This document shows, one piece after another, positions 1 through 64,000 of a stretch of DNA of 64,000 bases (the stretch's first letter is position 1; each line of letters opens with the position of its first letter). Location of the stretch: contig JACWDY010000001.1 in the NCBI GenBank assembly GCA_014653835.1, forward strand, positions 210,961 to 274,960, read 5' to 3'. The notes beneath the pieces were generated by a model. That model was not told where the DNA came from, searched no databases, and saw only the letters and a program-made list of their open reading frames with translations. The translations under genes and the position numbers were made by a program. The DNA comes from Pelagibacterales bacterium SAG-MED28 (lineage in GTDB: Bacteria; Pseudomonadota; Alphaproteobacteria; Pelagibacterales; Pelagibacteraceae).

Positions 1-443
1 TCACAGAAAATTTAAGATTAGGGGGTTTTATCTTAAAAACAAACCAACAATTAAAAGACAATTTAGAAAAGGTTTTTAATTATTTTCCAAGATTAAATGA
101 AAGAAAAGATCAATTAGCCGCCACCCTTTCTGGAGGAGAGCTACAAATGTTGTGTATCGGCCGAGGCTTAATGTCAAATCCTAAAATGATAATGTTAGAT
201 GAACCTAGTGCTGCCTTAGCACCTCAAATTGTTTTAGATATATTTAAGAATATAAATAGAATTAGAAAAGATGGACTAACGGTTTTAGTTGTGGAACAGA
301 ATGTTAGAATGGCTTTGCTTTTAGCTGATTATGGTTACGTTATTAAAGATGGCGTAATAAATGTTGAGGGAGAAAGTAAGAAACTTATGTATGACGAAAG
401 CGTGAAAGAATCTTATTTAGGAGGTACTAAAGCAAATGTTTGA
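1..443 (+). CDS. livF: Branched-chain amino acid-type ABC transporter ATPase (LivF-like), 5' partial
   Basis: ATP-hydrolysing subunit of a Liv/HAAT-type importer for amino acids or other small organic acids. The ORF track starts at 147, but the same frame is open back to base 3, so the gene is cut by the window edge and the upstream residues belong to it. Visible are the ABC signature LSGGELQM, the Walker B stretch MIMLDEPSAALAP and the H-loop region, here VEQNV as in LivF proteins, which carry Q where many ABC ATPases have H. The C-terminus is complete. The next gene is a LivH-type permease 90 bases on, which supports the transporter assignment. The Walker A half, LivG, LivM and the binding protein are not in the window. 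The substrate cannot be read from sequence; the downstream acid-catabolic genes make an organic acid plausible (inference). Confidence 0.9.
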   Translation, partial: TENLRLGGFILKTNQQLKDNLEKVFNYFPRLNERKDQLAATLSGGELQMLCIGRGLMSNPKMIMLDEPSAALAPQIVLDIFKNINRIRKDGLTVLVVEQNVRMALLLADYGYVIKDGVINVEGESKKLMYDESVKESYLGGTKANV

Positions 444-532
444 AAAATTTAGGTTAGGAAAAAAGAGGAGAAAATATTATATTTACTATTTTTATATTAA
501 TTTATGTTGTTTATTGTCTAAATAGTCCTGAC

Positions 533-1474
533 ATGAGTTTTGAGTCTTTTAAAACAGTGCTTACTATTGGTTTATCTGTAGGAATTATTTATGGATTGGT
601 AGCTCTAGGTATTTCATTAATTTATACAGGTTTAGATGTTGTTAATTTTTCCCATGGTGAATTTTTTATGATTGGAGCCTTTGCTGGCCTAACCATGTTC
701 AATATTTTGGGAAATCAAGATTGGATTTTTAATTTATTTCCTGAAGCTTATGGTTGGATTATTTATGTAATTTGTCTTTTTACAGCATTTGTATCGATGG
801 GATTATTCGGTGTTTTTATTGAAAGAATTTTTCTAAGACCACTTACAAAAAAAGGTGGTGGTTACACGGTTGCAGGAATGGGAATAATTATTTGTGGTTT
901 TGGTCTTTCAGTTGTTTTAATTAATGTTGCCTATTTAATTTGGAACCCAGTTGCTAAACCTTTTCCAGCTGAGCTTGGCCTTCCAATGGAAATTGGGGGA
1001 ATATTTTTACCCATCACTTATGTATGGATGATTATTGTGGGTTTATTTGTTGCTGGAGGTCTTTGGGTATTTTTAAATAAAACAAAAATGGGTTTAGGTA
1101 TACGGGCTGTAGCATTTTCAAAAGATGTTTCAAATCTTGTTGGAATTAATGTTCCTTTGTATATCTCAATAATTTTTGGTATCGCTTGTGCGATAGCTGG
1201 TATAGGAGGAACTTTAGTTGGACCTACATATCAAGTTGTTGTTTTTATGGGTTACATAATTTTAATGAAAGCTTTTGCTGCTGCTGTAGTTGGCGGCTTT
1301 GGTAATTTACCTGGGGCAATTGTAGGAGGCTTCACTGTCGGAATTTTTGAGACAGCTTCCTCTTTTTATGTTTCTGGAAGTCACAAAGATTTATATGCAT
1401 TCTTATTAATGATTATAGTTCTTATGATCAAACCAACTGGTTTCTTTGGTGTACAAGTAAAAATGAAAGCTTAA
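533..1474 (+). CDS. livH: Branched-chain amino acid-type ABC transporter permease (LivH-like)
   Basis: Inner-membrane permease of the Liv family, 313 residues and highly hydrophobic with about eight membrane segments. Family hallmarks are the N-terminal stretch GLVALGISLIYTGLDVVNFSHGEF and the late cytoplasmic loop around AVVGGFGNLPGAIVGG. It pairs with the LivF-like ATPase upstream. Its stop overlaps the next start (TAATG at 1472-1476), so it is translationally coupled to the ketopantoate-reductase-like gene. The start is uncertain. ATG533 has no good Shine-Dalgarno, whereas AGAGGAG lies at 464-470 and the frame is open from 458 without any ATG, GTG or TTG. A rare ATT start near 476 would add a hydrophobic, signal-like N-terminus. 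I keep ATG533 as the conservative choice. Confidence 0.88.
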   Translation: MSFESFKTVLTIGLSVGIIYGLVALGISLIYTGLDVVNFSHGEFFMIGAFAGLTMFNILGNQDWIFNLFPEAYGWIIYVICLFTAFVSMGLFGVFIERIFLRPLTKKGGGYTVAGMGIIICGFGLSVVLINVAYLIWNPVAKPFPAELGLPMEIGGIFLPITYVWMIIVGLFVAGGLWVFLNKTKMGLGIRAVAFSKDVSNLVGINVPLYISIIFGIACAIAGIGGTLVGPTYQVVVFMGYIILMKAFAAAVVGGFGNLPGAIVGGFTVGIFETASSFYVSGSHKDLYAFLLMIIVLMIKPTGFFGVQVKMKA

Positions 1475-2418
1475 TGATTAAAAAAGATACAAAAGTAGCT
1501 GTATTGGGCGCTGGAGCAATGGGTTGTTTGTTCGGAGGCTTATTAGCAGAAAAAGGTCTTGATGTTGTTCTGATAGATGTTTGGAAAGAACATGTTAAAG
1601 AAATTAATTCAAAAGGTTTAAAAATGATGGGTCATGGTGGTGACCGAATTATAAAAATTAAAGCTACAACTGAACCTCAAAAACTTAGTGAAGTAGATGC
1701 AATTATTGTAATGTGTAAAGCTACTGCATTAAAAACAGCACTTACAAACGCAAAAAATATTATCGGATACAAGACAATGTTGATGTCTTTTCAAAACGGT
1801 ATAGGGCACGAAGAAATAATGCAAGAAATTGCAGGAAAAGAAAAAGTTTTAGGCGGATCTACAACTCAAGCTGCGAGTGTGCAAGGTCCTGGGATAATTC
1901 AAAATCATGCAAGTTTACCCTCATGGATTGGTGAATACGACGGAGGCGCAAGTGAGAGAGTAAAAGATTTAGCAGAAACCTTTACTGCTTATGGTTTGGA
2001 AACATTGACTGAGGAGAATATTAAAAAGAGAAAATGGATGAAATTATTTGCTCTTACAGCTATTGGACCGCTATCTGCTATCTTTGATTTGCACCACACA
2101 GATTTATACATCTCTAATAAAAATCAAGTAATGTCTAGAAAATTGGGCAAGGACATCATACTTGAGACAAGAAATGTTGCAAAGGCGGATGGAGTTGATG
2201 TTACAGAAGATGAGTGTTTAGATATGTTCAATCGAATTGTAGATTCTAGACAGACAAATAAATCTTCAATGGCATTTGATGTTTTGAAAAAAAGAGCTTC
2301 TGAAATTGATTTCATTAGTGGTGCTGTTTCTAGAATAGGTAAAAGGCACGGAGTGAAAACACCTTTAAATGATCTTATGTATAATATTATTAAAATTAAA
2401 GAGGGAATGTATACTTAA
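1474..2418 (+). CDS. Ketopantoate reductase-family (ApbA/PanE-like) oxidoreductase
   Basis: NAD(P)H-dependent 2-keto-acid reductase family, 314 residues, close to the usual PanE length. The N-terminus carries the Rossmann signature VLGAGAMGCLFGG. Further on are the conserved SFQNGIGHE segment and the KRKWMKL lysine region that marks the family's catalytic Lys. The C-terminal helical domain includes KSSMAFDVLKKRASEIDFISG, resembling the conserved S-S-M-x-x-D-x-x-x-x-R-x-T-E-I-D pattern that binds pantoate-type substrates. It lies inside a catabolic operon rather than beside panB or panC, so a role in vitamin B5 synthesis is not assured; a hydroxyacid/ketoacid step of the local pathway is equally likely (inference). 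Coupled to livH by TAATG, with the next gene starting 6 bases after its stop. Confidence 0.85.
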   Translation: MIKKDTKVAVLGAGAMGCLFGGLLAEKGLDVVLIDVWKEHVKEINSKGLKMMGHGGDRIIKIKATTEPQKLSEVDAIIVMCKATALKTALTNAKNIIGYKTMLMSFQNGIGHEEIMQEIAGKEKVLGGSTTQAASVQGPGIIQNHASLPSWIGEYDGGASERVKDLAETFTAYGLETLTEENIKKRKWMKLFALTAIGPLSAIFDLHHTDLYISNKNQVMSRKLGKDIILETRNVAKADGVDVTEDECLDMFNRIVDSRQTNKSSMAFDVLKKRASEIDFISGAVSRIGKRHGVKTPLNDLMYNIIKIKEGMYT

Positions 2419-2424
2419 ATATAC

Positions 2425-4341
2425 ATGAGTAATGAAATCGTCTGGTCTCCTCCAGAAGAAATAGTAAAGAATTCAAAATTAACCAAATTTTTAAAATTTT
2501 GTAAGTTAAGCGACTATGATGAACTTGAAAAAAAAAGTTATGCTGATCCTGGTTGGCTTTGGGACAATGTTATTAAATTTTCTGATCTAAAATTTTATCA
2601 ATCCTATGAGAAAATCATGGATGAGAGTAAAGGAGCACCGTGGACAAAATGGTGTGTGGGTGGAAAAACTAACATTGTTCTTAATTGTATTGATCGGCAT
2701 AAAGAAAAAAAATTCTTTAGCGAAACTTTTATATTTTCAGAAAAAGAGGATGGCACTAAAGGTTCAATTACCTATGAGGAATTTAATAAGCAAATCTCTA
2801 AAGTAGGTAATGCTCTTAAGATTAATGGTTTTCAAAAAGGTGATGTGATTGCACTCTATATGCCTCAATTTATAGAAACCTACATTGCTTATTTTGCGAT
2901 TTTAAAAATCGGTTGTATCGTTCTTCCATTATTTTCTGGTTACGGTTCTAATGCTGTAGTTGAGAGATTAAATATTGCAAATGCAAAAGGTATTTTTACG
3001 GTAGAAAAGACTTTTAGAAAAGGAAAAGAAATAAAGATGTTTGATCTTATCAAAAATGATTTGGATCAAGTGAATTCTTTAAAAAAAGTTTTTTTATTAG
3101 GTGATGAAAAAGGTAAAAAAATTTTTAATTGGGAAAATTTTAAAAATGTTTCAGATAAATTAAAGACTGAAGAAATGGAGGCTGAAGACCCAGCGATAAT
3201 TCATTTTACATCTGGGACTACTGGTAAACCTAAAGGGTGTGTGTATACACATATTGGTTTAGTGACTAAGATGTCTTTCGATGAGGGAGTTTTAGCAGAT
3301 TTTAAACAAAGTGATGTTCATTTATGTATGGCGGATATGGGATGGATGGTTGGCTCTAAATCTGCAACTATCGCCTCGTCTCACGGTGCAAAAATGTTAA
3401 TTGCAGAGGGTGTTCCAGATTTTCCTGACGAAATTAGATTTTGGAAATTAATAGAAAAATATAAAGTATCTTGGACTGAATTATCTCCAGCATTAATTAG
3501 AGCTCAAATGATTAAAGACAAAAATTTATTTAAAGATATAGATTTAAGTTCGCTTAGGATTATCTGTACTGGTGGTGAACCTTGGACTGAGAAACCTTGG
3601 AAATGGTTATTTGATTTTATTGGTAAATCAAAAGTTCCTATAATGAATTCAGCAGGTGGGACTGAAGTATCTGGTTCTATACTTCATTGTTGTTTACATA
3701 GACCTTTTAAAGTTGGTTCTTTTAATGCGCCTATTCCCGGAATGAGTCCAGGAATTATTACTAATGATGGAAAAGAGGTAGAAGTAAATCAGATGGGTGA
3801 ATTAATAATGAAAAAGTCATCCATTGGTTTAACTAAAAGTTTATGGGATGATGATGATCGTTATATAAATAATTATTGGATGGTAATAAAAAACTTTTGG
3901 GTACATGGAGATTTAGCTAGTAGAGATAAAGATGGCCATTGGTATCTTCATGGTCGGTCTGATGACACAATAAAAGTTTCAGGAAAAAGAATAGGTCCTT
4001 CTGAATTAGAGAGTGTTGTTGTTAAAAGTGGACAAGTTAAAGAAGTAGCTGCGGTAGGTATTCCTGATGAGAGTAAAGGATCTAAAATTATACTGTCCAT
4101 AGTTCCTTTAGCTGGAAAAGACGGACTAAAAGCTGATTTTTTTGCTGATTTAATCATTAAAGATTTAGGGAAGTCGTTTAAGCCTGATAAAATAATATTT
4201 GTAAAAGATTTACCTAAAACTCGAAATATGAAAATAATGAGAAGGGTTATAAAATCTTGTTTAACAAATGAGGATCCTGGAGATGTTTCTACTTTACTTA
4301 ATCCGGAATCCGTTGAGGAGATAAAACAGCATGCAATTTAA
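2425..4341 (+). CDS. AMP-forming acyl-CoA synthetase (ANL superfamily)
   Basis: Adenylate-forming ligase, 638 residues, with an N-terminal extension like acetyl-CoA synthetases. It activates a carboxylic acid with ATP and CoA. The P-loop-like A3 motif HFTSGTTGKPKG is near residue 260, the GGTE motif (A5) near 410, the GDLA/YLHGRSDDTIKVSGKR hinge (A7/A8) near 495-520, and the catalytic Lys region TRNMKIMRR near 594. All core motifs are intact. It overlaps the following crotonase by 11 bases, so activation of an acid is probably followed directly by chemistry on its CoA thioester. Substrate is not determinable. The pairing with a MenB/BadI-like hydratase suggests a cyclic, branched or oxygenated acid rather than simple acetate (inference). 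Confidence 0.9.
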   Translation: MSNEIVWSPPEEIVKNSKLTKFLKFCKLSDYDELEKKSYADPGWLWDNVIKFSDLKFYQSYEKIMDESKGAPWTKWCVGGKTNIVLNCIDRHKEKKFFSETFIFSEKEDGTKGSITYEEFNKQISKVGNALKINGFQKGDVIALYMPQFIETYIAYFAILKIGCIVLPLFSGYGSNAVVERLNIANAKGIFTVEKTFRKGKEIKMFDLIKNDLDQVNSLKKVFLLGDEKGKKIFNWENFKNVSDKLKTEEMEAEDPAIIHFTSGTTGKPKGCVYTHIGLVTKMSFDEGVLADFKQSDVHLCMADMGWMVGSKSATIASSHGAKMLIAEGVPDFPDEIRFWKLIEKYKVSWTELSPALIRAQMIKDKNLFKDIDLSSLRIICTGGEPWTEKPWKWLFDFIGKSKVPIMNSAGGTEVSGSILHCCLHRPFKVGSFNAPIPGMSPGIITNDGKEVEVNQMGELIMKKSSIGLTKSLWDDDDRYINNYWMVIKNFWVHGDLASRDKDGHWYLHGRSDDTIKVSGKRIGPSELESVVVKSGQVKEVAAVGIPDESKGSKIILSIVPLAGKDGLKADFFADLIIKDLGKSFKPDKIIFVKDLPKTRNMKIMRRVIKSCLTNEDPGDVSTLLNPESVEEIKQHAI

Positions 4342-5101
4342 AGATATTCTTTATGAAGTTAAAGATGATTATGCTCATGTAACAATTAATAGACCTAAAG
4401 TTCTCAATGCTTTTACTCCCGCCACACTTCAAGAATTGAAGACCGCTTTAGATACAGCCGAAAAAGACAAAGAAGTTGGTGTGATAATATTATCGGGTTC
4501 AGGCGATAGAGCTTTTTGCTCTGGTGGAGATATGAACTGGGAAAGTTCTAAGGAATTTCAAGATCATGAATACGAATTTCATATTCATCTAACAAAATGT
4601 AGTAAACCAATAATTGCTAAAGTCGATGGTTACGCTATTGGAGGAGGAAATCATATGGCCTATTTTTGTGATCTCACTATCGCTAGTGAAAATTCTATTT
4701 TTGGACAGAACGGCCCCAGAGTAGGATCTCCAGCTGGTGGCGCTATTGTAGCTCACTCAACAAATATTTTAGGTCACAAACGTGCTAGAGAAATGTGGAT
4801 GACCTGTAAAAGATATTCAGCAAAAGAAATGCTGGATTGGGGTTTAATAAATTCTGTAGTTAAGAGAGAAAAATTAGACGACGAGGTAAAAAAATATGGT
4901 GATGAAATTTTAAAAGCTGCTCCTACATGTTTAAAAATATTAAAAGCAAGTTTTAGAAAACAATTTGATGAAATACTAAAGATTACTCAAAAAAGTATGG
5001 TAGATGAGGTTTCTCCCAACTATTTCAAAACTGGAGAACAAGCTGAGGGTGCAAAAGCTTTTTTAGAAAAAAGAAAGCCTAATTTCAAAAAATTTCGTTA
5101 A
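4331..5101 (+). CDS. Enoyl-CoA hydratase/isomerase family protein, MenB/BadI-like
   Basis: Crotonase-fold enzyme of 256 residues acting on an acyl-CoA thioester. Oxyanion-hole segments are visible as GDRAFCSGGD (about residues 57-66) and AIGGGNHMAYFCDL (about 102-115). The region FGQNGPRVGS followed by GHKRAREMWMTCKRYSAKEMLDWGL resembles DHNA-CoA synthase (MenB) and 2-ketocyclohexanecarboxyl-CoA hydrolase (BadI) more than ordinary fatty-acid hydratases, because of the GPRVGS stretch and the W-x-x-C-K-x-Y motif. It is coupled to the acyl-CoA synthetase upstream (11-base overlap) and to the enolase-superfamily gene downstream (TAATG). No men genes are nearby, so menaquinone synthesis is unlikely. 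A ring-opening or hydrating step on an activated acid is inferred. Confidence 0.87.
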   Translation: MQFKDILYEVKDDYAHVTINRPKVLNAFTPATLQELKTALDTAEKDKEVGVIILSGSGDRAFCSGGDMNWESSKEFQDHEYEFHIHLTKCSKPIIAKVDGYAIGGGNHMAYFCDLTIASENSIFGQNGPRVGSPAGGAIVAHSTNILGHKRAREMWMTCKRYSAKEMLDWGLINSVVKREKLDDEVKKYGDEILKAAPTCLKILKASFRKQFDEILKITQKSMVDEVSPNYFKTGEQAEGAKAFLEKRKPNFKKFR

Positions 5102-6189
5102 TGAAAATTAAATCAATCAAAGCAATAACTTTGAGCATGCCTTTCAGTCATGGTGGAAAAAAAGTAATTTTTCATGGCAAAGAGTGGAAAAGTTTAGAGT
5201 TTAACATTGTTAAAGTAGAAACTAATAAGGGTGTTACAGGTTGGGGTGAAGCATTTGGTTACACTAGTTGGAAGTCAGTGAAAATTGCGATTGAAGATAT
5301 GGTTGCTCCCCTGCTCATTGGTAAAGATATGGCTGACATACCAAAATTACTTTTAACTTTACAAAAATCTTTACATTTATTTGGGCGTTACGGAATTACT
5401 ATGTTTGCAATTTCTGGAGTAGAAATAGCCTTGTGGGATGCTTTAGGTAAGGAAAAAAATAAACCTATTCATGAATTATTAGGTAAAAAAAATAATGATC
5501 TTTTTAAAGCTTATTCAAGTTTATTTAGATATGGAGACCCAAAGATTATAGAACAAAAATGTAAACAATCATTAGATGATGGCTATCAAGCAATTAAGTT
5601 ACATGAAATTGAAAATGATTGTATTGAAGCTGGGAGAAAAGGAACAGGAAATCTTCCTTTAATGCTAGATACAAATTGTCCTTGGACTTACGAGGAAACA
5701 CTTTCAAAAAAAGAATTTTTAAAAAAAATGAAATTAACTTGGCTTGAAGAACCAGTTTATCCTCCAGAAGATTACGAAACACTTGCTGAACTAAAGAAAG
5801 AACTAGAAATACCAATAGCCTGCGGTGAAAACGCATGCACAGAGTTTGAATTTAAATCAATGATTAATCAAGAAGCAGTAAGCTATGTGCAGCCATCCGT
5901 TATAAAAGTTGGTGGTATATATGAGATGTTTAAAATTATAAAATTTGCTGAGACAAATAATATATCAGTGATGCCACATACTGCTTACTTTGGACCAGGT
6001 TTCTTAGCTACATTGCAGCTAGCTGCTTTGATGCAAAGAGATACTTATATTGAACGATTTTATCTTGATATAGATCAAGAATTCTACCCAAACTTTAAAA
6101 AGACAATTAATGGAAAATTCAAACTTCCAACGGGTCCGGGTCTTGGAATTGATTTTGATCATAAAAAATTAAGTAAATATGAGATATAG
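5101..6189 (+). CDS. Mandelate racemase/muconate lactonizing enzyme (enolase superfamily)
   Basis: Mg-dependent enolase-superfamily enzyme, 362 residues, that abstracts the proton alpha to a carboxylate. The typical capping domain comes first, then the barrel. Catalytic positions seen are K166-x-H168 (IKLHE), metal ligands D190 (LMLDTN), E216 (LEEP) and E243 (ACGEN), and H293 (MPHTAYFGPG). The Lys-x-His on strand 2 plus a late His is the mandelate-racemase-type arrangement, typical of sugar-acid dehydratases and racemases. Fully embedded in the operon: it starts in the previous stop codon and overlaps the next gene by 11 bases. Together with three Gfo/Idh/MocA dehydrogenases it hints at sugar-acid metabolism (inference); the exact reaction is not predictable. 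Confidence 0.88.
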   Translation: MKIKSIKAITLSMPFSHGGKKVIFHGKEWKSLEFNIVKVETNKGVTGWGEAFGYTSWKSVKIAIEDMVAPLLIGKDMADIPKLLLTLQKSLHLFGRYGITMFAISGVEIALWDALGKEKNKPIHELLGKKNNDLFKAYSSLFRYGDPKIIEQKCKQSLDDGYQAIKLHEIENDCIEAGRKGTGNLPLMLDTNCPWTYEETLSKKEFLKKMKLTWLEEPVYPPEDYETLAELKKELEIPIACGENACTEFEFKSMINQEAVSYVQPSVIKVGGIYEMFKIIKFAETNNISVMPHTAYFGPGFLATLQLAALMQRDTYIERFYLDIDQEFYPNFKKTINGKFKLPTGPGLGIDFDHKKLSKYEI

Positions 6190-6829
6190 ATCAGTTTTAT
6201 TTGTTCCTGGTCATGAAGAAAAAAAAATCAGAAAAGCATATACTCTAAATCCTGACTTAATTGTTATCGACTTAGAATCAACAGTGCCGGATCAAGAAAA
6301 AGATAATGCAAAAAAAATTATTCAAACTTGTAATGTAAATAAAAAAAAAACATATATTAGAATAAATTCTAGTAATGATTTATCCTTTGTTTGTGATGAA
6401 AAATTTATCGGGATATTTTTACCTTTTACAGAAAGCAAAGAGCAATTATTGTCAATCGATAGTCAATTGAAAAAAATTGAAAAATTTAAAACAGATATTA
6501 TCCCTATTATTGAAAGTCAAAAAGGTTTAAACAATCTTCAAGCAATTTGTAATTTTGATGAGAGAGTTAAAATTATTTCATTTGGTTCTCATGATTTAGC
6601 AAAATCAATTAATCTAAAAGTCTCTGAAAATGAAGATGAAATTTTAAAATACAGAAAATTGATTACTAAATTTTCTAAAAAACCGATAGATACTTCTTAT
6701 CTTAATTTTAAAGATATAGATGGTTTCAAGAAGTCTTGTAAGATAGTTAAAGATTTAGGTTTTGGTGGAAAAGCATGTATTCACCCAAATCAAATTGAAA
6801 TATCAAACGAAATATTTAATGAAAAATAA
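6179..6829 (+). CDS. HpcH/HpaI aldolase or citrate lyase beta-subunit (CitE)-like protein
   Basis: Small TIM-barrel C-C lyase of the CitE/HpcH family, 216 residues, shorter than the usual 270-290 for CitE-like enzymes. It begins with the family signature RSVLFVPGHEEKKIRKA and DLIVIDLESTVPDQEK, continues with IPIIESQKGLNN (the metal-site Glu region) and ends with GFGGKACIHPNQIE, all typical. The shortening seems spread through the middle rather than caused by a frameshift. These enzymes cleave beta-hydroxyacyl-CoA or ketoacid substrates and often act on malyl-, citramalyl- or similar CoA esters. With the acyl-CoA synthetase and crotonase two and three genes upstream, a terminal cleavage of a CoA-linked intermediate is a reasonable inference. 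Confidence 0.85.
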   Translation: MRYRSVLFVPGHEEKKIRKAYTLNPDLIVIDLESTVPDQEKDNAKKIIQTCNVNKKKTYIRINSSNDLSFVCDEKFIGIFLPFTESKEQLLSIDSQLKKIEKFKTDIIPIIESQKGLNNLQAICNFDERVKIISFGSHDLAKSINLKVSENEDEILKYRKLITKFSKKPIDTSYLNFKDIDGFKKSCKIVKDLGFGGKACIHPNQIEISNEIFNEK

Positions 6830-7859
6830 AATTAAAATTGCTGTAGTTGGTATCGGCCTAATGGGTAATCAGCATTTAAAGGCTATTCACTTAAGTAAAA
6901 AGGCAAAACTTCATTCAATTGTTGACATTAATAAGAATTCGAAACTCCATGCCAAAAAATTTAAAGTACCATTTTATAAAACTTCTACAGACCTACTTAA
7001 AAACAAAAAACCTGATGCAGTCATTGTAGCTACCCCTAATCAATTTCATGAAAAACATACTATTAGTTTTTTAAATGCTAAAATTCCAGTTCTCTTGGAA
7101 AAGCCTATTTCAAATAATATACAAAAAGCAAAAAAGATTATAAATAGTGCAAAAAAAAATAAAACACATCTATTAATTGGTTATCACAGAAGACATAATT
7201 CAATCGTAACAAACGTAAAAAAGAAAATTGACTCTGGCAAATTAGGTAAAATTGTAGCTGGTAATGTGATGTGCTGGTTATATAAAAATAAAGATTGGTA
7301 TAAAGAAAAATGGAGAATTAGAAAAGGTGGCGGTCCATTAGGGATAAACTTAGTTCATGATATTGATTTAATTTGTTATTTGCTTGGTCCCATTCAATTT
7401 GTTCAAGCCTCTACATCTAATAAAATTAGAAAATACGACATTGAAGATACGGCCATAGTAAATTTTACTTTTAAATCCGGTGCATTATGCACTCTAAGTG
7501 TTTCAGACACTATTGTGGGTCCTTGGAGCTATGAATTAACAGCTGGTGAAAATCCTGCTTACCCAATAACCAATCAATCAGCATACTACATTGGTGGTAC
7601 AAAGGGCTCTATTCAATTTCCAAATTTAAAACATTGGTTCAACAAAGGTGAGAGAAGTTGGTGGAAACCTATATTTCATAAAGATATGAATATTAGATTA
7701 AGTAGATTCACTTTAATAAATCAAATCAACCATTTATGTGATGTCGTACTTAATAAAACTAAGCCAAAAGTAACGGGTGATGACGGCTTGCAATCTTTAA
7801 AAATATTTGATGCAATACTTAAAAGCACTAAATCAGGAAAAAAAATAAAAATTAATTAA
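6819..7859 (+). CDS. Gfo/Idh/MocA family dehydrogenase (first of three)
   Basis: NAD(P)-dependent sugar or inositol dehydrogenase family, 346 residues. The ORF track starts at 6762, but the Rossmann fold begins at MKNKIKIAVVGIGLMGNQH, so ATG6819 is the likely start. It overlaps the CitE-like stop by 11 bases. The dinucleotide loop VGIGLMGNQH, the conserved EKP (LLEKPIS, Lys catalytic) and the DxxxH-type helix NLVHDIDLICYLLG are present. The C-terminal domain is the usual open-faced sheet used for substrate binding and oligomerisation. The family oxidises or reduces polyols, sugars and their derivatives. Immediate neighbours are two further paralogs, suggesting successive redox steps or different stereoisomers of one substrate class. 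Confidence 0.9.
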   Translation: MKNKIKIAVVGIGLMGNQHLKAIHLSKKAKLHSIVDINKNSKLHAKKFKVPFYKTSTDLLKNKKPDAVIVATPNQFHEKHTISFLNAKIPVLLEKPISNNIQKAKKIINSAKKNKTHLLIGYHRRHNSIVTNVKKKIDSGKLGKIVAGNVMCWLYKNKDWYKEKWRIRKGGGPLGINLVHDIDLICYLLGPIQFVQASTSNKIRKYDIEDTAIVNFTFKSGALCTLSVSDTIVGPWSYELTAGENPAYPITNQSAYYIGGTKGSIQFPNLKHWFNKGERSWWKPIFHKDMNIRLSRFTLINQINHLCDVVLNKTKPKVTGDDGLQSLKIFDAILKSTKSGKKIKIN

Positions 7860-8990
7860 ATGAAAAAACTAAGATTGGGTATCGTTGGTGGGGGTCCTGG
7901 ATCTTGGATAGGTCATGTTCATAGAATTGCATCACGTTTTGATGACAAATATGAAATAGTTGCAGGTGTATTTTCAAGAAATTTTAAAGTTAATCAATCA
8001 TTTGGTGTAAGCATAGGTATCAATAAAAATAGATGCTACAAAGATTTTAAACAACTTTGCGATAAAGAAAAAAAAAGAAAAGATGGCATAGAAGTAATAG
8101 CAATTATGACACCTCCGGGAAGTCATCAAGTAATAGCAGAACTTTTCATTAAAAATAACATACATGTCATATCAGATAAGCCCTTTGCAGGCACACTTCC
8201 GCAGGCTAAAAAACTTTACAAAACTATAATTCAAAATAAGAAAATAGTTTACGGTTTGACACATAATTATTCTGCTTACCCAATGGTAAGACATGCTAAA
8301 AAATTAATAGAAGATAAAAAACTGGGAAATGTCGAGTATATAAATGTAGAATATGTTCAAGATTGGTCTAATGGTGTCAAAGTTACTGCTAAAAATGCTA
8401 AAAAAGTTTTTAGATGGAAATTAGATAAAAAAATTGCAGGTGTATCAACAGTATTAAATGAAATAGGTTCTCATGCTTATCATCTTTGCAACTATATAAC
8501 TGGCCTCGAAGGTAAATCTTTATTTGCAGATATAAAAAAGTATTCTAAAAAAATTAAATTTGATACTAATGCACAGGTTTTCATAAATTATGAAAATGGT
8601 GCCAAAGGATTATTTTGGGCTTCAACTACTGCGAAAGGTGGAATTTATGGTCTTAGAATTAGAGTGTTTGGATCAAAAGGAAGCCTCGAGTGGGTTCAGA
8701 ATGATCCGAATTATTTAAAATATAGCAGCGAAACCGGCGCAACAAAAATTTTAGAAAGAGGTTTTAATGAAAGTAATTTTTCTAAATCTTTTTCAAGGAT
8801 TAAATATGGTCACCCTGAAGGGTATTTAAGTGCTTTTTCTAATCTATATAAAGAAATTGCATTAAAGATAAATCTAAAGAAATCTAAGAAAAGATTTTAT
8901 TTTCCAACTGCCTATGAAGGTCTGCTTACTGCAAAGTTTATTGATGGTTGTGTAAAATCCTCTTCAAAAAAAAAATGGGTACAATTTTAA
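7860..8990 (+). CDS. Gfo/Idh/MocA family dehydrogenase (second of three)
   Basis: Second paralog, 376 residues, starting on the base after the previous stop codon. The N-terminus is LGIVGGGPGSWIGHVHR. The GGGPGS loop and WIGxxHR stretch are typical of the subfamily in sugar-acid and inositol clusters that is often annotated simply as Gfo/Idh/MocA oxidoreductase. The catalytic-Lys motif appears as SDKPFAGTL (DKP in place of EKP) and the second conserved element as NEIGSHAYHLCNYITGLE. It is clearly diverged from its neighbours, so the three are not recent duplicates. Product and substrate are unknown; NAD(P)-linked oxidation of a ring or open polyol is the family activity. Confidence 0.9.
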   Translation: MKKLRLGIVGGGPGSWIGHVHRIASRFDDKYEIVAGVFSRNFKVNQSFGVSIGINKNRCYKDFKQLCDKEKKRKDGIEVIAIMTPPGSHQVIAELFIKNNIHVISDKPFAGTLPQAKKLYKTIIQNKKIVYGLTHNYSAYPMVRHAKKLIEDKKLGNVEYINVEYVQDWSNGVKVTAKNAKKVFRWKLDKKIAGVSTVLNEIGSHAYHLCNYITGLEGKSLFADIKKYSKKIKFDTNAQVFINYENGAKGLFWASTTAKGGIYGLRIRVFGSKGSLEWVQNDPNYLKYSSETGATKILERGFNESNFSKSFSRIKYGHPEGYLSAFSNLYKEIALKINLKKSKKRFYFPTAYEGLLTAKFIDGCVKSSSKKKWVQF

Positions 8991-9902
8991 ATGATTAAAT
9001 CCTGTGTAATAGGATTATCAAAAATTGGCCAAATTCATTGTAATAATTTAAAAAAATTAAAAAATACATCTTTAAATTTTGTATACGATAAAAATTTAAT
9101 CTTAAGAAAAAAAACTGCAAAAAGATTTAAATGTAAGACTTCAAATAGTTTTGAAGAAATTTTGAGAAATAAAGAAATAAAATTATTTATTATAGCTTCC
9201 CCAACTACTACTCATGAATATTATTTAAATAAGCTAATACAGTACAAGAAAATGATTTATTGTGAAAAGCCTATATCTCTTAATTCATCAAAACTAAATA
9301 GTTTTGTAAAAAAAATTAAAACAAATAAGATTAAAATATGTATTGGGTTAAATAGAAGATTTTCTGATGCTTATATTAAAATGAAAAAATTAATTAAAAA
9401 TAAGAAAGTCAAAATTATTCAGATTATATCAAGATCATCAAATGCTAATGTTCATCAATCCGTTAGAAATGGAGGTCTTTTTATGGATAAAGGATTTCAC
9501 TTTTTTGACTTGGCTTGTTGGTTTGCTAACTCATTTCCAAATAAAATAATCACAATTGCTAATCCCTTGAGTACTAAAGAATTTCTCAAAAATAATGACT
9601 ATTCAGATGCAGTGATAAATATGAAATTTAAAAATAAAGTAATAGTAGAATATATATTCAGTAGAAATTGTAGACTTGGTCATGAGGAAAGGATTAAATT
9701 ATTTGGAAATGGATTTAAGATTGACTCTAATAAGTTTTTTAAGAAATCAATAATTTATAAGAATTTTGATATAAAACATAAAGAGAGTTATTTTAGATGT
9801 TTAAAAAAATTCGTTCATTTAAGTAAAAATTTATTATTGAATGAAGGAATTCAAACTCAAAAAATTTGTGATAAAGTATTAAAGTCTGCTAAACTTAATT
9901 AG
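8991..9902 (+). CDS. Gfo/Idh/MocA family dehydrogenase (third of three, IolG-like)
   Basis: Third paralog, 303 residues, shorter than typical inositol 2-dehydrogenases (about 330-340). The dinucleotide loop reads VIGLSKIGQIH, lacking the second glycine of the usual GxGxxG (S-K in place), so cofactor binding may be altered. The EKP motif (IYCEKPIS) and the helix GGLFMDKGFHFFDLACWF, carrying the D and H of the DxGxH-type motif, are intact. It directly follows the second paralog with no gap and ends 3 bases before the convergent lpxB stop. Lysine and asparagine use is extreme, matching the most A/T-rich parts of the window. IolG-like family by resemblance; substrate is unknown. Confidence 0.87.
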   Translation: MIKSCVIGLSKIGQIHCNNLKKLKNTSLNFVYDKNLILRKKTAKRFKCKTSNSFEEILRNKEIKLFIIASPTTTHEYYLNKLIQYKKMIYCEKPISLNSSKLNSFVKKIKTNKIKICIGLNRRFSDAYIKMKKLIKNKKVKIIQIISRSSNANVHQSVRNGGLFMDKGFHFFDLACWFANSFPNKIITIANPLSTKEFLKNNDYSDAVINMKFKNKVIVEYIFSRNCRLGHEERIKLFGNGFKIDSNKFFKKSIIYKNFDIKHKESYFRCLKKFVHLSKNLLLNEGIQTQKICDKVLKSAKLN

Positions 9903-9905
9903 ATT

Positions 9906-11036
9906 TTATAAAAATTTATTTAAAGATGATCCTGCTTGAAACGCAGAGGAATTAGTACTTTTTAAATTTTTTAAAATTAATTGAGTTTCCTTAATTTGTT
10001 CTTCCATTCTCTCTGGGTTATCTAGAAAATCGATTGTTTTATTAGAAATGTTTTTAGGATTACAATCTCCTTGTAATAATTCTGGAATAATTTCTTTTTT
10101 TGCAGCAATATTAATAATATTAGCAAATTTTGTCTTCACTAACATTTTTACTATTAGAAAATTAATAAAATTCATTTTGTATAAAATTAAAGAGGGAATT
10201 TTAAAATTAGAGATCTCTAGAGAGACTGTTCCAGATTTTGCTATGGCAAATATTGACTTCCTGAGTATATGGGATTTGATTTTATCATCGCTGATTACCT
10301 CGCAATTAATTAATTTACTTTTAGATATATGAGTTTGTATGGAAGATGAGTATTCTTTGGTTGAATGAAAAACGTAAGTTATGTCTTTGTTGCTTTTATT
10401 CAATAGTTTTATTGATTCTAATAAAATAGGAGTTAAAACTTCGATTTCAGATTTTCGACTGCCTGGAAAAACAGATATCAAAGCTTTATTTTTTCCTATA
10501 ACTTGATTGATATCTATCGCCTTATCATCTTTGTCATCTAATAATGGGTGTCCTACAAATTCATTGCTCATATCCTCCTTATCGAAGTATGTTTTTTCAA
10601 AGTTAAATAATAACAATATATGGTCTATAAATTTTTTGATTTTCTTAACTCTTCCCTCCCTCCATACCCATACTTGAGGGGCTACGTAATGAATTGTTTT
10701 AATATTGGGATTATTTTTCTTTACCCTTTCAGCAACCCTTAACGTAAAATCAGGACTATCAACAGTAAATAATATGTCTGGCTGAAAATTCTCTATTGCT
10801 TCAACAGTCTCATTAATTTTTTTTTTTATTTTTAAAATGTTGAAAATAACACTTGTAAATCCTAAATAGGTAATTTCTTTAAGATCGTAGATTGATTTTA
10901 TTCCCAATTTTTTCAAATTTTCTCCACCTACTGAAAGATATTCAATATTTGAATTTAATTTATTTAAGTTACTTATTACTGATGAAGCCAATTTATCACC
11001 AGAAGCTTCTCCGGTAACAATAAATATCTTTTTCAT
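9906..11036 (-). CDS. lpxB: Lipid-A-disaccharide synthase
   Basis: Condenses UDP-2,3-diacylglucosamine with 2,3-diacylglucosamine 1-phosphate to give the lipid A disaccharide at the inner membrane. The protein starts MKKIFIVTGEASGD; the GEASGD motif near the N-terminus is diagnostic, and HYVAPQVWVWREGRV, FEKTYF and VFPGSRKSEI are further LpxB hallmarks. The ORF track gives a start at 11051, but ATG11036 forms a 4-base ATGA overlap with the stop of the upstream gene, as elsewhere in this operon, and places GEASGD correctly; length is then 376 residues. It is the last gene of the lpx cluster in this orientation and converges with the third Gfo/Idh/MocA gene. Confidence 0.95.
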   Translation of the reverse strand: MKKIFIVTGEASGDKLASSVISNLNKLNSNIEYLSVGGENLKKLGIKSIYDLKEITYLGFTSVIFNILKIKKKINETVEAIENFQPDILFTVDSPDFTLRVAERVKKNNPNIKTIHYVAPQVWVWREGRVKKIKKFIDHILLLFNFEKTYFDKEDMSNEFVGHPLLDDKDDKAIDINQVIGKNKALISVFPGSRKSEIEVLTPILLESIKLLNKSNKDITYVFHSTKEYSSSIQTHISKSKLINCEVISDDKIKSHILRKSIFAIAKSGTVSLEISNFKIPSLILYKMNFINFLIVKMLVKTKFANIINIAAKKEIIPELLQGDCNPKNISNKTIDFLDNPERMEEQIKETQLILKNLKSTNSSAFQAGSSLNKFL

Positions 11037-12100
11037 TTTTGAAGCTTCCATATTGAACCTTGGTCTGTTAACAAAAATATTTTTCCAGTACTCTCTTGAA
11101 TTTCAATATCTCTAATTCTACCAATAAGACCTTTGAAAATAATTTTTTCACTTATAAAGTTATTTTCTTTAAATTTTATTCTTCTTAAAGATTGATCCTT
11201 AAGAGAAGTTATTAAAGCATCACCATTCCATTCTTTAAATTCTTCACCTTTATAAATAACCATAGAACTTGCGGCAATTGAAGGAACCCAATATTTAATA
11301 GCTTTAGTAAAGCCAGGTTTCCATTTTGGTCCTATTTTTGTGCCAGTGTAATTTGTGCCACCCCATCCTAATATTTTCCATCCGTAATTTTCTCCATATC
11401 TTGCTTCACCAAACCAATCGCCCCCTTTAGCGCCGTGATTAGTTAAATAAATTTTGTTATCAAATGGTGATAAATCCATCCCTTGAGGATTTCTAACTCC
11501 AATTTGAAATATTTCTGGTAACCAATTTTTTTTATCTTTAAATTTTGGATTATCTTTAGGAATTTTACCATCTAAATGAATTCTAATTATACTTCCTGGA
11601 TGTTTTGTGGGGTCTTGTGCAATCATACCTTCACCTCTTTCACCCGCCGTTATATAAAGTAAATTATTTTTAATAACTAGCCTTGAGCCAAAATGATAAC
11701 CTGAATTAATTGGTGGTTCTGCTCTAAAAATATTTTTAAATTTTAATTCTTTATTATTAAATGAAGCTCTAGCAACAGAAGTGCTCGACTTACCTTTTCC
11801 TCTGTCCTCGGAATATGACACAAATACATTCTTATCAAAATATAAGACTTCAAGCAGTCCTCCCTGTCCATCTACAAGAATATCTAGATTGTGATTAATT
11901 TCACTTAAATCTTTATTTTTTATGTTTGCTAAAAAAAAATTACCTGACTTTTCGGTAATTAATAATCTGCTATCATCAATAAATGATAGACTCCAAGGTC
12001 CCTTTAAGCCGCTAAGTATTTCCTCTAATTTTGGTTCTTTAGTAATTGAAATTGAAAATTGAAAAATAAAAATTATAGAAATTAGAATTATTTTTTTCAT
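11033..12100 (-). CDS. PQQ-dependent sugar dehydrogenase-like protein (glucose/sorbosone dehydrogenase family)
   Basis: Secreted six-bladed propeller of the soluble glucose/sorbosone dehydrogenase family, 355 residues. An N-terminal signal peptide (MKKIILISIIFIFQFSISI) predicts export. Family motifs include GLKGPWSLSFI, LLITEKSGNFF, SGYHFGSRLVI with H136 matching the general-base His of sGDH, LYITAGERGEG and VRNPQGMDLSP. The cofactor would be PQQ, whose synthesis genes are not in the window. It is coupled to lpxB (ATGA) and to lpxI (ATGA at 12097-12100), so it is a fixed member of the lipid A operon, which is not the usual content there. The role could be sugar oxidation in the periplasm or a structural/regulatory propeller function. 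The family call is firm and the substrate is unknown. Confidence 0.85.
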   Translation of the reverse strand: MKKIILISIIFIFQFSISITKEPKLEEILSGLKGPWSLSFIDDSRLLITEKSGNFFLANIKNKDLSEINHNLDILVDGQGGLLEVLYFDKNVFVSYSEDRGKGKSSTSVARASFNNKELKFKNIFRAEPPINSGYHFGSRLVIKNNLLYITAGERGEGMIAQDPTKHPGSIIRIHLDGKIPKDNPKFKDKKNWLPEIFQIGVRNPQGMDLSPFDNKIYLTNHGAKGGDWFGEARYGENYGWKILGWGGTNYTGTKIGPKWKPGFTKAIKYWVPSIAASSMVIYKGEEFKEWNGDALITSLKDQSLRRIKFKENNFISEKIIFKGLIGRIRDIEIQESTGKIFLLTDQGSIWKLQK

Positions 12101-12885
12101 TTTACTAAAATAAACATCTTGTTTTTATTTGCATATTTTATAGTTTTTTTTTTATCTAAAAAAATATTTCTTTTGTGCTTAAGAACAATTCCTTTAATAC
12201 CTGACATCTTACATTGTTTAAAAGTCTTTAGCCCAATAGTAGGAAGATCGACTCTGTAATCTTGTTTTTTTTTAGGAAATTTTACCAAAACTCCGTTAGT
12301 AATATTTTTAATCTTTTTAATTTTTTTAAGCATTTTTTGTGTACCCTCTCTTTTTTCTAAAATAACAATATTATTTCTACTAACAGCTCCTTGGATATGA
12401 CTATATTGACTAGATTTATTTAACGCTTTAAGAGCATTTTTAATATCAATTTTATCTTTAAGATTAGGTTTTAATTTAGAGTAATTGCCTTTTGATAAAT
12501 TTAACTCTGGGGTAAAGATAGTTGAGCTAATAGTTTGAATTCTTTCTTTTTTGAAAATATCTATTATTTCTTTAAGTAAGGCTACATCACCTAGTTTAGC
12601 CTTTTTAATTATTCTTGGTATGTAATAAACTCCTTTAAAATCTAATCTTAATTTAGAAAAATTTGGCTTTTGAACTTTTCCTGCAAGTAAAACTTTTTTA
12701 CAATTATGCTGTTTTAAGATTGAAATTATTTTACCAAGTTGGCCTATTGATACAGAAAATGAGTCTTTGTCTTTTTTAAATAATTTTTTCTTTGTTAGAT
12801 CGATTATAATATACTTTTTTTTATCTTTAATCTTTTTATATATATATTTTGGAAAATCAGTTTCTCCAAAAATTAGCCCGATCAT
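12097..12885 (-). CDS. lpxI: UDP-2,3-diacylglucosamine pyrophosphatase, LpxI type
   Basis: Hydrolyses UDP-2,3-diacylglucosamine to lipid X, the step done by LpxH in enterics. Length 262 residues, usual for LpxI (DUF1009). The N-terminal domain begins IGLIFGETDFPKYI. The central segment has LGDVALLKEI and the C-terminal domain has REGTQKML and DYRVDLPTIG, the last containing the Asp needed for catalysis in Caulobacter LpxI. The gene lies between lpxA and the PQQ-type dehydrogenase, 3 bases from lpxA. Presence of LpxI instead of LpxH is normal for alphaproteobacteria. Very lysine-rich composition reflects the A/T bias. Confidence 0.9.
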   Translation of the reverse strand: MIGLIFGETDFPKYIYKKIKDKKKYIIIDLTKKKLFKKDKDSFSVSIGQLGKIISILKQHNCKKVLLAGKVQKPNFSKLRLDFKGVYYIPRIIKKAKLGDVALLKEIIDIFKKERIQTISSTIFTPELNLSKGNYSKLKPNLKDKIDIKNALKALNKSSQYSHIQGAVSRNNIVILEKREGTQKMLKKIKKIKNITNGVLVKFPKKKQDYRVDLPTIGLKTFKQCKMSGIKGIVLKHKRNIFLDKKKTIKYANKNKMFILVK

Positions 12886-12888
12886 ATT

Positions 12889-13668
12889 TTAATTTTGCGG
12901 CACGCAAATAGGTCTCTTTTTATCTTTTTCAATAAATCTTATAACCTCAGATACAAGTTCGTTATCTTTATATTCTCCATTAATTTCACTTAAATTTTCA
13001 TGTAAATTTTTTGAGGAAAAAATTTCTTTGTAAGCCTTATCTAATCCCATGATCTTTTTATTGTCATATTTTTTTCTTCTTAGACCTATTAAATTTAGTC
13101 CTTGGAGGTAATTTCTATTTCCAATCGATAAAGCAAATGGAGTTACATCTTTTAAAACTCCTGTCATTCCCCCTATCATTGCTAATCTACCTATTCTCGT
13201 AAACTGCTGGACAGCAGAATTTCCACCGATTACAACATTATCTTCGATTGTTACGTGACCACCTAGAGGAACGTTATTAGCTATGATTACCTCATTACCA
13301 ATCTTACAATCGTGAGCGATATGTGACGAAATCATAAATAAGCATTTATTCCCTATTATAGTTTGAGATCCGCCACCCTCGGTGCCGGGATTAATCGTTA
13401 CATACTCTCTTATAATATTTTTTTCACCTATTGATAGGCTGTTTTCTTCATTTTTAAACTTAAGATCTTGAGGCTGAGTACCGATACTAGCAAATGGGAA
13501 AATTTTTGTGTCTTTACCAATTTTAGTATTCCCCTCAATATGAACATTTGAAACAAGCACCACTCCATCAGATAGTTCAACATGCGGTCCAACATAGCAA
13601 AAAGGACCTATTTTAGTGGAGTGAGAAACTTTAGCATTTTTATCAATTACGCTTGAGCTGTGTATCAT
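12889..13668 (-). CDS. lpxA: UDP-N-acetylglucosamine acyltransferase
   Basis: First enzyme of lipid A synthesis; transfers a 3-hydroxyacyl chain from ACP to UDP-GlcNAc in the cytoplasm. 259 residues, matching E. coli LpxA (262). The left-handed beta-helix hexapeptide repeats run through the first two thirds (for example AKVSHSTKIGPFCYVG). The catalytic-His region is present in ISSHIAHDCKIGNEV, and GGHVTIEDNVVIGGNSAVQQF follows as in LpxA. The C-terminal helices with GLNLIGLRRKKY are also typical. Its ATG overlaps the fabZ stop in ATGA (13665-13668), so fabZ and lpxA are coupled. Confidence 0.96.
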   Translation of the reverse strand: MIHSSSVIDKNAKVSHSTKIGPFCYVGPHVELSDGVVLVSNVHIEGNTKIGKDTKIFPFASIGTQPQDLKFKNEENSLSIGEKNIIREYVTINPGTEGGGSQTIIGNKCLFMISSHIAHDCKIGNEVIIANNVPLGGHVTIEDNVVIGGNSAVQQFTRIGRLAMIGGMTGVLKDVTPFALSIGNRNYLQGLNLIGLRRKKYDNKKIMGLDKAYKEIFSSKNLHENLSEINGEYKDNELVSEVIRFIEKDKKRPICVPQN

Positions 13669-14120
13669 TCTTTTCTATCCACTATTGTTGCGGACCATTC
13701 AGCATCAGCCATTCTTTTTCCATCTACTTTTGCGGTACCTTTATATTTCCAAACTCTCCCGTGTGATCTGACCGCCTCTATTTCTAAGTGTAGTTCGCAA
13801 TCTGGGAATACAGGGTTTCTAAATCTGGCTTTATCAACTCCCATCAAATAAACTAATTTATTAGCATATTCTTTGGGATCAATACCATGTGCAGTTAAGG
13901 CTGCTGCTGCCTGACCAAAAGCTTCTACAATTAAAACACCTGGCATTACTGGCTGGCCTGGGAAATGACCTTGGACATAAAATCCATCTTTTTTAACATA
14001 CATAATTGCTGTAGCTGATTTTAAAGGAACAATATTAATTAATTTATCAATTAGTAACATTGGTTCTCTATGAGGTAATAAAGACTCTATTATTTTTTTA
14101 TCTATTTCAGTTACGCTCAT
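13665..14120 (-). CDS. fabZ: 3-hydroxyacyl-[ACP] dehydratase
   Basis: Hot-dog fold dehydratase of type II fatty acid synthesis, 151 residues, as expected. Catalytic His lies in LLPHREPMLLID, and HFPGQPVMPGVLIVEAFGQAAA carries the signature with the active-site Glu. It competes with LpxA and LpxD for 3-hydroxyacyl-ACP, which explains why the three genes are always clustered. It overlaps lpxD by 14 bases upstream and lpxA by 4 bases downstream. No oddity in the sequence. Confidence 0.97.
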   Translation of the reverse strand: MSVTEIDKKIIESLLPHREPMLLIDKLINIVPLKSATAIMYVKKDGFYVQGHFPGQPVMPGVLIVEAFGQAAAALTAHGIDPKEYANKLVYLMGVDKARFRNPVFPDCELHLEIEAVRSHGRVWKYKGTAKVDGKRMADAEWSATIVDRKE

Positions 14121-15075
14121 GATCTTTTTTATTTTTTCTAATAAATTCTTTTAATGGAATAGCTGGATAACCCATTACAATTTGATTATCTTGAATATTT
14201 TTAACGACACCACTTCCTCCACCAATTTTTACATTATTTCCAATTTTTAAATGACCTGAAATACCTGCTTGACCTCCAATCGAAACATTATTACCAATCT
14301 TTGAGCTTCCTGCAAAACCTACCTGTCCTGCAATCATACAATTTGAGCCAATTTGAACATTATGGGCAACATGAACTTGATTGTCTAAATAAGTATTTTT
14401 TCCAATTATTGTGTCATCTATGGAACCGCGATCTATAGTACAGCTAGAAGCTATCTCAACTTCGTCCTCTATCTTTACTTTTCCAATATGAGGAAACTTA
14501 ATATTTTTTTCTTTATTGGGTATAAATCCAAAACCTTTTTGACCAATATTACAACTATCTTGTATCACAACATTGTTACCTATTATTGAGTTCTTTATAA
14601 TCACATTAGAACCAATTATACAATTTTTACCAATTAACACGTTACTTTCGATTATACTATTAGATCCAATAGTTGAATTTTTACCTATTTTAACCTTTTT
14701 ACCAACTAAAACATTATTACCAAATTTTACTTTTTTATGATTAGATTTTACTGGTTTTTTTAACGTTAAATCAGGATAGTCGATGTCTGCGAGTGGATAT
14801 AAAATTTTGGTTACGCGGACTAATTCAATCATGACATTTTTTACAATTACTTTATGAATTTTTTTAGGTAAATATCTTTCAATATTTTTGGTGGTTATAC
14901 AGATCGAGGCTTGTGTATTAAATGCTAAGTTTTTATAATTTATTGATTCAAAAAAAGTAATATCGTTTTTTTTTGCAACTCCTAATGGTTTTATATCGTT
15001 AATTCTAAAATTCTGCTTATATTCTTCATTCGGAAATAAATCGGAAAATTTAATATTTTTTTTTAAAAAAAACAT
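14107..15075 (-). CDS. lpxD: UDP-3-O-(3-hydroxyacyl)glucosamine N-acyltransferase
   Basis: Third enzyme of the lipid A pathway, adding the N-linked 3-hydroxyacyl chain. 322 residues, a little short of E. coli LpxD (341). The N-terminal uridine-binding domain contains KKNDITFFES. A long left-handed beta-helix of hexapeptide repeats follows, with VHVAHNVQIGSNCMIAGQVGFAG holding the catalytic His region. It sits between the skp-like gene and fabZ as usual. The start MFFLKKNIKFSDLF gives a complete N-terminal domain. Confidence 0.95.
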   Translation of the reverse strand: MFFLKKNIKFSDLFPNEEYKQNFRINDIKPLGVAKKNDITFFESINYKNLAFNTQASICITTKNIERYLPKKIHKVIVKNVMIELVRVTKILYPLADIDYPDLTLKKPVKSNHKKVKFGNNVLVGKKVKIGKNSTIGSNSIIESNVLIGKNCIIGSNVIIKNSIIGNNVVIQDSCNIGQKGFGFIPNKEKNIKFPHIGKVKIEDEVEIASSCTIDRGSIDDTIIGKNTYLDNQVHVAHNVQIGSNCMIAGQVGFAGSSKIGNNVSIGGQAGISGHLKIGNNVKIGGGSGVVKNIQDNQIVMGYPAIPLKEFIRKNKKDHERN

Positions 15076-15089
15076 CTAAGCCCATTTAA

Positions 15090-15614
15090 TTAATCTAATT
15101 TAATCGATTTAAGTTTTTGATTAATAATATTCATTATATCATTTGTGATATCCAAGTTTTCATCTCCAAGCAATATACTTTTCTTATCTAAAACAATTCT
15201 AATTTTTTTTTCTTTCATATAGTCTTTTAATATTGGATTTAAATTTTTTAGAAGCTCTCCTTTTGCTTTGTTTCTTTGCTTAGAAATTTGATCTAGCATG
15301 CTACTTCTCTCTTTTTGTAAAGAGGAGACTTTACCTCTTAATACATTGACCTTTTTTTTATATTCCTCTGCTGAAATCAATTTTTTTTGTTGTATAATTT
15401 TTTTTTCCTCTTCTTGTATTTTTTTTTCTTTTTCTTTTATACTTTTAATATTTTTTTCAAGTTTTGATTTTAAAAAATCTTGGGCTTTTTTTCCTGCATT
15501 ACTTTCATTAAGAATATATTTAAAGTCTATGTAATAAGGTGAGTCTGCAGACAATGGATTGCTGCTTAAGATGCTTATTAACATTAAAATTATTAGACTA
15601 TTAAATTTAATCAT
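15090..15614 (-). CDS. skp: OmpH/Skp-family periplasmic chaperone
   Basis: Periplasmic holdase for unfolded outer-membrane proteins handed to BamA. 174 residues: a signal peptide (MIKFNSLIILMLISILSSNPLSA), then a beta segment YYIDFKYILNES, then a long Lys/Glu-rich coiled coil (about residues 40-115) forming the tentacle, and a C-terminal KIRIVLDKKSILLGDENLDIT strand returning to the body. The order and the neighbours bamA and lpxD make the assignment firm even though the sequence of this family is poorly conserved. Confidence 0.9.
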   Translation of the reverse strand: MIKFNSLIILMLISILSSNPLSADSPYYIDFKYILNESNAGKKAQDFLKSKLEKNIKSIKEKEKKIQEEEKKIIQQKKLISAEEYKKKVNVLRGKVSSLQKERSSMLDQISKQRNKAKGELLKNLNPILKDYMKEKKIRIVLDKKSILLGDENLDITNDIMNIINQKLKSIKLD

Positions 15615-15628
15615 TTTAATTTAATCAT

Positions 15629-17860
15629 TTAAAATGTTGTACCCAAATTGAAACTAAATCCCTGTGTTTTATCTGTGCTAGCTTTTGATAAATTTTGGGA
15701 CAAGACAAAATTCATTGGACCAATTGGTGACATCCAATTTGCAATAATACCTGTCGATGATCTTATTTTATTACTGTCATCAATTGAACTATCGTAATCT
15801 ACGCCCCATACATTACCTAGATCAAAAAAAAGATTTACATCAGTATTAGTGTCATCAGGTAAAATATTAGGTAAGTTAGCCTCAAAATTTAAAGCTGCAA
15901 CATAGTTTCCACCTATATAATCTTTATTATCTACTGGTCCAATTTTATTTTTTTCAAATCCTCTTAATCTCCTTGTGCTTAAATTTTTTCTTTTACTAAG
16001 TCTCACATCGTCTGAGCCAATACCGTTGATTGTTGATAAATAAATTTTCCCAACACCAACTACATTTTCATTTATTGTTTTATATTTGCTTGCGGATAAA
16101 AAATTAGAAATAGAGGCGCTATCTGCGTATAATGGAAGTGTTTGGCCTAATTTTATAATTGAACCCTTAGTTGGCATAAAAGAACGGTCTCTTGTATCAA
16201 AAGAAAATCCATAATTTCCTGAAATATCACTATAAGAACCCTCTTGTTTTTTTAAAGCTGATGATGCTGTAGAATTCGTTCTCAAATCGTCGTAATCTGC
16301 ATTTAACCCCAAAGACACAAAAATATCTTTATATTGCTCAAAAGAAGTAGCCAAACCAAAAGATGTTAACGAGTTTTCATATCCTTGATCAGGTTTGTCA
16401 TTTGTCTCTGAGGCTAATGAATAACTTAGTGAGTTTCCAAGAAAATCATAATTAGGATCCATATAATTTAATACTCCAGTAAATGACTCACTATCAATTT
16501 CGATATCAAATGCTACAGATTTTCCTGTTCCTAACCAATTATTTTCCTTTACACCTAAAGCGAATAGTCCTCCATCAGTTCCTACTCCAGCACCAGCAGT
16601 GATTTCTCCTGTTGGCTGTTCCTCAACTTCAATATTTATAATTTTTAGATCATTCTTAGATCCATCAATTACCTTATAATCAACATTTTTAAAAATTCTT
16701 CTTGATTTTATTTCAGCTATGGATCTATCCAGATTTAATTTAGAGAAAGGTTCGCCTTCATCCAATAACAGTTCTCCTCTTATTACATTTTCATTAGTGA
16801 CTGAATTTCCAGAAATATTAATTCTTTCTACAGATATTTTTTTCCCTTCATAAATATTTAATACAATATTAATTGAATTTTTAGTTATTTCTTCTTGAAC
16901 ATTATGTTCAACAAATTGCAAATTATTTTTATCGATTAAATCATCTAAATCCTCTAAAAGTTTTTTAACTTTAAAAGGTGAATAATAATCCCCTATATAT
17001 TTTTTATAAATTTGGTTTAAAGGAAAAAATATTTCTGCGTCAAAAACTTTATCGACATTTGTGGAGATCTTATTAATCGTATATCTTGTTCCCTCAGATA
17101 TAATATATGTCAATTCAGCTTGATCATTATCATTTATCTTTGCTACTTTTGAATTTATTCTTACATCATAGAATCCAGTTGACTTATAAAAATTTCTCAA
17201 CAATCTTGTATCTAGTTCAAGTAAATTTTTATTAAAATTGGTGTTATTTGATATTATTTTCCAAAATTTATCCTCTTCACTAGCAATCACATCTCTTAAT
17301 TTTCTGCTACTAATCTTTTTATTTCCAATAAATTTAATCGAGGATATTTTAGTTTTATCTCCCCGTTCAATTTCTATCAATAAATCAAAGCTATTCTCTG
17401 AAACTTTTTTAGTTTTCATTTCTACATTCGTAGAATTATAACCTCTACTAGAATATAAAGTTTTTATAATTTCAATATCACTTTTAAGATTAGATTTAAT
17501 AAATGATCTTTTTTCTTTAGATTTTATATTTTTTATTATTTGTTCTCTAAGATTTTTACTTTTTTCACCTATTATGACAAGCTGATCAATAAAGGGATAT
17601 TCCTTTACATCGATTAATAATTCGTTACCGGCTATTTTAATTTTGACATTTTCGAACAGTTCAGTTTCATATAGTTTTCTTAAAATTTCATTTGTATCGA
17701 AATCACTATAATTTTTGTTAACTTCTATATCTCCGTAAATTTTGATTGTTTCTGAGGATAATCTTTTATTGCCAGTAATACTAACTTTATCTATATTTTC
17801 AGCCTTTGTAGAAGAAATTGAAAAAAATATAAAAAGTAATATAAAAAAATATTTATACAT
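15629..17860 (-). CDS. bamA: Outer membrane protein assembly factor BamA
   Basis: Central channel of the BAM complex that inserts beta-barrel proteins into the outer membrane. 743 residues with a signal peptide ending near residue 20, five POTRA domains over roughly residues 21-400 (repeated patterns such as KISSIKFIGNKKISSRKLR and KISVERINISGNSVTNENVIRGE), and a C-terminal 16-strand barrel starting near GEITAGAGVGTDGG. The barrel contains the conserved RGF motif in LSTRRLRGFEKNKIGP and ends in the terminal aromatic FNLGTTF, the beta-signal. The start codon lies only 6 bases after the dxr stop. In most proteobacteria rseP sits between dxr and bamA; it is missing here. Confidence 0.96.
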   Translation of the reverse strand: MYKYFFILLFIFFSISSTKAENIDKVSITGNKRLSSETIKIYGDIEVNKNYSDFDTNEILRKLYETELFENVKIKIAGNELLIDVKEYPFIDQLVIIGEKSKNLREQIIKNIKSKEKRSFIKSNLKSDIEIIKTLYSSRGYNSTNVEMKTKKVSENSFDLLIEIERGDKTKISSIKFIGNKKISSRKLRDVIASEEDKFWKIISNNTNFNKNLLELDTRLLRNFYKSTGFYDVRINSKVAKINDNDQAELTYIISEGTRYTINKISTNVDKVFDAEIFFPLNQIYKKYIGDYYSPFKVKKLLEDLDDLIDKNNLQFVEHNVQEEITKNSINIVLNIYEGKKISVERINISGNSVTNENVIRGELLLDEGEPFSKLNLDRSIAEIKSRRIFKNVDYKVIDGSKNDLKIINIEVEEQPTGEITAGAGVGTDGGLFALGVKENNWLGTGKSVAFDIEIDSESFTGVLNYMDPNYDFLGNSLSYSLASETNDKPDQGYENSLTSFGLATSFEQYKDIFVSLGLNADYDDLRTNSTASSALKKQEGSYSDISGNYGFSFDTRDRSFMPTKGSIIKLGQTLPLYADSASISNFLSASKYKTINENVVGVGKIYLSTINGIGSDDVRLSKRKNLSTRRLRGFEKNKIGPVDNKDYIGGNYVAALNFEANLPNILPDDTNTDVNLFFDLGNVWGVDYDSSIDDSNKIRSSTGIIANWMSPIGPMNFVLSQNLSKASTDKTQGFSFNLGTTF

Positions 17861-17866
17861 AATTTT

Positions 17867-19024
17867 CTATTTTAAAACTTTGTAAGTGATACTCCTAGCC
17901 CATTTGTCGATTAGATTAATCTGATTTAAATTTCTAGGTCTTTTTATAGCATATTTTTTATAATTGATATCTTTCAAAATAGCTAGAATAAACCTATTTA
18001 TATCTAAAAAACCTATCTTTTTCTTGAGAAATTGGTCTACTAAAATTTCATTAGCGGCATTGATTATAATTGGTGAAGAATAATATTTAAATATTTTTTC
18101 TTTTAATTTTATTAAAGGAAATATTTTACTATCAACCTTTCTGAAGATTAAGTTACTAATGTTGTATTGTTTTTTATATTTATAAATTTCTTTTATATCA
18201 ATCTCACCATCATAAATTGCATTTGCTAAAGGTATTTTCATTGTTGTATCGTGAGAAATTAAATTTGTAAGACCATTATTTAATTCTAAAATCGCATGAA
18301 CTAAAGAGTTTGGATGTATTATAATATCAAGTTTGTTTGAAGGTAAATCAAATAATTTTTGGGCTTCAACTAATTCAAATATTTTATTCATTAATGTCGA
18401 TGAGTCTATTGATATTTTTTTTCCCATTTTCCATTTTGGATGTTTTAGGGCTTTAGAGGGTTTTATCTTTTTTAGTTGTTTTGCGGAATAGTTCAAAAAC
18501 GGCCCACCAGATGCAGTAAGATATATTTTTTTGATAGATTTTTTATTTTTATTTTCTAGTAATTTCAAAATTGAGTAATGTTCAGAGTCCACTGGAACTA
18601 GTTTAGTCTTATTTTTTTTTGCTGTTTTTTTAATTAGTTCCCATCCACAAATTATAGACTCTTTATTTGCTATTAATACCTTTTTACTAAATTCAACTGA
18701 TTTAATAGTTGGTTCTAATCCAGCTATTCCTGGAATAGCAGTGACTGTAATATCAGATAATGGTTTTTTTTTTATCGATGTAAAATTATTTAATATTAAA
18801 ATATTTTTTTTTTTATATTTTTGAAAAATTTTTTTAAAGGTATTTTGATTGCTTATAACAAAAATCTTTGGTTTAAATTTTAAAATTTGTTTTGATATTA
18901 ATTTATAATTTTTATTCGCAGAAAAAATGTAAGGAATAAAATTATTTTTTTTTTTTTCTATAATATTTAAAGTGGATAATCCAATTGAACCTGTTGATCC
19001 TAAAATAGATATTTTTTTTTTCAT
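17867..19024 (-). CDS. dxr: 1-deoxy-D-xylulose 5-phosphate reductoisomerase
   Basis: NADPH-dependent enzyme of the MEP isoprenoid pathway. 385 residues, a normal length. N-terminal NADPH-binding loop ILGSTGSIGLSTL; active-site segments VPVDSEHYSI, LTASGGPFL, HPKWKMGKKISIDSSTLMNK and IIHPNSLVHAI are all present with the metal-binding Asp and Glu residues. It follows cdsA with no gap and precedes bamA with 6 bases between. It supplies isopentenyl precursors used by UppS encoded two genes upstream. Confidence 0.97.
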   Translation of the reverse strand: MKKKISILGSTGSIGLSTLNIIEKKKNNFIPYIFSANKNYKLISKQILKFKPKIFVISNQNTFKKIFQKYKKKNILILNNFTSIKKKPLSDITVTAIPGIAGLEPTIKSVEFSKKVLIANKESIICGWELIKKTAKKNKTKLVPVDSEHYSILKLLENKNKKSIKKIYLTASGGPFLNYSAKQLKKIKPSKALKHPKWKMGKKISIDSSTLMNKIFELVEAQKLFDLPSNKLDIIIHPNSLVHAILELNNGLTNLISHDTTMKIPLANAIYDGEIDIKEIYKYKKQYNISNLIFRKVDSKIFPLIKLKEKIFKYYSSPIIINAANEILVDQFLKKKIGFLDINRFILAILKDINYKKYAIKRPRNLNQINLIDKWARSITYKVLK

Positions 19025-19675
19025 TTAATAAATTACAACTAATGATATTAAACCAAATGGAACTCCTAATAAAATTCCATCAATTCTATCTAATATACCG
19101 CCATGTCCTGGAAGTATATTGCCAGTATCTTTAACATTTGCTTTTCTTTTTAAATAAGAAATAAATAAGTCTCCTAATTGGCATGCAATAGAAATTATTA
19201 ATGATATAATTACTATCTTGTAATTAAATTGACTTAAACTTACAAACATAGAGGCAGAGAAAGCAAGACAGGTAAATATTAAGCTCCCTATGGATCCAAA
19301 AACGGTTTTATTTGGACTTATGCTGATAAGTTTTGGACCTTTAAATGTTTTGCCAAAAACAAATCCTCCTATATCGGATGCAATACAACCAACTAATATT
19401 GAACAAATGATTAATTTAAATTGATAAAAATTTGAAAGAAAAATAAAAAAATAGCAGAAAAAAGAAATATATATAATGAAAATAATATTTAAAATGTACC
19501 TGTAAAATTTATTGGTAAATATTTTATTAAAAAGATGTAAAAATTCTAAAATAGAAAGCACACCAAAAATTAACAAGGTGTAGACTAAAATTAAGTTAAA
19601 TTTGAAAAATAAATAAAATAAAAAAATTAAAAAAAATGAAGTAAATATTCTAAGTTTTGTGTTTTTATCAATCAT
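19025..19675 (-). CDS. cdsA: Phosphatidate cytidylyltransferase
   Basis: Integral membrane enzyme making CDP-diacylglycerol for phospholipid synthesis. 216 residues, shorter than E. coli CdsA (285) because the N-terminal membrane segments are reduced, but the C-terminal catalytic signature is complete: ASDIGGFVFGKTFKGPKL then SPNKTVFGSIG and GDLFISYLKRKANVKDTG followed by PGHGGILDRIDG. About six hydrophobic segments. It overlaps uppS by 4 bases (ATGA) and is followed directly by dxr. Confidence 0.93.
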   Translation of the reverse strand: MIDKNTKLRIFTSFFLIFLFYLFFKFNLILVYTLLIFGVLSILEFLHLFNKIFTNKFYRYILNIIFIIYISFFCYFFIFLSNFYQFKLIICSILVGCIASDIGGFVFGKTFKGPKLISISPNKTVFGSIGSLIFTCLAFSASMFVSLSQFNYKIVIISLIISIACQLGDLFISYLKRKANVKDTGNILPGHGGILDRIDGILLGVPFGLISLVVIY

Positions 19676-20337
19676 ACACTACCATAGTTTCTTTTTATCT
19701 TTTGAAATTTTCTTACTATTTTTTTTAAATCCGATGAATTAAAGTCTGGCCACAATTTTTTCAAAAAAAATAGCTCAGCATATGCTAATTGCCATAACAT
19801 AAAGTTACTAAGTCTTTGATGGCCACCAGTTCTTATCAAAATATCCGGATACTTTATATTTTTTGTATCTAAATTTATCTCAAATTTTTTTTTATTTATT
19901 TTTTTTGTTTTTTTGAAAGCATTAATAATTTCATTTTTAGATCCATAATTTATAGCCAAATTAACAGTTATACTTTTATTTTTCTTGGTTATTAACATTG
20001 ATTTTTTTAAAATTTTTCTTAAATCAGGCGAAAGTTTTTTTATTTCACCAAATATATTTAATTTTATTCCTTGATTTTTTATATTTTCAATTTCTTTTAT
20101 AAAATAAATTTTAATTAATTTAAGTAAATAATTTATCTCTTTTTTGGGGCGTCTCCAATTTTCTGATGAGAATACAAAAAAAGTTAAAATTGGTATTTTT
20201 AATTTTATTGAAGATTTAACAATTTTTTTTAATGTATCTACTCCTTTTAAATGACCATAATTTCTACCTTTACCTCTTTTTTGTCCCCATCTTCCATTCC
20301 CATCCATGATAAATGCAACATGGTTAAGGGTGTTCAT
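19672..20337 (-). CDS. uppS: Undecaprenyl diphosphate synthase
   Basis: Cis-prenyltransferase producing the C55 carrier lipid for peptidoglycan and other envelope polymers. 221 residues. The P-loop FIMDGNGRWGQKRGKGR, the FFVFSSENWRRP segment and the C-terminal DILIRTGGHQRLSNFMLWQLAYAE signature are intact. ATGA overlaps couple it to frr upstream and cdsA downstream. It is slightly shorter than E. coli UppS (253) without loss of motifs. Confidence 0.96.
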   Translation of the reverse strand: MNTLNHVAFIMDGNGRWGQKRGKGRNYGHLKGVDTLKKIVKSSIKLKIPILTFFVFSSENWRRPKKEINYLLKLIKIYFIKEIENIKNQGIKLNIFGEIKKLSPDLRKILKKSMLITKKNKSITVNLAINYGSKNEIINAFKKTKKINKKKFEINLDTKNIKYPDILIRTGGHQRLSNFMLWQLAYAELFFLKKLWPDFNSSDLKKIVRKFQKIKRNYGSV

Positions 20338-20894
20338 AATTGTATTATCTCTTTTTCTTTTTCTGATAAAATTTTATCTATATTTTCTATATTTAGATCA
20401 GTAAGTTTCTGAATAATTTTTTCAAAATTTTTATTATTATCCTCTGATATAATTTTTTCCTTCAGTTTTTTTTTTAAATCTTCGTTTGCTTCTCTTCTAA
20501 TATTTCTTATAGAAATTTTTCCCTTCTCACCCATATTTTTTAATATCTTTATTAAATCTTTTCGTCTTTCTTCGGTTAAATCTGGAATTCTCAACCTAAT
20601 TATTTGTCCATCTATTTGCGGGTTTATTCCGAGTTCAGATTTTTGGATTGCACTTTCAACTAAAGCTATGTTTGCTTTGTCCCAAACCTGTACTGAAATT
20701 AGTCTTGCCTCTGGCACGCTTATGGTGCCAATTTGGTCGATGGGCATTAACTGACCATAAACATCAACTTTAATCGTATCAAGCATGTTAGTATTGGCTC
20801 TACCAGTTCTGAGTGTTGAAATATCTTTCTTTAATGAATTAATACTTTTATTCATCTTTGATGAATAATTTTTCTCATTGAACTCGTCGCTCAC
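20334..20894 (-). CDS. frr: Ribosome recycling factor
   Basis: Disassembles the post-termination ribosome together with EF-G. 186 residues as usual. Typical features are LRTGRANTNMLD, VDVYGQLMPIDQIGTISVPEAR and IRLRIPDLTEERRKDLIK, then NIRREANEDLKK. It starts 2 bases after the tsf stop. Normally pyrH (UMP kinase) separates tsf from frr; here the genes abut, so pyrH must be elsewhere in the genome. Confidence 0.97.
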   Translation of the reverse strand: MSDEFNEKNYSSKMNKSINSLKKDISTLRTGRANTNMLDTIKVDVYGQLMPIDQIGTISVPEARLISVQVWDKANIALVESAIQKSELGINPQIDGQIIRLRIPDLTEERRKDLIKILKNMGEKGKISIRNIRREANEDLKKKLKEKIISEDNNKNFEKIIQKLTDLNIENIDKILSEKEKEIIQL

Positions 20895-20896
20895 TT

Positions 20897-21763
20897 TTAA
20901 ATCCCTTCTCCAACTTTATAACGAATAAAATCTAAGATTTTAAGCTGTTTTTCGGTAGAGTTTTCTTTAAGTATATCTGAAACCTTTTTTTTAGAATCCA
21001 TAATCCACAATTGATTTAGTAAAGAATTGTCATTTAAAAACTTTGATATTTTGCCTTTGGAAATTTTTTCGGCTATTTCAACTGGCTTTCCGGAGTTTAT
21101 AATTTCAGCTTTAATGATCTCCAATTCCTTCTCTACTAAGGCTGTATCAATATCTCTTTGATTTATAGCTAAAGGATTTGAAGCAGCTATGTGCATGGCT
21201 ACCTTAGTTCCAATTTCTTCGTTTTTTCCTTTAACTATTCCTTCAATTTTTACAACGGAAATAATTTTACCAATATCCTTTTCAATTGCTGAATGAACAT
21301 AATAAAAATTTACACCATTTGAATTGTCAAAAAAATTAGCTCTTCTTATAGTTATCTTTTCACCTATTTTTGCTATTAAATTTACTAAATTATCCTTTAC
21401 TAAAATCCCATTAGACATTTTAGTACTATTAATTTTATCTAAATCACTTTTATTATTAAAATTAATTTCTGAAAGTTCTTTACAAAAATCTATGAAATCT
21501 TGGTTCTTTGCTACAAAATCAGTCTCACTATTTATTTCTATAAATGAAACCTTTCCATCTCTTTCTTTAACTAAAGCTAATCCTTCAGAAGCAGTTCGGC
21601 TCATTTTTTTTGAAGCTTTGGCAATACCTTTTTTTCTTAAGAATTCAATTGATTTTTCAATATTTCCACTGCTTTCATCCAGAGCAATTTTACAATCCTT
21701 AAATCCTACTCCTGTCATCTCTCTTAATTTTTTAATATTTTCTAATAAATCTTTATTTGACAT
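20897..21763 (-). CDS. tsf: Translation elongation factor Ts
   Basis: Guanine-nucleotide exchange factor for EF-Tu. 288 residues. The UBA-like N-terminal domain has LREMTGVGFKDCKIALDES, with the TGVG motif used by EF-Ts for EF-Tu contact, then NSETDFVAKNQDF and VAMHIAASNPLAI in the core domain. It follows rpsB after a 17-base gap, so the two are cotranscribed and probably share the S2 leader control (inference). Confidence 0.97.
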   Translation of the reverse strand: MSNKDLLENIKKLREMTGVGFKDCKIALDESSGNIEKSIEFLRKKGIAKASKKMSRTASEGLALVKERDGKVSFIEINSETDFVAKNQDFIDFCKELSEINFNNKSDLDKINSTKMSNGILVKDNLVNLIAKIGEKITIRRANFFDNSNGVNFYYVHSAIEKDIGKIISVVKIEGIVKGKNEEIGTKVAMHIAASNPLAINQRDIDTALVEKELEIIKAEIINSGKPVEIAEKISKGKISKFLNDNSLLNQLWIMDSKKKVSDILKENSTEKQLKILDFIRYKVGEGI

Positions 21764-21780
21764 GAAATAATAATTTAAAA

Positions 21781-22521
21781 TTATTTATCTTTTGGTGGAG
21801 AAGATTTTTCCTCAGTTTTTTCGATGGATCCTTTAATAAATTTTTCAGCATCTTTAATTGTACTTTTTAAAAGTTCGCAATATAAATTAATTGATCTTCT
21901 GGCATCATCATTTCCTGGAATAGGAAAATCTATTCCGGTTGGATCAGAATTAGTATCTAATACAGCTATTATTGGTATCCCCAATTTTTTTGCTTCGGCT
22001 ACTGCTAATGACTCAATATTGGTATCAATTATAAAAATTAAATCTGGTGTTTTTTTCATATCAGAAATACCACCGAGTGAACGTTGAAGTTTTTCTCTTT
22101 CTTTTCCAAATTTAAGTATTTCTTTTTTTGTAAAGCCTAAGTTTTCTTTTGTTAATTGGTCATCAAGTTTTCTTAATCTTTTGATTGAGTTTTGAATTGT
22201 ATTCCAATTTGTCAACATTCCTCCAAGCCACCGATGATTAACGTAATATTGCCCTGTTTCTTTTGCTAGATCGCTTATTTGTTCAGAGGCTTGTTTTTTT
22301 GTTGAAACAACTAGCAGTTTCCCTCCACTAGCTACTACTTTATGAACTTGAACTAATGCATTTTTAATAAAATCAACAGTTTGTGTTAAGTCTATAATAT
22401 GTATTGAATTTTTTTCTCCAAAAATATATCTCTTCATTTTTGGATTCCATCTTAAGGTTTTATGGCCAAGATGCACGCCTGCTTCTAATAACTGTTTTAT
22501 ATCTACTTTTGGTACGTTCAT
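21781..22521 (-). CDS. rpsB: 30S ribosomal protein S2
   Basis: Small-subunit protein S2, 246 residues. The ORF track start (22620) would add 33 residues read from a structured leader. The conserved N-terminus [20 protein letters not shown] gives ATG22521 as the start. Later motifs [29 protein letters not shown] and the terminal Lys/Glu-rich tail are typical. Its message carries a pseudoknotted leader (separate entry) and a promoter at the end of dnaE. It is followed by tsf after 17 bases. Confidence 0.97.
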
Positions 22522-22530
22522 AATATTTTT

Positions 22531-22593
22531 CCGGTTAATCCACCACAGTAATTCCAAATATTGGACCGGTAGGGCAATGCCCTTGAAACTGTG
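22531..22593 (-). ncRNA. rpsB leader RNA with pseudoknot (alphaproteobacterial S2 leader type)
   Basis: The RNA just before rpsB can form an H-type pseudoknot. CACAGU (22588-22593) pairs with ACUGUG (22544-22549), enclosing a hairpin GGGC/GCCC (22571-22583) and a hairpin UCCA/UGGA (22553-22565). CCGGU in the enclosed part (22565-22569) pairs with ACCGG outside (22531-22535), crossing the first helix. The GGA that could serve as Shine-Dalgarno lies against this second helix. Structured S2 leaders are known in alphaproteobacteria including Pelagibacter; autoregulation by S2 is the accepted idea for such leaders. The pairings are read directly; the family assignment is from memory. Confidence 0.75.
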
Positions 22594-22609
22594 TGCGAAA
22601 TTAGACCCA

Positions 22610-22637
22610 GATATATACAATCAATTTAAAAAATCAA
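22610..22637 (-). promoter_or_regulatory. Candidate sigma70-type promoter for rpsB-tsf
   Basis: On the - strand, TTGATT (22632-22637) and TATATC (22610-22615) are separated by 16 bases, and transcription would begin just upstream of the leader pseudoknot. The region spans the short gap after the dnaE stop. The position relative to the leader is the main support; A/T richness makes chance matches common. Confidence 0.45.
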
Positions 22638-22641
22638 CCTT

Positions 22642-25600
22642 CTAAACTGTTATTTTTTCAACATATTTCTTGGCTTTTAGGGCCTTAAGATGATTTAAAT
22701 CAAATTTCCTATTTTGTTGCAGGGAATAGCGGGCTTGTTTATTTTTATTTTTTACTACAAGATTAATTTCGGTGTCACCCTTGTTTGACAATAGCTTTTT
22801 AATTTCATCTAAGTTAAAATTATCCTTTAGTTCTATAGTAACTTTAGAATAAGGTTTATTTAAAGCTTCTTCTAAATTAAGAATTTTTTTTACATTAATT
22901 CTCTTTTTTGACGTTTCTCCTGTAATTTTCTCTTTTTTTAAAGTTAAAACAAAAGACTCAGACTCTTTTAATTTATCTCTATTCGAAACTAAGGTTTCAG
23001 CAAAAAAAAAGAGTTCAAATTCAGCTTTTTTATCACTAAACTTAACAATAGCATAGGGAGTGCCTTTTACACTTTTCCTCTCTTGGATAGACATTATCGT
23101 ACCTGCTACCAGTCCTTCATTTAAATCGTCTTCATAGAATTCATTGTAAGGTTTTATTTTCAGTTGATTGAATATTTCATCAAATTCGTTAAGCGGGTGG
23201 TTGGTTAAGTAAAATCCTATAGATTTAAACTCTTCTGATAAAAGTTCTTTAACCGACCAAGGTATAGAAGATTCGAAATCGAATGCTTCTTTGTTTTTTT
23301 CTTGCCCATCAAAAAGATTAGATTGATGATTTTCTTTATCATCATTTATATTTTTAATTTTCTGAATAATCTTTGGTATTGAAGTTAAAATTTTATTTCT
23401 ATCCGTATCAAATTCATCAAATACCCCTGCTTTTACTAAACCCTCTAATTGAAGTTTATTTACATCTTTTGCATTTACTCGATTAATAAAGTCAAAAAAA
23501 GATTTAAATTGTCCATTATTTTCTCTTTCATTAACAATATTTGTTATAGCTTCAAATCCAACATTTTTTATAGCTCCAAGCCCATAAAAAAGTTTTCCAT
23601 TGATTGATTTAAAATCAGAGAAACATTTGTTTATTGAAGGTTTTACTATTTCAATATTTAATTTTTTAAGTTCCTCAACAAATTCTCTTAACTTAGAGGT
23701 ATTAGTAAGTTCTGTTGACATTGTAGCTGCAATAAAATCTTCTTTATAATAGGTTTTTAAATAAGCAGTTTGATATGCGATTAGGGCATATGCTGCTGCA
23801 TGACTTTTATTAAAACCATACTGGGCAAATGGTTCTATTTTAGTAAAAACAAAACTAGCTACATCTTTAGCTATACCATTTTTTAAAGCTCCATTAATAA
23901 ATCTTTCTTTTTGTCTGTCTAGTTCTGATTTCTTTTTTTTACCCATAGCTCTTCTTAAAATGTCTGCCTCTGCTGCTGTAAAGCCTGCTAATGTTTGGGC
24001 AATTTGCATTACTTGCTCTTGGTAAATAATAATTCCATAGGTTGGGGTTAATATTTCTTTTAACGTAGGATGGATATAGTCTGGATCCTTAATTCCATTT
24101 TTACAATCATTATAAATAGGAATGTTGCTCATTGGGCCTGGTCTGTATAAAGCAACTAATGCAATTATATCATCAAATTTATTTGGCTTCATTTGTTTGA
24201 TGGCTTCCCTCATTCCAGCGCTTTCAAGCTGGAATAATCCAGTTGTTTCACCTGTTGAAAGCATAGAAAAAACTTTTTTATCATTATGATCAATTTTAGT
24301 TATATCTAAATCAATTTTATTCAACTTTAATCTTTTTAAAGTGTTATCAATTACTGTAAGAGTTTTTAAACCAAGTAAATCAAATTTAACTAGTCCTGCG
24401 TTTTCAGAAGAATACATATCGTATTGAGTGGATGGCAAAGTTAAATTTGAACTGTGATCAATATATAATGGGAATTGTTCTGCCAATTTATCTCCAGCAA
24501 TTACTACACCTGCAGCATGGGTTGCCATGTTACGATTAAGTCCCTCCAATTTTAACGATAATTCTATGAGTTTTTTTACTTTAACGTTATTTTTAATTTC
24601 CTCTTTAAACCTTGGTTCTCGATCAATAGATTCTTGCAATGAAAGAGGTCTTGAAGGATCAAAAGGCACCATTTTACAAATTCTATCTACATGACCATAA
24701 GAAAGTCCCAAAACTCGTCCTACATCTCGTAAAACCATTCTGGCTTTTAATTTACCAAAGGTTATAATATGGGCTACACCATTTTTATATTTTGATTTTA
24801 AATACTCAAATACTTGATCTCTTTTTTCCTCACAAAAATCTATATCGAAATCTGGCATAGAAACTCTATCAGGGTTCAAAAATCTCTCAAATATTAAATC
24901 GAATTCAATTGGGTCTAAATCTGTTATATCTAGACAGTATGCTACTAGAGATCCAGCACCTGATCCTCTTCCTGGACCGACAGGTATAAAACTTTTTTTT
25001 GCCCATTTTATATAATCAGAAACTATTAAAAAATAGCTGGCGTAATCCATTGAATTTATTATATTTATTTCGTGAGTTAATCTATCTTCATAGATTTCTT
25101 TAATTTGTTTTTTAGATTTGATTTTATTTTTTTTTAAAATAAAATTTTCAAATCTTTTTTCTAAACCTTCTCTCGCCAATTTTGACAATTCTTCTTCTGG
25201 AGAACCACTTTGTTTATTTGCTATAGAAGGTAAGATTGGTTTTGATTTTTTAGGTTTAAAGTTAAATCTTAAATGAAAATTATAATTATTCACAAGTGCT
25301 TCTGGTAAATCTGAGTATAATTTTTCCAGATCTACTTGGGATTTAAAATAGTGCTGGTTGCTGTATCTAAATCTATTTTTATCATCTATAAAATTTTTTT
25401 CACCGATACAAATCAAGGCATCATGTGCCTCATACATATTTTCGTTTAAATAAAAAATTTCTTGGGTTGCAATTAATGGAAGTTTAAAAGAATTTGAAAT
25501 ATTAAGTAGATAATTTTCAAAGTTTTTTTCGTGGTTTTCATTATGACGTTGAATTTCAATATATAACCTATCTTTAAAACAATTTTTTAAATAATTTAGT

Positions 25601-26058
25601 ATTCGCTCAAAATCTTTAAGTTTATTTTTGTAAAAAAGTTGACCAAAAAAATTTCTATAATTACCTGTCAATAATATTAAATCATCACTATTTTCTTTAA
25701 GATCTTCTAAATTACAAGAAGGTTCTGTTGCTCCATCATTTTTTAAATAACTTTTTGAAGATAATTTTGTTAAATTTTTATATCCAGTTTCAGATGTTGC
25801 GTATAATGAAATTTTTCCGAATATATTTAAAATATTTAGATTAATTTGAGTTCCAATAATTGGATGTGTGCCAACTTTAGATATTTTTTCTGAAAATTCT
25901 AAAGCACCGCATAAATTATAACTATCGGACAAGCCTATTGATTTAATTTTATTTGATTTGCAATAATCAGCTAATTCATCAATTTTTATAGCACCTTCAC
26001 ATATTGAATATTGAGTATGAACTTTTAAATGATTAAAATTTTTATTACTCTCTGACAT
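22642..26058 (-). CDS. dnaE: DNA polymerase III alpha subunit
   Basis: Replicative polymerase, 1138 residues, usual for DnaE1. The N-terminal PHP domain starts HLKVHTQYSICEGAIKI and includes IGLSDSYNLCGA; some PHP metal residues are substituted, as in E. coli DnaE (proofreading is supplied by DnaQ). The catalytic palm has PVGPGRGSGAGSLVAY and MPDFDIDFCEE with the catalytic aspartates. The fingers, HhH and OB-fold (about residues 990-1070) follow. The first 14 bases overlap lolD. It does not have the PolC or DnaE2 architecture. Confidence 0.97.
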   Translation of the reverse strand: MSESNKNFNHLKVHTQYSICEGAIKIDELADYCKSNKIKSIGLSDSYNLCGALEFSEKISKVGTHPIIGTQINLNILNIFGKISLYATSETGYKNLTKLSSKSYLKNDGATEPSCNLEDLKENSDDLILLTGNYRNFFGQLFYKNKLKDFERILNYLKNCFKDRLYIEIQRHNENHEKNFENYLLNISNSFKLPLIATQEIFYLNENMYEAHDALICIGEKNFIDDKNRFRYSNQHYFKSQVDLEKLYSDLPEALVNNYNFHLRFNFKPKKSKPILPSIANKQSGSPEEELSKLAREGLEKRFENFILKKNKIKSKKQIKEIYEDRLTHEINIINSMDYASYFLIVSDYIKWAKKSFIPVGPGRGSGAGSLVAYCLDITDLDPIEFDLIFERFLNPDRVSMPDFDIDFCEEKRDQVFEYLKSKYKNGVAHIITFGKLKARMVLRDVGRVLGLSYGHVDRICKMVPFDPSRPLSLQESIDREPRFKEEIKNNVKVKKLIELSLKLEGLNRNMATHAAGVVIAGDKLAEQFPLYIDHSSNLTLPSTQYDMYSSENAGLVKFDLLGLKTLTVIDNTLKRLKLNKIDLDITKIDHNDKKVFSMLSTGETTGLFQLESAGMREAIKQMKPNKFDDIIALVALYRPGPMSNIPIYNDCKNGIKDPDYIHPTLKEILTPTYGIIIYQEQVMQIAQTLAGFTAAEADILRRAMGKKKKSELDRQKERFINGALKNGIAKDVASFVFTKIEPFAQYGFNKSHAAAYALIAYQTAYLKTYYKEDFIAATMSTELTNTSKLREFVEELKKLNIEIVKPSINKCFSDFKSINGKLFYGLGAIKNVGFEAITNIVNERENNGQFKSFFDFINRVNAKDVNKLQLEGLVKAGVFDEFDTDRNKILTSIPKIIQKIKNINDDKENHQSNLFDGQEKNKEAFDFESSIPWSVKELLSEEFKSIGFYLTNHPLNEFDEIFNQLKIKPYNEFYEDDLNEGLVAGTIMSIQERKSVKGTPYAIVKFSDKKAEFELFFFAETLVSNRDKLKESESFVLTLKKEKITGETSKKRINVKKILNLEEALNKPYSKVTIELKDNFNLDEIKKLLSNKGDTEINLVVKNKNKQARYSLQQNRKFDLNHLKALKAKKYVEKITV

Positions 26059-26734
26059 TAACTCGTTTTATATCACCATTAGAAATTAACAACTTGTAAT
26101 CAGCCCTGTTAGCAAGTTCTCTATTGTGAGTTGCAAAAATTATTGTTTTTTTTAATTTTTTTAATTTTAAAAAATATGAAAATATTTCTTTTGAGGTTTT
26201 AAAATCTAAATTACCTGTCGGTTCATCTGCTAAAATTATATTTGTCTCAGCTATTATAGCTCTAGCTATAGCTACCCTTTGCTGTTCTCCACCAGAGAGT
26301 TCTTTTGGAAAATGTTGAGATCTATCTAGAATTTTTATTGCTTTGAGAATTGTTTTAGCTTTATTTTTAGCATTTTCAACTTTCTCACCTTTAATAATTG
26401 AGGGCATCATTACATTTTCAATTGCAGTAAAGTCATTTAATAAATTATTATCCTGAAAAATAATTGAAATATTTTTCCTTCTTATTTCATCTTTGTCTTC
26501 ATCCGTAAATTTTCTAGTCAAAACATTATTAATCTTAATATCCCCTTTAGTAGGTTCGTCCAATAAAGCTAACAAGTGAAGTAGTGATGATTTGCCAGAT
26601 CCAGATGGACCTACTAAAGCCACAAGATCACCCTGCTTAATTTTTAAATTAAGATTGTTAAATAAATTAACATTTCCTTTTACATGTTTGTAAATTTTTC
26701 TAAGATTAATTGTCTCTAATAAAATTTTAGTCAT
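26045..26734 (-). CDS. lolD: Lipoprotein-releasing ABC transporter ATPase
   Basis: ATPase of the LolCDE complex that extracts lipoproteins from the inner membrane for LolA. 229 residues. Walker A GPSGSGKSSL, signature LSGGEQQRVAIARA, Walker B NIILADEPTGNLD and H-loop FATHN are all intact. It overlaps the LolC/E gene by 8 bases upstream and dnaE by 14 bases downstream. The MacB/LolD subfamily call rests on the adjacent LolC/E permease. Confidence 0.94.
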   Translation of the reverse strand: MTKILLETINLRKIYKHVKGNVNLFNNLNLKIKQGDLVALVGPSGSGKSSLLHLLALLDEPTKGDIKINNVLTRKFTDEDKDEIRRKNISIIFQDNNLLNDFTAIENVMMPSIIKGEKVENAKNKAKTILKAIKILDRSQHFPKELSGGEQQRVAIARAIIAETNIILADEPTGNLDFKTSKEIFSYFLKLKKLKKTIIFATHNRELANRADYKLLISNGDIKRVNVRE

Positions 26735-27959
26735 ATTTTAATGCTCTAAATGTTTTCATTTTTGAAATATGTCTGGCAGGAATATAAGAGGCTATAGCTG
26801 AAACTAATAGTGAAAGAGTAAAAATTACAAATATTGAAATTAAATTAATTTCACTCGGTAACTTTTCTAAAAAATATATATCACTTGGAAATATCTCTAA
26901 GTTAAAGACTGTTGAAAGAAATATTCTTACTTTTTCAATATTCAGTGAGAATAAAACTCCTAAAATAATGCCACTTATTGAAGCAAAAAATCCTATTGTA
27001 AAACCAGTTAAAAAAAATGATTTTTTTATTGATGTATTATTTAAACCTAATGTTTTTAAGATAGCGATCTCCTTAGTCTTGTTTTTAATTAATATTGTTA
27101 GCCCTGAAATAATATTAAATGCAGCCACAATTATTATTAAAGTAAGTATTACAAACATAACATTTCTCTCAACTTTAAGAGCACTAAAAAAAGATTTATT
27201 TAAGTCAGCCCAAGTATAAATAAAATAATTTTGATTTAATTTTTCAATTTTTTTTTTATATATGTTGGCTTCCAATGGATTCTTCAAGTAAATTTCTAGG
27301 TTTTGATCTTTAGTACCTTTGTCAAAAATCGATAAAGCATCTTCAATATTCAAAAAAATAATATTTTGGTCAAATTCAACAAATCCTGTGTTAAATATTC
27401 CTGCAATTTTAAAAGTTTCTTGCTTTGGTAGACTTCCTAGGGGCGTAGCAACAAATGCAGATGACATTAAGCTAATACTATCTCCTTCTTTTAAATCAAG
27501 ATTGAAAGCAAGCTCTGTTCCTATAAATATATTATTTTTTTTAAATTGATTAATATTTCCTCTAACAATGTTATTTTCAAAAAACTCTTTTATTTTTTTT
27601 TCTTTGTTATTAACTCCTTTAAAAATAATACCCTTTGCTTTATCATTAATTATTATTATACCTTCTCCTGAATAAGTTTTACTTATAGTGATATCTTTAA
27701 AATTTTCTTTTAATTTTGTTACATAGTCATTGTCAATTATAAAACTATTTGGCTGAACTACGATATGTGGATTTAAACCTAAAATTTTTTTTGTTAAATC
27801 AGTTTTAAAACCGTTCATCACTGACATAACAATTATCAAAATTGCTACTCCAAGCATTATTCCTACGAAAGAAAAAATTGATATTATTTTTAAAAAACCC
27901 TCTTTTTTTTTGGGTTTTAGATTTCTTGACGAAATTAATCTTTCTACTTTTGTGAACAA
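26727..27959 (-). CDS. lolC: Lipoprotein-releasing ABC transporter permease LolC/E
   Basis: Inner-membrane subunit of LolCDE, 410 residues. An N-terminal membrane segment (residues about 25-48, FSFVGIMLGVAILIIVMSVM) is followed by NGFKTDLTKKILGLNPHI, a large periplasmic domain, and three C-terminal membrane segments with the FtsX-like pattern KTKEIAILKTLGL. A single LolC/E gene is present, as in many alphaproteobacteria, presumably acting as a homodimer (inference). It begins 4 bases after the proS stop. Confidence 0.92.
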   Translation of the reverse strand: MFTKVERLISSRNLKPKKKEGFLKIISIFSFVGIMLGVAILIIVMSVMNGFKTDLTKKILGLNPHIVVQPNSFIIDNDYVTKLKENFKDITISKTYSGEGIIIINDKAKGIIFKGVNNKEKKIKEFFENNIVRGNINQFKKNNIFIGTELAFNLDLKEGDSISLMSSAFVATPLGSLPKQETFKIAGIFNTGFVEFDQNIIFLNIEDALSIFDKGTKDQNLEIYLKNPLEANIYKKKIEKLNQNYFIYTWADLNKSFFSALKVERNVMFVILTLIIIVAAFNIISGLTILIKNKTKEIAILKTLGLNNTSIKKSFFLTGFTIGFFASISGIILGVLFSLNIEKVRIFLSTVFNLEIFPSDIYFLEKLPSEINLISIFVIFTLSLLVSAIASYIPARHISKMKTFRALKYD

Positions 27960-27963
27960 TTTT

Positions 27964-29277
27964 TTATTCTTTAAGTTTAGATTTAATATTTTCTAAACTT
28001 AATAGTTCACTTCTTGAATTTAATTCTTTAAACTCAAATTTATTTTCCTCGGATTTTGATCCAATAATTATTTGAAAAGGAATACCTATTAAGTCGTGTT
28101 TTTTAAATTTATTTGACATATTCTCTTCAACATCATCTAACAATACGTCAATATTTTGTTTTTTTAGTTCTTTATATATTTTGTCAGCTTTTTGTAAGTT
28201 ATCTTTATTATTTTTATTTATACTGGGTATAATAACTACATCAAATGGAGATATGGACTTCGGCCACTTCATTATGTCGTTATTATAATTTGCCTCTATT
28301 GTTGCCCCAACTAGTCTTGAAACACCTATCCCGTAAGATCCCATTTTTACAGATATTTTTTTTCCACTTTTATCATCAATTAAACAATTCATAGGTTTAG
28401 AGTATTTATCACCAAAATAAAATATATGCCCCACTTCAATACCTTTTGTTTTAATTTGATTTTTTTTATCCACTGTACCATTAAATTCTTTTTCATTGAA
28501 TTTTTCATCAGTTGCAGAATAAAAATCAGAAAAATCTTTTCTCATTTGTACAAGAGAAGTATCTGTGTTTTTATATTTATTTAAATCTATTTGAAATATT
28601 CTTTTATCAGCATAAATTTGGCTCTCCCCTGTTTCAGCTAAAATAATAAATTCATGTGAAAGATCTCCTCCAATTGGGCCAGTATCTGCTGCCATTGGTA
28701 TTGCTTTTAAACCAAGTCTTTCAAAAGTCTTTAAATAAGAAAAAAACATTTTGTTATAAGATTTCTTTGCTTCATCCTCAGTAACATCAAATGAATAGGC
28801 ATCTTTCATATAAAATTCTTTACAACGCATTACTCCAAATCTCGGTCTAATTTCATCTCTAAATTTCCACTGTATGTGGTACAGAATTTGGGGGAGAGAT
28901 TTATATGATTTAACACTGGATCTAAAGACATCTGTTATTAATTCCTCATTAGTCGGCCCATATAACATTTCTCTACCTTGGCGATCTTTAATTCTTAACA
29001 TTTCTTCACCATAATCATCATATCGACCACTTTCTTTCCAAATTTCAGATGATTGAATAGTGGGCATCAACATCTCTTGAGCATTAATTGCATTCTGCTC
29101 TTCTCTAACAATTTGTTCTATTTTTTTCATAACTTTAAATCCTAATGGAAGCCATGAATAAATACCTGCGGATGATTGCTTGATCATGCCAGTTCTTAGC
29201 ATCAATTGGTGAGATTTTATTTTTGCTTCTGAGGGTAAATCTTTAGTAATAGGAATGAATAATTTTGAAAGATGCAT
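27964..29277 (-). CDS. proS: Prolyl-tRNA synthetase (short, editing-domain-less type)
   Basis: Class II aminoacyl-tRNA synthetase charging tRNA-Pro. 437 residues, the short alphaproteobacterial form lacking the INS editing insertion found in E. coli ProRS (572). Motif 1 region IEQIVREEQNAINAQEMLMP, motif 2 around YHIQWKFRDEIRPRFGVMRCKEFYMKDAYSF, motif 3 GSYGIGVSRLVGA, then the C-terminal anticodon-binding domain. It lies downstream of the DUF1467 gene by one base. Confidence 0.95.
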   Translation of the reverse strand: MHLSKLFIPITKDLPSEAKIKSHQLMLRTGMIKQSSAGIYSWLPLGFKVMKKIEQIVREEQNAINAQEMLMPTIQSSEIWKESGRYDDYGEEMLRIKDRQGREMLYGPTNEELITDVFRSSVKSYKSLPQILYHIQWKFRDEIRPRFGVMRCKEFYMKDAYSFDVTEDEAKKSYNKMFFSYLKTFERLGLKAIPMAADTGPIGGDLSHEFIILAETGESQIYADKRIFQIDLNKYKNTDTSLVQMRKDFSDFYSATDEKFNEKEFNGTVDKKNQIKTKGIEVGHIFYFGDKYSKPMNCLIDDKSGKKISVKMGSYGIGVSRLVGATIEANYNNDIMKWPKSISPFDVVIIPSINKNNKDNLQKADKIYKELKKQNIDVLLDDVEENMSNKFKKHDLIGIPFQIIIGSKSEENKFEFKELNSRSELLSLENIKSKLKE

Positions 29278-29278
29278 T

Positions 29279-29533
29279 TTATTGTAAGTATTCTCTTAAA
29301 TTTAATAAATCAAATTTAACAAGATAATATATTACAATAAAAATTAATGAAGTAATTATCGTTGTAATTAAAAATTTTCTGGCTATTTTAGGATTTTTTG
29401 GTGCTCCAGGATCAATACCCTCTATTTTTTCTCTAAATTTTTCTTTATTTGATTGTATTCCAACTGGAAGTACAGAAAAGAAAATTATCCACCAAATTAA
29501 TACATAGACGATGATCGAACCAGTTATACCCAC
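29279..29533 (-). CDS. DUF1467 family membrane protein
   Basis: Small protein of 84 residues with two membrane segments (about residues 3-24 and 52-70) and a short loop, GIDPGAPKNPKIARKF, typical of the DUF1467 family that is conserved in alphaproteobacteria next to rnj and proS. The first segment contains WWIIFFSVLPVGIQS, a family hallmark. It is coupled to rnj by overlapping stop/start and to proS by a one-base gap. Function is unknown; the location with RNase J and LolC suggests only conserved synteny. Confidence 0.82.
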   Translation of the reverse strand: MGITGSIIVYVLIWWIIFFSVLPVGIQSNKEKFREKIEGIDPGAPKNPKIARKFLITTIITSLIFIVIYYLVKFDLLNLREYLQ

Positions 29534-31194
29534 TAGACTCTCGCAATATTAATATTTGTAAAAGGTTTTTTTCCAGTTTTTTCTCTAACAATTCTTCTGC
29601 AGTTTTGCTTGATAGTTTCTATTAAATTATTTTGTTGGTTTTTAGAATCTAAGGAAAAAGTTCTACAAATATTTAAAATCTCATCTTCTATGTCGAAGAT
29701 AAAAGGTTCATGTTCATTATTCTCTGGAATGCCTTTGAATGAAATAATGGGTTTTTTAATTTTTCCATTATTTGAAACGATTAAAGTAATTTCTAAATAG
29801 CCGTTCAATGATAGATTTTTTCTCTCTTTAATTGATTGTGAGTCACTTTCAACATTAACACTTCCATCTAAATAAACACGTCCAGATGGTGCTTTATCTA
29901 TAATTGCTGGATGTTCATTTGGAAGAATTTTAATGATATCACCATTTTCTATTAATAAGGCTTTTGGAACTTGCATCTCTTTGGCAAAAGATACATGTTC
30001 TACCATATGCCTATGCTCTCCATGTACAGGAATAACACATTTTGGTTTCACCCATTTGTACATATCTTTTAAATCGTCTCTATTAGGATGACCTGACACA
30101 TGAACAAATGCGTTCTCCTCCGTAATAATTTCTATTTTGTTTTTTACTATCAAATTCTGAAGTTGATATAATTTTTTCTCATTTCCGGGAATAATTTTTG
30201 ATGAGAAAATAACACAATCGCCAGACTCTAAAAAAACTTCTGGATGTACTCCGTTAATTATTCTAGTCATTGCTCCCATTGGTTCTCCTTGGCTTCCAGT
30301 TGCTAAATATAGAATTTTATTTTTTTCAATTTTTTTGGCTTCTCTTGGATCAACAGGATCAATCATTCCTTTAAGATAACCGCACTTTTTTGCTGCTTTA
30401 TAAATTCGTTGCATTGATCTTCCAACTAAACAAATATTTCTTCCAGTTTTTTTTGCGCAATAAAAAATAGACTCCATTCTTGCGACGTTAGAGGCAAAAG
30501 ATGTTACTAGTAGTCTACTGGTTTTTAATTCCATAATCCTTAAAAGACTATCTCTTACTTCTGACTCAGAACCTGCTCTTCCTGGGCTAAATATATTTGT
30601 TGAATCACAAATCATAGCTGAGACGCCATTATCACCAATTTTTTTTAGTTTTGCTTCATCAATTGTTCCACCTATTAATGGATTAGGATCAATTTTCCAA
30701 TCTCCGGTATGCAATATGGTCCCTAGTGGAGTTTTAATGCAAAGACCATTAGGTTCTAGAATAGAATGTGTTAAAGTTACAAAATCAATTTCAAAGTGTC
30801 CAAGTTTAATTTTACTATTTAGTGCTACAATTTTTAAATATGAAAGTATGTCTATTTTTTTTTCTTTAAATTTCTCTATTAGTAATGTCGCTGTAAAAGG
30901 AGTTGCATAAATTTTACATTTTAGTTTGGGCCAAATATGAGCTACAGCTCCAATATGATCTTCATGAGCATGCGTTAAAACTATACCAAGTAAATCGTTT
31001 TTTTTATCAATTATAAAACCTGGGTCAGGCATAATTAAATCTACTCCAGGAATAGAGTCATCAGCAAAAGAAACACCCATGTCTACAATAATCCATTTAT
31101 GATCATTTTCTTTACCATAAGCATAAAGATTCATATTTGCTCCTATTTCACCAGAGCCACCTAAAGGACAAAAAAGTAGTTCTTCTTTACTCAT
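29533..31194 (-). CDS. rnj: Ribonuclease J
   Basis: Metallo-beta-lactamase/beta-CASP ribonuclease with endo- and 5'-exonuclease activity, 553 residues. The N-terminus is LFCPLGGSGEIGANMNLY. The zinc motif LTHAHEDHIGAV (HxHxDH) is near residue 77, HTGDW further on, and the beta-CASP part holds LVTSFASNVARM and GSQGEPMGAMTRI, then HVSGHPNRDDLKDM and VIPVHGEHRHM. All catalytic motifs are complete. Coupled to coaX by an ATGA overlap. Confidence 0.96.
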   Translation of the reverse strand: MSKEELLFCPLGGSGEIGANMNLYAYGKENDHKWIIVDMGVSFADDSIPGVDLIMPDPGFIIDKKNDLLGIVLTHAHEDHIGAVAHIWPKLKCKIYATPFTATLLIEKFKEKKIDILSYLKIVALNSKIKLGHFEIDFVTLTHSILEPNGLCIKTPLGTILHTGDWKIDPNPLIGGTIDEAKLKKIGDNGVSAMICDSTNIFSPGRAGSESEVRDSLLRIMELKTSRLLVTSFASNVARMESIFYCAKKTGRNICLVGRSMQRIYKAAKKCGYLKGMIDPVDPREAKKIEKNKILYLATGSQGEPMGAMTRIINGVHPEVFLESGDCVIFSSKIIPGNEKKLYQLQNLIVKNKIEIITEENAFVHVSGHPNRDDLKDMYKWVKPKCVIPVHGEHRHMVEHVSFAKEMQVPKALLIENGDIIKILPNEHPAIIDKAPSGRVYLDGSVNVESDSQSIKERKNLSLNGYLEITLIVSNNGKIKKPIISFKGIPENNEHEPFIFDIEDEILNICRTFSLDSKNQQNNLIETIKQNCRRIVREKTGKKPFTNINIARV

Positions 31195-31937
31195 ATAAAT
31201 TCTTTATAAACTTTTGAAATGCCTTTAACAGTAATATTTTGATCAACAAATATTTTTCTTTTTATCACTTTCTTAAAAAAATTTGCATAACCTCCCGTAA
31301 GTATGATTTTATACTTAAGTTTTTCCTTGGAGATAATTTTGTTGATAATATTGTTTATTAAACCCTCGTAACCCCATACAAAGCCGGCGTTAAGTGCTTC
31401 TTTTGTATTCTTTCCATAAGTTCTTTGATGATTTTTTAAATTTATTTTTGGAAGTAAGGCGGTTGATTTAATTAAATTTTTCATGGAAAGCTTTATCCCA
31501 GGAGCAATTACGCCTCCCTCATATTTGCCATTTTTAATCACATCAAATGTAGTAGCTGTACCAAAATCTAAAACTAAACAATTTTTATACTTTTGTACGC
31601 CTATTGCATTTGCAATTCTGTCTGAGCCTAATCGATGTTTATTCTTAATATTTATTCTTATAATTTTTTTTAAATCAAAATCTTTTATTTCTAAAAATTT
31701 ATATTGAGATTTTTTAAATTTTTTCTTTATTTCTTTAAATGCTTTTGGAACTACACTTGAAAACAAAAAAACTTTATTTAAATCTTTTGTCAATTTATTA
31801 GAGAGAAATTTCTTTAAAAAAATACCTTTATAAATTTTATCTGTTTGAAATTCATAAGATCTTAAAATTTTAAACTCTTTGTTTAAAATACATAATTTTG
31901 TTGAAGTATTTCCTATATCGCCAATTAAATATTTCAT
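31191..31937 (-). CDS. coaX: Type III pantothenate kinase
   Basis: First step of CoA synthesis, phosphorylating pantothenate; type III enzymes are insensitive to CoA feedback. 248 residues. N-terminal phosphate loop IGDIGNTSTKLCI, middle HRLGSDRIANAIG and LVLDFGTATTFDVI, then GGVIAPGIKLSMKNL and TGGYA near the end, all typical of CoaX. It is nested between birA and rnj with ATGA overlaps on both sides, the usual alphaproteobacterial birA-coaX-rnj order. Confidence 0.95.
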   Translation of the reverse strand: MKYLIGDIGNTSTKLCILNKEFKILRSYEFQTDKIYKGIFLKKFLSNKLTKDLNKVFLFSSVVPKAFKEIKKKFKKSQYKFLEIKDFDLKKIIRINIKNKHRLGSDRIANAIGVQKYKNCLVLDFGTATTFDVIKNGKYEGGVIAPGIKLSMKNLIKSTALLPKINLKNHQRTYGKNTKEALNAGFVWGYEGLINNIINKIISKEKLKYKIILTGGYANFFKKVIKRKIFVDQNITVKGISKVYKEFI

Positions 31938-32503
31938 GCTTTATTAGTATATTTTATTAAATCTAAATAAGAGTATTTTTGTGTTTTTATTAGAAATTTT
32001 TCATATTTTTTTTTTATTATGTAAAGCAGCTTATTATTATCAATATTTCTATTAATTATATATTTTAAACAAGTTGATGAAAAACTTTTGATATTTGGGT
32101 CGAAATTAGTATTTATGCCCATTCCAACTATTAAGAATTTCTTTTTTCCGTAAATAATTGTTTCCTGTAAAATTCCGCAAATTTTTTTTTTACTAAACAA
32201 TAAGTCATTCGGCCATTTAATCTTAATTTTTTTTTTAAATTCTTTAGAAATTATATGTCTTATCAAATAAGCATTTAAAATAGCAAAATGTTTGAAATTA
32301 ATTTTTCTTTGGTTTAATTCAAAAAAAATAGTAAAAAATAGATTGCCTTTTTTTGAAATCCATTTCTTTCCCATTGTTCCTCTGCCTCTTGTTTGCTTCA
32401 AAGAAGTAATTATAGTTGGTTTTGAATACTTGCTCTTAATAAGTCTTAAAGCTGTATCATTTGTACTTTTTACACTTTTAAATTTTAATAATTTTATTTT
32501 CAT
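31934..32503 (-). CDS. birA: Biotin--[acetyl-CoA-carboxylase] ligase (catalytic domain only)
   Basis: Attaches biotin to carboxylase carrier proteins. The track start (32578) lies inside nuoN; ATG32503, which overlaps the nuoN stop by one base (TAATG), gives 189 residues starting MKIKLLKFKSVKSTNDTA. No DNA-binding domain precedes the catalytic core, so this is a non-regulatory group I type. The TRGRGTMGKKW motif matches the biotin-adenylate loop (GRGRxGRxW) and IKWPNDLLFSKKKICGILQE is the second signature. The C-terminal SH3-like domain is very short or absent. Confidence 0.92.
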   Translation of the reverse strand: MKIKLLKFKSVKSTNDTALRLIKSKYSKPTIITSLKQTRGRGTMGKKWISKKGNLFFTIFFELNQRKINFKHFAILNAYLIRHIISKEFKKKIKIKWPNDLLFSKKKICGILQETIIYGKKKFLIVGMGINTNFDPNIKSFSSTCLKYIINRNIDNNKLLYIIKKKYEKFLIKTQKYSYLDLIKYTNKA

Positions 32504-33918
32504 TAATAAATAAATAACGACTCTGCAATATTGTTTAATGCTGAGGGATATAAAAAGAAGGTTAATAAGGTGATACAACTTATTAAAATTGATAATTGAG
32601 CGAATTTATTTTTAGGGGCATCAAATGTTATTACGCTATCATCAAAATATATCGTTTTGATTATTTTAAGATAATAAAAAGCTGATATTACTGTGGTAAG
32701 TAAACCAATTATTGCTAGCGCATACATCTTTTGTTCAAGTACTGCCGTAAATACATAAAATTTTGCAAAAAAACCTCCAAGTGGCGGTATACCAGCTAAA
32801 GAAAATAATATTACTAAAAATGAAATAGCTATAATGGGATGCTTTCTTGAAATTCCAGAAAGATCTGAAATTTTTTCTTTATATTCACCATCTTTTTTTA
32901 ATAGGTATAGACATGAGAAAGCTCCAATATTCATTATTACGTAAATAGCTATATAAACTATTGCACTTTCATATCCTGAAATAACGCCGGTAGCCACACC
33001 CGCTAAAGCGTATCCTATGTGACCAATAGAGCTGTAAGCTAAAAGTCTTTTTATATTTGTTTGACCAATTGCGGCTACTGCACCTAAAATCATAGATGCC
33101 AAAGATATAAAAATAATAATTGTTTGCCATTCTAATAATATATTTGAAAAAGGAATATGCATAAACTTAATCAAAATTGCGAGACCTGCAACTTTTGGAA
33201 CTACAGCGAAATAACTTGTAATTGATGTTGGTGCACCTTCATATACGTCTGGTGTCCACATGTGAAAAGGAACTGCAGAAACTTTAAAAGCTAAACCAAC
33301 TAAAATAAATACCATAGCGAAAACTGCTCCAATATTTTCTTTATTTAATTCGTTTGCTATTAAGTCAAAATTCGTTGACCCAGTAAAACCATATAATAAC
33401 GAACATCCATAAAGAAGTAAGCCTGAGGATAAAGCACTTAGCACAAAATATTTAATGCCTGACTCTGAAGACCTTAAATTGTCTCTGTCAATTGATGCGA
33501 GTATATAAAGCGATAAAGATTGAAGTTCTAAGCCAAGATAAAATAATATAATGTCGTTAGAACTTACCATGAAAAACATTCCTAAAATTGAAAGTAAAAT
33601 AATAATTGGGTATTCAAATTTTCCTAATTTACTATCAATTATAAAAGCTTTAGATGAATTAAGGACGAATAAACTTGAGATCAGTATTAAAATTTTAAAA
33701 AAATTTGAGTAAGCATCTCTTGAAAAACTATCTAAGAATATTTTTTCAGAACTATTATAATTGTTAAATATTATAGCTATAGTCACTAGAATTATTATTG
33801 AACTTAAATTAAAGATCAGATTAAAACTATTCTTAATAAAAACTCCAATCATTAAAGCAGAAAAAATTGATATAGTTAAAAATATTTCTGGGAGTAATAC
33901 ATTTAAATTGTTTATCAT
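32503..33918 (-). CDS. nuoN: NADH-quinone oxidoreductase subunit N
   Basis: Antiporter-like membrane subunit of Complex I, 471 residues with about 14 membrane helices. Conserved stretches include YLGLELQSLSLYIL with the functional Glu, KVSAVPFHMWTPDVYEGAP and LLAYSSIGHIGYALAG. It pumps protons as part of the membrane arm, next to NuoM. It is the last nuo gene and overlaps nuoM by one base and birA by one base. Confidence 0.97.
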   Translation of the reverse strand: MINNLNVLLPEIFLTISIFSALMIGVFIKNSFNLIFNLSSIIILVTIAIIFNNYNSSEKIFLDSFSRDAYSNFFKILILISSLFVLNSSKAFIIDSKLGKFEYPIIILLSILGMFFMVSSNDIILFYLGLELQSLSLYILASIDRDNLRSSESGIKYFVLSALSSGLLLYGCSLLYGFTGSTNFDLIANELNKENIGAVFAMVFILVGLAFKVSAVPFHMWTPDVYEGAPTSITSYFAVVPKVAGLAILIKFMHIPFSNILLEWQTIIIFISLASMILGAVAAIGQTNIKRLLAYSSIGHIGYALAGVATGVISGYESAIVYIAIYVIMNIGAFSCLYLLKKDGEYKEKISDLSGISRKHPIIAISFLVILFSLAGIPPLGGFFAKFYVFTAVLEQKMYALAIIGLLTTVISAFYYLKIIKTIYFDDSVITFDAPKNKFAQLSILISCITLLTFFLYPSALNNIAESLFIY

Positions 33919-35405
33919 TAATTTAATCCTTTTGATTTAATTGCTATCTCATAATTATTTATCAAATTATCTACAGAGAAATTTACAGTATCTATTAATG
34001 GAACAGGATAAAAACCAAAATAAATTACTAGTAAGCCTAAAGGAACTAACATCAATGTCTCTAGTTTATTAACATCTTTCAAAATTTTAATTTCACTATT
34101 ATTCGTGTTTCCAAAAATAACTCTTTTGCTAAGCCAGAGCATATAGGCTGCTCCAAGAACAACTCCAAAAGTAGCAATCATTGCAATCAAATAATTTTTT
34201 TGAAAAGCTCCAGTCAAAACCAAAAACTCACCTAAAAATCCTGAAGTTCCTGGAAGGCCTAAACCTGCTAAAGCAAAGATTATAAATAAAAAAGAATATT
34301 TTGGTAGATAATTTACTAATCCTCCGTATGTACTTATCATTCTCGAGTGCAGTCTGTCATATACAACTCCCACACATAAAAAAAGCGCCGCAGAAATTAA
34401 TCCATGACTTATCATTTGAAAAATACTTCCCTCAATACCTTGTTTTGTAAAAGTAAAAATACCCAAAGTAACATATCCCATATGAGCAACAGAGGAATAG
34501 GCGATTAGTTTTTTCATGTCCTCCTGCATTAAAGCTACTAATGATGTATAAATAATTGCAATTATACTTAAGGTAAAAATTAATGGGGTAAAGTATTCAG
34601 ATGCTAAAGGAAACATAGGTAGCGAAAATCTTAAAAAACCGTAACCCGCCATTTTAAGAAGTATTGCAGCTAATATCACTGAACCCGCAGTCGGTGCTTC
34701 AACATGGGCGTCTGGTAACCAAGTATGAACAGGCCACATTGGCGTCTTAACTGCGAAAGAACTAAAAAAAGCTAGCCATAATATATTTTGATATTCTTTA
34801 GGTATTTTTATCTCGTATATTTGTGTGATGTCTGTTGTGCCCGTTAACCAATAAATAAATATTATAGCCGCTAACATTAAAACTGAACCTAAAAGGGTAA
34901 AAAGAAAGAATTTAAAAGCTGAATAAACTCTTTTAGGTCCGCCCCAAACTCCTATGATTAAAAACATTGGAATTAATCCTGCTTCAAAAAAAAGATAGAA
35001 TACTACTAAATCTAAAGAGCAGAAAACACCTAACATAAATGTTTCGAGTATTAAAATTGCAATCAGAAACTCTTTAATTCTTGTTTTAACACTGTTGACA
35101 CAAGATATAATGCAAATTGGAGTTATAAAAGTTGTAAGCACTATAAAAAGTATCGAAATACCATCAACACCTAATTTAAATTTTATAAAATCATTTATCC
35201 AAGATTTTTCCTCTAAAAATTGAAAATCTGAAGATGATAAATCTAGTGAGAACCAAACAAATAAAGATAATATAAACGTAGCTAAACTACTAAAAAGAGA
35301 AATATAAATTGCGCTATTATCATTTTTTTGCCCTTTTGATAAAAAAATAAAAATAGAACTAATTAATGGTAAAAATATTAGAGTCGTTAAAATTGGAAAA
35401 TTCAT
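33918..35405 (-). CDS. nuoM: NADH-quinone oxidoreductase subunit M
   Basis: Antiporter-like proton-pumping subunit, 495 residues with about 14 helices. Key signatures are FYLFFEAGLIPMFLIIGVWG carrying the conserved Glu, KTPMWPVHTWLPDAHVEAPTAGSV and LIAYSSVAHMGYV. It lies between NuoL and NuoN in the membrane arm. Its start is one base after nuoL's stop region and its stop overlaps nuoN. Confidence 0.97.
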   Translation of the reverse strand: MNFPILTTLIFLPLISSIFIFLSKGQKNDNSAIYISLFSSLATFILSLFVWFSLDLSSSDFQFLEEKSWINDFIKFKLGVDGISILFIVLTTFITPICIISCVNSVKTRIKEFLIAILILETFMLGVFCSLDLVVFYLFFEAGLIPMFLIIGVWGGPKRVYSAFKFFLFTLLGSVLMLAAIIFIYWLTGTTDITQIYEIKIPKEYQNILWLAFFSSFAVKTPMWPVHTWLPDAHVEAPTAGSVILAAILLKMAGYGFLRFSLPMFPLASEYFTPLIFTLSIIAIIYTSLVALMQEDMKKLIAYSSVAHMGYVTLGIFTFTKQGIEGSIFQMISHGLISAALFLCVGVVYDRLHSRMISTYGGLVNYLPKYSFLFIIFALAGLGLPGTSGFLGEFLVLTGAFQKNYLIAMIATFGVVLGAAYMLWLSKRVIFGNTNNSEIKILKDVNKLETLMLVPLGLLVIYFGFYPVPLIDTVNFSVDNLINNYEIAIKSKGLN

Positions 35406-35406
35406 T

Positions 35407-37314
35407 TTAATTTAAAATTAAGTAAGTTAATAAAACAGATAAACCTATAAGCATTGCAAAAGCATAATCATAAATAAAACCCGTTTGAAAAAGACCTGCT
35501 TTGTTAGAAAGTTTCTTAATCAGTTTTGAGATGCCATCAGGTCCAAATCTATCTATGAAGCCTAGGTCACCTTGTTTCCAGAGAAAAGATCCGATCTTTT
35601 TTGCAGGAAATACAAAAAGCTTTTCATATAAATCATCTATATACCATTTATTAAGTAAAAAATTATAGAGGGGTAGGTTTGTTTTTTTGAAGTCATCTAA
35701 AATTTTAGTATTATAAATAAAATAATAGTAGGCAATTGGAATAGATATAACTACCAATGTTGGTGTTAAAAATAAAAACCAAATAGGAATCGGGACATGT
35801 TTAATCTCATCCAAAAAAAATACTGATGCTTGCCAAAAATCATTACTATGATGCCCTATAAATGTTTCTTTAAATAAATATCCAGAAAATACTGCTCCTA
35901 TAGCTAAAAGCAATAATGGAGCTAACATAACAAAAGGAGATTCGTGAGTTTCATTAATTGGTATGTTCTTATTATTGTAGGGGCCGTGAAAAGTTTTAAA
36001 AAATAGTCTCCAAGAGTATATCGAGGTCAAAAACGCGGTAAATATTCCAATTGAGGCAGCATAATTTCCTAATGATGAGCCTCTTAAATAAGCAAATTCA
36101 ATTATTGCATCTTTCGAATAAAATCCTGATAAAAAGGGAAAGCCAGTTAATGCTAAAGTTCCTATTAACATTAAAGCATAAGTATATGGAAGTTTTTTTC
36201 TAATTCCGCCCATATTTCTAATATCTTGCTCATCTTTGAAAGCATGTATTACTGAACCAGATCCTAAAAATAACAATGCCTTAAAAAAAGCATGAGTGAA
36301 AAGATGAAACATTGCTACATGATAAGCACCAACGCCAGCAGCAAAAAACATATATCCTAATTGACTACAGGTAGAATATGCTACTATTTTTTTAATATCA
36401 TTTTGAACTAAGGCGACGGAAGCTGCAAAAATTGCTGTTATCATTCCAACAATAGTCACTAAATTTAGAGCAGTTTCGGAATATTCAAAAAGCGGTGAAC
36501 ATCTCACCACTAAGAATACTCCTGCAGTTACCATTGTAGCAGCATGAATTAATGCTGAAACAGGGGTCGGTCCCTCCATTGCATCTGGTAACCAAGTATG
36601 TAAGAGAAATTGAGCAGATTTACCCATAGCCCCAATAAATAAAAATATACAAATTAAGGTAATTAAAGATGACTCAAAGCCAAAAAATACTAATTTATTT
36701 TCTATAAATTGTGGAGCTGTATCAAAAACTTCTTGAAAATTTATAGTTCCAAAATAAAAAAAAATAAGGAAAATTCCTATTGCTAAACCAAAATCACCCA
36801 CTCTATTGACTATAAAAGCTTTAATTGCTGCATTGTTTGCGCTTTCTTTTTTATACCAAAATCCGATTAATAAATAAGAACATAAACCAACTCCCTCCCA
36901 GCCAAAAAATAATTGTAAAAAATTATCTGAGACAACAAGTACAAGCATTGAAAAGGTGAATAGAGACAAGTAAGACATAAATCTTGGTTTATAAGGATCA
37001 TGGCTCATATAACCAATTGAATAAATATGAACTAATGCTGAAACAAAAGTTACTACCAAAAGCATCACTGAACTCAATGGATCAATATTAATTGACCAGT
37101 TCGCTACAAAATTTCCTGAGCTAATCCATTCAAATATTTTGTAGTTACCGTACTCTCCGGTTTGCAAGCCTTTCCAAAATAGTATTATTGAAAAAATAGC
37201 AGACAAGCTTACAAATAAACTCGTAGTTATCTCTGCAAAGTATTTTACTAATTTTCTACCTAGGTAACCAAAAATTGAACCTAACAGAGGAAGAAAAATG
37301 ATAGCGTATTCCAT
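35407..37314 (-). CDS. nuoL: NADH-quinone oxidoreductase subunit L
   Basis: Distal antiporter-like subunit, 635 residues, with the long C-terminal lateral helix region. Signatures are FFGWEGVGLCSYLLIGFWY with the conserved Glu, FLLHTWLPDAMEGPTPVSALIHAATMV and IVAYSTCSQLGYMF. It starts one base after the nuoK stop. Standard length and organisation. Confidence 0.97.
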   Translation of the reverse strand: MEYAIIFLPLLGSIFGYLGRKLVKYFAEITTSLFVSLSAIFSIILFWKGLQTGEYGNYKIFEWISSGNFVANWSINIDPLSSVMLLVVTFVSALVHIYSIGYMSHDPYKPRFMSYLSLFTFSMLVLVVSDNFLQLFFGWEGVGLCSYLLIGFWYKKESANNAAIKAFIVNRVGDFGLAIGIFLIFFYFGTINFQEVFDTAPQFIENKLVFFGFESSLITLICIFLFIGAMGKSAQFLLHTWLPDAMEGPTPVSALIHAATMVTAGVFLVVRCSPLFEYSETALNLVTIVGMITAIFAASVALVQNDIKKIVAYSTCSQLGYMFFAAGVGAYHVAMFHLFTHAFFKALLFLGSGSVIHAFKDEQDIRNMGGIRKKLPYTYALMLIGTLALTGFPFLSGFYSKDAIIEFAYLRGSSLGNYAASIGIFTAFLTSIYSWRLFFKTFHGPYNNKNIPINETHESPFVMLAPLLLLAIGAVFSGYLFKETFIGHHSNDFWQASVFFLDEIKHVPIPIWFLFLTPTLVVISIPIAYYYFIYNTKILDDFKKTNLPLYNFLLNKWYIDDLYEKLFVFPAKKIGSFLWKQGDLGFIDRFGPDGISKLIKKLSNKAGLFQTGFIYDYAFAMLIGLSVLLTYLILN

Positions 37315-37629
37315 CTATCCTTTCATACCGTGAATATCTTCAACTCGAATTGACCCTTTGTTTCTATAATAAATTACAATTATTGCTAAACCAATGGCTG
37401 CTTCAGCTGCTGCAACAGTTAAAATTAACATTGTAAATATTTGACCAACTATATCACCAGAAAAAATTGAAAAAGATATAAGATTTATATTTACAGCAAG
37501 CAAAATCAGCTCAATTGACATTAAAATTACAATCACATTTTTTCTATTTAAAAAAATACCTATTACTCCTAAAAAAAATACAATAGCTCCTAAGGATAAA
37601 TAATGACCAAGTCCAATTTCAATCATCAA
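37315..37629 (-). CDS. nuoK: NADH-quinone oxidoreductase subunit K
   Basis: Small three-helix membrane subunit of 104 residues. Conserved acidic residues in the helices appear as [15 protein letters not shown] and [15 protein letters not shown], which are required for proton transfer in Complex I. It overlaps nuoJ by 11 bases; a second Met at residue 2 could also initiate. Confidence 0.96.
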
Positions 37630-38245
37630 TTTTTACTCCCTCGTTTGATTTAACTTCTCTGAGTTCAATTGATGACGAAGGATTTCTAGAAATTTGATTA
37701 AAATAACTTTGTTTTTTTACTCCTTTTCTTTGTCTAAAAGTTAATAGAATAGCTCCAATCATGGAAAGTAAAAGTATTACCCCAGACAATTGAAAGTATA
37801 AAATGTAGTCAGTGTACATGACTAGACCTAATTGGTGGGTGTTAGAGATATCAGATATATATAATGTATTACTGGACATAAGATCGTCTTTATATTTCCA
37901 ACCACCAACAACTACTAATAATTCTAAAAGAATTAATACACTTACAATCAATCCTATAGGAATATGAGTTGATTTTTTCCCGATAAACCAAGACTGTTTT
38001 TGCTCAGCTACATTAAGCATCATTACTACAAATAAAAATAGTACTGCTACTGCTCCAACATAGACGATTAATATTATCATGCCTAAAAATTCAGCTCCAA
38101 CCATGATAAAAAGACATCCAACAGAAATAAAATCTAAGATTAAAAAGAAAACCGAGTTAACGGTATTTCTTGAAGTAATAACCATTAAGGAAGAAAAAAT
38201 AGCTATTATTGAAAAAAAATAAAAAAAGATAGAGTGGGCTAACAT
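37619..38245 (-). CDS. nuoJ: NADH-quinone oxidoreductase subunit J
   Basis: Five-helix membrane subunit, 208 residues. The segment [23 protein letters not shown] contains the helix-3 pi-bulge region characteristic of NuoJ/ND6. The polar C-terminal tail (about residues 160-208) is cytoplasmic and variable. It begins at the base next to the nuoI stop. Confidence 0.95.
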
Positions 38246-38731
38246 TTATCTGTAAGGTTTATCTAACTTAATATTCTTAGCTAAAACTGACTCCCATCTA
38301 TCCCCATTGTCTAACAATTTTTGTTTATTGTAATAAAGTTCTTCTCTTGTTTCAGTTGCAAATTCAAAATTAGGACCTTGAACTATTGCGTCTACGGGAC
38401 AAGACTCTTGGCACAAACCACAGTAAATACATTTTAGCATGTCGATATCATATCTAGTAGTCTTTCTGCTACCGTCACTTCTTTCAGCTGACTCAATGGT
38501 AATGGCTTGAGCTGGACAAACTGCTTCGCAAAGTTTACACGCAATGCATCTTTCTTCTCCATTAGAGTACCTTCTTAAAGCGTGTTCACCTCTCATACGT
38601 GGACTAATTGGTCCTTTTTCAAAAGGATAATTTATAGTTTTTGATTTTTTAAACATCTCTTTAATAGCCATTATTAAACCTTTCACAAACTCTACTAATA
38701 AAATAGTTTTTAAAATTCTTACCAAAGTCAT
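38246..38731 (-). CDS. nuoI: NADH-quinone oxidoreductase subunit I
   Basis: Peripheral-arm subunit holding iron-sulfur clusters N6a and N6b, 161 residues. Two 4Fe-4S motifs are complete: [12 protein letters not shown] and [12 protein letters not shown]. The N-terminal amphipathic segment docks on the membrane, and [11 protein letters not shown] precedes the first motif as in other alphaproteobacterial and mitochondrial homologues. It is coupled to nuoH by TAATG at 38729-38733. Confidence 0.97.
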
Positions 38732-39738
38732 TAAAAGTTTCCTTTCGGAAGTTTATCAAAATAAAATAAAAAACTTGCAGTTAGCACCAGATATATCAAG
38801 GAAAAAGGCAATAAAATTTTCCAACCTAATCTCATTAATTGGTCGTATCTATATCTTGGTACAATTGCTTTAACTAGTGCAAATAAAAAAAATAAAAATA
38901 AAATTTTCAATATCATCCAAATTGGTGCTGGAACTAAATTAAATGGGTAGATATCAATAATTGGTAACCAACCGCCTAAAAATAATATAGCCCCCATAGC
39001 ACACATTAGAAGTATATTTGCATATTCTCCAAGCCAAAACATTGCATACATCATTCCAGAATATTCAGTTTGATAACCGGCAACTAGTTCTGCTTCTGCT
39101 TCAGCTAAATCAAAAGGTGGTCTATTTGTTTCTGCTAAAGCGGAAATAAAAAAAATTACAAACATTGGAAATAAAGGAATTACGTACCACAACTCTCTTT
39201 GAGCTAAGACAATGTCTTTTAAATTTAGAGAACCAACACACAAAAGCACGTTAATAATAATAATTCCAATTGATACTTCGTATGAAACCATCTGGGCTGC
39301 GGATCTTATAGCTCCTAAAAAAGGATATTTAGAATTAGAAGCCCATCCTCCCATAATTATTCCGTAAACCCCAAGCGAAGAAACTGCAAATAAATATAAT
39401 ATACCAACATTTATATCAGATAGAACAAAGTCTTCACTCATTGGGATCACCGCCCAGGCAACTAAAGCAAGAGTCATTGTTACAATTGGAGCTAAAATAA
39501 AAACAGCTTTATTAGCACTAGCTGGGATGATTATTTCCTTAAAAATATATTTTAAAGCATCTGCTAATGTTTGAAGCAAACCAAATGGGCCAACGACGTT
39601 TGGACCTTTTCTTTTTTGAACTAAACCCCAAACCCTTCTATCTAACCATACAACCATAGCTACAGATACTAATATCGGCACTAGCATAAATAAGATTTTG
39701 TAAACTTCCTCACCTAAGACCTGTAAATATTCAAACAT
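38731..39738 (-). CDS. nuoH: NADH-quinone oxidoreductase subunit H
   Basis: Quinone-site membrane subunit, 335 residues with eight helices. Signatures include [34 protein letters not shown] near the N-terminus and [28 protein letters not shown] with the conserved acidic residues leading to the quinone cavity. It overlaps nuoG and nuoI by one base each. Confidence 0.97.
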
Positions 39739-41786
39739 TAATTGTTAGTCCCATCTTTTATAGTTTTTTGCCGGATTTGCCTGCATTCACTCATTGTTTT
39801 TGACGAACGAGAAATAGAATTTGTGTAGTAATAGTCAAGTTCTCTAATACCAACTTCTTCGCTTATAAAGTCAGCTTCAATCTCATTCTTTTTTATTTCT
39901 TGTATTTTTGGTAATTCATTTAAATTAGAAAAATTTGAGACATTATTTAAAACTTCTTTTCTTAATTGATCAAAGTTTGATGTCTCATCTTTATAACCTA
40001 GTTTTTTAATAATGTGATTAAAAATTTTCCAATCTTCTAAAGACTCTCCGATTGGATATGAAGCTTTTTTACACTCTTGAAGTCTACCCTCTAAATTTTC
40101 ATATAAACCATTTTGTTCTGTATAAGTTGCACTAGGTAAGATTATATCTGCTAATTCAGCCCCTCTATCTCCATGACTACCTTGATAAACTACAAATTCA
40201 TTATCTTTTTTAAAATCAAGATTGTCTGAACCTAATAAATATAAAAGTTTAAATTTTTTGCTCTTTAAATTAATAAAGAATTGATTATGTGTTTCGGCAT
40301 TTAAAATTTTTAAATCTAATAGGCCTACTGTGGAAGCATTTTGAGTTAATATATTTAATGAATTCCAATTTTCATTGATTAAATTATTTTTTATTAAAAA
40401 AAATTTGAGTTTTTCAAAAATATATTTTCCACTTTTCAGTTCTAACGCGGATTCACCGATTATTATTATTGGTTTTTTTGCTAATAAAAGTTTTTTAGTA
40501 AATTCATGTTCGTTGTTTATAATTTTTTTGATTTCATCTGTCCTGTTGCCGATTATTTCATAGTCGTAAGTTAAATCACCAGGATCACCTATTGAAAAGA
40601 TTGGAACTTTTTTATTGACAAATGTTTTTCTTATTCTTGCATTTAAAATAGCCGCCTCATGTCTAGGATTTGTCCCAATTAGTAATATTAAATCTGACTC
40701 CTCTATTCCAGCTATTGAAGAATTAAAAATATAATTTATTTTTTCTTCGGAATTTACGTAAAAATTCTTCTCTCGAAATTCTAAGTTTTCACTTTTAAAT
40801 ACATTGAATAGCTTTTTAAAACCGATAGCGCTTTCCATATTAATCATATCACCAATATGTCCTGCTATTTCATCAGGTTGAAAAGATTGTATTTTCTCAA
40901 CTAAAAGAGCTATGGCCTCGTCCCAGCTAGATTTCTGTAGTTTATTTTCCTTCTTTATATATGGAACATCTAATCTTTGTTTTAATAGCCCGTCACATGA
41001 ATATCTAGTTTTGTCAGAAATCCATTCTTCATTAATCTCGTTATTTAATCTTGGTAAAATTCTTTTTACTTCCCAGTTGTAGGTGTCCACTCTTATATTT
41101 GAGCCCACAGCATCCATTACATCTATACTTTCAGTCTTTTTTAATTCCCATGGTCTGGCTTCAAATGCGTAAGGTTTAGATGTTAATGCTCCAACAGGGC
41201 ATAAATCAATTACGTTTGCAGATAACTCAGACTCCATAGATTTTTCTAAATAAGTTGTTATCTCCATATTTTCACCTCTACCTATAGCGCCAATTTCTGG
41301 AACTCCAGCTACTTCGGTTGCAAATCGTATGCATCTTGTGCAGTGAATACATCTTGTCATTTGAGTTTTAATTAAAGGACCCATGTACTTTTCTTTTACA
41401 TCTCTTTTGTTTTCAACAAATCTAGATTTATCTACTCCATAATAAAGCGATTGATCTTGTAAATCACATTCTCCACCTTGATCACATACAGGACAATCTA
41501 ATGGATGATTGGCTAGTAAAAATTCCATCACACCTTTTCTAGCTTTCTCAACAAAAGGAGTATTAGTTTTAATATTCATTCCTTCGGCTGCTGGCATAGC
41601 ACAAGAGGCTATCGGCTTTGGAGATTTTTCCATTTCAACTAAGCACATTCTGCAGTTTCCAGCTATTGAGAGTTTTTCGTGATAACAAAATCTTGGTATT
41701 TCTACATCTGCAAGCTCACAAGCTTGAAGAACTGTCATGCCTTTTTCAAATTCTATTTCTTTTCCATTTATTAGAATTTTAGGCAT
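39738..41786 (-). CDS. nuoG: NADH-quinone oxidoreductase subunit G
   Basis: Largest peripheral subunit, 682 residues. The N-terminal 2Fe-2S ferredoxin domain has [19 protein letters not shown] (N1b). [17 protein letters not shown] carries the His-Cys cluster N5, and [18 protein letters not shown] with the later DLCPVGAL the 4Fe-4S cluster N4. The C-terminal molybdopterin-oxidoreductase-like domain is diverged and lacks the extra N7 cysteines, as in mitochondrial-type subunits. It overlaps nuoF by 8 bases. Confidence 0.96.
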
Positions 41787-43110
41787 TTTTATTCTCCAAT
41801 AAATGTTGATCCACTAAATAAGGATTATTTAATTTTTTCTTAACTAAAGGCTTGTCTCTGCATCGACTTTCTACTTCTTTTCTAAAATGTCTTAGTAAAC
41901 CTTGAACTGGCCATGCTGACCCCTCGCCGAAGGCACATATGGTATGGCCTTCAATTTGTTTAGTTACATCTGCTAGCAATTCTACGTCACTATAAGTTGC
42001 TTTTCTTTGAACTACTCTGTCAAGAATTCTCCACATCCATCCTGATCCTTCTCTACACGGTGTACATTGACCGCAACTTTCATGCTTATAAAACCGGGCT
42101 ATTCTAGCCATACATTTTACAATATCTTGATCTTTATTTATAACCACAATTCCTGCGGTACCTAATCCACTTTTATTTTCTATAAGCGAGTCAAAATCCA
42201 TTGTGATAGTGTCACAAATTTTTTTAGGCAATAAAGGCATTGAAGAACCACCAGGTATTACTGCTTGAAGATTGTCCCAACCACCAATTACTCCTCCAGC
42301 ATGTTTTTCAATTAAGTCTTTTAATGGAATGCCCATTTCTTCCTCAACGTTACATGGAGAGTTTACATTTCCCGAAATGCAAAATATTTTTGTGCCAGTA
42401 TTCTTTGGTTTCCCTAATGAAGAAAACCATTTACCGCCTCGTCTTAAAATTGTTGGAACTACTGCTACTGTCTCTACGTTATTTACTATAGTTGGACATC
42501 CGTATAAACCTACCAAGGCAGGAAAAGGAGGTTTTAGTCTTGGTTGTCCTTTGTTTCCTTCAATGCTTTCTAAAAGAGCAGTCTCCTCACCACAAATATA
42601 AGCACCCGCTCCATAATGAATGTGAATATCAAAATCCCATCCAGAGCCACATGCATTTTTTCCTAAGTATTTTTTTTCATACGCTTGATCGATAGCTTCT
42701 TGTAGTCTTTTACCCTCATTAAAGTATTCACCTCTAATATAAATATAACATATATGAGCGTTTACAGCGTAACCTGCTATTAGACATCCCTCTATTAATT
42801 TTTGAGGCTCAAACCTTAAAATATCTCTATCCTTACAAGTTCCTGGTTCTGACTCGTCGGCATTAATCACTAAGTAGTGAGGACGTGAACCAACCTCTTT
42901 TGGTGCAAAGGACCATTTAAGACCTGTCGAAAAACCTGCCCCACCTCTACCTCTTAACTCGGATGTTTTAACTTCATTAATAATCCATTCTCGACCTTTT
43001 GAAATTAAATCTTTGGTATTTTTCCAATCATCTCTTTTTAATGAATTTTCTATATCCCAGCCTAATTCATTATAAAGATTATTAAAAATTTTGTCTTCTT
43101 TCTTAAGCAT
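41779..43110 (-). CDS. nuoF: NADH-quinone oxidoreductase subunit F
   Basis: NADH- and FMN-binding subunit with cluster N3. The track start at 43122 reads ATGGAGGAAAACATG, where GGAGG is the Shine-Dalgarno for the second ATG, so 43110 is preferred and gives 443 residues. Signatures are [14 protein letters not shown] (NADH loop), [19 protein letters not shown] (FMN) and [12 protein letters not shown], which with the later C of HTICAFGEG ligates N3. It overlaps nuoE by 8 bases. Confidence 0.96.
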
Positions 43111-43708
43111 GTTTTCCTCCATTAATATTTTCTATTTTTTCAGGAGAAGTATTTTTTCTACCTCTAAATGAACCTGGTTTTAGAGGTTTGTTATTAATTA
43201 AAGACTCAAGTATTTCGGTTGTACTTTTCTCATCTAAGTCCTCATAATAATCATCATTAATTTGTATCATTGGAGCGCTCACACATGCTCCAAGACATTC
43301 AACTTCCATCCAAGAGGAGTTATTTTTTTTAGAAACTTCATTTTCATTCGGGGAAATTTTTTCTTTGCAAAGTTTAACTATTTTATCAGCTCCCCTTAAT
43401 AAACATGGAGTTGTAGTACATACTTGAATAAAATTTTTTCCAACGGGTGCAAGATTATACATGCTATAAAAAGTGGCTACCTCATATACAGAGATGTAGG
43501 GCATAGCTAAAAAATTAGCTATATATTTCATTGCAGCTAAAGGTATCCAATTTTCATTCTGCTTTTGAGCTAAATATAGTAAAGGCATTACTGCACTTTT
43601 TTTATTTTTATCAGGGTACTTTTTCAGTATTTCTTCTACCCTCTTAGTGTTTTCAGTTGAGAATTTAAATTCTTTCGGTTGATCATCATGTACTTTTTTC
43701 ACACTCAT
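43103..43708 (-). CDS. nuoE: NADH-quinone oxidoreductase subunit E
   Basis: Thioredoxin-like subunit carrying the 2Fe-2S cluster N1a, 201 residues. The cluster ligands lie in [12 protein letters not shown] (C-x4-C) and [12 protein letters not shown] (C-x3-C). The C-terminal extension of about 35 residues ([18 protein letters not shown]) is as seen in alphaproteobacterial and mitochondrial 24-kDa homologues. It is coupled to nuoD by ATGA. Confidence 0.96.
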
Positions 43709-44880
43709 CGATCTACCTCACCAAAAACTATATCTAGAGAACCTAGAACAGCAGGAACATCAGCTAACATGTGCCCTCGAATTAAATAATCCATGGCTTG
43801 AAGATGTGAAAATCCAGGGGCTCTTATCTTACATCTATAGGGTTTACTGCTACCATCTGATATCAAGTAAACTCCAAATTCACCTTTAGGAGCCTCTACA
43901 GCCGTATAAACATTTCCTTTTGGAACTCTATATCCCTCTGTAAATAACTTAAAATGGTGAATCAAAGCTTCCATTGACTCTTTAATTTCATCTCTGTTAG
44001 GTGGAGAAATTTTATTATCAATAGATTTAACAGGGCCTTTGGGTAATTTGTTGATACATTGTAAAATTATTTTAACACTTTCTCTCATCTCCTCTATCCT
44101 ACAAAGATATCTATCGTAACAATCACCGTTTTTTCCAATTGGAATTTTAAAGTCTAAATCTTTATAAACTTCATAAGGTTGTGATCTTCTCAGATCCCAA
44201 GGCACTCCTGAGCCTCTTAACATCACGCCAGAAAAACTATGATCCAATGCTTCTTGTTTAGAAACAATTCCTATTTCAACATTACGTTGTTTAAAAATAC
44301 GATTATCTGTTAGCAAACCCTCTAAATCATCAATTATTTTAGGGAAAGATCTACAGAATTTTTCTATATCTTCTATAAGTTTTAACGGAATATCTTTGTG
44401 AACCCCCCCTGTTCTAAAATAGTTAGCATGTAATCTAGATCCCGATGCTCTTTCATAAAATGTCATTAAAGTTTCTCTTTCTTCGAATCCCCATAGTGAA
44501 GGAGTTAAGGCTCCAACATCTAATGCTTGAGTTGTAACATTTAAAATATGACTTAAAATTCTTCCGATTTCGCAAAAAATTACTCTTATATATTTAGCTC
44601 TAATGGGCACTTCAACATTTAGCAATTTTTCTGCGGCTAGAGCGAAAGCATGCTCTTGGTTCATCGGAGCTACATAGTCCAGCCTATCAAAATAAGGTAA
44701 TGCTTGCGTATAAGTTTTTTGTTCTATTAATTTTTCTGTACCTCTATGAAGTAAACCAATATGTGGATCTGCTTTTTCTACTACTTCCCCGTCTAATTCA
44801 AGTATTAGTCTAAGAACACCGTGAGCAGCAGGGTGTTGAGGACCAAAGTTAAGGCTTAATGACTTAGTTTTTTTTGTCAT
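43705..44880 (-). CDS. nuoD: NADH-quinone oxidoreductase subunit D
   Basis: 49-kDa-type subunit forming the quinone-binding pocket with NuoB, 391 residues. Signatures are [22 protein letters not shown], with the quinone-site His, [10 protein letters not shown], and [17 protein letters not shown], then [22 protein letters not shown]-type sequence at the C-terminus. The quinone-site residues known from the family are present. It overlaps nuoC by 17 bases and remains separate, unlike the nuoCD fusion of E. coli. Confidence 0.97.
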
Positions 44881-45478
44881 CTTTACCTAAATTTTTTACT
44901 TCTTTGATGTAATTTGTACCTTCCCAAGGACTCTCGAAATCAAAGTTTCTATAATTTTGTTCGAGTTTTACCGGCTCATAAATAACTTTCTTTTCTTTTT
45001 CACTATATCTAACTTCATTAAAGCCAGTTAATGGAAAATCTTTTCTTAAGGGATGACCTTTAAAACCGTAATCAGTCAAAATTCTTCTGAGATCAGGATG
45101 ATTTTTAAATTTTACACCATACATATCAAAAACTTCTCTTTCCATCCAGTTCGCTGAGGGAAAAATTTTAGTAATAGAATTTATAATTTGATTGATTTCA
45201 AATTTAATCAAAAGTTTAATTCTTGTATTATTTTCGTGTGACAAGAAAAGATAAATTAGTTCAAATCTTTTATCGTTTTCGGGATAATCAACTCCAGCAA
45301 TATCAATAAGTTGTTTAAATTTACAATTTTCATTTAATTTTAAAAACTGAACCACATCTATTAAGTCTTTTTCATTAATTCCGATTAAAAGCTCTCCATT
45401 GTTTATAGAAGAACTTTGAATTTTTGACGAAAGCTCTGAATTAATTAATTTTTCTAGATTTTGTAATTTTGAAATCAT
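44864..45478 (-). CDS. nuoC: NADH-quinone oxidoreductase subunit C
   Basis: 30-kDa-type subunit of the connecting module, 204 residues. The family signature is seen in [42 protein letters not shown]. The C-terminal tail with [20 protein letters not shown] is typical of alphaproteobacteria. It lies 2 bases from nuoB and overlaps nuoD. Confidence 0.96.
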
Positions 45479-45480
45479 TA

Positions 45481-46017
45481 TTATCTTTGCAATGAACCTT
45501 CTCTTCTTATTTTTTTTTGTAGTTGCAAAATTCCATACAACAAAGCCTCAGCTGAAGGAGGGCAGCCTGGAATATAAATATCAACCGGGACAATTTTATC
45601 ACAACCTCTTACAACCGAATAAGAGTAATGGTAGTATCCACCTCCATTTGCACAACTTCCCATCGATACAACATACCTTGGTTCTGGCATTTGATCGTAT
45701 ACCTTTCTTAAAGCTGGGGCCATTTTATTTGTTAAAGTTCCAGCTACAATCATTACATCAGATTGTCTAGGTGAAGCTCTAGGTGCCGCGCCAAATCTTT
45801 CAAGATCATATCTTGGCATAGATGTTTGCATCATTTCGACTGCACAACATGCGAGGCCAAAAGTCATCCAGTGTAAAGAACCAGTTCTTGCCCAATTAAT
45901 TAAATTATCAGTTGACGTTGTTATAAATCCTTTTTCGGCAAAATCTTTTGCTAAGTCTTTAAATTCCTCAGGTATTTGCTTTTCCTTGTTAGAAAAAGGG
46001 TCGATCTTTATTCCCAT
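45481..46017 (-). CDS. nuoB: NADH-quinone oxidoreductase subunit B
   Basis: Holds cluster N2, the electron donor to quinone. The track start (46038) reads ATG then AAAAAAGGAGCATTAGAATG; the AAGGAG is a Shine-Dalgarno for ATG46017, giving 178 residues beginning [13 protein letters not shown]. Cluster ligands are in [12 protein letters not shown] (tandem Cys), [14 protein letters not shown] and [15 protein letters not shown]. It overlaps nuoA by 10 bases. Confidence 0.97.
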
Positions 46018-46376
46018 TCTAATGCTCCTTTTTTCCACTCATAAATAAAACCGATTGTTAATACTCCAAGAAAAATCATCATTGACCAGAAACCCAAAGC
46101 ACCTATCCCGCCTAAAGAAATAGCCCAAGGAAATAAAAAAGCGATCTCTAGGTCAAATATAATAAAGAGTATAGCAACTAGATAAAATCTTACGTCGAAT
46201 TCCATTCTTGAGTCATCAAAAGCTTCGAATCCACATTCGTAAGCAGATAATTTCTCTGGACCAGGATTTGAAGGTGAAGCTAAATAATTAGCTATAACAA
46301 AGCCTATACTTAAAAATATAGCTAAAAATAAAAATATTATTATAGATAAATATTCAGATAGAAAATTATAAATCAT
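46008..46376 (-). CDS. nuoA: NADH-quinone oxidoreductase subunit A
   Basis: First gene of the fourteen-gene Complex I operon; three-helix membrane subunit, 122 residues. The signature is [36 protein letters not shown], including the conserved Cys of the helix1-2 loop that reports on the active/deactive state in mitochondria. A promoter-like pair and a hairpin precede it. The neighbouring upstream gene is tRNA-Asp on the same strand, 166 bases away. Confidence 0.97.
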
Positions 46377-46395
46377 TTTTTTTAATCAATATCTA

Positions 46396-46417
46396 CCTTG
46401 ATGCCCGTGGCTCAAAG
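46396..46417 (-). promoter_or_regulatory. Hairpin in nuoA leader
   Basis: On the transcribed - strand the sequence reads CUUUGA-GCC-ACG-GGC-A-UCAAGG: a 6-pair outer stem (one G-U) stacked on a GCC/GGC stem with a triloop and one bulged A. It lies about 20 bases upstream of the nuoA start codon and just before the AGGU Shine-Dalgarno region. No U-run follows, so it is not a simple terminator. A translational or mRNA-stability element is possible (inference). Confidence 0.45.
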
Positions 46418-46439
46418 ATTCTTATATTAATTATTATTA

Positions 46440-46467
46440 CTTATAACATTTCATCTTAAAGTGTACA
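46440..46467 (-). promoter_or_regulatory. Candidate promoter of the nuoA-N operon
   Basis: On the - strand TGTACA (46462-46467) and TATAAG (46440-46445) are separated by 16 bases, matching -35 at 4/6 and -10 at 5/6. Transcription from here would give a leader of about 55-60 bases containing the hairpin at 46396-46417. It lies in the 166-base gap between tRNA-Asp and nuoA, the only room for a promoter; the rest of that gap shows nothing else I recognise. Confidence 0.4.
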
Positions 46468-46542
46468 GGACAGAAAGAAGCATTTTTGTTGATCAATAAA
46501 TGTTTATTTATTTCGATCTACATGAAAATGATTATCAATTAG

Positions 46543-46619
46543 TGGCGGGAGTGACCGGGCTCGAACCGGCGACCTCCTGCGTGACAGGCAGGCGCTCTAA
46601 CCAACTGAGCTACACCCCC
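46543..46619 (-). tRNA. tRNA-Asp (anticodon GTC), host type
   Basis: On the - strand a full 77-base cloverleaf with encoded CCA. The acceptor stem GGGGGTG/CACTCCC has one G-T pair, the D arm is GCTC/GAGC, the anticodon stem CCTGC/GCAGG has loop CTGTCAC (anticodon GTC, C38), and the T arm is GCCGG TTCGAGC CCGGT. The discriminator is G73. All known Asp identity elements are present. Its 5' end faces the prophage; the 3' end faces nuoA. It is intact, so if it is the integration target the phage reconstitutes the 5' part. Confidence 0.95.
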
Positions 46620-46630
46620 ACTTAACTTTT

Positions 46631-46659
46631 TGCAAAACTTGGTGCAAACGTGGTGCAAC
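46631..46659 (+). repeat. Helically phased direct repeats next to tRNA-Asp, possible att arm sites
   Basis: Three copies of TGCAA start at 46631, 46643 and 46654 (spacing 12 and 11 bases, about one helical turn); the last two are part of the longer repeat TGGTGCAA. Immediately to the right is an inverted repeat GTGGTG (46650-46655) / CACCAC (46672-46677). They sit 11 to 58 bases from the 5' end of the tRNA, where integrase arm-type or excisionase sites would be expected in a tRNA-inserted phage. The repeat pattern is seen directly; the function is inferred. Confidence 0.4.
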
Positions 46660-46700
46660 TCTAAGCGCTGTCACCACTTCAAACTTCTTCTACAAGATGC

Positions 46701-46730
46701 TTGTTACACTCTTTATATATACTTTATAAG
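46701..46730 (+). promoter_or_regulatory. Candidate promoter for the + strand small ORF
   Basis: TTGTTA (46701-46706) and TATAAG (46725-46730), spacer 18, on the + strand, upstream of the 58-codon ORF at 46803. It points away from the tRNA and against the phage late genes. The match is moderate in an A/T-rich stretch. The region 46731-46802 between it and the ORF holds nothing else I recognise. Confidence 0.35.
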
Positions 46731-46802
46731 AAAATAAAAGACCTCATTTACACCAGTAAAATGAATCTTTTTTTACACCAAAATAGGATTATATTATTAT
46801 TA

Positions 46803-46979
46803 ATGAGTAAATTTAATCAGGCGAGAACACAGCAAAGACTTGAGGAAGTGCTTGATAGTCTGTGTCGTTTAACTGGAAGAGATATATTTGTCGTACTGCC
46901 TAAGCAAGTAGATGAGAGAATACCTTATTTAAAGGAAGAGATTAAAAAGACTTTAGATCTTATTCAAAGAACTAATTAA
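46803..46979 (+). CDS. Hypothetical small protein at the prophage edge (58 aa)
   Basis: Not recognised. The ORF track gives 92 residues from 46701, but the first 34 (LHSLYILYKKIKD...) are A/T-driven and overlap the promoter-like sequence; ATG46803 gives a compact helical protein starting MSKFNQARTQQRLEEVLDS and ending with an amphipathic KEEIKKTLDLIQ helix. It is the only phage-side ORF on the + strand near the border and would be transcribed independently of the late operon, as expected for a lysogeny-expressed or host-interaction gene (inference). Its end overlaps the convergent 52-residue gene by 8 bases. Confidence 0.5.
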   Translation: MSKFNQARTQQRLEEVLDSLCRLTGRDIFVVLPKQVDERIPYLKEEIKKTLDLIQRTN

Positions 46980-47130
46980 AACCTTTTAACATATTTGTAT
47001 AAGCCTTAGCACTGATTGTGCTTTTCTTTTTAGTTCGAGACTTGCCAGCTTTCTTACGTTTGTTAATGTTGTAGTACAAACCTTTACGTGCAGTCTTACC
47101 GCTTTTAGTTTTATGATAACCTTTTTTCAC
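46972..47130 (-). CDS. Small basic phage protein (52 aa, GTG start)
   Basis: Missing from the ORF track because of size. GTG47130 is preceded by a strong AAAGGAGG. The product begins MKKGYHKTKSGKTARKGLYYNINKR and is about one third Lys/Arg. From memory, similar KKGYHKTK-type small basic proteins occur in marine phages; I cannot name a function. It overlaps the 113-residue gene by 20 bases and is the last gene of the - strand phage operon before the tRNA. A virion-associated or DNA-binding role would fit the charge (inference). Confidence 0.65.
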   Translation of the reverse strand: MKKGYHKTKSGKTARKGLYYNINKRKKAGKSRTKKKSTISAKAYTNMLKGFN

Positions 47131-47452
47131 GAAACCTCCTTTGTTTCATTTCTGTTTTATAATTATTAAGTTTTGCCACGATGGCAGCTCTCTCTTCTGA
47201 AGTGATTACTTTTTCTTTTTCTTGAGATTGCTTTTCTTTTTGTGGCTGTAAGCCTTTTTCTTTTTCTTCTTGTACATTAGTGTCCTTATGGTTGAGCCAG
47301 TCTGTGTGGCAATCCTTAGTAGCTGGATAACCTGGTGTTTGTTCCATACAGAATGTGTGTTGAGTTGCAGTTATAATAAAGCTTTCATTATTCTGACCGC
47401 AGTAATCGCATTTAGGTGCGATAATTATTTTACGCTTTTTTCTTTTGTTCAT
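47111..47452 (-). CDS. Hypothetical phage protein with zinc-ribbon-like cysteines (113 aa)
   Basis: Not assigned to a named family. The N-terminal third holds C15-x2-C18, C35 and C48 (KCDYCGQ, HTFCMEQ, KDCHTDW), which could bind zinc. The C-terminal part is a charged Lys/Glu/Gln-rich helix (EKEKGLQPQKEKQSQEKEK) likely to be disordered or coiled. It starts from ATG47452 in a 66-base gap downstream of the antisense tRNA. Codon use matches the other phage genes. Possible nucleic-acid binding small protein; function unknown. Confidence 0.65.
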   Translation of the reverse strand: MNKRKKRKIIIAPKCDYCGQNNESFIITATQHTFCMEQTPGYPATKDCHTDWLNHKDTNVQEEKEKGLQPQKEKQSQEKEKVITSEERAAIVAKLNNYKTEMKQRRFREKRLS

Positions 47453-47518
47453 TTATGGTAATTGTTTTCACAATAATGGTGACAGCATTATTCAATCCTT
47501 ACAGCTGCACTATTATGT

Positions 47519-47595
47519 GGAGTTGTAGCTCAATTGGTCAGAGCATCCGATTGTCGATCGGAAGGTTGCGAGTTCAAGTCTCGTCAACTCCGCCA
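47519..47595 (+). tRNA. Second tRNA-Asp (anticodon GTC), phage-borne, antisense to late genes
   Basis: A complete 77-base cloverleaf with encoded CCA: acceptor GGAGTTG/CAACTCC, D arm GCTC/GAGC, anticodon stem TCCGA/TCGGA with loop TTGTCGA (anticodon GTC), T arm GCGAG TTCAAGT CTCGT, discriminator G73. It differs from the host-type tRNA-Asp in every stem and has A38 and G37 instead of C38 and A37. It lies between phage genes (7 bases from the 79-residue gene) and on the opposite strand. Probably carried by the phage; a relic attachment site cannot be excluded. Confidence 0.88.
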
Positions 47596-47602
47596 AATTA
47601 AT

Positions 47603-47842
47603 TTAACGCCAAGCTCGACAGCTCCAATACCTAGCCTTTGTCTTAGGACCAGGAGTTGAACAACGATGTCTCGCTAAAAAAGATTTCTTTCTGCCTGGCT
47701 GATTTTTTTTAATACTCATTGTCTTACTTCCAAAAGAAACTTTCTTTACCTTGCTTCCGTCTTTTACATAGACGTAAGATTTTTTAGATCCGCCTCTTAC
47801 TGGTTTATTAAGAGTAACTTTTTTTCCACGATATGTTGCCAT
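47603..47842 (-). CDS. Small basic phage protein with C-terminal Cys/Trp motif (79 aa)
   Basis: Product of 79 residues, strongly basic, with an N-terminal MATYRGKKVTLNKPVRGG and a C-terminal GRKKSFLARHRC followed by KTKARYWSCRAW. The pattern RKKSFxARHxC...KTxAxYWSCxxW resembles, from memory, small conserved proteins of T4-like cyanophages and marine phages; no function is established. The paired Cys, His and Cys could bind a metal. Coupled to the upstream 66-residue gene by TAATG. It ends 7 bases from the antisense tRNA-Asp 3' end. Confidence 0.7.
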   Translation of the reverse strand: MATYRGKKVTLNKPVRGGSKKSYVYVKDGSKVKKVSFGSKTMSIKKNQPGRKKSFLARHRCSTPGPKTKARYWSCRAWR

Positions 47843-48042
47843 TAGTCTAAATTAGATATGCTTAATATTTTGCCGTCTTTAACTACTGCTTTAACTCGCA
47901 TACATCTAAATTCAGCATTGTTTGTAGATCTCATTGATATACGTCTGCGCTCTAAGCATTCACCTAAATTTTTCATAAGTAAGTGTTCTTTTAAAATTGG
48001 TGGATCACCTAAAAATAATAAGAGACTAATTACTATTTCCAT
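47842..48042 (-). CDS. Hypothetical small phage protein with signal-like N-terminus (66 aa)
   Basis: 66 residues beginning with a hydrophobic stretch MEIVISLLLFLGDPP and then CLERRRISMRSTNNAEFRCMRVKAVVKDG. Two cysteines flank an Arg-rich region. Similar small proteins occur among late genes of marine phages (recalled, not searched). It could be membrane-inserted or exported and, being next to a second membrane protein and the holin, might take part in lysis (inference). It overlaps the 125-residue gene by 17 bases. Confidence 0.6.
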   Translation of the reverse strand: MEIVISLLLFLGDPPILKEHLLMKNLGECLERRRISMRSTNNAEFRCMRVKAVVKDGKILSISNLD

Positions 48043-48403
48043 TTAATTTTCTTGTTAGATTTTTTAAGTATTCGATATTTTCTTGAGCCTTCTCTAAAGA
48101 CTTCTCTATGTTATTAATCATAACCTGTGAGTGAATGTTTTTGTCTAGCAGCTCCTGGTGTTTAGCTATGATCTTTGCGTTATGTTCTATAAGCATATAG
48201 ATCTCTAAATTCTTAGGTGTCTGTTCAGCTTTCTTTAAAAGATCAGATGACATTAATTGATCTTGCGTCTCAAGACTGGTAATCCTATTCTGAAGATTGC
48301 TGAAGCCGAGAACTGCCGAAATAATAAAAGTTACAATAACGAGAAAGTTTGCAATAGGAATATTTAATTTTGTTTTGTCGCTTACAGAAATTTGATCTTT
48401 CAT
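48026..48403 (-). CDS. Phage membrane protein with coiled coil (125 aa), lysis-region
   Basis: 125 residues: a short cytoplasmic N-terminus (MKDQISVSDKTKLN), one membrane segment (IANFLVIVTFIISAVLGFS, about residues 17-35) and a long coiled-coil tail with regular Leu/Ile spacing (NRITSLETQD and NNIEKSLEKAQENIEYLKNL). The design, one anchor plus a periplasmic coiled coil, resembles i-spanin or XhlA-type lysis accessory proteins, but no lipobox partner is obvious. It is coupled to the 44-residue gene by ATGA and lies two genes from the holin. Confidence 0.65.
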   Translation of the reverse strand: MKDQISVSDKTKLNIPIANFLVIVTFIISAVLGFSNLQNRITSLETQDQLMSSDLLKKAEQTPKNLEIYMLIEHNAKIIAKHQELLDKNIHSQVMINNIEKSLEKAQENIEYLKNLTRKLNGNSN

Positions 48404-48534
48404 CTACCTTGTCCTCTATATTTCTTAGGTCTTTGTTTACCTGGTCCTACTTTTTTTCTTATTCTTCCTGGTCTTTTTCTTGGTTTAGTTTTGACGTAGT
48501 TTGAAATTCCAAACAGACCTTTTTTCTTTGCCAT
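48400..48534 (-). CDS. Small basic phage protein (44 aa)
   Basis: Too short for the ORF track. ATG48534 overlaps the holin stop (TAATG) and its TGA overlaps the next ATG (ATGA), so it is locked into the operon. The product MAKKKGLFGISNYVKTKPRK continues with Arg/Lys/Gly/Pro-rich sequence, more than one third basic. Short proteins with GLFGISNYVKTKPRKR-like starts are familiar from marine phages; function unknown. Confidence 0.65.
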   Translation of the reverse strand: MAKKKGLFGISNYVKTKPRKRPGRIRKKVGPGKQRPKKYRGQGR

Positions 48535-48869
48535 TACTTCTTAAAGATATTTGAAATTTTAATACCGAAGCTTGCTGCTACGATTGCACCAAAGATATAG
48601 AAGATCTCTGCTGGCATAGCCGATAAGACTTTAGCCCAGTTCATAAACCTTTCAGTCTCACCAATTAAAGGTAAACTTAGAATTACTAAAAACCAAACAA
48701 GTATGAGTTCATCTTTAAAACTACCACCGCTCTCTTTAATTTTAGCAATTTGAATTTCTTTTTGGCACTCGATCTCTGTATTACGCTGCACTTCTTTTTT
48801 CTTAAGATGATGCTTAAGTGCGCCAATAGAATTTTCTAATAATGTTTTTCCTAGTAAATTAAATATCAT
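48534..48869 (-). CDS. Holin (3-TM, GTA-type)
   Basis: Membrane protein with a soluble N-terminal helix (ENSIGALKHHLKKKEVQRNTEIECQKE) and two or three C-terminal membrane segments (ELILVWFLVILSLPLI and IFYIFGAIVAASFGIKISNIF). This layout, including the ending VAASFGIK, matches the 3-TM holin family described in gene transfer agents and marine phages. The track starts at a TTG (48881), but ATG48869, overlapping the endolysin stop by one base, is more likely (111 residues). It lies immediately downstream of the endolysin gene. Confidence 0.78.
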   Translation of the reverse strand: MIFNLLGKTLLENSIGALKHHLKKKEVQRNTEIECQKEIQIAKIKESGGSFKDELILVWFLVILSLPLIGETERFMNWAKVLSAMPAEIFYIFGAIVAASFGIKISNIFKK

Positions 48870-49270
48870 TAATATTTCCAAGCATTAGGTCTCATGTCGA
48901 AGCCTTCAGCTGCTGTTAGGTTGTCAATATGGATAAATGATTTTGCTACACCTAAGCCTGTAACTTTAGCTGTAAAGTAATCAATGAGTTGTTTTCTGTG
49001 TTTACTATCTTTGACTGAAATATCTAAAGCATGACCTGTTGTGTGAGGTCCGTTTGCTCCAGTGCTAGACACACTTGAGTTATGTGAGCTGCACCTGTAA
49101 GCGCTTGTAATAGATAAAGATCCTAGTTGATCTCTAGCGTCTTGCAAAAGATCTAAGATCTCTGCATTTACTTTTACAGCGGCACAACCGCATTTACATT
49201 TAAACTCATCAAGCTTAAAGTTTTTCCACCTTTCCTTCCACTCGCTTTGTTCTTTTATGTAAGTTGACAT
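48869..49270 (-). CDS. Peptidase M15 endolysin
   Basis: Zinc peptidase cleaving peptidoglycan cross-links, 133 residues with no signal peptide, so it depends on the holin for release. Motifs: KCKCGC near residue 24, SAYRCSSHN, GPHTTGHALDIS giving H76 and D83 as zinc ligands (H-x6-D), and FIHID giving H114. All ligands are present. This is the single-domain M15_3 form frequent in phages. The start ATG49270 lies inside the upstream gene with a 56-base overlap. The holin follows by TAATG. Confidence 0.9.
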   Translation of the reverse strand: MSTYIKEQSEWKERWKNFKLDEFKCKCGCAAVKVNAEILDLLQDARDQLGSLSITSAYRCSSHNSSVSSTGANGPHTTGHALDISVKDSKHRKQLIDYFTAKVTGLGVAKSFIHIDNLTAAEGFDMRPNAWKY

Positions 49271-49502
49271 AATAATTTTTTACTCCTAATTTTTTTTGAA
49301 TTTCTGATGAGTATCTTTTGCGGTGACGTTTATCGTCATCACATTTGACATCGTATAGTTCCACCTCACCTGTCTTAATATTTATACGGACTATATCTAT
49401 TGGTCCTTGACCTTGTATATTTTCAAATAGAAGATGATCGTCATCCAACAGATCTATTGCAGCTGTTAGATGAGCAACAATCCCACGATTGTAATATTTC
49501 AC
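49215..49502 (-). CDS. PD-(D/E)XK-like nuclease fold protein (95 aa), putative
   Basis: 95 residues starting at GTG49502, which overlaps the previous stop (TAGTG). Pattern GQGPIDIVRINIKTGEVELYDVKC gives D36 ... D51-x-K53, the core of PD-(D/E)XK nucleases, followed by basic residues that could contact DNA. Very small for a nuclease, and E27 could be the additional acidic residue. Holliday-junction resolvase-like and endonuclease-like minimal folds of this kind occur in phages. Its place between a coiled-coil membrane protein and the endolysin is unusual. Activity is unproven. Confidence 0.6.
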   Translation of the reverse strand: MKYYNRGIVAHLTAAIDLLDDDHLLFENIQGQGPIDIVRINIKTGEVELYDVKCDDDKRHRKRYSSEIQKKLGVKNYYVNLHKRTKRVEGKVEKL

Positions 49503-49693
49503 TAAAGAATTTTATTTAATAATAAAAATAGTTCACCTAGTACGGCTAAACCTACAGCACCGAGTACATATAAAATTCGATCAATGTCTTTTTTTATATG
49601 TGCTAAATGATTGTTTTCTAACGTATCAAGTTTTTCGTTTATGATCGCTACTTCTTTATCTAGCTTTTGGACAAGTTGATCTGTTTCTTGCAT
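49502..49693 (-). CDS. Small phage membrane protein, XhlA/hemolysin-like (63 aa)
   Basis: 63 residues: an N-terminal amphipathic coiled coil (QKLDKEVAIINEKLDTLENN) and a C-terminal membrane helix (ILYVLGAVGLAVLGELFLLLNKIL). The same order, coiled coil then single membrane helix, is found in XhlA-type lysis accessory proteins. It lies just upstream of the nuclease-like and endolysin genes. Starts 2 bases after the stop of the 21-residue ORF. Confidence 0.6.
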   Translation of the reverse strand: MQETDQLVQKLDKEVAIINEKLDTLENNHLAHIKKDIDRILYVLGAVGLAVLGELFLLLNKIL

Positions 49694-49695
49694 GG

Positions 49696-49761
49696 TTATT
49701 TTTCCAATTTAGAAATTAAATCTTTCCAAAACTTTTTTATTTTTGTAATTATTTTTTTCAT
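49696..49761 (-). CDS. Tiny hypothetical ORF (21 aa) in the lysis region
   Basis: ATG49761 overlaps the stop of the oxygenase gene by one base (TAATG) and its stop is 2 bases before the next ATG, so it fills the gap exactly. The product MKKIITKIKKFWKDLISKLE is an amphipathic basic helix. Either a genuine mini-protein or chance; the perfect coupling on both sides is the main support. Confidence 0.4.
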   Translation of the reverse strand: MKKIITKIKKFWKDLISKLEK

Positions 49762-50381
49762 TATTTAAAAGGTGGTCCTCCAAACCACATAACCAATGAC
49801 TTACGATTTCCTTTTGTAACAGGTGTAACTCTGTGTCTTACAAAACTTGCAAAGAAGATTGCATGACCTCTTTTCATCTTTGGTCTTTTTGCATCATCTA
49901 TCATTTCTAAATCGCCACCTTCAAAATCTTTTTCATCAGATAATAAAAGTGTCATTGATATTTTTCTTACAGGCGGCTGTAACCTCATATCTGTGTCATT
50001 ATCAGTATGCCATTCATAGAAAGCTCCTGTTGGATATTCAGTATATTGTGCTTGTTCTGTTATTTGAATGCCATCAAAACCAAAATGATTACAGTTTATA
50101 TTTCTAACTAATGTATCAATTTTTTTGTACATAAGTATAGTATCAGGTCTATTAAACGGCAGCCATGAAATAGTAGTTATTCTTTTTTTACTATCATTAA
50201 CTCCAGTATCTTTTATTTTTGTTGGATCTAAATTTTTTTCAGTTTGTGTAGCTGTTCCAATTTTAGCAGCAGCTTGATCTTCACTTTGACCAATTCTAAT
50301 AATATGATCGCATTGTTCAGGTGTAAAGATAGCTTCGTTAGTTGCTACAATATATGATTTCCATCTAGGTTCTAAAATCAT
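49761..50381 (-). CDS. 2OG-Fe(II) oxygenase, PKHD/prolyl 4-hydroxylase type
   Basis: Non-haem iron dioxygenase using 2-oxoglutarate and O2. The track start is a TTG at 50390; ATG50381 overlaps the previous stop (TAATG) and gives 206 residues. With that numbering the iron ligands are H125-x-D127 (EWHTDND) and H183 (VRHRVTP), and R193 in GNRKSLVMW binds 2-oxoglutarate. FEGGDLEM matches the prolyl-hydroxylase core. All catalytic residues are present. Phage copies are known in marine viruses with unsettled function. It lies directly after a second, different oxygenase and downstream of fibre genes. Protein (prolyl) hydroxylation is an inference. Confidence 0.85.
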   Translation of the reverse strand: MILEPRWKSYIVATNEAIFTPEQCDHIIRIGQSEDQAAAKIGTATQTEKNLDPTKIKDTGVNDSKKRITTISWLPFNRPDTILMYKKIDTLVRNINCNHFGFDGIQITEQAQYTEYPTGAFYEWHTDNDTDMRLQPPVRKISMTLLLSDEKDFEGGDLEMIDDAKRPKMKRGHAIFFASFVRHRVTPVTKGNRKSLVMWFGGPPFK

Positions 50382-50959
50382 TATTGCCAAACTTCTTTCA
50401 TAGCTTCGTCTTTACCTTGACCAAGATATTTTCTTCCGTCTAATGCAAATGATTTATAATTACCATTAGCTCTAATATAATGTAAAAAAACTTGCATACA
50501 TTTTTCGCCATTGTAAGGATCTCGCCAATGAGAATAGTTACAACCTTCATAAACAATAGCATCACCTGGCTTTGTTAAATATGAAGTTGGTTTAGCATTA
50601 GGATTAACTTTTGTTGTTCCTTCTTTTAATTTATGAAACCAAATAGACCAATCTTTATCTGCAAAGATATTTAAACTGATAGATACTTCACATGACGGTC
50701 TATCATTATGTTTAACTAGCTCACCACCTTTATGATACATTCTTGAGTATGTGTAAGTTGGTGTAAGTTTCTCGCCTACAAATTTTTCTACTAAAGATTT
50801 TTTTGTGCTTAAAAATGTTTCACTTAAAAAATCAGAATATACAGCAACAGAGTTTGGCGATTGAGTACATGGCTTTAAACCAGGCTCTCTGATCTTCCAA
50901 TAATCCTGTGCTAATTTTAATTCTTCACTATTGAGAAAGTTTTGGATTGCTTTTATCAT
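50381..50959 (-). CDS. 2OG-Fe(II) oxygenase-like protein (second, diverged)
   Basis: 192 residues. The double-stranded beta-helix pattern is seen in YSRMYHKGGELVKHNDRPSCEVSISLNI, giving H84-x-D86, and GDAIVYEGCNYSHWRD gives H144 as the third ligand. The 2OG-binding Arg is less clear, possibly R146 or a later residue in QVFLHYIR. It is distinct from the neighbouring PKHD-type enzyme. Similar proteins are familiar in cyanophages and other marine phages. It starts at ATG50959, overlapping the coiled-coil gene upstream by 32 bases. Confidence 0.72.
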   Translation of the reverse strand: MIKAIQNFLNSEELKLAQDYWKIREPGLKPCTQSPNSVAVYSDFLSETFLSTKKSLVEKFVGEKLTPTYTYSRMYHKGGELVKHNDRPSCEVSISLNIFADKDWSIWFHKLKEGTTKVNPNAKPTSYLTKPGDAIVYEGCNYSHWRDPYNGEKCMQVFLHYIRANGNYKSFALDGRKYLGQGKDEAMKEVWQ

Positions 50960-51614
50960 TGGTTGTACCTTTACCGTTTGTGTTGATTTTAAGCGTTCCT
51001 TCTTTTTCTAATCTTTGCGCTGTCATAATTTGAGCAGCTATATTTTTAGCTCCATCAGCATCATTAGCTTTGTCAAAAAATTGAAATGTTTTCATTAATC
51101 TTTTTGGTAAGCTTTCTTGCTGATGCGTATTAACATTCTGTTTATCAAAATCAGGATCTTGTTTTACAAGCTCATCTTTAAGCTCTGACCATAATCTTAA
51201 CTCTCTCATTCTATCTTTAGCTGTAAGTTCCATACCAGCTTTATCAAAAGTTTTTTGTTCTAGGTCTATTTGTAAACTTTCTTTTTCTAGTTCGTCTTTT
51301 TCTTCAGCTATTTTTTTGTGTAGTTTTTTAATCTCAACTTCATTTCTTCTGTAGTCAAAAGATAAAAAAACCATTTGTTCAAAAAATACGTTTTGCTCTC
51401 TAACAGCTTGCCAGTATTTAGCAGCTGGTGTTGGATGTTTAAGATCATTTAAAACAGATATTCTCATTTCTGTTTCAGTTCTAAACATTTGTTTTTTAAC
51501 CCATGTGTCTTGCAATTCTGCTTTCATGGCTTTGAAGTCTTTAACCTCATCTTCACTTAAAATATTTAATAAGTGGTTATCCATTGGCATCAATGGATTT
51601 ATTTGTTTTGGCAT
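50928..51614 (-). CDS. Hypothetical phage coiled-coil protein (228 aa)
   Basis: Not recognised. Helical throughout, with strongly charged heptad-like segments (KIAEEKDELEKESLQIDLEQ) at about residues 105-125 and a low-complexity Asn/Thr/Lys tail. No signal peptide or membrane segment. It lies between the fibre chaperone and the oxygenase pair and overlaps the latter by 32 bases. A structural or assembly role is possible but unsupported by motif. Confidence 0.6.
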   Translation of the reverse strand: MPKQINPLMPMDNHLLNILSEDEVKDFKAMKAELQDTWVKKQMFRTETEMRISVLNDLKHPTPAAKYWQAVREQNVFFEQMVFLSFDYRRNEVEIKKLHKKIAEEKDELEKESLQIDLEQKTFDKAGMELTAKDRMRELRLWSELKDELVKQDPDFDKQNVNTHQQESLPKRLMKTFQFFDKANDADGAKNIAAQIMTAQRLEKEGTLKINTNGKGTTNDKSNPKLSQ

Positions 51615-51618
51615 TTGA

Positions 51619-51912
51619 TTACTCCTTTGGATTAGTTGGAAATTGTACTGCCTTTACTTCTGCTTCTGTTGTTAGATCGTTTGTGATGTCTCTTAAATCT
51701 TTTCTATATTTTTTTATTTCATCAGACATTGTATTATCTGATAAAGCATAGTAGTCAGTTTCTTTTAAAAGATTATTTCTTTTATTTCTTAAATCAAAAA
51801 TTGCTCTATCAAATGCACCATTAGCCCAAGCCAATTCTTCTGCGTCTCTTGCAGTTTCTTCTGCTGTTGTAAATCTTATTCTTTCGCCATTAACTAATTT
51901 ATATCTTGCCAT
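51619..51912 (-). CDS. Phage tail-fibre assembly chaperone-like protein (97 aa)
   Basis: 97 residues with the pattern RNNLLKETDYYALSDNTMSDE followed by YRKDLRDI, closely resembling the phage tail assembly chaperone family (R-N-x-L-L-x-x-T-D-W/Y ... Y-R-x-x-L-R-D-I). Such proteins are encoded directly after fibre genes and help fold or attach them. Here it follows the cupredoxin-containing fibre gene after 9 bases, which supports the role. Confidence 0.75.
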   Translation of the reverse strand: MARYKLVNGERIRFTTAEETARDAEELAWANGAFDRAIFDLRNKRNNLLKETDYYALSDNTMSDEIKKYRKDLRDITNDLTTEAEVKAVQFPTNPKE

Positions 51913-51921
51913 AATTATCTC

Positions 51922-53325
51922 CTAACTATTAACCACACCAAAGAGTGAAAAATTACCTCTATCAATATTTCCTGATCCTGATCTTATTTGAAATCCTGTA
52001 ATTGCTGCAGTTGATGTATTTGATCCTGAGAAATAACCTGATAGAGTACGTGCGTGTTGGCTTATACCTACAATAGTTCCATGAACTAATTTACGTGTAT
52101 CAGTAGTTGATGGTTTATAAATATTTATTTCAAGACCCATACTTTCAGCTGCAGCACTACCTTGTCCTGTTTGGTGTATTCTTATATCGCTATCACTAGC
52201 ACTATTAAAATTATCAGTTCCACTATTACTATCTCTCGTCATACCTGAAAAATCATAATTTGATGTTAGATAAGATGAACCAGCATCAGTAGAATATCTT
52301 ATATGTAGTTTTTGATTATCTGTTGCAATTCTCATATCAGAAACAATTAATTTATATGCGTTATAAGTACTATCAAAAACAACACCTGAAGAACCATGAT
52401 TAAAATCAACAGAAGCTACTCCTGAAGTTACGTTTTGTGTTTTAATATGAACTAATCCACCACCACCAGCATCAGCAAAAGATAAAACTCCTGAGCCATT
52501 TGTTGTTAAAACTTGGTCTGATGTGCCATCGGCAGTAGGTAATTTTAATAATGTTCCACTTGTATTAATTTGATTAGATAAATGGTTTATATGATTTCCC
52601 ATGTAAGCATGAGAGCTGCATTGATAGTAAAGAATATTTGGTGTGTATTCATCTACTTGAATTGTTGTAAAAGCTCCAGCATTACCAGGTGTTCCAGTTG
52701 CTGTTACATTAGTGGTATATGCTCCTGTTTTATCTGCTTTTAAATAAAACAATAAAGGATGTCCTGAATTAGAGGCATCTGATTGATCAAACTTATAATA
52801 ATATTTTTTACCTGTATCAGATCCGTTAAATTTTAAAACAGGTGCTTCAACACCATCGATTTCATAACCACTTCCTGATCCTGATCCGTTGTAAGGATGT
52901 GCAGCAGTTTTAGTTATAACTTTAACTTCATAAGTTATTGGATTGCTTGATGAACCATAAACGCCTTTTTCAGAATTTTGATCTGCTAATTTTTTATTTG
53001 TTACTGAACTTGTTTTTAATTTAACAGCACTAATACTATCATCACTTGGAACTCCAATATCGTTTACATCACCTAATACTAAAATAAAGTCGATAACATC
53101 CGAGCTAGTCAAAGAGCTGTCGAAAACAATATTAGATCCTGATATTGTAAACGCATCTGTTGGAGCCTGTATTACCCCATTTAAAGATACAATCATTTGA
53201 TTAACCGATTGTGGAGTAAATGCTGCTCCACCATTAGCTAAAGCATACGTTGCTGTTGCAGACGTAGTGATACTATCTAATTTTGTAAAGTTTCCTGATA
53301 CTATTCCTCTTCCAATATATGGCAT
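51922..53325 (-). CDS. Tail fibre/receptor-binding protein with a cupredoxin-like (type 1 copper) domain
   Basis: 467 residues. Residues 1-120 form a fibre attachment region common in marine phages (LNGVIQAPTDAFTISGSNIVF), ending in a repeat-like IS-AVKLKTSSVTNKKL stem. Residues about 130-245 read like a cupredoxin: APVLKFNGSD and KYYYKFDQSDASNSGHPLLF with H189, then ILYYQCSSHAYMG with C236, H239 and M242. The Cys-x2-His-x2-Met ligand loop plus an upstream His is a complete blue-copper ligand set with amicyanin-like spacing. The C-terminal part (about 300-467) resembles a receptor-binding jelly-roll. Copper binding is inferred from spacing only. Confidence 0.75.
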   Translation of the reverse strand: MPYIGRGIVSGNFTKLDSITTSATATYALANGGAAFTPQSVNQMIVSLNGVIQAPTDAFTISGSNIVFDSSLTSSDVIDFILVLGDVNDIGVPSDDSISAVKLKTSSVTNKKLADQNSEKGVYGSSSNPITYEVKVITKTAAHPYNGSGSGSGYEIDGVEAPVLKFNGSDTGKKYYYKFDQSDASNSGHPLLFYLKADKTGAYTTNVTATGTPGNAGAFTTIQVDEYTPNILYYQCSSHAYMGNHINHLSNQINTSGTLLKLPTADGTSDQVLTTNGSGVLSFADAGGGGLVHIKTQNVTSGVASVDFNHGSSGVVFDSTYNAYKLIVSDMRIATDNQKLHIRYSTDAGSSYLTSNYDFSGMTRDSNSGTDNFNSASDSDIRIHQTGQGSAAAESMGLEINIYKPSTTDTRKLVHGTIVGISQHARTLSGYFSGSNTSTAAITGFQIRSGSGNIDRGNFSLFGVVNS

Positions 53326-53341
53326 AATTTTTTATTACTCC

Positions 53342-54559
53342 TTAAGCAAATGTTGCTGGTGATGTTAATACTGCTAATGCAGCTCCTGTATATTCTGCAA
53401 CAAGATTTCCTGGATAAGGTGGACTTCCACCTCCAAATACAATTCCTCCTGAGTTTCCTCCACCTGTGTTTCCTCCACCTGAATGTGAACCATTTGAAGA
53501 ACTATAAGTTGGTGCGTTAGCTAAAGGAATATCTGAACTCCAAGAAGTTCCATTGTACAATTCTGTTGAGTTAGTCAAAGATGGATAATCACCACCTATT
53601 GCTAAAACTCCTGTGTTAGTTGGACCATTAGCTGTTCCTAGTCTTGAACATTCAGGTCTTGCAGTACTTAATGATGGTCCAGCTGCATATGCTGTGCCAT
53701 TAAATGTTGCTGATGTAGCTGCATAAGATCCACTAAAAACTAAGAGATTACTTGTAGGTCCAGCACTTGCAACAAAGTTAGAACCTGTAGGTGCAGTTGC
53801 TCCAGCTGACCAAGAAGATCCATCGTATGCTTGTGATGCTGTTGGATTACTAGGATGGTTCCATCCATTAGTAATAAGAGCATCTGATTGTGTTCCATGT
53901 CCATGTTGCTGACCCAAACTAGATGCAGCATAATTTAAACTTGCAGATGATCCCCAAGAAGATCCATCAAATTCATAAGAAATAGTTGTTTTAGGATAAG
54001 AAGGATGCGATGCATTTGGACCTGATGGATTACCATGTCCTCCTCCACCTAATGCAGCAGATTGAGTTCCAATCGCCATTGTTCCTGAGTTATAATAAGG
54101 ATAGTTAGGTCCATTAGACCAGCTTGATCCATCAAATTTTATAAAGTCATTACCTCTTGCTCCGTTGTCACCACCAGTTCTAGGATGCGATCCATAACCT
54201 GATAAACCCCAAGTGCTGTCTTTTGTAGTTCCATTACTTGACCAACCTGATGCTCCATAAGGAATTGCAGTTCCAGCTGAAAAAGCAGCAGAACCTATTA
54301 AATAAGATTTTAATTGTTTTGTATCAGTTCTTAACCACATGTCACCTTCATTAGGTGATGGAGGATTTGATGTTACAGCTGGTACACCAAGATTAACTGC
54401 TGGTGAAATATCTGCAGCAGCGATTGTGCCTGGAGCTATCTCAGTTGTTGTAACAGTTCCTGGTGCTATGTCTGCAGCTGCAACTGTATTAGGTGCAATT
54501 TCAGTTGTTGTAATTGCATCTGCTGTAATTCCTCTTTGTTTAAGTTTTGTTATAGCCAT
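53342..54559 (-). CDS. Kelch-like tail fibre with N-terminal decapeptide stem
   Basis: 405 residues. The N-terminus contains four decapeptide repeats alternating TTTEIAP(N/G)TV and AAADIAPGTV (residues about 17-55), likely a trimeric stem with Ala-Pro-Gly at several turns. SNPPSPNEGDMWLRTDTKQLKSYL follows, then several kelch/propeller-like units with the signature YDGSSW or YNGTSW (FDGSSWSN, FDGSSWGS, YDGSSWSA, YNGTSWSS). A Gly-rich loop GGGNTGGGNSGG lies near the end. It is probably a receptor-binding propeller in the adhesin set. Adjacent to the cupredoxin fibre. Confidence 0.72.
   Translation of the reverse strand: MAITKLKQRGITADAITTTEIAPNTVAAADIAPGTVTTTEIAPGTIAAADISPAVNLGVPAVTSNPPSPNEGDMWLRTDTKQLKSYLIGSAAFSAGTAIPYGASGWSSNGTTKDSTWGLSGYGSHPRTGGDNGARGNDFIKFDGSSWSNGPNYPYYNSGTMAIGTQSAALGGGGHGNPSGPNASHPSYPKTTISYEFDGSSWGSSASLNYAASSLGQQHGHGTQSDALITNGWNHPSNPTASQAYDGSSWSAGATAPTGSNFVASAGPTSNLLVFSGSYAATSATFNGTAYAAGPSLSTARPECSRLGTANGPTNTGVLAIGGDYPSLTNSTELYNGTSWSSDIPLANAPTYSSSNGSHSGGGNTGGGNSGGIVFGGGSPPYPGNLVAEYTGAALAVLTSPATFA
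54409..54530 (-). repeat. 30-base tandem repeats encoding fibre decapeptides
   Basis: About four imperfect 30-base units in the 5' part of the kelch-like fibre gene alternate between two versions (Ala-Ala-Ala-Asp and Thr-Thr-Thr-Glu), making a 60-base higher-order period. The encoded units contain Ile-Ala-Pro-Gly. Such a repeat can vary in copy number by slippage and change fibre length (inference). Confidence 0.65.
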
Positions 54560-54561
54560 TT

Positions 54562-54867
54562 TTATTCCGTTATAGTAATTGCTTCAGGTCTTAAAATGTT
54601 GTTTTGTTTTTCAAAGCTGTCGCTTGGTAAAGCATCCCAATCAGATTGTGATTGAGCGACAACAGTATTAACAAGAGTTTGAGCTTCAGCTTTTGTTTTA
54701 GAAACTCCATTAACTCTAGTAATCCATGCTTGACCTGTAGTATTATCTTCTACTTGCCAAACATTACCTGGATAACCTTTAACATTTAAAGATGTAACAT
54801 TTTCTTGATCTGCATTAGTTATAAAACCTTTGCCTAAGTTATTTGCTTTACAATATATTTTTGCCAT
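54562..54867 (-). CDS. Hypothetical small phage structural protein (101 aa)
   Basis: The track ORF starts at 54918 inside the previous gene; MAKIYCKANNLGKGFITNAD from ATG54867 is the plausible start, preceded by an A-rich AAAGAAAAAA region. 101 residues with a compact, mixed beta composition and conserved-looking WQVEDNTTGQAWI. It lies between two virion-type genes. Not recognised; a small fibre-associated or decoration protein is possible. Confidence 0.6.
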   Translation of the reverse strand: MAKIYCKANNLGKGFITNADQENVTSLNVKGYPGNVWQVEDNTTGQAWITRVNGVSKTKAEAQTLVNTVVAQSQSDWDALPSDSFEKQNNILRPEAITITE

Positions 54868-54884
54868 TTTTTTTTCTTTATTGT

Positions 54885-55211
54885 TTATGTTGAAATTGCA
54901 TCTACAGCTGATACCCAAACATCTAATGAAGATGCTGTATCTGATATAACTTTTAAAGCATCACCTGAGTGAACTACAAATTTAGCTCCCCCATCTAATA
55001 CTTGTAAAGAACCACCAGCTGCAATCGGTGCATCCTTAACAAGATAAATATCATTTGATCCATCATTGATATAAACCGATGCCTCTACAGTTGATGTAGT
55101 TATATTTGCTAGAGATATTCCAACAACAGTGTCGAAACTGTCTGCTGTAAATATTGTTGCGGCTCCTGTGCCTACATCATTACTTGTATATCTTCTAAAG
55201 TTTTGCGCCAT
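54885..55211 (-). CDS. Small phage virion protein, beta-rich (108 aa)
   Basis: 108 residues, beta-rich, beginning MAQNFRRYTSNDVGTGAATI, with ASVYINDGSNDIYLVKDAPIAAGGSLQVLDGGAKFVVHSGD-like alternation of strands and turns. It resembles short structural proteins located next to fibres in marine podoviruses (recalled). Located between the T7-type fibre and the 101-residue protein with 11-17 base gaps. Function unassigned. Confidence 0.62.
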   Translation of the reverse strand: MAQNFRRYTSNDVGTGAATIFTADSFDTVVGISLANITTSTVEASVYINDGSNDIYLVKDAPIAAGGSLQVLDGGAKFVVHSGDALKVISDTASSLDVWVSAVDAIST

Positions 55212-55222
55212 TTTTTTTCCTC

Positions 55223-56290
55223 CTATAGTGCTATTGCCATTGCAATTCCAAATCCTTTAGTTCCAAACGCTGAAACATCCGTTGCGGCTACTTGCCAGGA
55301 AGATCCGTTGTAAACATAAAGTTGATTGTCTGTTGTTAAAAATACTAAATCACCAGCTGTTAAAGCATCACCGTCATTATCAACTGATGGTAAACTTGAT
55401 TTTGCTCCAAGATAAACATCGTCAAAATTATCTGCTGCTAATTCTGCTGCTGTCTTAGCTGCCTCTGCTGCTGTTGCAGATGTTGCTGCTTCACTTGCTT
55501 TAGTCGTTGCTGTTGATGCTGAGCTAGCTGAAGCTGTTGCTGAATTTGCTGCTGCAGTAGCGGATGATGCTGCTGCCGTTGCAGATGTTGCAGCTGCCGT
55601 TGCAGATGTTGTAGCAGATGCTGCATCAACGATTAAATCCCATTTAGCGTTATCGGTATTACTTGTTAACGGTTGAGATCCGCTAGAGGTGTGAGCAGTG
55701 TTACAGTAAAAAATGTTATTTGTGCTAGTGTCTTTAACTAAATCTCTTACAGCGTAAGTTCTTGATGCTGCCCAGTTGCCTTCAAAAGATCCTAATTCTT
55801 GAGCAACAGTTAATTCACCAGCGCTATCAAATGAAACTAATTTATTTGCACGATCTGTTGCAGATTGCGTAAACTCTGTAGAGGTAATTGTATTTGTTCT
55901 TGATAATTTTAAAGATCTATCAACTTCTTCTTGAAGCTCTTGAGTAATAGAAGTTAGTTTATCGTAAGCATCTTCTAAAGTATTTGCTGGAAGTGGATCG
56001 TTTTCAATTAAATCTACTCCTTGCGTTTTTGGTGTATCTCTTCTTAAAACAACAGTTTCAGTAGCTGTTGGAATGTTTCCGCTAGTGAAAGTAACAGTTC
56101 CTCCGTTAGCATTCCCAACACCACCGACAGTATAATGAGTGGTAATCGTTTTAGTTGTTTCTGTTCCATCAGCGCTCCTTATTATTACGTCAATGTCGTC
56201 TTGATCTGTAATTTTAAATGTATAGTTAAAGGCTGTTGTAGAGCCGTTTCCACTTGATGAATTTTTTATTGTTGTTGTAGATATAGTCAA
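55223..56290 (-). CDS. Tail fibre protein with T7 gp17-type N-terminus
   Basis: 355 residues. The start is TTG56290 with AGGA six bases upstream and no in-frame ATG before a TGA. Residues 1-150 resemble the T7 gp17 tail-attachment domain (GNGSTTAFNYTFKITDQDDIDVIIRS and VVLRRDTPKTQGVDLIENDPLPANTLEDAYDKLT). Next come an SLKLSRTNTI segment, an Ala/Ser/Thr-rich coiled-coil stalk (about 225-290) and a short C-terminus with DLVFLTTDNQLYVYNGSSWQV. It would be the adaptor fibre that joins the virion and the other two receptor-binding proteins (inference). Confidence 0.82.
   Translation of the reverse strand: MTISTTTIKNSSSGNGSTTAFNYTFKITDQDDIDVIIRSADGTETTKTITTHYTVGGVGNANGGTVTFTSGNIPTATETVVLRRDTPKTQGVDLIENDPLPANTLEDAYDKLTSITQELQEEVDRSLKLSRTNTITSTEFTQSATDRANKLVSFDSAGELTVAQELGSFEGNWAASRTYAVRDLVKDTSTNNIFYCNTAHTSSGSQPLTSNTDNAKWDLIVDAASATTSATAAATSATAAASSATAAANSATASASSASTATTKASEAATSATAAEAAKTAAELAADNFDDVYLGAKSSLPSVDNDGDALTAGDLVFLTTDNQLYVYNGSSWQVAATDVSAFGTKGFGIAMAIAL
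55440..55625 (-). repeat. Ala/Ser/Thr-coding tandem repeats in the fibre stalk
   Basis: The stalk of the T7-type fibre is encoded by imperfect repeats of about 21 bases. The clearest direct repeat is GCTGCCGTTGCAGATGTT at 55572-55589 and 55593-55610, 21 bases apart. On the protein it gives seven-residue units such as ATSATAA and ASSATAA, consistent with a heptad coiled coil. Confidence 0.65.
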
Positions 56291-56301
56291 TTTATTTCCT
56301 G

Positions 56302-59112
56302 TTATTGTTCTTGTTCAAAGTAATCACCTTGTATTGGCTCACCTTGATTTAGTGTTAGTATTTTTTCTGCGAATTTTTCTGTCGCTTCTTCTGTAATTCT
56401 TGTATTAACATCTTCTGATTTAGAATAAGGATTATCACCAGCACCTATTAAATCACCGTAAGCTGCTTGTTCTGCTGCAGTAAAAGCTTTTTTTATATAA
56501 CCTTGTTTAATAAAGTTATCTTGAGCTTCTGAATATTCATCAGAAGAAAATAAAACAGATAGATTTTCTTTTGCATATGCACCTTTACGTTTTTGTAAAA
56601 ATGCTAATTCATCAGATGTGTATTCTACTGTAGTTCCAAGAAAACCTTTTGTAATAGATTTACCTCTTCTCATGGGTCTAATCTCTACTTGAGTTTTTCT
56701 AAGCTCGTCTCTAATAGGATCGTTTTTAGCAATAGTGTATGCACCCCAACCTTGAACTTCGTCACCTAATAAATCGTATTGTTTATTTAAGTTGTTATTA
56801 ATACCGATAGCTTTTTTTGCGTATTCACTAAACTCAACAGCAAGTTTTTGCTGACTATCATTTGTAATAAAATTATAAGTCTTACCAGTTTGTTTTACGA
56901 TTGAAGGTATAAAGCTTGTTCCAATATCTTTTCCCCATCGTTGCGCACCTTTAGCTAAACCTAACTGTTTAAAGTTTTGAAAATCATTAATACCTTTTGA
57001 AACACCTGACATAAATGTACTGTCAGATAAGTTCTCACCAAAAGACAACATTAAAGCTGTAGCTATCGCAACGTGATCTTGCCATTGATCATGATCTTTA
57101 AAACCCATTTGTGCAATAGCGCTAAGATCTGCTGCTTGTTTAAACATCATAGCAACTGGATCAAATAAAGTATCTCTTACTGAAACATTTATAGTTGTAT
57201 CACCATAAGGAATATTAATAGTACCACTTCCAGTGCCTAAAGTTTTTTGCATAGCAAACTTAGATCCGTCTGCTTTAAATTTACTTCCAAGCTCAGGTGA
57301 TGTTCCTGTTGCATAACCACCATAGTTCATTCCCATAACTGTAGTATAGAATGCTGAGCCTAAAGCCATTTTCGCTTTAGCTTTATCTCTAATCGCTTTG
57401 TTAGGTGAACTTAATTGATTTCTATAATCTTTTAATAATAAATTTAAACCTGGTGATCTCTCTAAGGCAAACTTAGCTACGTTCGTAGGTGTTTGAATAA
57501 ACGGTAAATAGTAGTTCATCATGAAATTCATGTAACCTAGATCTTTACTATTTTTTATATCTTGTAATTTACCTCCGACAAAAGCTATAGCTCCGTCTTG
57601 ATCTTTCATTTTAGTTTGAAATGTAGAATACAAAGTTGCTTGTCTTGCTTCTTCCACTATTGATTTAGTTGGATTAGCAACAAGATCAGCTAAATATATT
57701 TCTGCATTCTTTCTATCTAAAGATCCATCACCTATTTTTTTTAAAGTATCTCTATAAGCTAAACCATATAGTTCAGCTCTGTATTCTCTGTTTTTAAAAT
57801 AGTTATCTGAAACTGTTAAAAGCTTAGTAGGTATTCTATCTAATGTTAAAATTCTTCCAGCTATATCCGTAAAGTTAGCTGATAAACTGCCAGCTTCTTG
57901 ATTGAAATTAGCTGCTGTAAATTTACCTGGTCTAACTTCAGCTTTATTACCGCTGACCATACTTGTAATTTTATCTATGTTTTTTAAGCTACCATTCATA
58001 GCAGCCCACATTTCTCTCGTTGCCATCGTTTTACCGAAAGCTCTAGCCATATCTTCGTATTCAGCAATTCCGCCACCTTTAGCATCACCAAATAATCTTG
58101 CAGCTAGTTTGTTTTCTGCTTGAATAATTCCTTGAGTAATCCAGTTACCAGCAGTGTTTCTTACGTGTGTTAATGGATTAGATAAAATCGCATTAATAAA
58201 AACTTCTGATACTGCTTCAGATATTCTGCTGTTAATAGTTCCAGCTTGTTCAGTAAATTGTAATCTTTGTTTTGTTGTACTTGTCTTAAGATACATCTGA
58301 GCCATCATCTTGATGTTATCTTCACCGCCAATCTCAACTAATAACTCTTGTCTATTTAATTCATCTAATCTTGCATTAGTGAATTTTTTAGTTCTTGTTG
58401 GTATTGAAAACTGTTGCAAGGCTCTTGCTGTTTCAGTTTGTACACCTTTTAAAATCTTTGTTAGTTCAGATGTTAAAGCAAAGTGTTGTCTATACTTTAA
58501 TATATCATCAGAGCTTCCAGCTACTGCTTTAGCAGCAAGTTCATCTAATTTAGTGTAAGAAGCTTCAACTAATTCTCTTGTAGCTAATATGTATTCAGCA
58601 TTTAATGTGTCACCTTTTTTTAAGTTCAGTAACGTAGCTGATAATTTTGTTTGGTCCTTTTGTAATAGGTCCGCTAAAGCTTGCGTTTGTTTATTAGTTT
58701 GTTCGCCTCTTTTTCTTGAACTAAAATCTTTTTTATAAGTTTCTGCAACTTCATCTATGTATTTAATAATATCGTCTTTAGACTGCATATTATTAATATT
58801 AAAATCGTTTAGTTTAGCTGGTGTTATTTTACCTCCAGCTTTTACTTTAAATAAAACTTTGTCTGCCTGTTCATCAGGAAAAGGCGTTTTTACTTTTGTC
58901 TTAACCGTAGCTGTTAATTCACCATCTACAGTTTCATAGTTTTTACCATCAATAAGAACTTTTTCTTTTTTAGCTTTATCGCCTTTTAAAAGTTTATCTC
59001 TTCTTATTTTAGGTCCAGCAATCTTCTCATCGATAATTTTTTGAGCGCCTTCTAATAATTGTTTACCTTCTGCTTCAGTAAATTTCTTACTGATGTTTCT
59101 AATGTTCACCAT
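56302..59112 (-). CDS. Large internal virion/ejection-like protein (936 aa)
   Basis: The largest phage gene in the window. Mostly helical; a basic, Lys-rich N-terminal 130 residues, then a helical body with VFINAILSNPLTHVRNTAGNWI (about 305-330), several hydrophobic segments (ALGSAFYTTVMGMNYGG, VAIATALMLSFGEN) and an acidic C-terminus. The position, following other internal-virion candidates and preceding the fibre, equals that of T7 gp16, but I see no transglycosylase motif. DNA ejection is inferred from position and size only. Confidence 0.65.
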   Translation of the reverse strand: MVNIRNISKKFTEAEGKQLLEGAQKIIDEKIAGPKIRRDKLLKGDKAKKEKVLIDGKNYETVDGELTATVKTKVKTPFPDEQADKVLFKVKAGGKITPAKLNDFNINNMQSKDDIIKYIDEVAETYKKDFSSRKRGEQTNKQTQALADLLQKDQTKLSATLLNLKKGDTLNAEYILATRELVEASYTKLDELAAKAVAGSSDDILKYRQHFALTSELTKILKGVQTETARALQQFSIPTRTKKFTNARLDELNRQELLVEIGGEDNIKMMAQMYLKTSTTKQRLQFTEQAGTINSRISEAVSEVFINAILSNPLTHVRNTAGNWITQGIIQAENKLAARLFGDAKGGGIAEYEDMARAFGKTMATREMWAAMNGSLKNIDKITSMVSGNKAEVRPGKFTAANFNQEAGSLSANFTDIAGRILTLDRIPTKLLTVSDNYFKNREYRAELYGLAYRDTLKKIGDGSLDRKNAEIYLADLVANPTKSIVEEARQATLYSTFQTKMKDQDGAIAFVGGKLQDIKNSKDLGYMNFMMNYYLPFIQTPTNVAKFALERSPGLNLLLKDYRNQLSSPNKAIRDKAKAKMALGSAFYTTVMGMNYGGYATGTSPELGSKFKADGSKFAMQKTLGTGSGTINIPYGDTTINVSVRDTLFDPVAMMFKQAADLSAIAQMGFKDHDQWQDHVAIATALMLSFGENLSDSTFMSGVSKGINDFQNFKQLGLAKGAQRWGKDIGTSFIPSIVKQTGKTYNFITNDSQQKLAVEFSEYAKKAIGINNNLNKQYDLLGDEVQGWGAYTIAKNDPIRDELRKTQVEIRPMRRGKSITKGFLGTTVEYTSDELAFLQKRKGAYAKENLSVLFSSDEYSEAQDNFIKQGYIKKAFTAAEQAAYGDLIGAGDNPYSKSEDVNTRITEEATEKFAEKILTLNQGEPIQGDYFEQEQ

Positions 59113-59163
59113 GTTTTAATTTTTCTGTTTTGAAAAAAACAAATATCTGAGGATAGTGTTTTC

Positions 59164-59985
59164 TTACTCTTTTTCTGTTGTTTGTGAAATAATATTGTTT
59201 TGGATATTATCTGATACTTTATTTACAGTTTCAGCTGTAGCTGTAGCTCCACCAACTGCAACAGCATTCTGTTGCCAGTTAGAATTTTTAATACCTTTTA
59301 ATACTGGACCTAACTTATCGAAAGCAAAACCTAAAGATGAACCTTCTATAGCAAGTAAAGCATTATCAACCATATCATCTGCTGATGTTCCTTCTTCTAT
59401 ATTTGCGTATCTCTTTAAACTTTTTACAGCGTCAGTATCTACAAGTATGCTTGTATCTTTATTAAAAGCTAATGATTGACCAGTACCAAAAGCTAGAGGT
59501 AAAGCGTACTGTTTTGGTAATCCAAATGATTTAAGTTTTTTATAAACTGGAACTATGTAAGCAGCATCTTGTCCAACGATTGCAACCATCTTTGAAACTA
59601 ATGGACTATCTTTATCAAGCTCATCTAAGCTCTTCATTTGCTTATCTATTTTATCTTTAACAAATTCGTATGAGCTATCAGGATTAACACCTATTAAGTT
59701 TGTAGCACTATTAACAAATCCAAATCCATTCATTGTTCCTCGAGTTACACTTAACAACATGTCTTTAGGCATAGACTTAACGAAATCAAAAACATCTTCT
59801 ACTAATATAGTTTTTTCAGCTTCATCTATTTTACCTAACTGAACTTCACCAGCATTAGGATCAGGATCTTCACCGTCTAATAAAGCAGTATCAATTTTAT
59901 TTTCTTTTAATAGCTTATACTCCTGGCTACTAATTAGCTCTTCATCAGTTTTAAGACCTAAATATAAATCTAGTATATCAGCCAT
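59164..59985 (-). CDS. Hypothetical phage structural protein (273 aa), internal-virion candidate
   Basis: Not recognised. 273 residues, mixed helical, with an acidic N-terminal segment (DPDPNAGEVQLG) and several small hydrophobic patches (AYIVPVYKKLKSFGLPKQYALPLAFGTG). It ends with NVSDNIQNNIISQ-like polar sequence and is separated from the 936-residue gene by 51 bases holding a TGTTTT/AAAACA hairpin. Start ATG59985 overlaps the stop of the previous gene (TAATG). Probably part of the ejection apparatus by location. Confidence 0.6.
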   Translation of the reverse strand: MADILDLYLGLKTDEELISSQEYKLLKENKIDTALLDGEDPDPNAGEVQLGKIDEAEKTILVEDVFDFVKSMPKDMLLSVTRGTMNGFGFVNSATNLIGVNPDSSYEFVKDKIDKQMKSLDELDKDSPLVSKMVAIVGQDAAYIVPVYKKLKSFGLPKQYALPLAFGTGQSLAFNKDTSILVDTDAVKSLKRYANIEEGTSADDMVDNALLAIEGSSLGFAFDKLGPVLKGIKNSNWQQNAVAVGGATATAETVNKVSDNIQNNIISQTTEKE

Positions 59986-61595
59986 TATTTAGTGCCTTCT
60001 TCCATTTTTGATTTATTTTTAGTATCAGCTCCTAGATCTTTTCTGACTTGGTAAACGTCAAATATAAAATCTAATCTTTTAATGTTTTCTCTATAATCAT
60101 TTACATTTTGAGATCTTTTAAATTCATCAACAACTTTTTGATAAAGATTTGTTTTTGTGCTTATTGGATCGTTTTGTATCTTTATTTCCAAATCGCTAGT
60201 ATCAATCTTTACGTTTAATGGTAAATCAAGATCCTTAAGTTTTGGAAGTTTTTTAGTGTCAGTAAAATTATTAATAGATTTTAGATAAGCATTCTCAGGT
60301 GAAAAACCGTTATTAATATATCTATTAAAATCACCTACAGCTTTCATACTTAATTTTTTTTTATCAGCTGCGCTAGCAGTGTTAGTAAAACTAATCATGA
60401 CATTATTTACATTGCCAACATTTAATTTTAATAATTCTTGGTATTTTTTATAATCTTGCAAACCAACAATATCTTTACCGTATTTATCTAACAATCCTTT
60501 CATGACGATTGTTTCCTCAGGATTTAATCCTTCAATAAGAACTCTGTCAGAATGAATTGATCTTTTAATTTGATCTACATCTTCAGCTGTAGCTGCATAC
60601 GCTAATTGTGCATTAATTTGCTCAAGCATTTCTTCATTAGAAGTAGCTTTAGGATTTGCATAATATTTAATTAAAGCATTATACATTACAGTATTTATTT
60701 GTCCGTCTTGTAATGTGTCGTAAATTTGATCTAAACTATATTCTTTTTTAGTAGCATCGCTTTTAGATAAATTAATACTTTCAAGAATTGCTGTAAAATT
60801 ATTTAATTGTTGTTCAACTTGAATTATTTCTTGTTTTTTAATTTCGTTATCTAAATTAAGTTCAGCGCTAAGTGTTTTGTTTCTAGCTTTTTCTAAATAC
60901 TTTTTAGCTCCTACGTCACCAAATACTTTTACAATTTCTTTTCTTGTTTTGTTATTAGTAAGATCTATGTCGTTATTGTTTATTCTATTAATTAATATAG
61001 ATGATTGTAATAGTTTATCTTTTTCTTTTTTTAGCTTTCTAAAATTATCTATACCGTAAAAATTTTCTTCCTCAGGATTTTGAAAAAAACTATCATATTT
61101 CTTTAAAGCTATGAAACTTGTTGTTTTATCTTTGCTTGCAATATCACTAATTAGACTATTAAGATTTTGATCTTTGTTATCTTTAGATTTAGTAACTGAA
61201 TTTGCAATTAACTGATTTGATAATTTTAAACCTAAATCTAATCTTTTATCTCTGACATATTTATCGACACTTTTTTTAACTTCTTTATTAGAAGCTTCAT
61301 ACTTAAGACCCATAAGATCATTACTAAATAAATTAACATTATCTATATTAGTGCCTTTAGAATATTTAGAATAGCTTTGAGATATTTTAGAATTTAAACC
61401 TGTAATAATATCTGTAGCTTCATTTTCGTTTTCTTCTCGTCTTTGATCTTTTCTAATATCGTCAACGACTTTACCGATCTCACCTAAGCCTTTACCTAAT
61501 TGTGTAGCTAGAGATACAGGAATTAATCCTCCTTGAGCTTGATCACCTGGTTGTCTAACTTTAGATTGTACTTGATAAATTTTTAAAGTTGCCAT
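59985..61595 (-). CDS. Internal virion-like protein (536 aa), gp15-position
   Basis: 536 residues, charged and helical with coiled-coil stretches (KKQEIIQVEQQLNNFTAILES). It begins MATLKIYQVQSKVRQPGDQAQGG, and a Gly/Val-rich GLIPVSLATQLGKGLGEIGKVV follows, which could be membrane-active. Its position between the small Ala/Gln-rich protein (gp14-like) and the larger proteins matches T7 gp15. No sequence motif for function; assignment from synteny. Confidence 0.6.
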   Translation of the reverse strand: MATLKIYQVQSKVRQPGDQAQGGLIPVSLATQLGKGLGEIGKVVDDIRKDQRREENENEATDIITGLNSKISQSYSKYSKGTNIDNVNLFSNDLMGLKYEASNKEVKKSVDKYVRDKRLDLGLKLSNQLIANSVTKSKDNKDQNLNSLISDIASKDKTTSFIALKKYDSFFQNPEEENFYGIDNFRKLKKEKDKLLQSSILINRINNNDIDLTNNKTRKEIVKVFGDVGAKKYLEKARNKTLSAELNLDNEIKKQEIIQVEQQLNNFTAILESINLSKSDATKKEYSLDQIYDTLQDGQINTVMYNALIKYYANPKATSNEEMLEQINAQLAYAATAEDVDQIKRSIHSDRVLIEGLNPEETIVMKGLLDKYGKDIVGLQDYKKYQELLKLNVGNVNNVMISFTNTASAADKKKLSMKAVGDFNRYINNGFSPENAYLKSINNFTDTKKLPKLKDLDLPLNVKIDTSDLEIKIQNDPISTKTNLYQKVVDEFKRSQNVNDYRENIKRLDFIFDVYQVRKDLGADTKNKSKMEEGTK

Positions 61596-62053
61596 TAGCC
61601 TAATAAACTTCCTGAGCTTTGATAGTTAGCAAACATTTTGCCACCAGCTTTTGCAAACTCTGTATCTCTTGTTAAATCACCTTTAAATCTTTCAGCAGTT
61701 CCTCTGCTTTCAGTTAAGATAGATCTATTAAAACTATCTATTAAATTCATTTCTGCGTTATAATCTTGAATAGCAACATCTGTAGCTTGATTAACTTTAA
61801 ATTCTAAACCAGCTAAATAAGGTGATGTACCAGCTCTAAATTCTGCTCCTGAGTTTAAAGCACTTACTAAAAAAGTAGAGTATTGAGATTTTTGCTGTTT
61901 TAAAAATATAGGTCGAGTGACTTTATCATAAGTAGCTTTAGCTATTTCGCCTTGACGTTTTTGATAAGCTGCTTGCGCACTATAAACACTTTGATTGTAC
62001 TTACCTATCGCTGAAGCTGCTTGTCCAGCTACTATGTTACCTATAAAACTCAT
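61595..62053 (-). CDS. Internal virion-like protein (152 aa), gp14-position
   Basis: 152 residues. The N-terminus MSFIGNIVAGQAASAIGKYNQ is hydrophobic and Ala/Gly-rich, followed by a long helical region (AQAAYQKRQGEIAKATYDK), resembling the small internal core protein B of T7-like phages, gp14. It is coupled to the acetyltransferase-fold gene by ATGA and to the next gene by TAATG. Confidence 0.65.
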   Translation of the reverse strand: MSFIGNIVAGQAASAIGKYNQSVYSAQAAYQKRQGEIAKATYDKVTRPIFLKQQKSQYSTFLVSALNSGAEFRAGTSPYLAGLEFKVNQATDVAIQDYNAEMNLIDSFNRSILTESRGTAERFKGDLTRDTEFAKAGGKMFANYQSSGSLLG

Positions 62054-62505
62054 AAATATATTTTTGCCATTCTGTAATAATCTGAACCATCAGGTCCATA
62101 TTTTTTCATCAATCCTTCATCTTGCAATCCTAAGAACTTTGCAAAACGATAACCTTCTTTAAAACCAGCTTTTACTGATGTTTGTAATCGTCTAATATTA
62201 TTGTTTAGACATAAGAGATCTGTTCTCTTTTTAATTAATCTCGTAGCTTTGAATTTGATTTGAAATATTCTTTTGCCACCAATAACCCAGCCTTCGCATA
62301 CTCCACTCCATAACGGAATAATGCCACCACAAACAATAGGATGACCATCACCCAATAAAGTAAATGACATACCAGGTCGTGAATGATCGAGGCGTAATTC
62401 TTCATAGCTTGCATCAATTTTAAGTAATTCATAATTTAAACCTTCTTTAACAATTTGATCGCCATGTTCCTGACGGTATGGAACAATTAAATAATTATCC
62501 GTCAC
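62050..62505 (-). CDS. GNAT-fold protein, T7 gp13-like (151 aa)
   Basis: 151 residues from GTG62505. The pattern GDGHPIVCGGIIPLWSGVCEGWVIGG and the C-terminal AGFKEGYRFAKFLGLQDEGLMKKYGPDGSDYYRMAKIY are typical of acetyltransferase-fold proteins in podoviruses, including the internal protein A (gp13) group needed for virion assembly. Whether it acetylates anything is unknown. Overlaps the nozzle gene by 11 bases. Confidence 0.75.
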   Translation of the reverse strand: MTDNYLIVPYRQEHGDQIVKEGLNYELLKIDASYEELRLDHSRPGMSFTLLGDGHPIVCGGIIPLWSGVCEGWVIGGKRIFQIKFKATRLIKKRTDLLCLNNNIRRLQTSVKAGFKEGYRFAKFLGLQDEGLMKKYGPDGSDYYRMAKIYL

Positions 62506-64000
62506 TGGTTACAACTGTTGGATAAATCGCCAGTACCGATAATGGTAAAGGTTGATCTTGTTTTATAAAAATAAATCCATCCGTATTGTAATCGTCTCTA
62601 AATTCTATTTCTTTATCACCAGCTATTAATGTTGAAACTGGAGTGTCCATTGGATCTGATGAAGTTCTAAATGGAACTGTTTCTAAATTCGTTAAGCTTG
62701 GTCCTACCTTCGCACCAACTGTTTCAAATAATCTTAATGTAACTTTACTAATTCTTTTTGTTTTTCCTTGAGACGTTCCTTCTGCAGCTCCACCTTCTAT
62801 TCTCATAGTCTGTAGAACACTGTCATAGCTCAAACCTACAACTGCTTTTGATGTAGAGCGATCTAAGGATATTGAACCACTCGACACAACCTTATCTGCA
62901 TGCGTTGCGCCATCCGCTAGGATAGAAACAGTTTGACCTTCCAAGTGGCTCAATCCTGTCAGCGTTGTTGTCGCTGAACCATCGTAAGTAAGATGACTGT
63001 CCACAAATCTAAAATCAGTTGCTGTTGTCTCATCAAAATCAAATTCAGAGAAACACTCAACATATCTTTTAGTTGCACCATTGACAGTTCTTTTTACGAT
63101 AACCCATAATTCATCTTCAGTTAAATTTCCTGAGATAGAAGCAACACTTTCACAAACAGCATCACCTGATCCAAAAGATCCACCGAAAATATGTCTATGC
63201 CAGGCAATAACATTTTCAGATCTCTGATAAGTTAATCCTGATAAAATTCCATCGTCTCTAACACACCAAAGAATACTGTCAGGCTCTTGCTGATAAGCCA
63301 TTTCATTTATTCCTGTTTTAGTTACGATGTCATTTAATATGGTAAGGTCAGCGGCTACATATCCGTCAACGTCAAAATTGTAAGTTAGTTCTCTAATTTT
63401 TCTTTTAGCTTTTTGTAAAAATAGTATTGAGTTACCAGCTGGTTGCGCATCAACATTAGCTGATCCATAAGAGCTTTGTTTTTTAATGGTAACATTTGTT
63501 GGTGTAATAGCTGCATCTGTGCCATCAGCTGAAACTGTAAACTCACCGCCAGTTGTTCCAACAATTAAAGTTCTTTGTGCTTTTAAATATCTTATGGCAT
63601 TAACCTGATTTGATGCGATGGTATAAATCATAGCATCGTCAGCATCGGTACCAGCAGTCATATTTTCGTAATCACCTGACTTTGAAAAATATAAAGTTTG
63701 CGGCTCAGCTGTAGTTCCAGCAAAAACCAATCTTTGTTCGAAGAATGATACGCTTGAAGGATGACCTGTTGTATCTGAGAAAGCTCCTAACTTCCAATCT
63801 GTCTTAGCATCAGTATTAGCAAAAGCTTTTGTAATTGTACAAACAACTACTGTGGTGCTAGTACGAGCTGTAATTTTTGCTAAGCCACTATTAAAAGATA
63901 TTATTCTTCCAACATCTGTAGCTAAAAATCCTGATCCACTATTAATTCCTGTGACAGCAGAAGCAGTAATATTAACGCCTGTACCTGTTGAAGCAGATGC
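62495..64000 (-). CDS. Podoviral tail nozzle/stabilization-like protein, 5' partial
   Basis: The track starts at an internal TTG (63730), but the frame stays open through base 64000: the upstream sequence reads SSVSFFEQRLVFAGTTAEPQ, so the gene is cut by the window edge and at least 501 residues are present. HPSSVSFFEQRLVFAG, TLYFSKSGDYENM and YQQEPDSILWCVRDDGILSGLTYQ are familiar from a family of large tail-tip proteins in podoviruses and some siphoviruses. It would form the tail tube/nozzle beneath the portal. The portal, capsid and terminase genes should lie further right. Confidence 0.72.
   Translation of the reverse strand, partial: ASASTGTGVNITASAVTGINSGSGFLATDVGRIISFNSGLAKITARTSTTVVVCTITKAFANTDAKTDWKLGAFSDTTGHPSSVSFFEQRLVFAGTTAEPQTLYFSKSGDYENMTAGTDADDAMIYTIASNQVNAIRYLKAQRTLIVGTTGGEFTVSADGTDAAITPTNVTIKKQSSYGSANVDAQPAGNSILFLQKAKRKIRELTYNFDVDGYVAADLTILNDIVTKTGINEMAYQQEPDSILWCVRDDGILSGLTYQRSENVIAWHRHIFGGSFGSGDAVCESVASISGNLTEDELWVIVKRTVNGATKRYVECFSEFDFDETTATDFRFVDSHLTYDGSATTTLTGLSHLEGQTVSILADGATHADKVVSSGSISLDRSTSKAVVGLSYDSVLQTMRIEGGAAEGTSQGKTKRISKVTLRLFETVGAKVGPSLTNLETVPFRTSSDPMDTPVSTLIAGDKEIEFRDDYNTDGFIFIKQDQPLPLSVLAIYPTVVTSDG

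Follow-up and report, generated by a model that had tools for sequence, protein, structure and literature searches.

Does the tail-fibre-like gene at this locus encode a blue copper domain, and if so, is its metal site intact? From the translation, an earlier note had pointed to a cupredoxin-like strand pattern carrying a His-Cys-His-Met set, and had left three options for it, i.e., a real copper site, a vestigial fold used for receptor binding, or a metal-stabilised adhesin.

The fibre protein and its modules

ORF calling places a single ORF of 467 aa with an ATG start on the minus strand, at 53325-51922 of the window (the whole stretch of 64,000 nucleotides that was analysed), and stop codons are found throughout the plus strand at 51922-53325. 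The product is a tail-fibre-like virion protein that contains the predicted cupredoxin domain and matches the PHROG tail-fibre families 30742 and 18673. Its assignment as a virion tail protein also rests on its neighbours in a tail gene block, and on phage isolates, whose fibre and baseplate genes also encode the domain, in agreement with the tail fibre setting originally proposed. A Pfam search with the 467-aa protein returned 0 matches.

The protein consists of three parts, all encoded on the minus strand. The N-terminal module (residues 1-115; 52981-53325) is common to other pelagiphage and cyanophage virion proteins, as detected by tblastn, with 51-54% identity in HTVC203P, HTVC035P, Melnitz and others. 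It is followed by the cupredoxin-like domain (residues 128-257; 52555-52944), delimited by an AF2 model and its Foldseek matches in the PDB, and by a C-terminal module (residues 286-464; 51934-52470) of the phrog_14820 family. The product of gp55 from the pelagiphage isolate HTVC026P shares 50% identity with the fibre over 115 residues in the N-terminal module and 33% over 213 on the C-terminal side (residues 260-464), and a short linker replaces the cupredoxin domain between its two modules. Since the flanking modules occur there without it, the domain is dispensable, one exchangeable part of the fibre protein.

Predicted fold of the central domain

The AF2 model of residues 128-257, built with 51 homologues, contains nine strands (pLDDT 93.2, pTM 0.86). 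Among its PDB fold matches are rusticyanin (2cal; E 3.3e-3, prob 0.99), the copper nitrite reductase NirK (2dv6; prob 1.00), laccases, CueO, SufI and a CuA subunit, and cupredoxin folds, judged by their descriptions, make up about 47 of the 50 best matches. The TM-scores against solved cupredoxins are 0.31-0.51 and the structural alignments have about 12-20% identity. A compact relative (locus L111), modelled separately with a pLDDT of 91.7, gave a similar picture: rusticyanin is matched with a TM-score of 0.57, plastocyanin, pseudoazurin and AcoP are near the top, cupredoxins again take about 47 of the top 50 PDB places, and TM-scores reach 0.60. In both models, the predicted fold is matched better by cupredoxins than by other sandwiches, so that the structure check proposed in the earlier note came out in its favour. 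No PDB match of either model is better than E 0.001 and the superpositions are loose, which points to a remote member of the fold or to a relative that has diverged strongly. A search of BFVD with the model retrieved marine phage fibres with TM-scores up to 0.90.

Sequence comparisons point in the same direction at a lower level. Single-sequence searches of Pfam, NCBIfam and the PDB gave nothing significant. With a 13-member profile, the best PDB matches are a copper nitrite reductase, another copper oxidase and pseudoazurin; these matches are weak (E 0.03-0.19), and the alignments to nitrite reductase and pseudoazurin place the ligand residues in register. Comparison with a profile of five pseudoazurins encoded by relatives of the host also aligned the ligands, with a poor score (E 0.015, Prob 3), and single family members reach PF00394 at 2e-4 and PF00127 at 0.06. 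In all, neither Pfam nor the profile searches linked the domain to a known cupredoxin family at a significant level.

Immunoglobulin domains are also present among the weak profile matches, and Ig-like domains are common in phage tails; it could thus be argued that this is an Ig-like or other sandwich domain bearing the motif by chance. We regard this as very improbable, because for both models about 47 of the 50 best places go to cupredoxins and not to Ig domains, and because the putative ligands stand at cupredoxin positions. In the numbering of the domain (residue minus 127), H62 precedes the strand 64-67, C109 ends the strand 104-109, and H112 and M115 lie in the loop ahead of the strand 117-121. 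Both models place the first His just before a strand, the Cys at the end of the penultimate strand and the Met just before the last one. These are the strand positions that type-1 ligands occupy in cupredoxins.

Conservation of the four predicted ligands

The numbering of the four residues given from the translation proved exact. SGHPLLF provides H189 (codon at 52759-52761), predicted as the first His ligand and located immediately before a strand (GHPLLF), and YYQCSSHAYMG provides the other three, i.e., the predicted Cys ligand C236 (52618-52620), final residue of the penultimate strand, the predicted second His ligand H239 (52609-52611), and the predicted axial Met ligand M242 (52600-52602), immediately before the last strand. 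All four codons are on the minus strand. H189 and H239 are assigned by conservation in relatives, and C236 and M242 by the model as well. C236 is the sole Cys of the 467-aa protein.

A CxxHxxM-type motif is present in 199 of 203 family frames, a count that includes loci picked by this motif, and for this reason we have put the weight on unbiased conservation tests; conserved alignment columns alone would be no proof of ligand invariance for the same reason. In each test, the loci were not selected on the residue tested. Among loci retrieved by the C-H-M end, 97 of 99 distinct domains have the first His. Conversely, loci retrieved by the His end or by the preceding strand have C-x2-H-x2-M with the same spacing in all 49 unambiguous virus loci (a number that leaves out two further loci whose sequence ends early) and in 24/24 loci of the genome collection. 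The ligands are therefore nearly invariant within the main lineage, as the earlier reading would require, and the spacing, which is that of the Cys-x2-His-x2-Met loop of amicyanin, is the same throughout.

The residues also appear to be retained as a unit. We examined 42 domain copies from phage isolates, including those of multi-copy long baseplate proteins, and found four ligands in 26, three in 0, two in one, and one or none in 15, figures that are only indicative because the set was found with a profile made from intact copies, and because it consists of related copies and includes a few fragments. Independent loss of ligands should have left 13-17 copies with exactly three, and 0 of 20,000 shuffles reached 26 copies with four. 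The absence of three-ligand copies would be difficult to account for if the residues did not act together. Moreover, outside the domain Cys is a rare residue (0.21%), and 61 of 153 distinct proteins contain no Cys other than that of the motif. As shown by computation, selection appears to maintain the four residues as a set.

A chance origin of the motif was ruled out by this all-or-none retention and by its near-absence in the other open frames of the fetched loci, where [YF]xCxxHxxM occurs 0 times and CxxHxxM twice in 532,736 residues.

Some copies have lost the site, indicating that the fold can serve without metal. The ligand-poor copies include residues 1535-1781 of the gp7 of locus L245, gp80 of L013, and copies in L253 and L248; in P-HM2 and MED4-213, a copy stripped of nearly all ligands directly precedes an intact one. 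Such ligand-free copies, found in long virion proteins of cyanophages, gp7-like ones among them, could be taken to mean that the domain of the fibre is itself a metal-free vestigial cupredoxin, serving as an ordinary adhesin sandwich with the four residues kept for packing, and SufI, a known copper-free relative of the fold, is among the PDB matches. We consider this quite unlikely for the fibre, given that the ligands are not lost singly, that proteins otherwise avoiding Cys retain their only one, and that the spacing is invariant in 73 unambiguous relatives that were retrieved independently of it. The vestigial option would thus fit a few extra copies in long baseplate proteins and not the fibre's own copy. 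A real copper site is the best supported of the three original options, since four residues, among them a sole Cys and a Met, seem to be kept or lost together.

Nature of the predicted metal site

From the models and the conservation together, we think it probable that residues 128-257 form a genuine cupredoxin whose type-1 copper site is intact, and that this domain has been reused as a rigid module of the virion surface. The predicted type-1 (blue) site would be made up of H189, C236, H239 and M242, with the short Cys-x2-His-x2-Met loop. The domain would probably fold metal-free in the host cytoplasm and could acquire its copper in the periplasm or, following lysis, in seawater. The metal would then lock both sandwich sheets and the loop at the open end, yielding a rigid and stable module outside the virion which, as its location suggests, may join in surface contact.

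The retention of four residues as a set speaks for a site and for no particular metal. It can be proposed accordingly that a cupredoxin-derived sandwich binds a non-type-1 metal, or only Cu(I)/Zn(II), as a structural staple that is neither blue nor redox active; a Pro follows the H189 position in 90% of relatives, where plastocyanin has Asn. We judge this unlikely, because His-Cys-His-Met in a cupredoxin fold is a type-1 copper site in characterised proteins and because the loop spacing is identical to that of amicyanin. A further step beyond a type-1 site would be that abundant ocean phages carry copper on their virions, in blue-copper domains of tail fibres and baseplates, and that the metal or its redox state plays a part in infection, for instance as a switch on contact with the host envelope or by baiting a copper-uptake receptor; we hold this to be doubtful.

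The domain resembles the small blue copper proteins (rusticyanin, plastocyanin, pseudoazurin and amicyanin) in its predicted fold, in the order His...Cys-x2-His-xn-Met and in the strand positions of the ligands. It differs from them in that they are free periplasmic electron carriers, whereas here a predicted site belongs to a module inside virion proteins. The type-1 order in its general form (His...Cys-x2-4-His-x2-4-Met) is present, and the ligands are kept as a set. No sequence match was found to amicyanins, which are periplasmic partners of methylamine dehydrogenase, and the gene lies in a phage tail block, so the domain shares only the loop spacing with amicyanin and is not an amicyanin. 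Copper nitrite reductases and multicopper oxidases, which contain cupredoxin repeats, are among the best fold matches and the best weak profile matches, but they are enzymes that also have type-2 or trinuclear centres, whereas only the type-1 set is predicted here.

Metal in phage fibres has a precedent in the iron bound by HxH motifs at the tip of T4 gp37 and in Alteromonas phage R22Y, which relates to the "Ferrojan Horse" idea (PMC11705849). Both cases place a metal site, in ours a predicted one, in a phage tail fibre, and both have a marine setting (PMC11705849). The iron fibres carry repeated HxH motifs along a trimeric fibre, whereas the site considered here belongs to one separate globular His-Cys-His-Met domain. 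In fact, the 467-aa protein contains no HxH motif, as none of its His residues (143, 189, 239, 245, 248, 293, 310, 341, 384, 415, 424) are spaced by two.

Distribution and novelty of the domain

A tblastn search with residues 131-257 retrieved 196 phage records, nearly all marine, from Synechococcus, Prochlorococcus, Methylophilales and Pelagibacter phages. The genes that bear the domain are annotated as tail fibre, gp7 baseplate wedge, baseplate wedge-tail fibre connector or virion structural protein. Judged by these matches, the domain is a mobile module that occurs in tail fibres and in baseplate proteins of cyanophages, pelagiphages and methylophages. The cultured cyanophages P-SSM2 and Bellamy are among its carriers. 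A scan with a five-member alignment detected 25 loci in the GTDB collection, many of which are Prochlorococcus single cells or MAG contigs of possibly viral origin. A copy with intact ligands (4893-5250 of locus L115) lies in a giant repetitive surface-type protein on a 1-Mb Bacteroidetes contig (SCGC AAA795-G10), and the presence of the domain in this marine single cell indicates that it is not confined to viruses. The plasmid collection has no match to the N-terminal 95 residues of the domain.

In the host genus, only two others of 101 genomes searched carry the domain, in both cases in long repeat-rich proteins that are tail-fibre-like by their start. The host genome (89% complete) has no PF00127 or PF13473 match. 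Acquisition of the domain from the present host is not supported by these two observations.

None of Pfam, NCBIfam and PHROGs labels the domain as a cupredoxin. PHROGs 30742, 677, 693, 32294 and 708 match the cupredoxin domain itself, but they are named by virion position (tail fibre, baseplate wedge-tail fibre connector, baseplate wedge). Among open-licence papers, we found no report of cupredoxin or plastocyanin-like domains in phage tail fibres or virions; an earlier mention elsewhere is possible. It seems, then, that this marine phage tail and baseplate domain has not previously been named as a copper domain. The cupredoxin reading offers a handle on what these fibres do, and blue colour provides a concrete and cheap test for a family listed in databases merely as "tail fiber" or "virion structural protein". 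The phage domain would make only a minor contribution to the strong copper ligands found in seawater: we estimate from general figures that 1e10 virions in a litre, at 100 sites per virion, give about 2 pM.

Proteins of Pithovirus LCPAC302/304 and Marseillevirus LCMAC201/202, named only "beta-sandwich protein", also match the model in BFVD by their predicted fold (E 1e-7 to 4e-6; A0A481Z6J5, A0A481Z7Q7, A0A481YWX9, A0A481YY19). They differ in coming from giant viruses of eukaryotes.

Genome context

Near the fibre gene there are genes for tail proteins, an endolysin and a 2OG-Fe(II) oxygenase. One tail protein gene (55223-56290, minus strand), whose product matches PHROG tail-protein families at its start (phrog_1640, phrog_13893), lies upstream in the same tail gene block. 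On the host side there are genes that, reading their translations, we take to be nuoA, nuoB and nuoC. The tail and endolysin genes together with these host genes suggest that a SAR11-like genome here contains a prophage-like block. The phage block spans 46620-64000 of the window, and the end of the window is also the end of the contig, so the block is incomplete and its far attachment site falls outside the window. With the block incomplete, there is a slight chance that the contig is chimeric.

The oxygenase gene (49761-50390, minus strand) encodes a PF13640 protein (E 2e-15). The adjoining gene (50381-50959, minus strand) matches PHROG families labelled ferrochelatase, a label that is doubtful because one such family also matches the oxygenase. 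A tRNA-Asp(GTC) gene is located at the boundary between host and phage (46543-46619, minus strand), and a second tRNA-Asp(GTC) gene lies within the phage block on the opposite strand (47519-47595, plus strand); the two possibly represent the integration site and a phage-borne tRNA.
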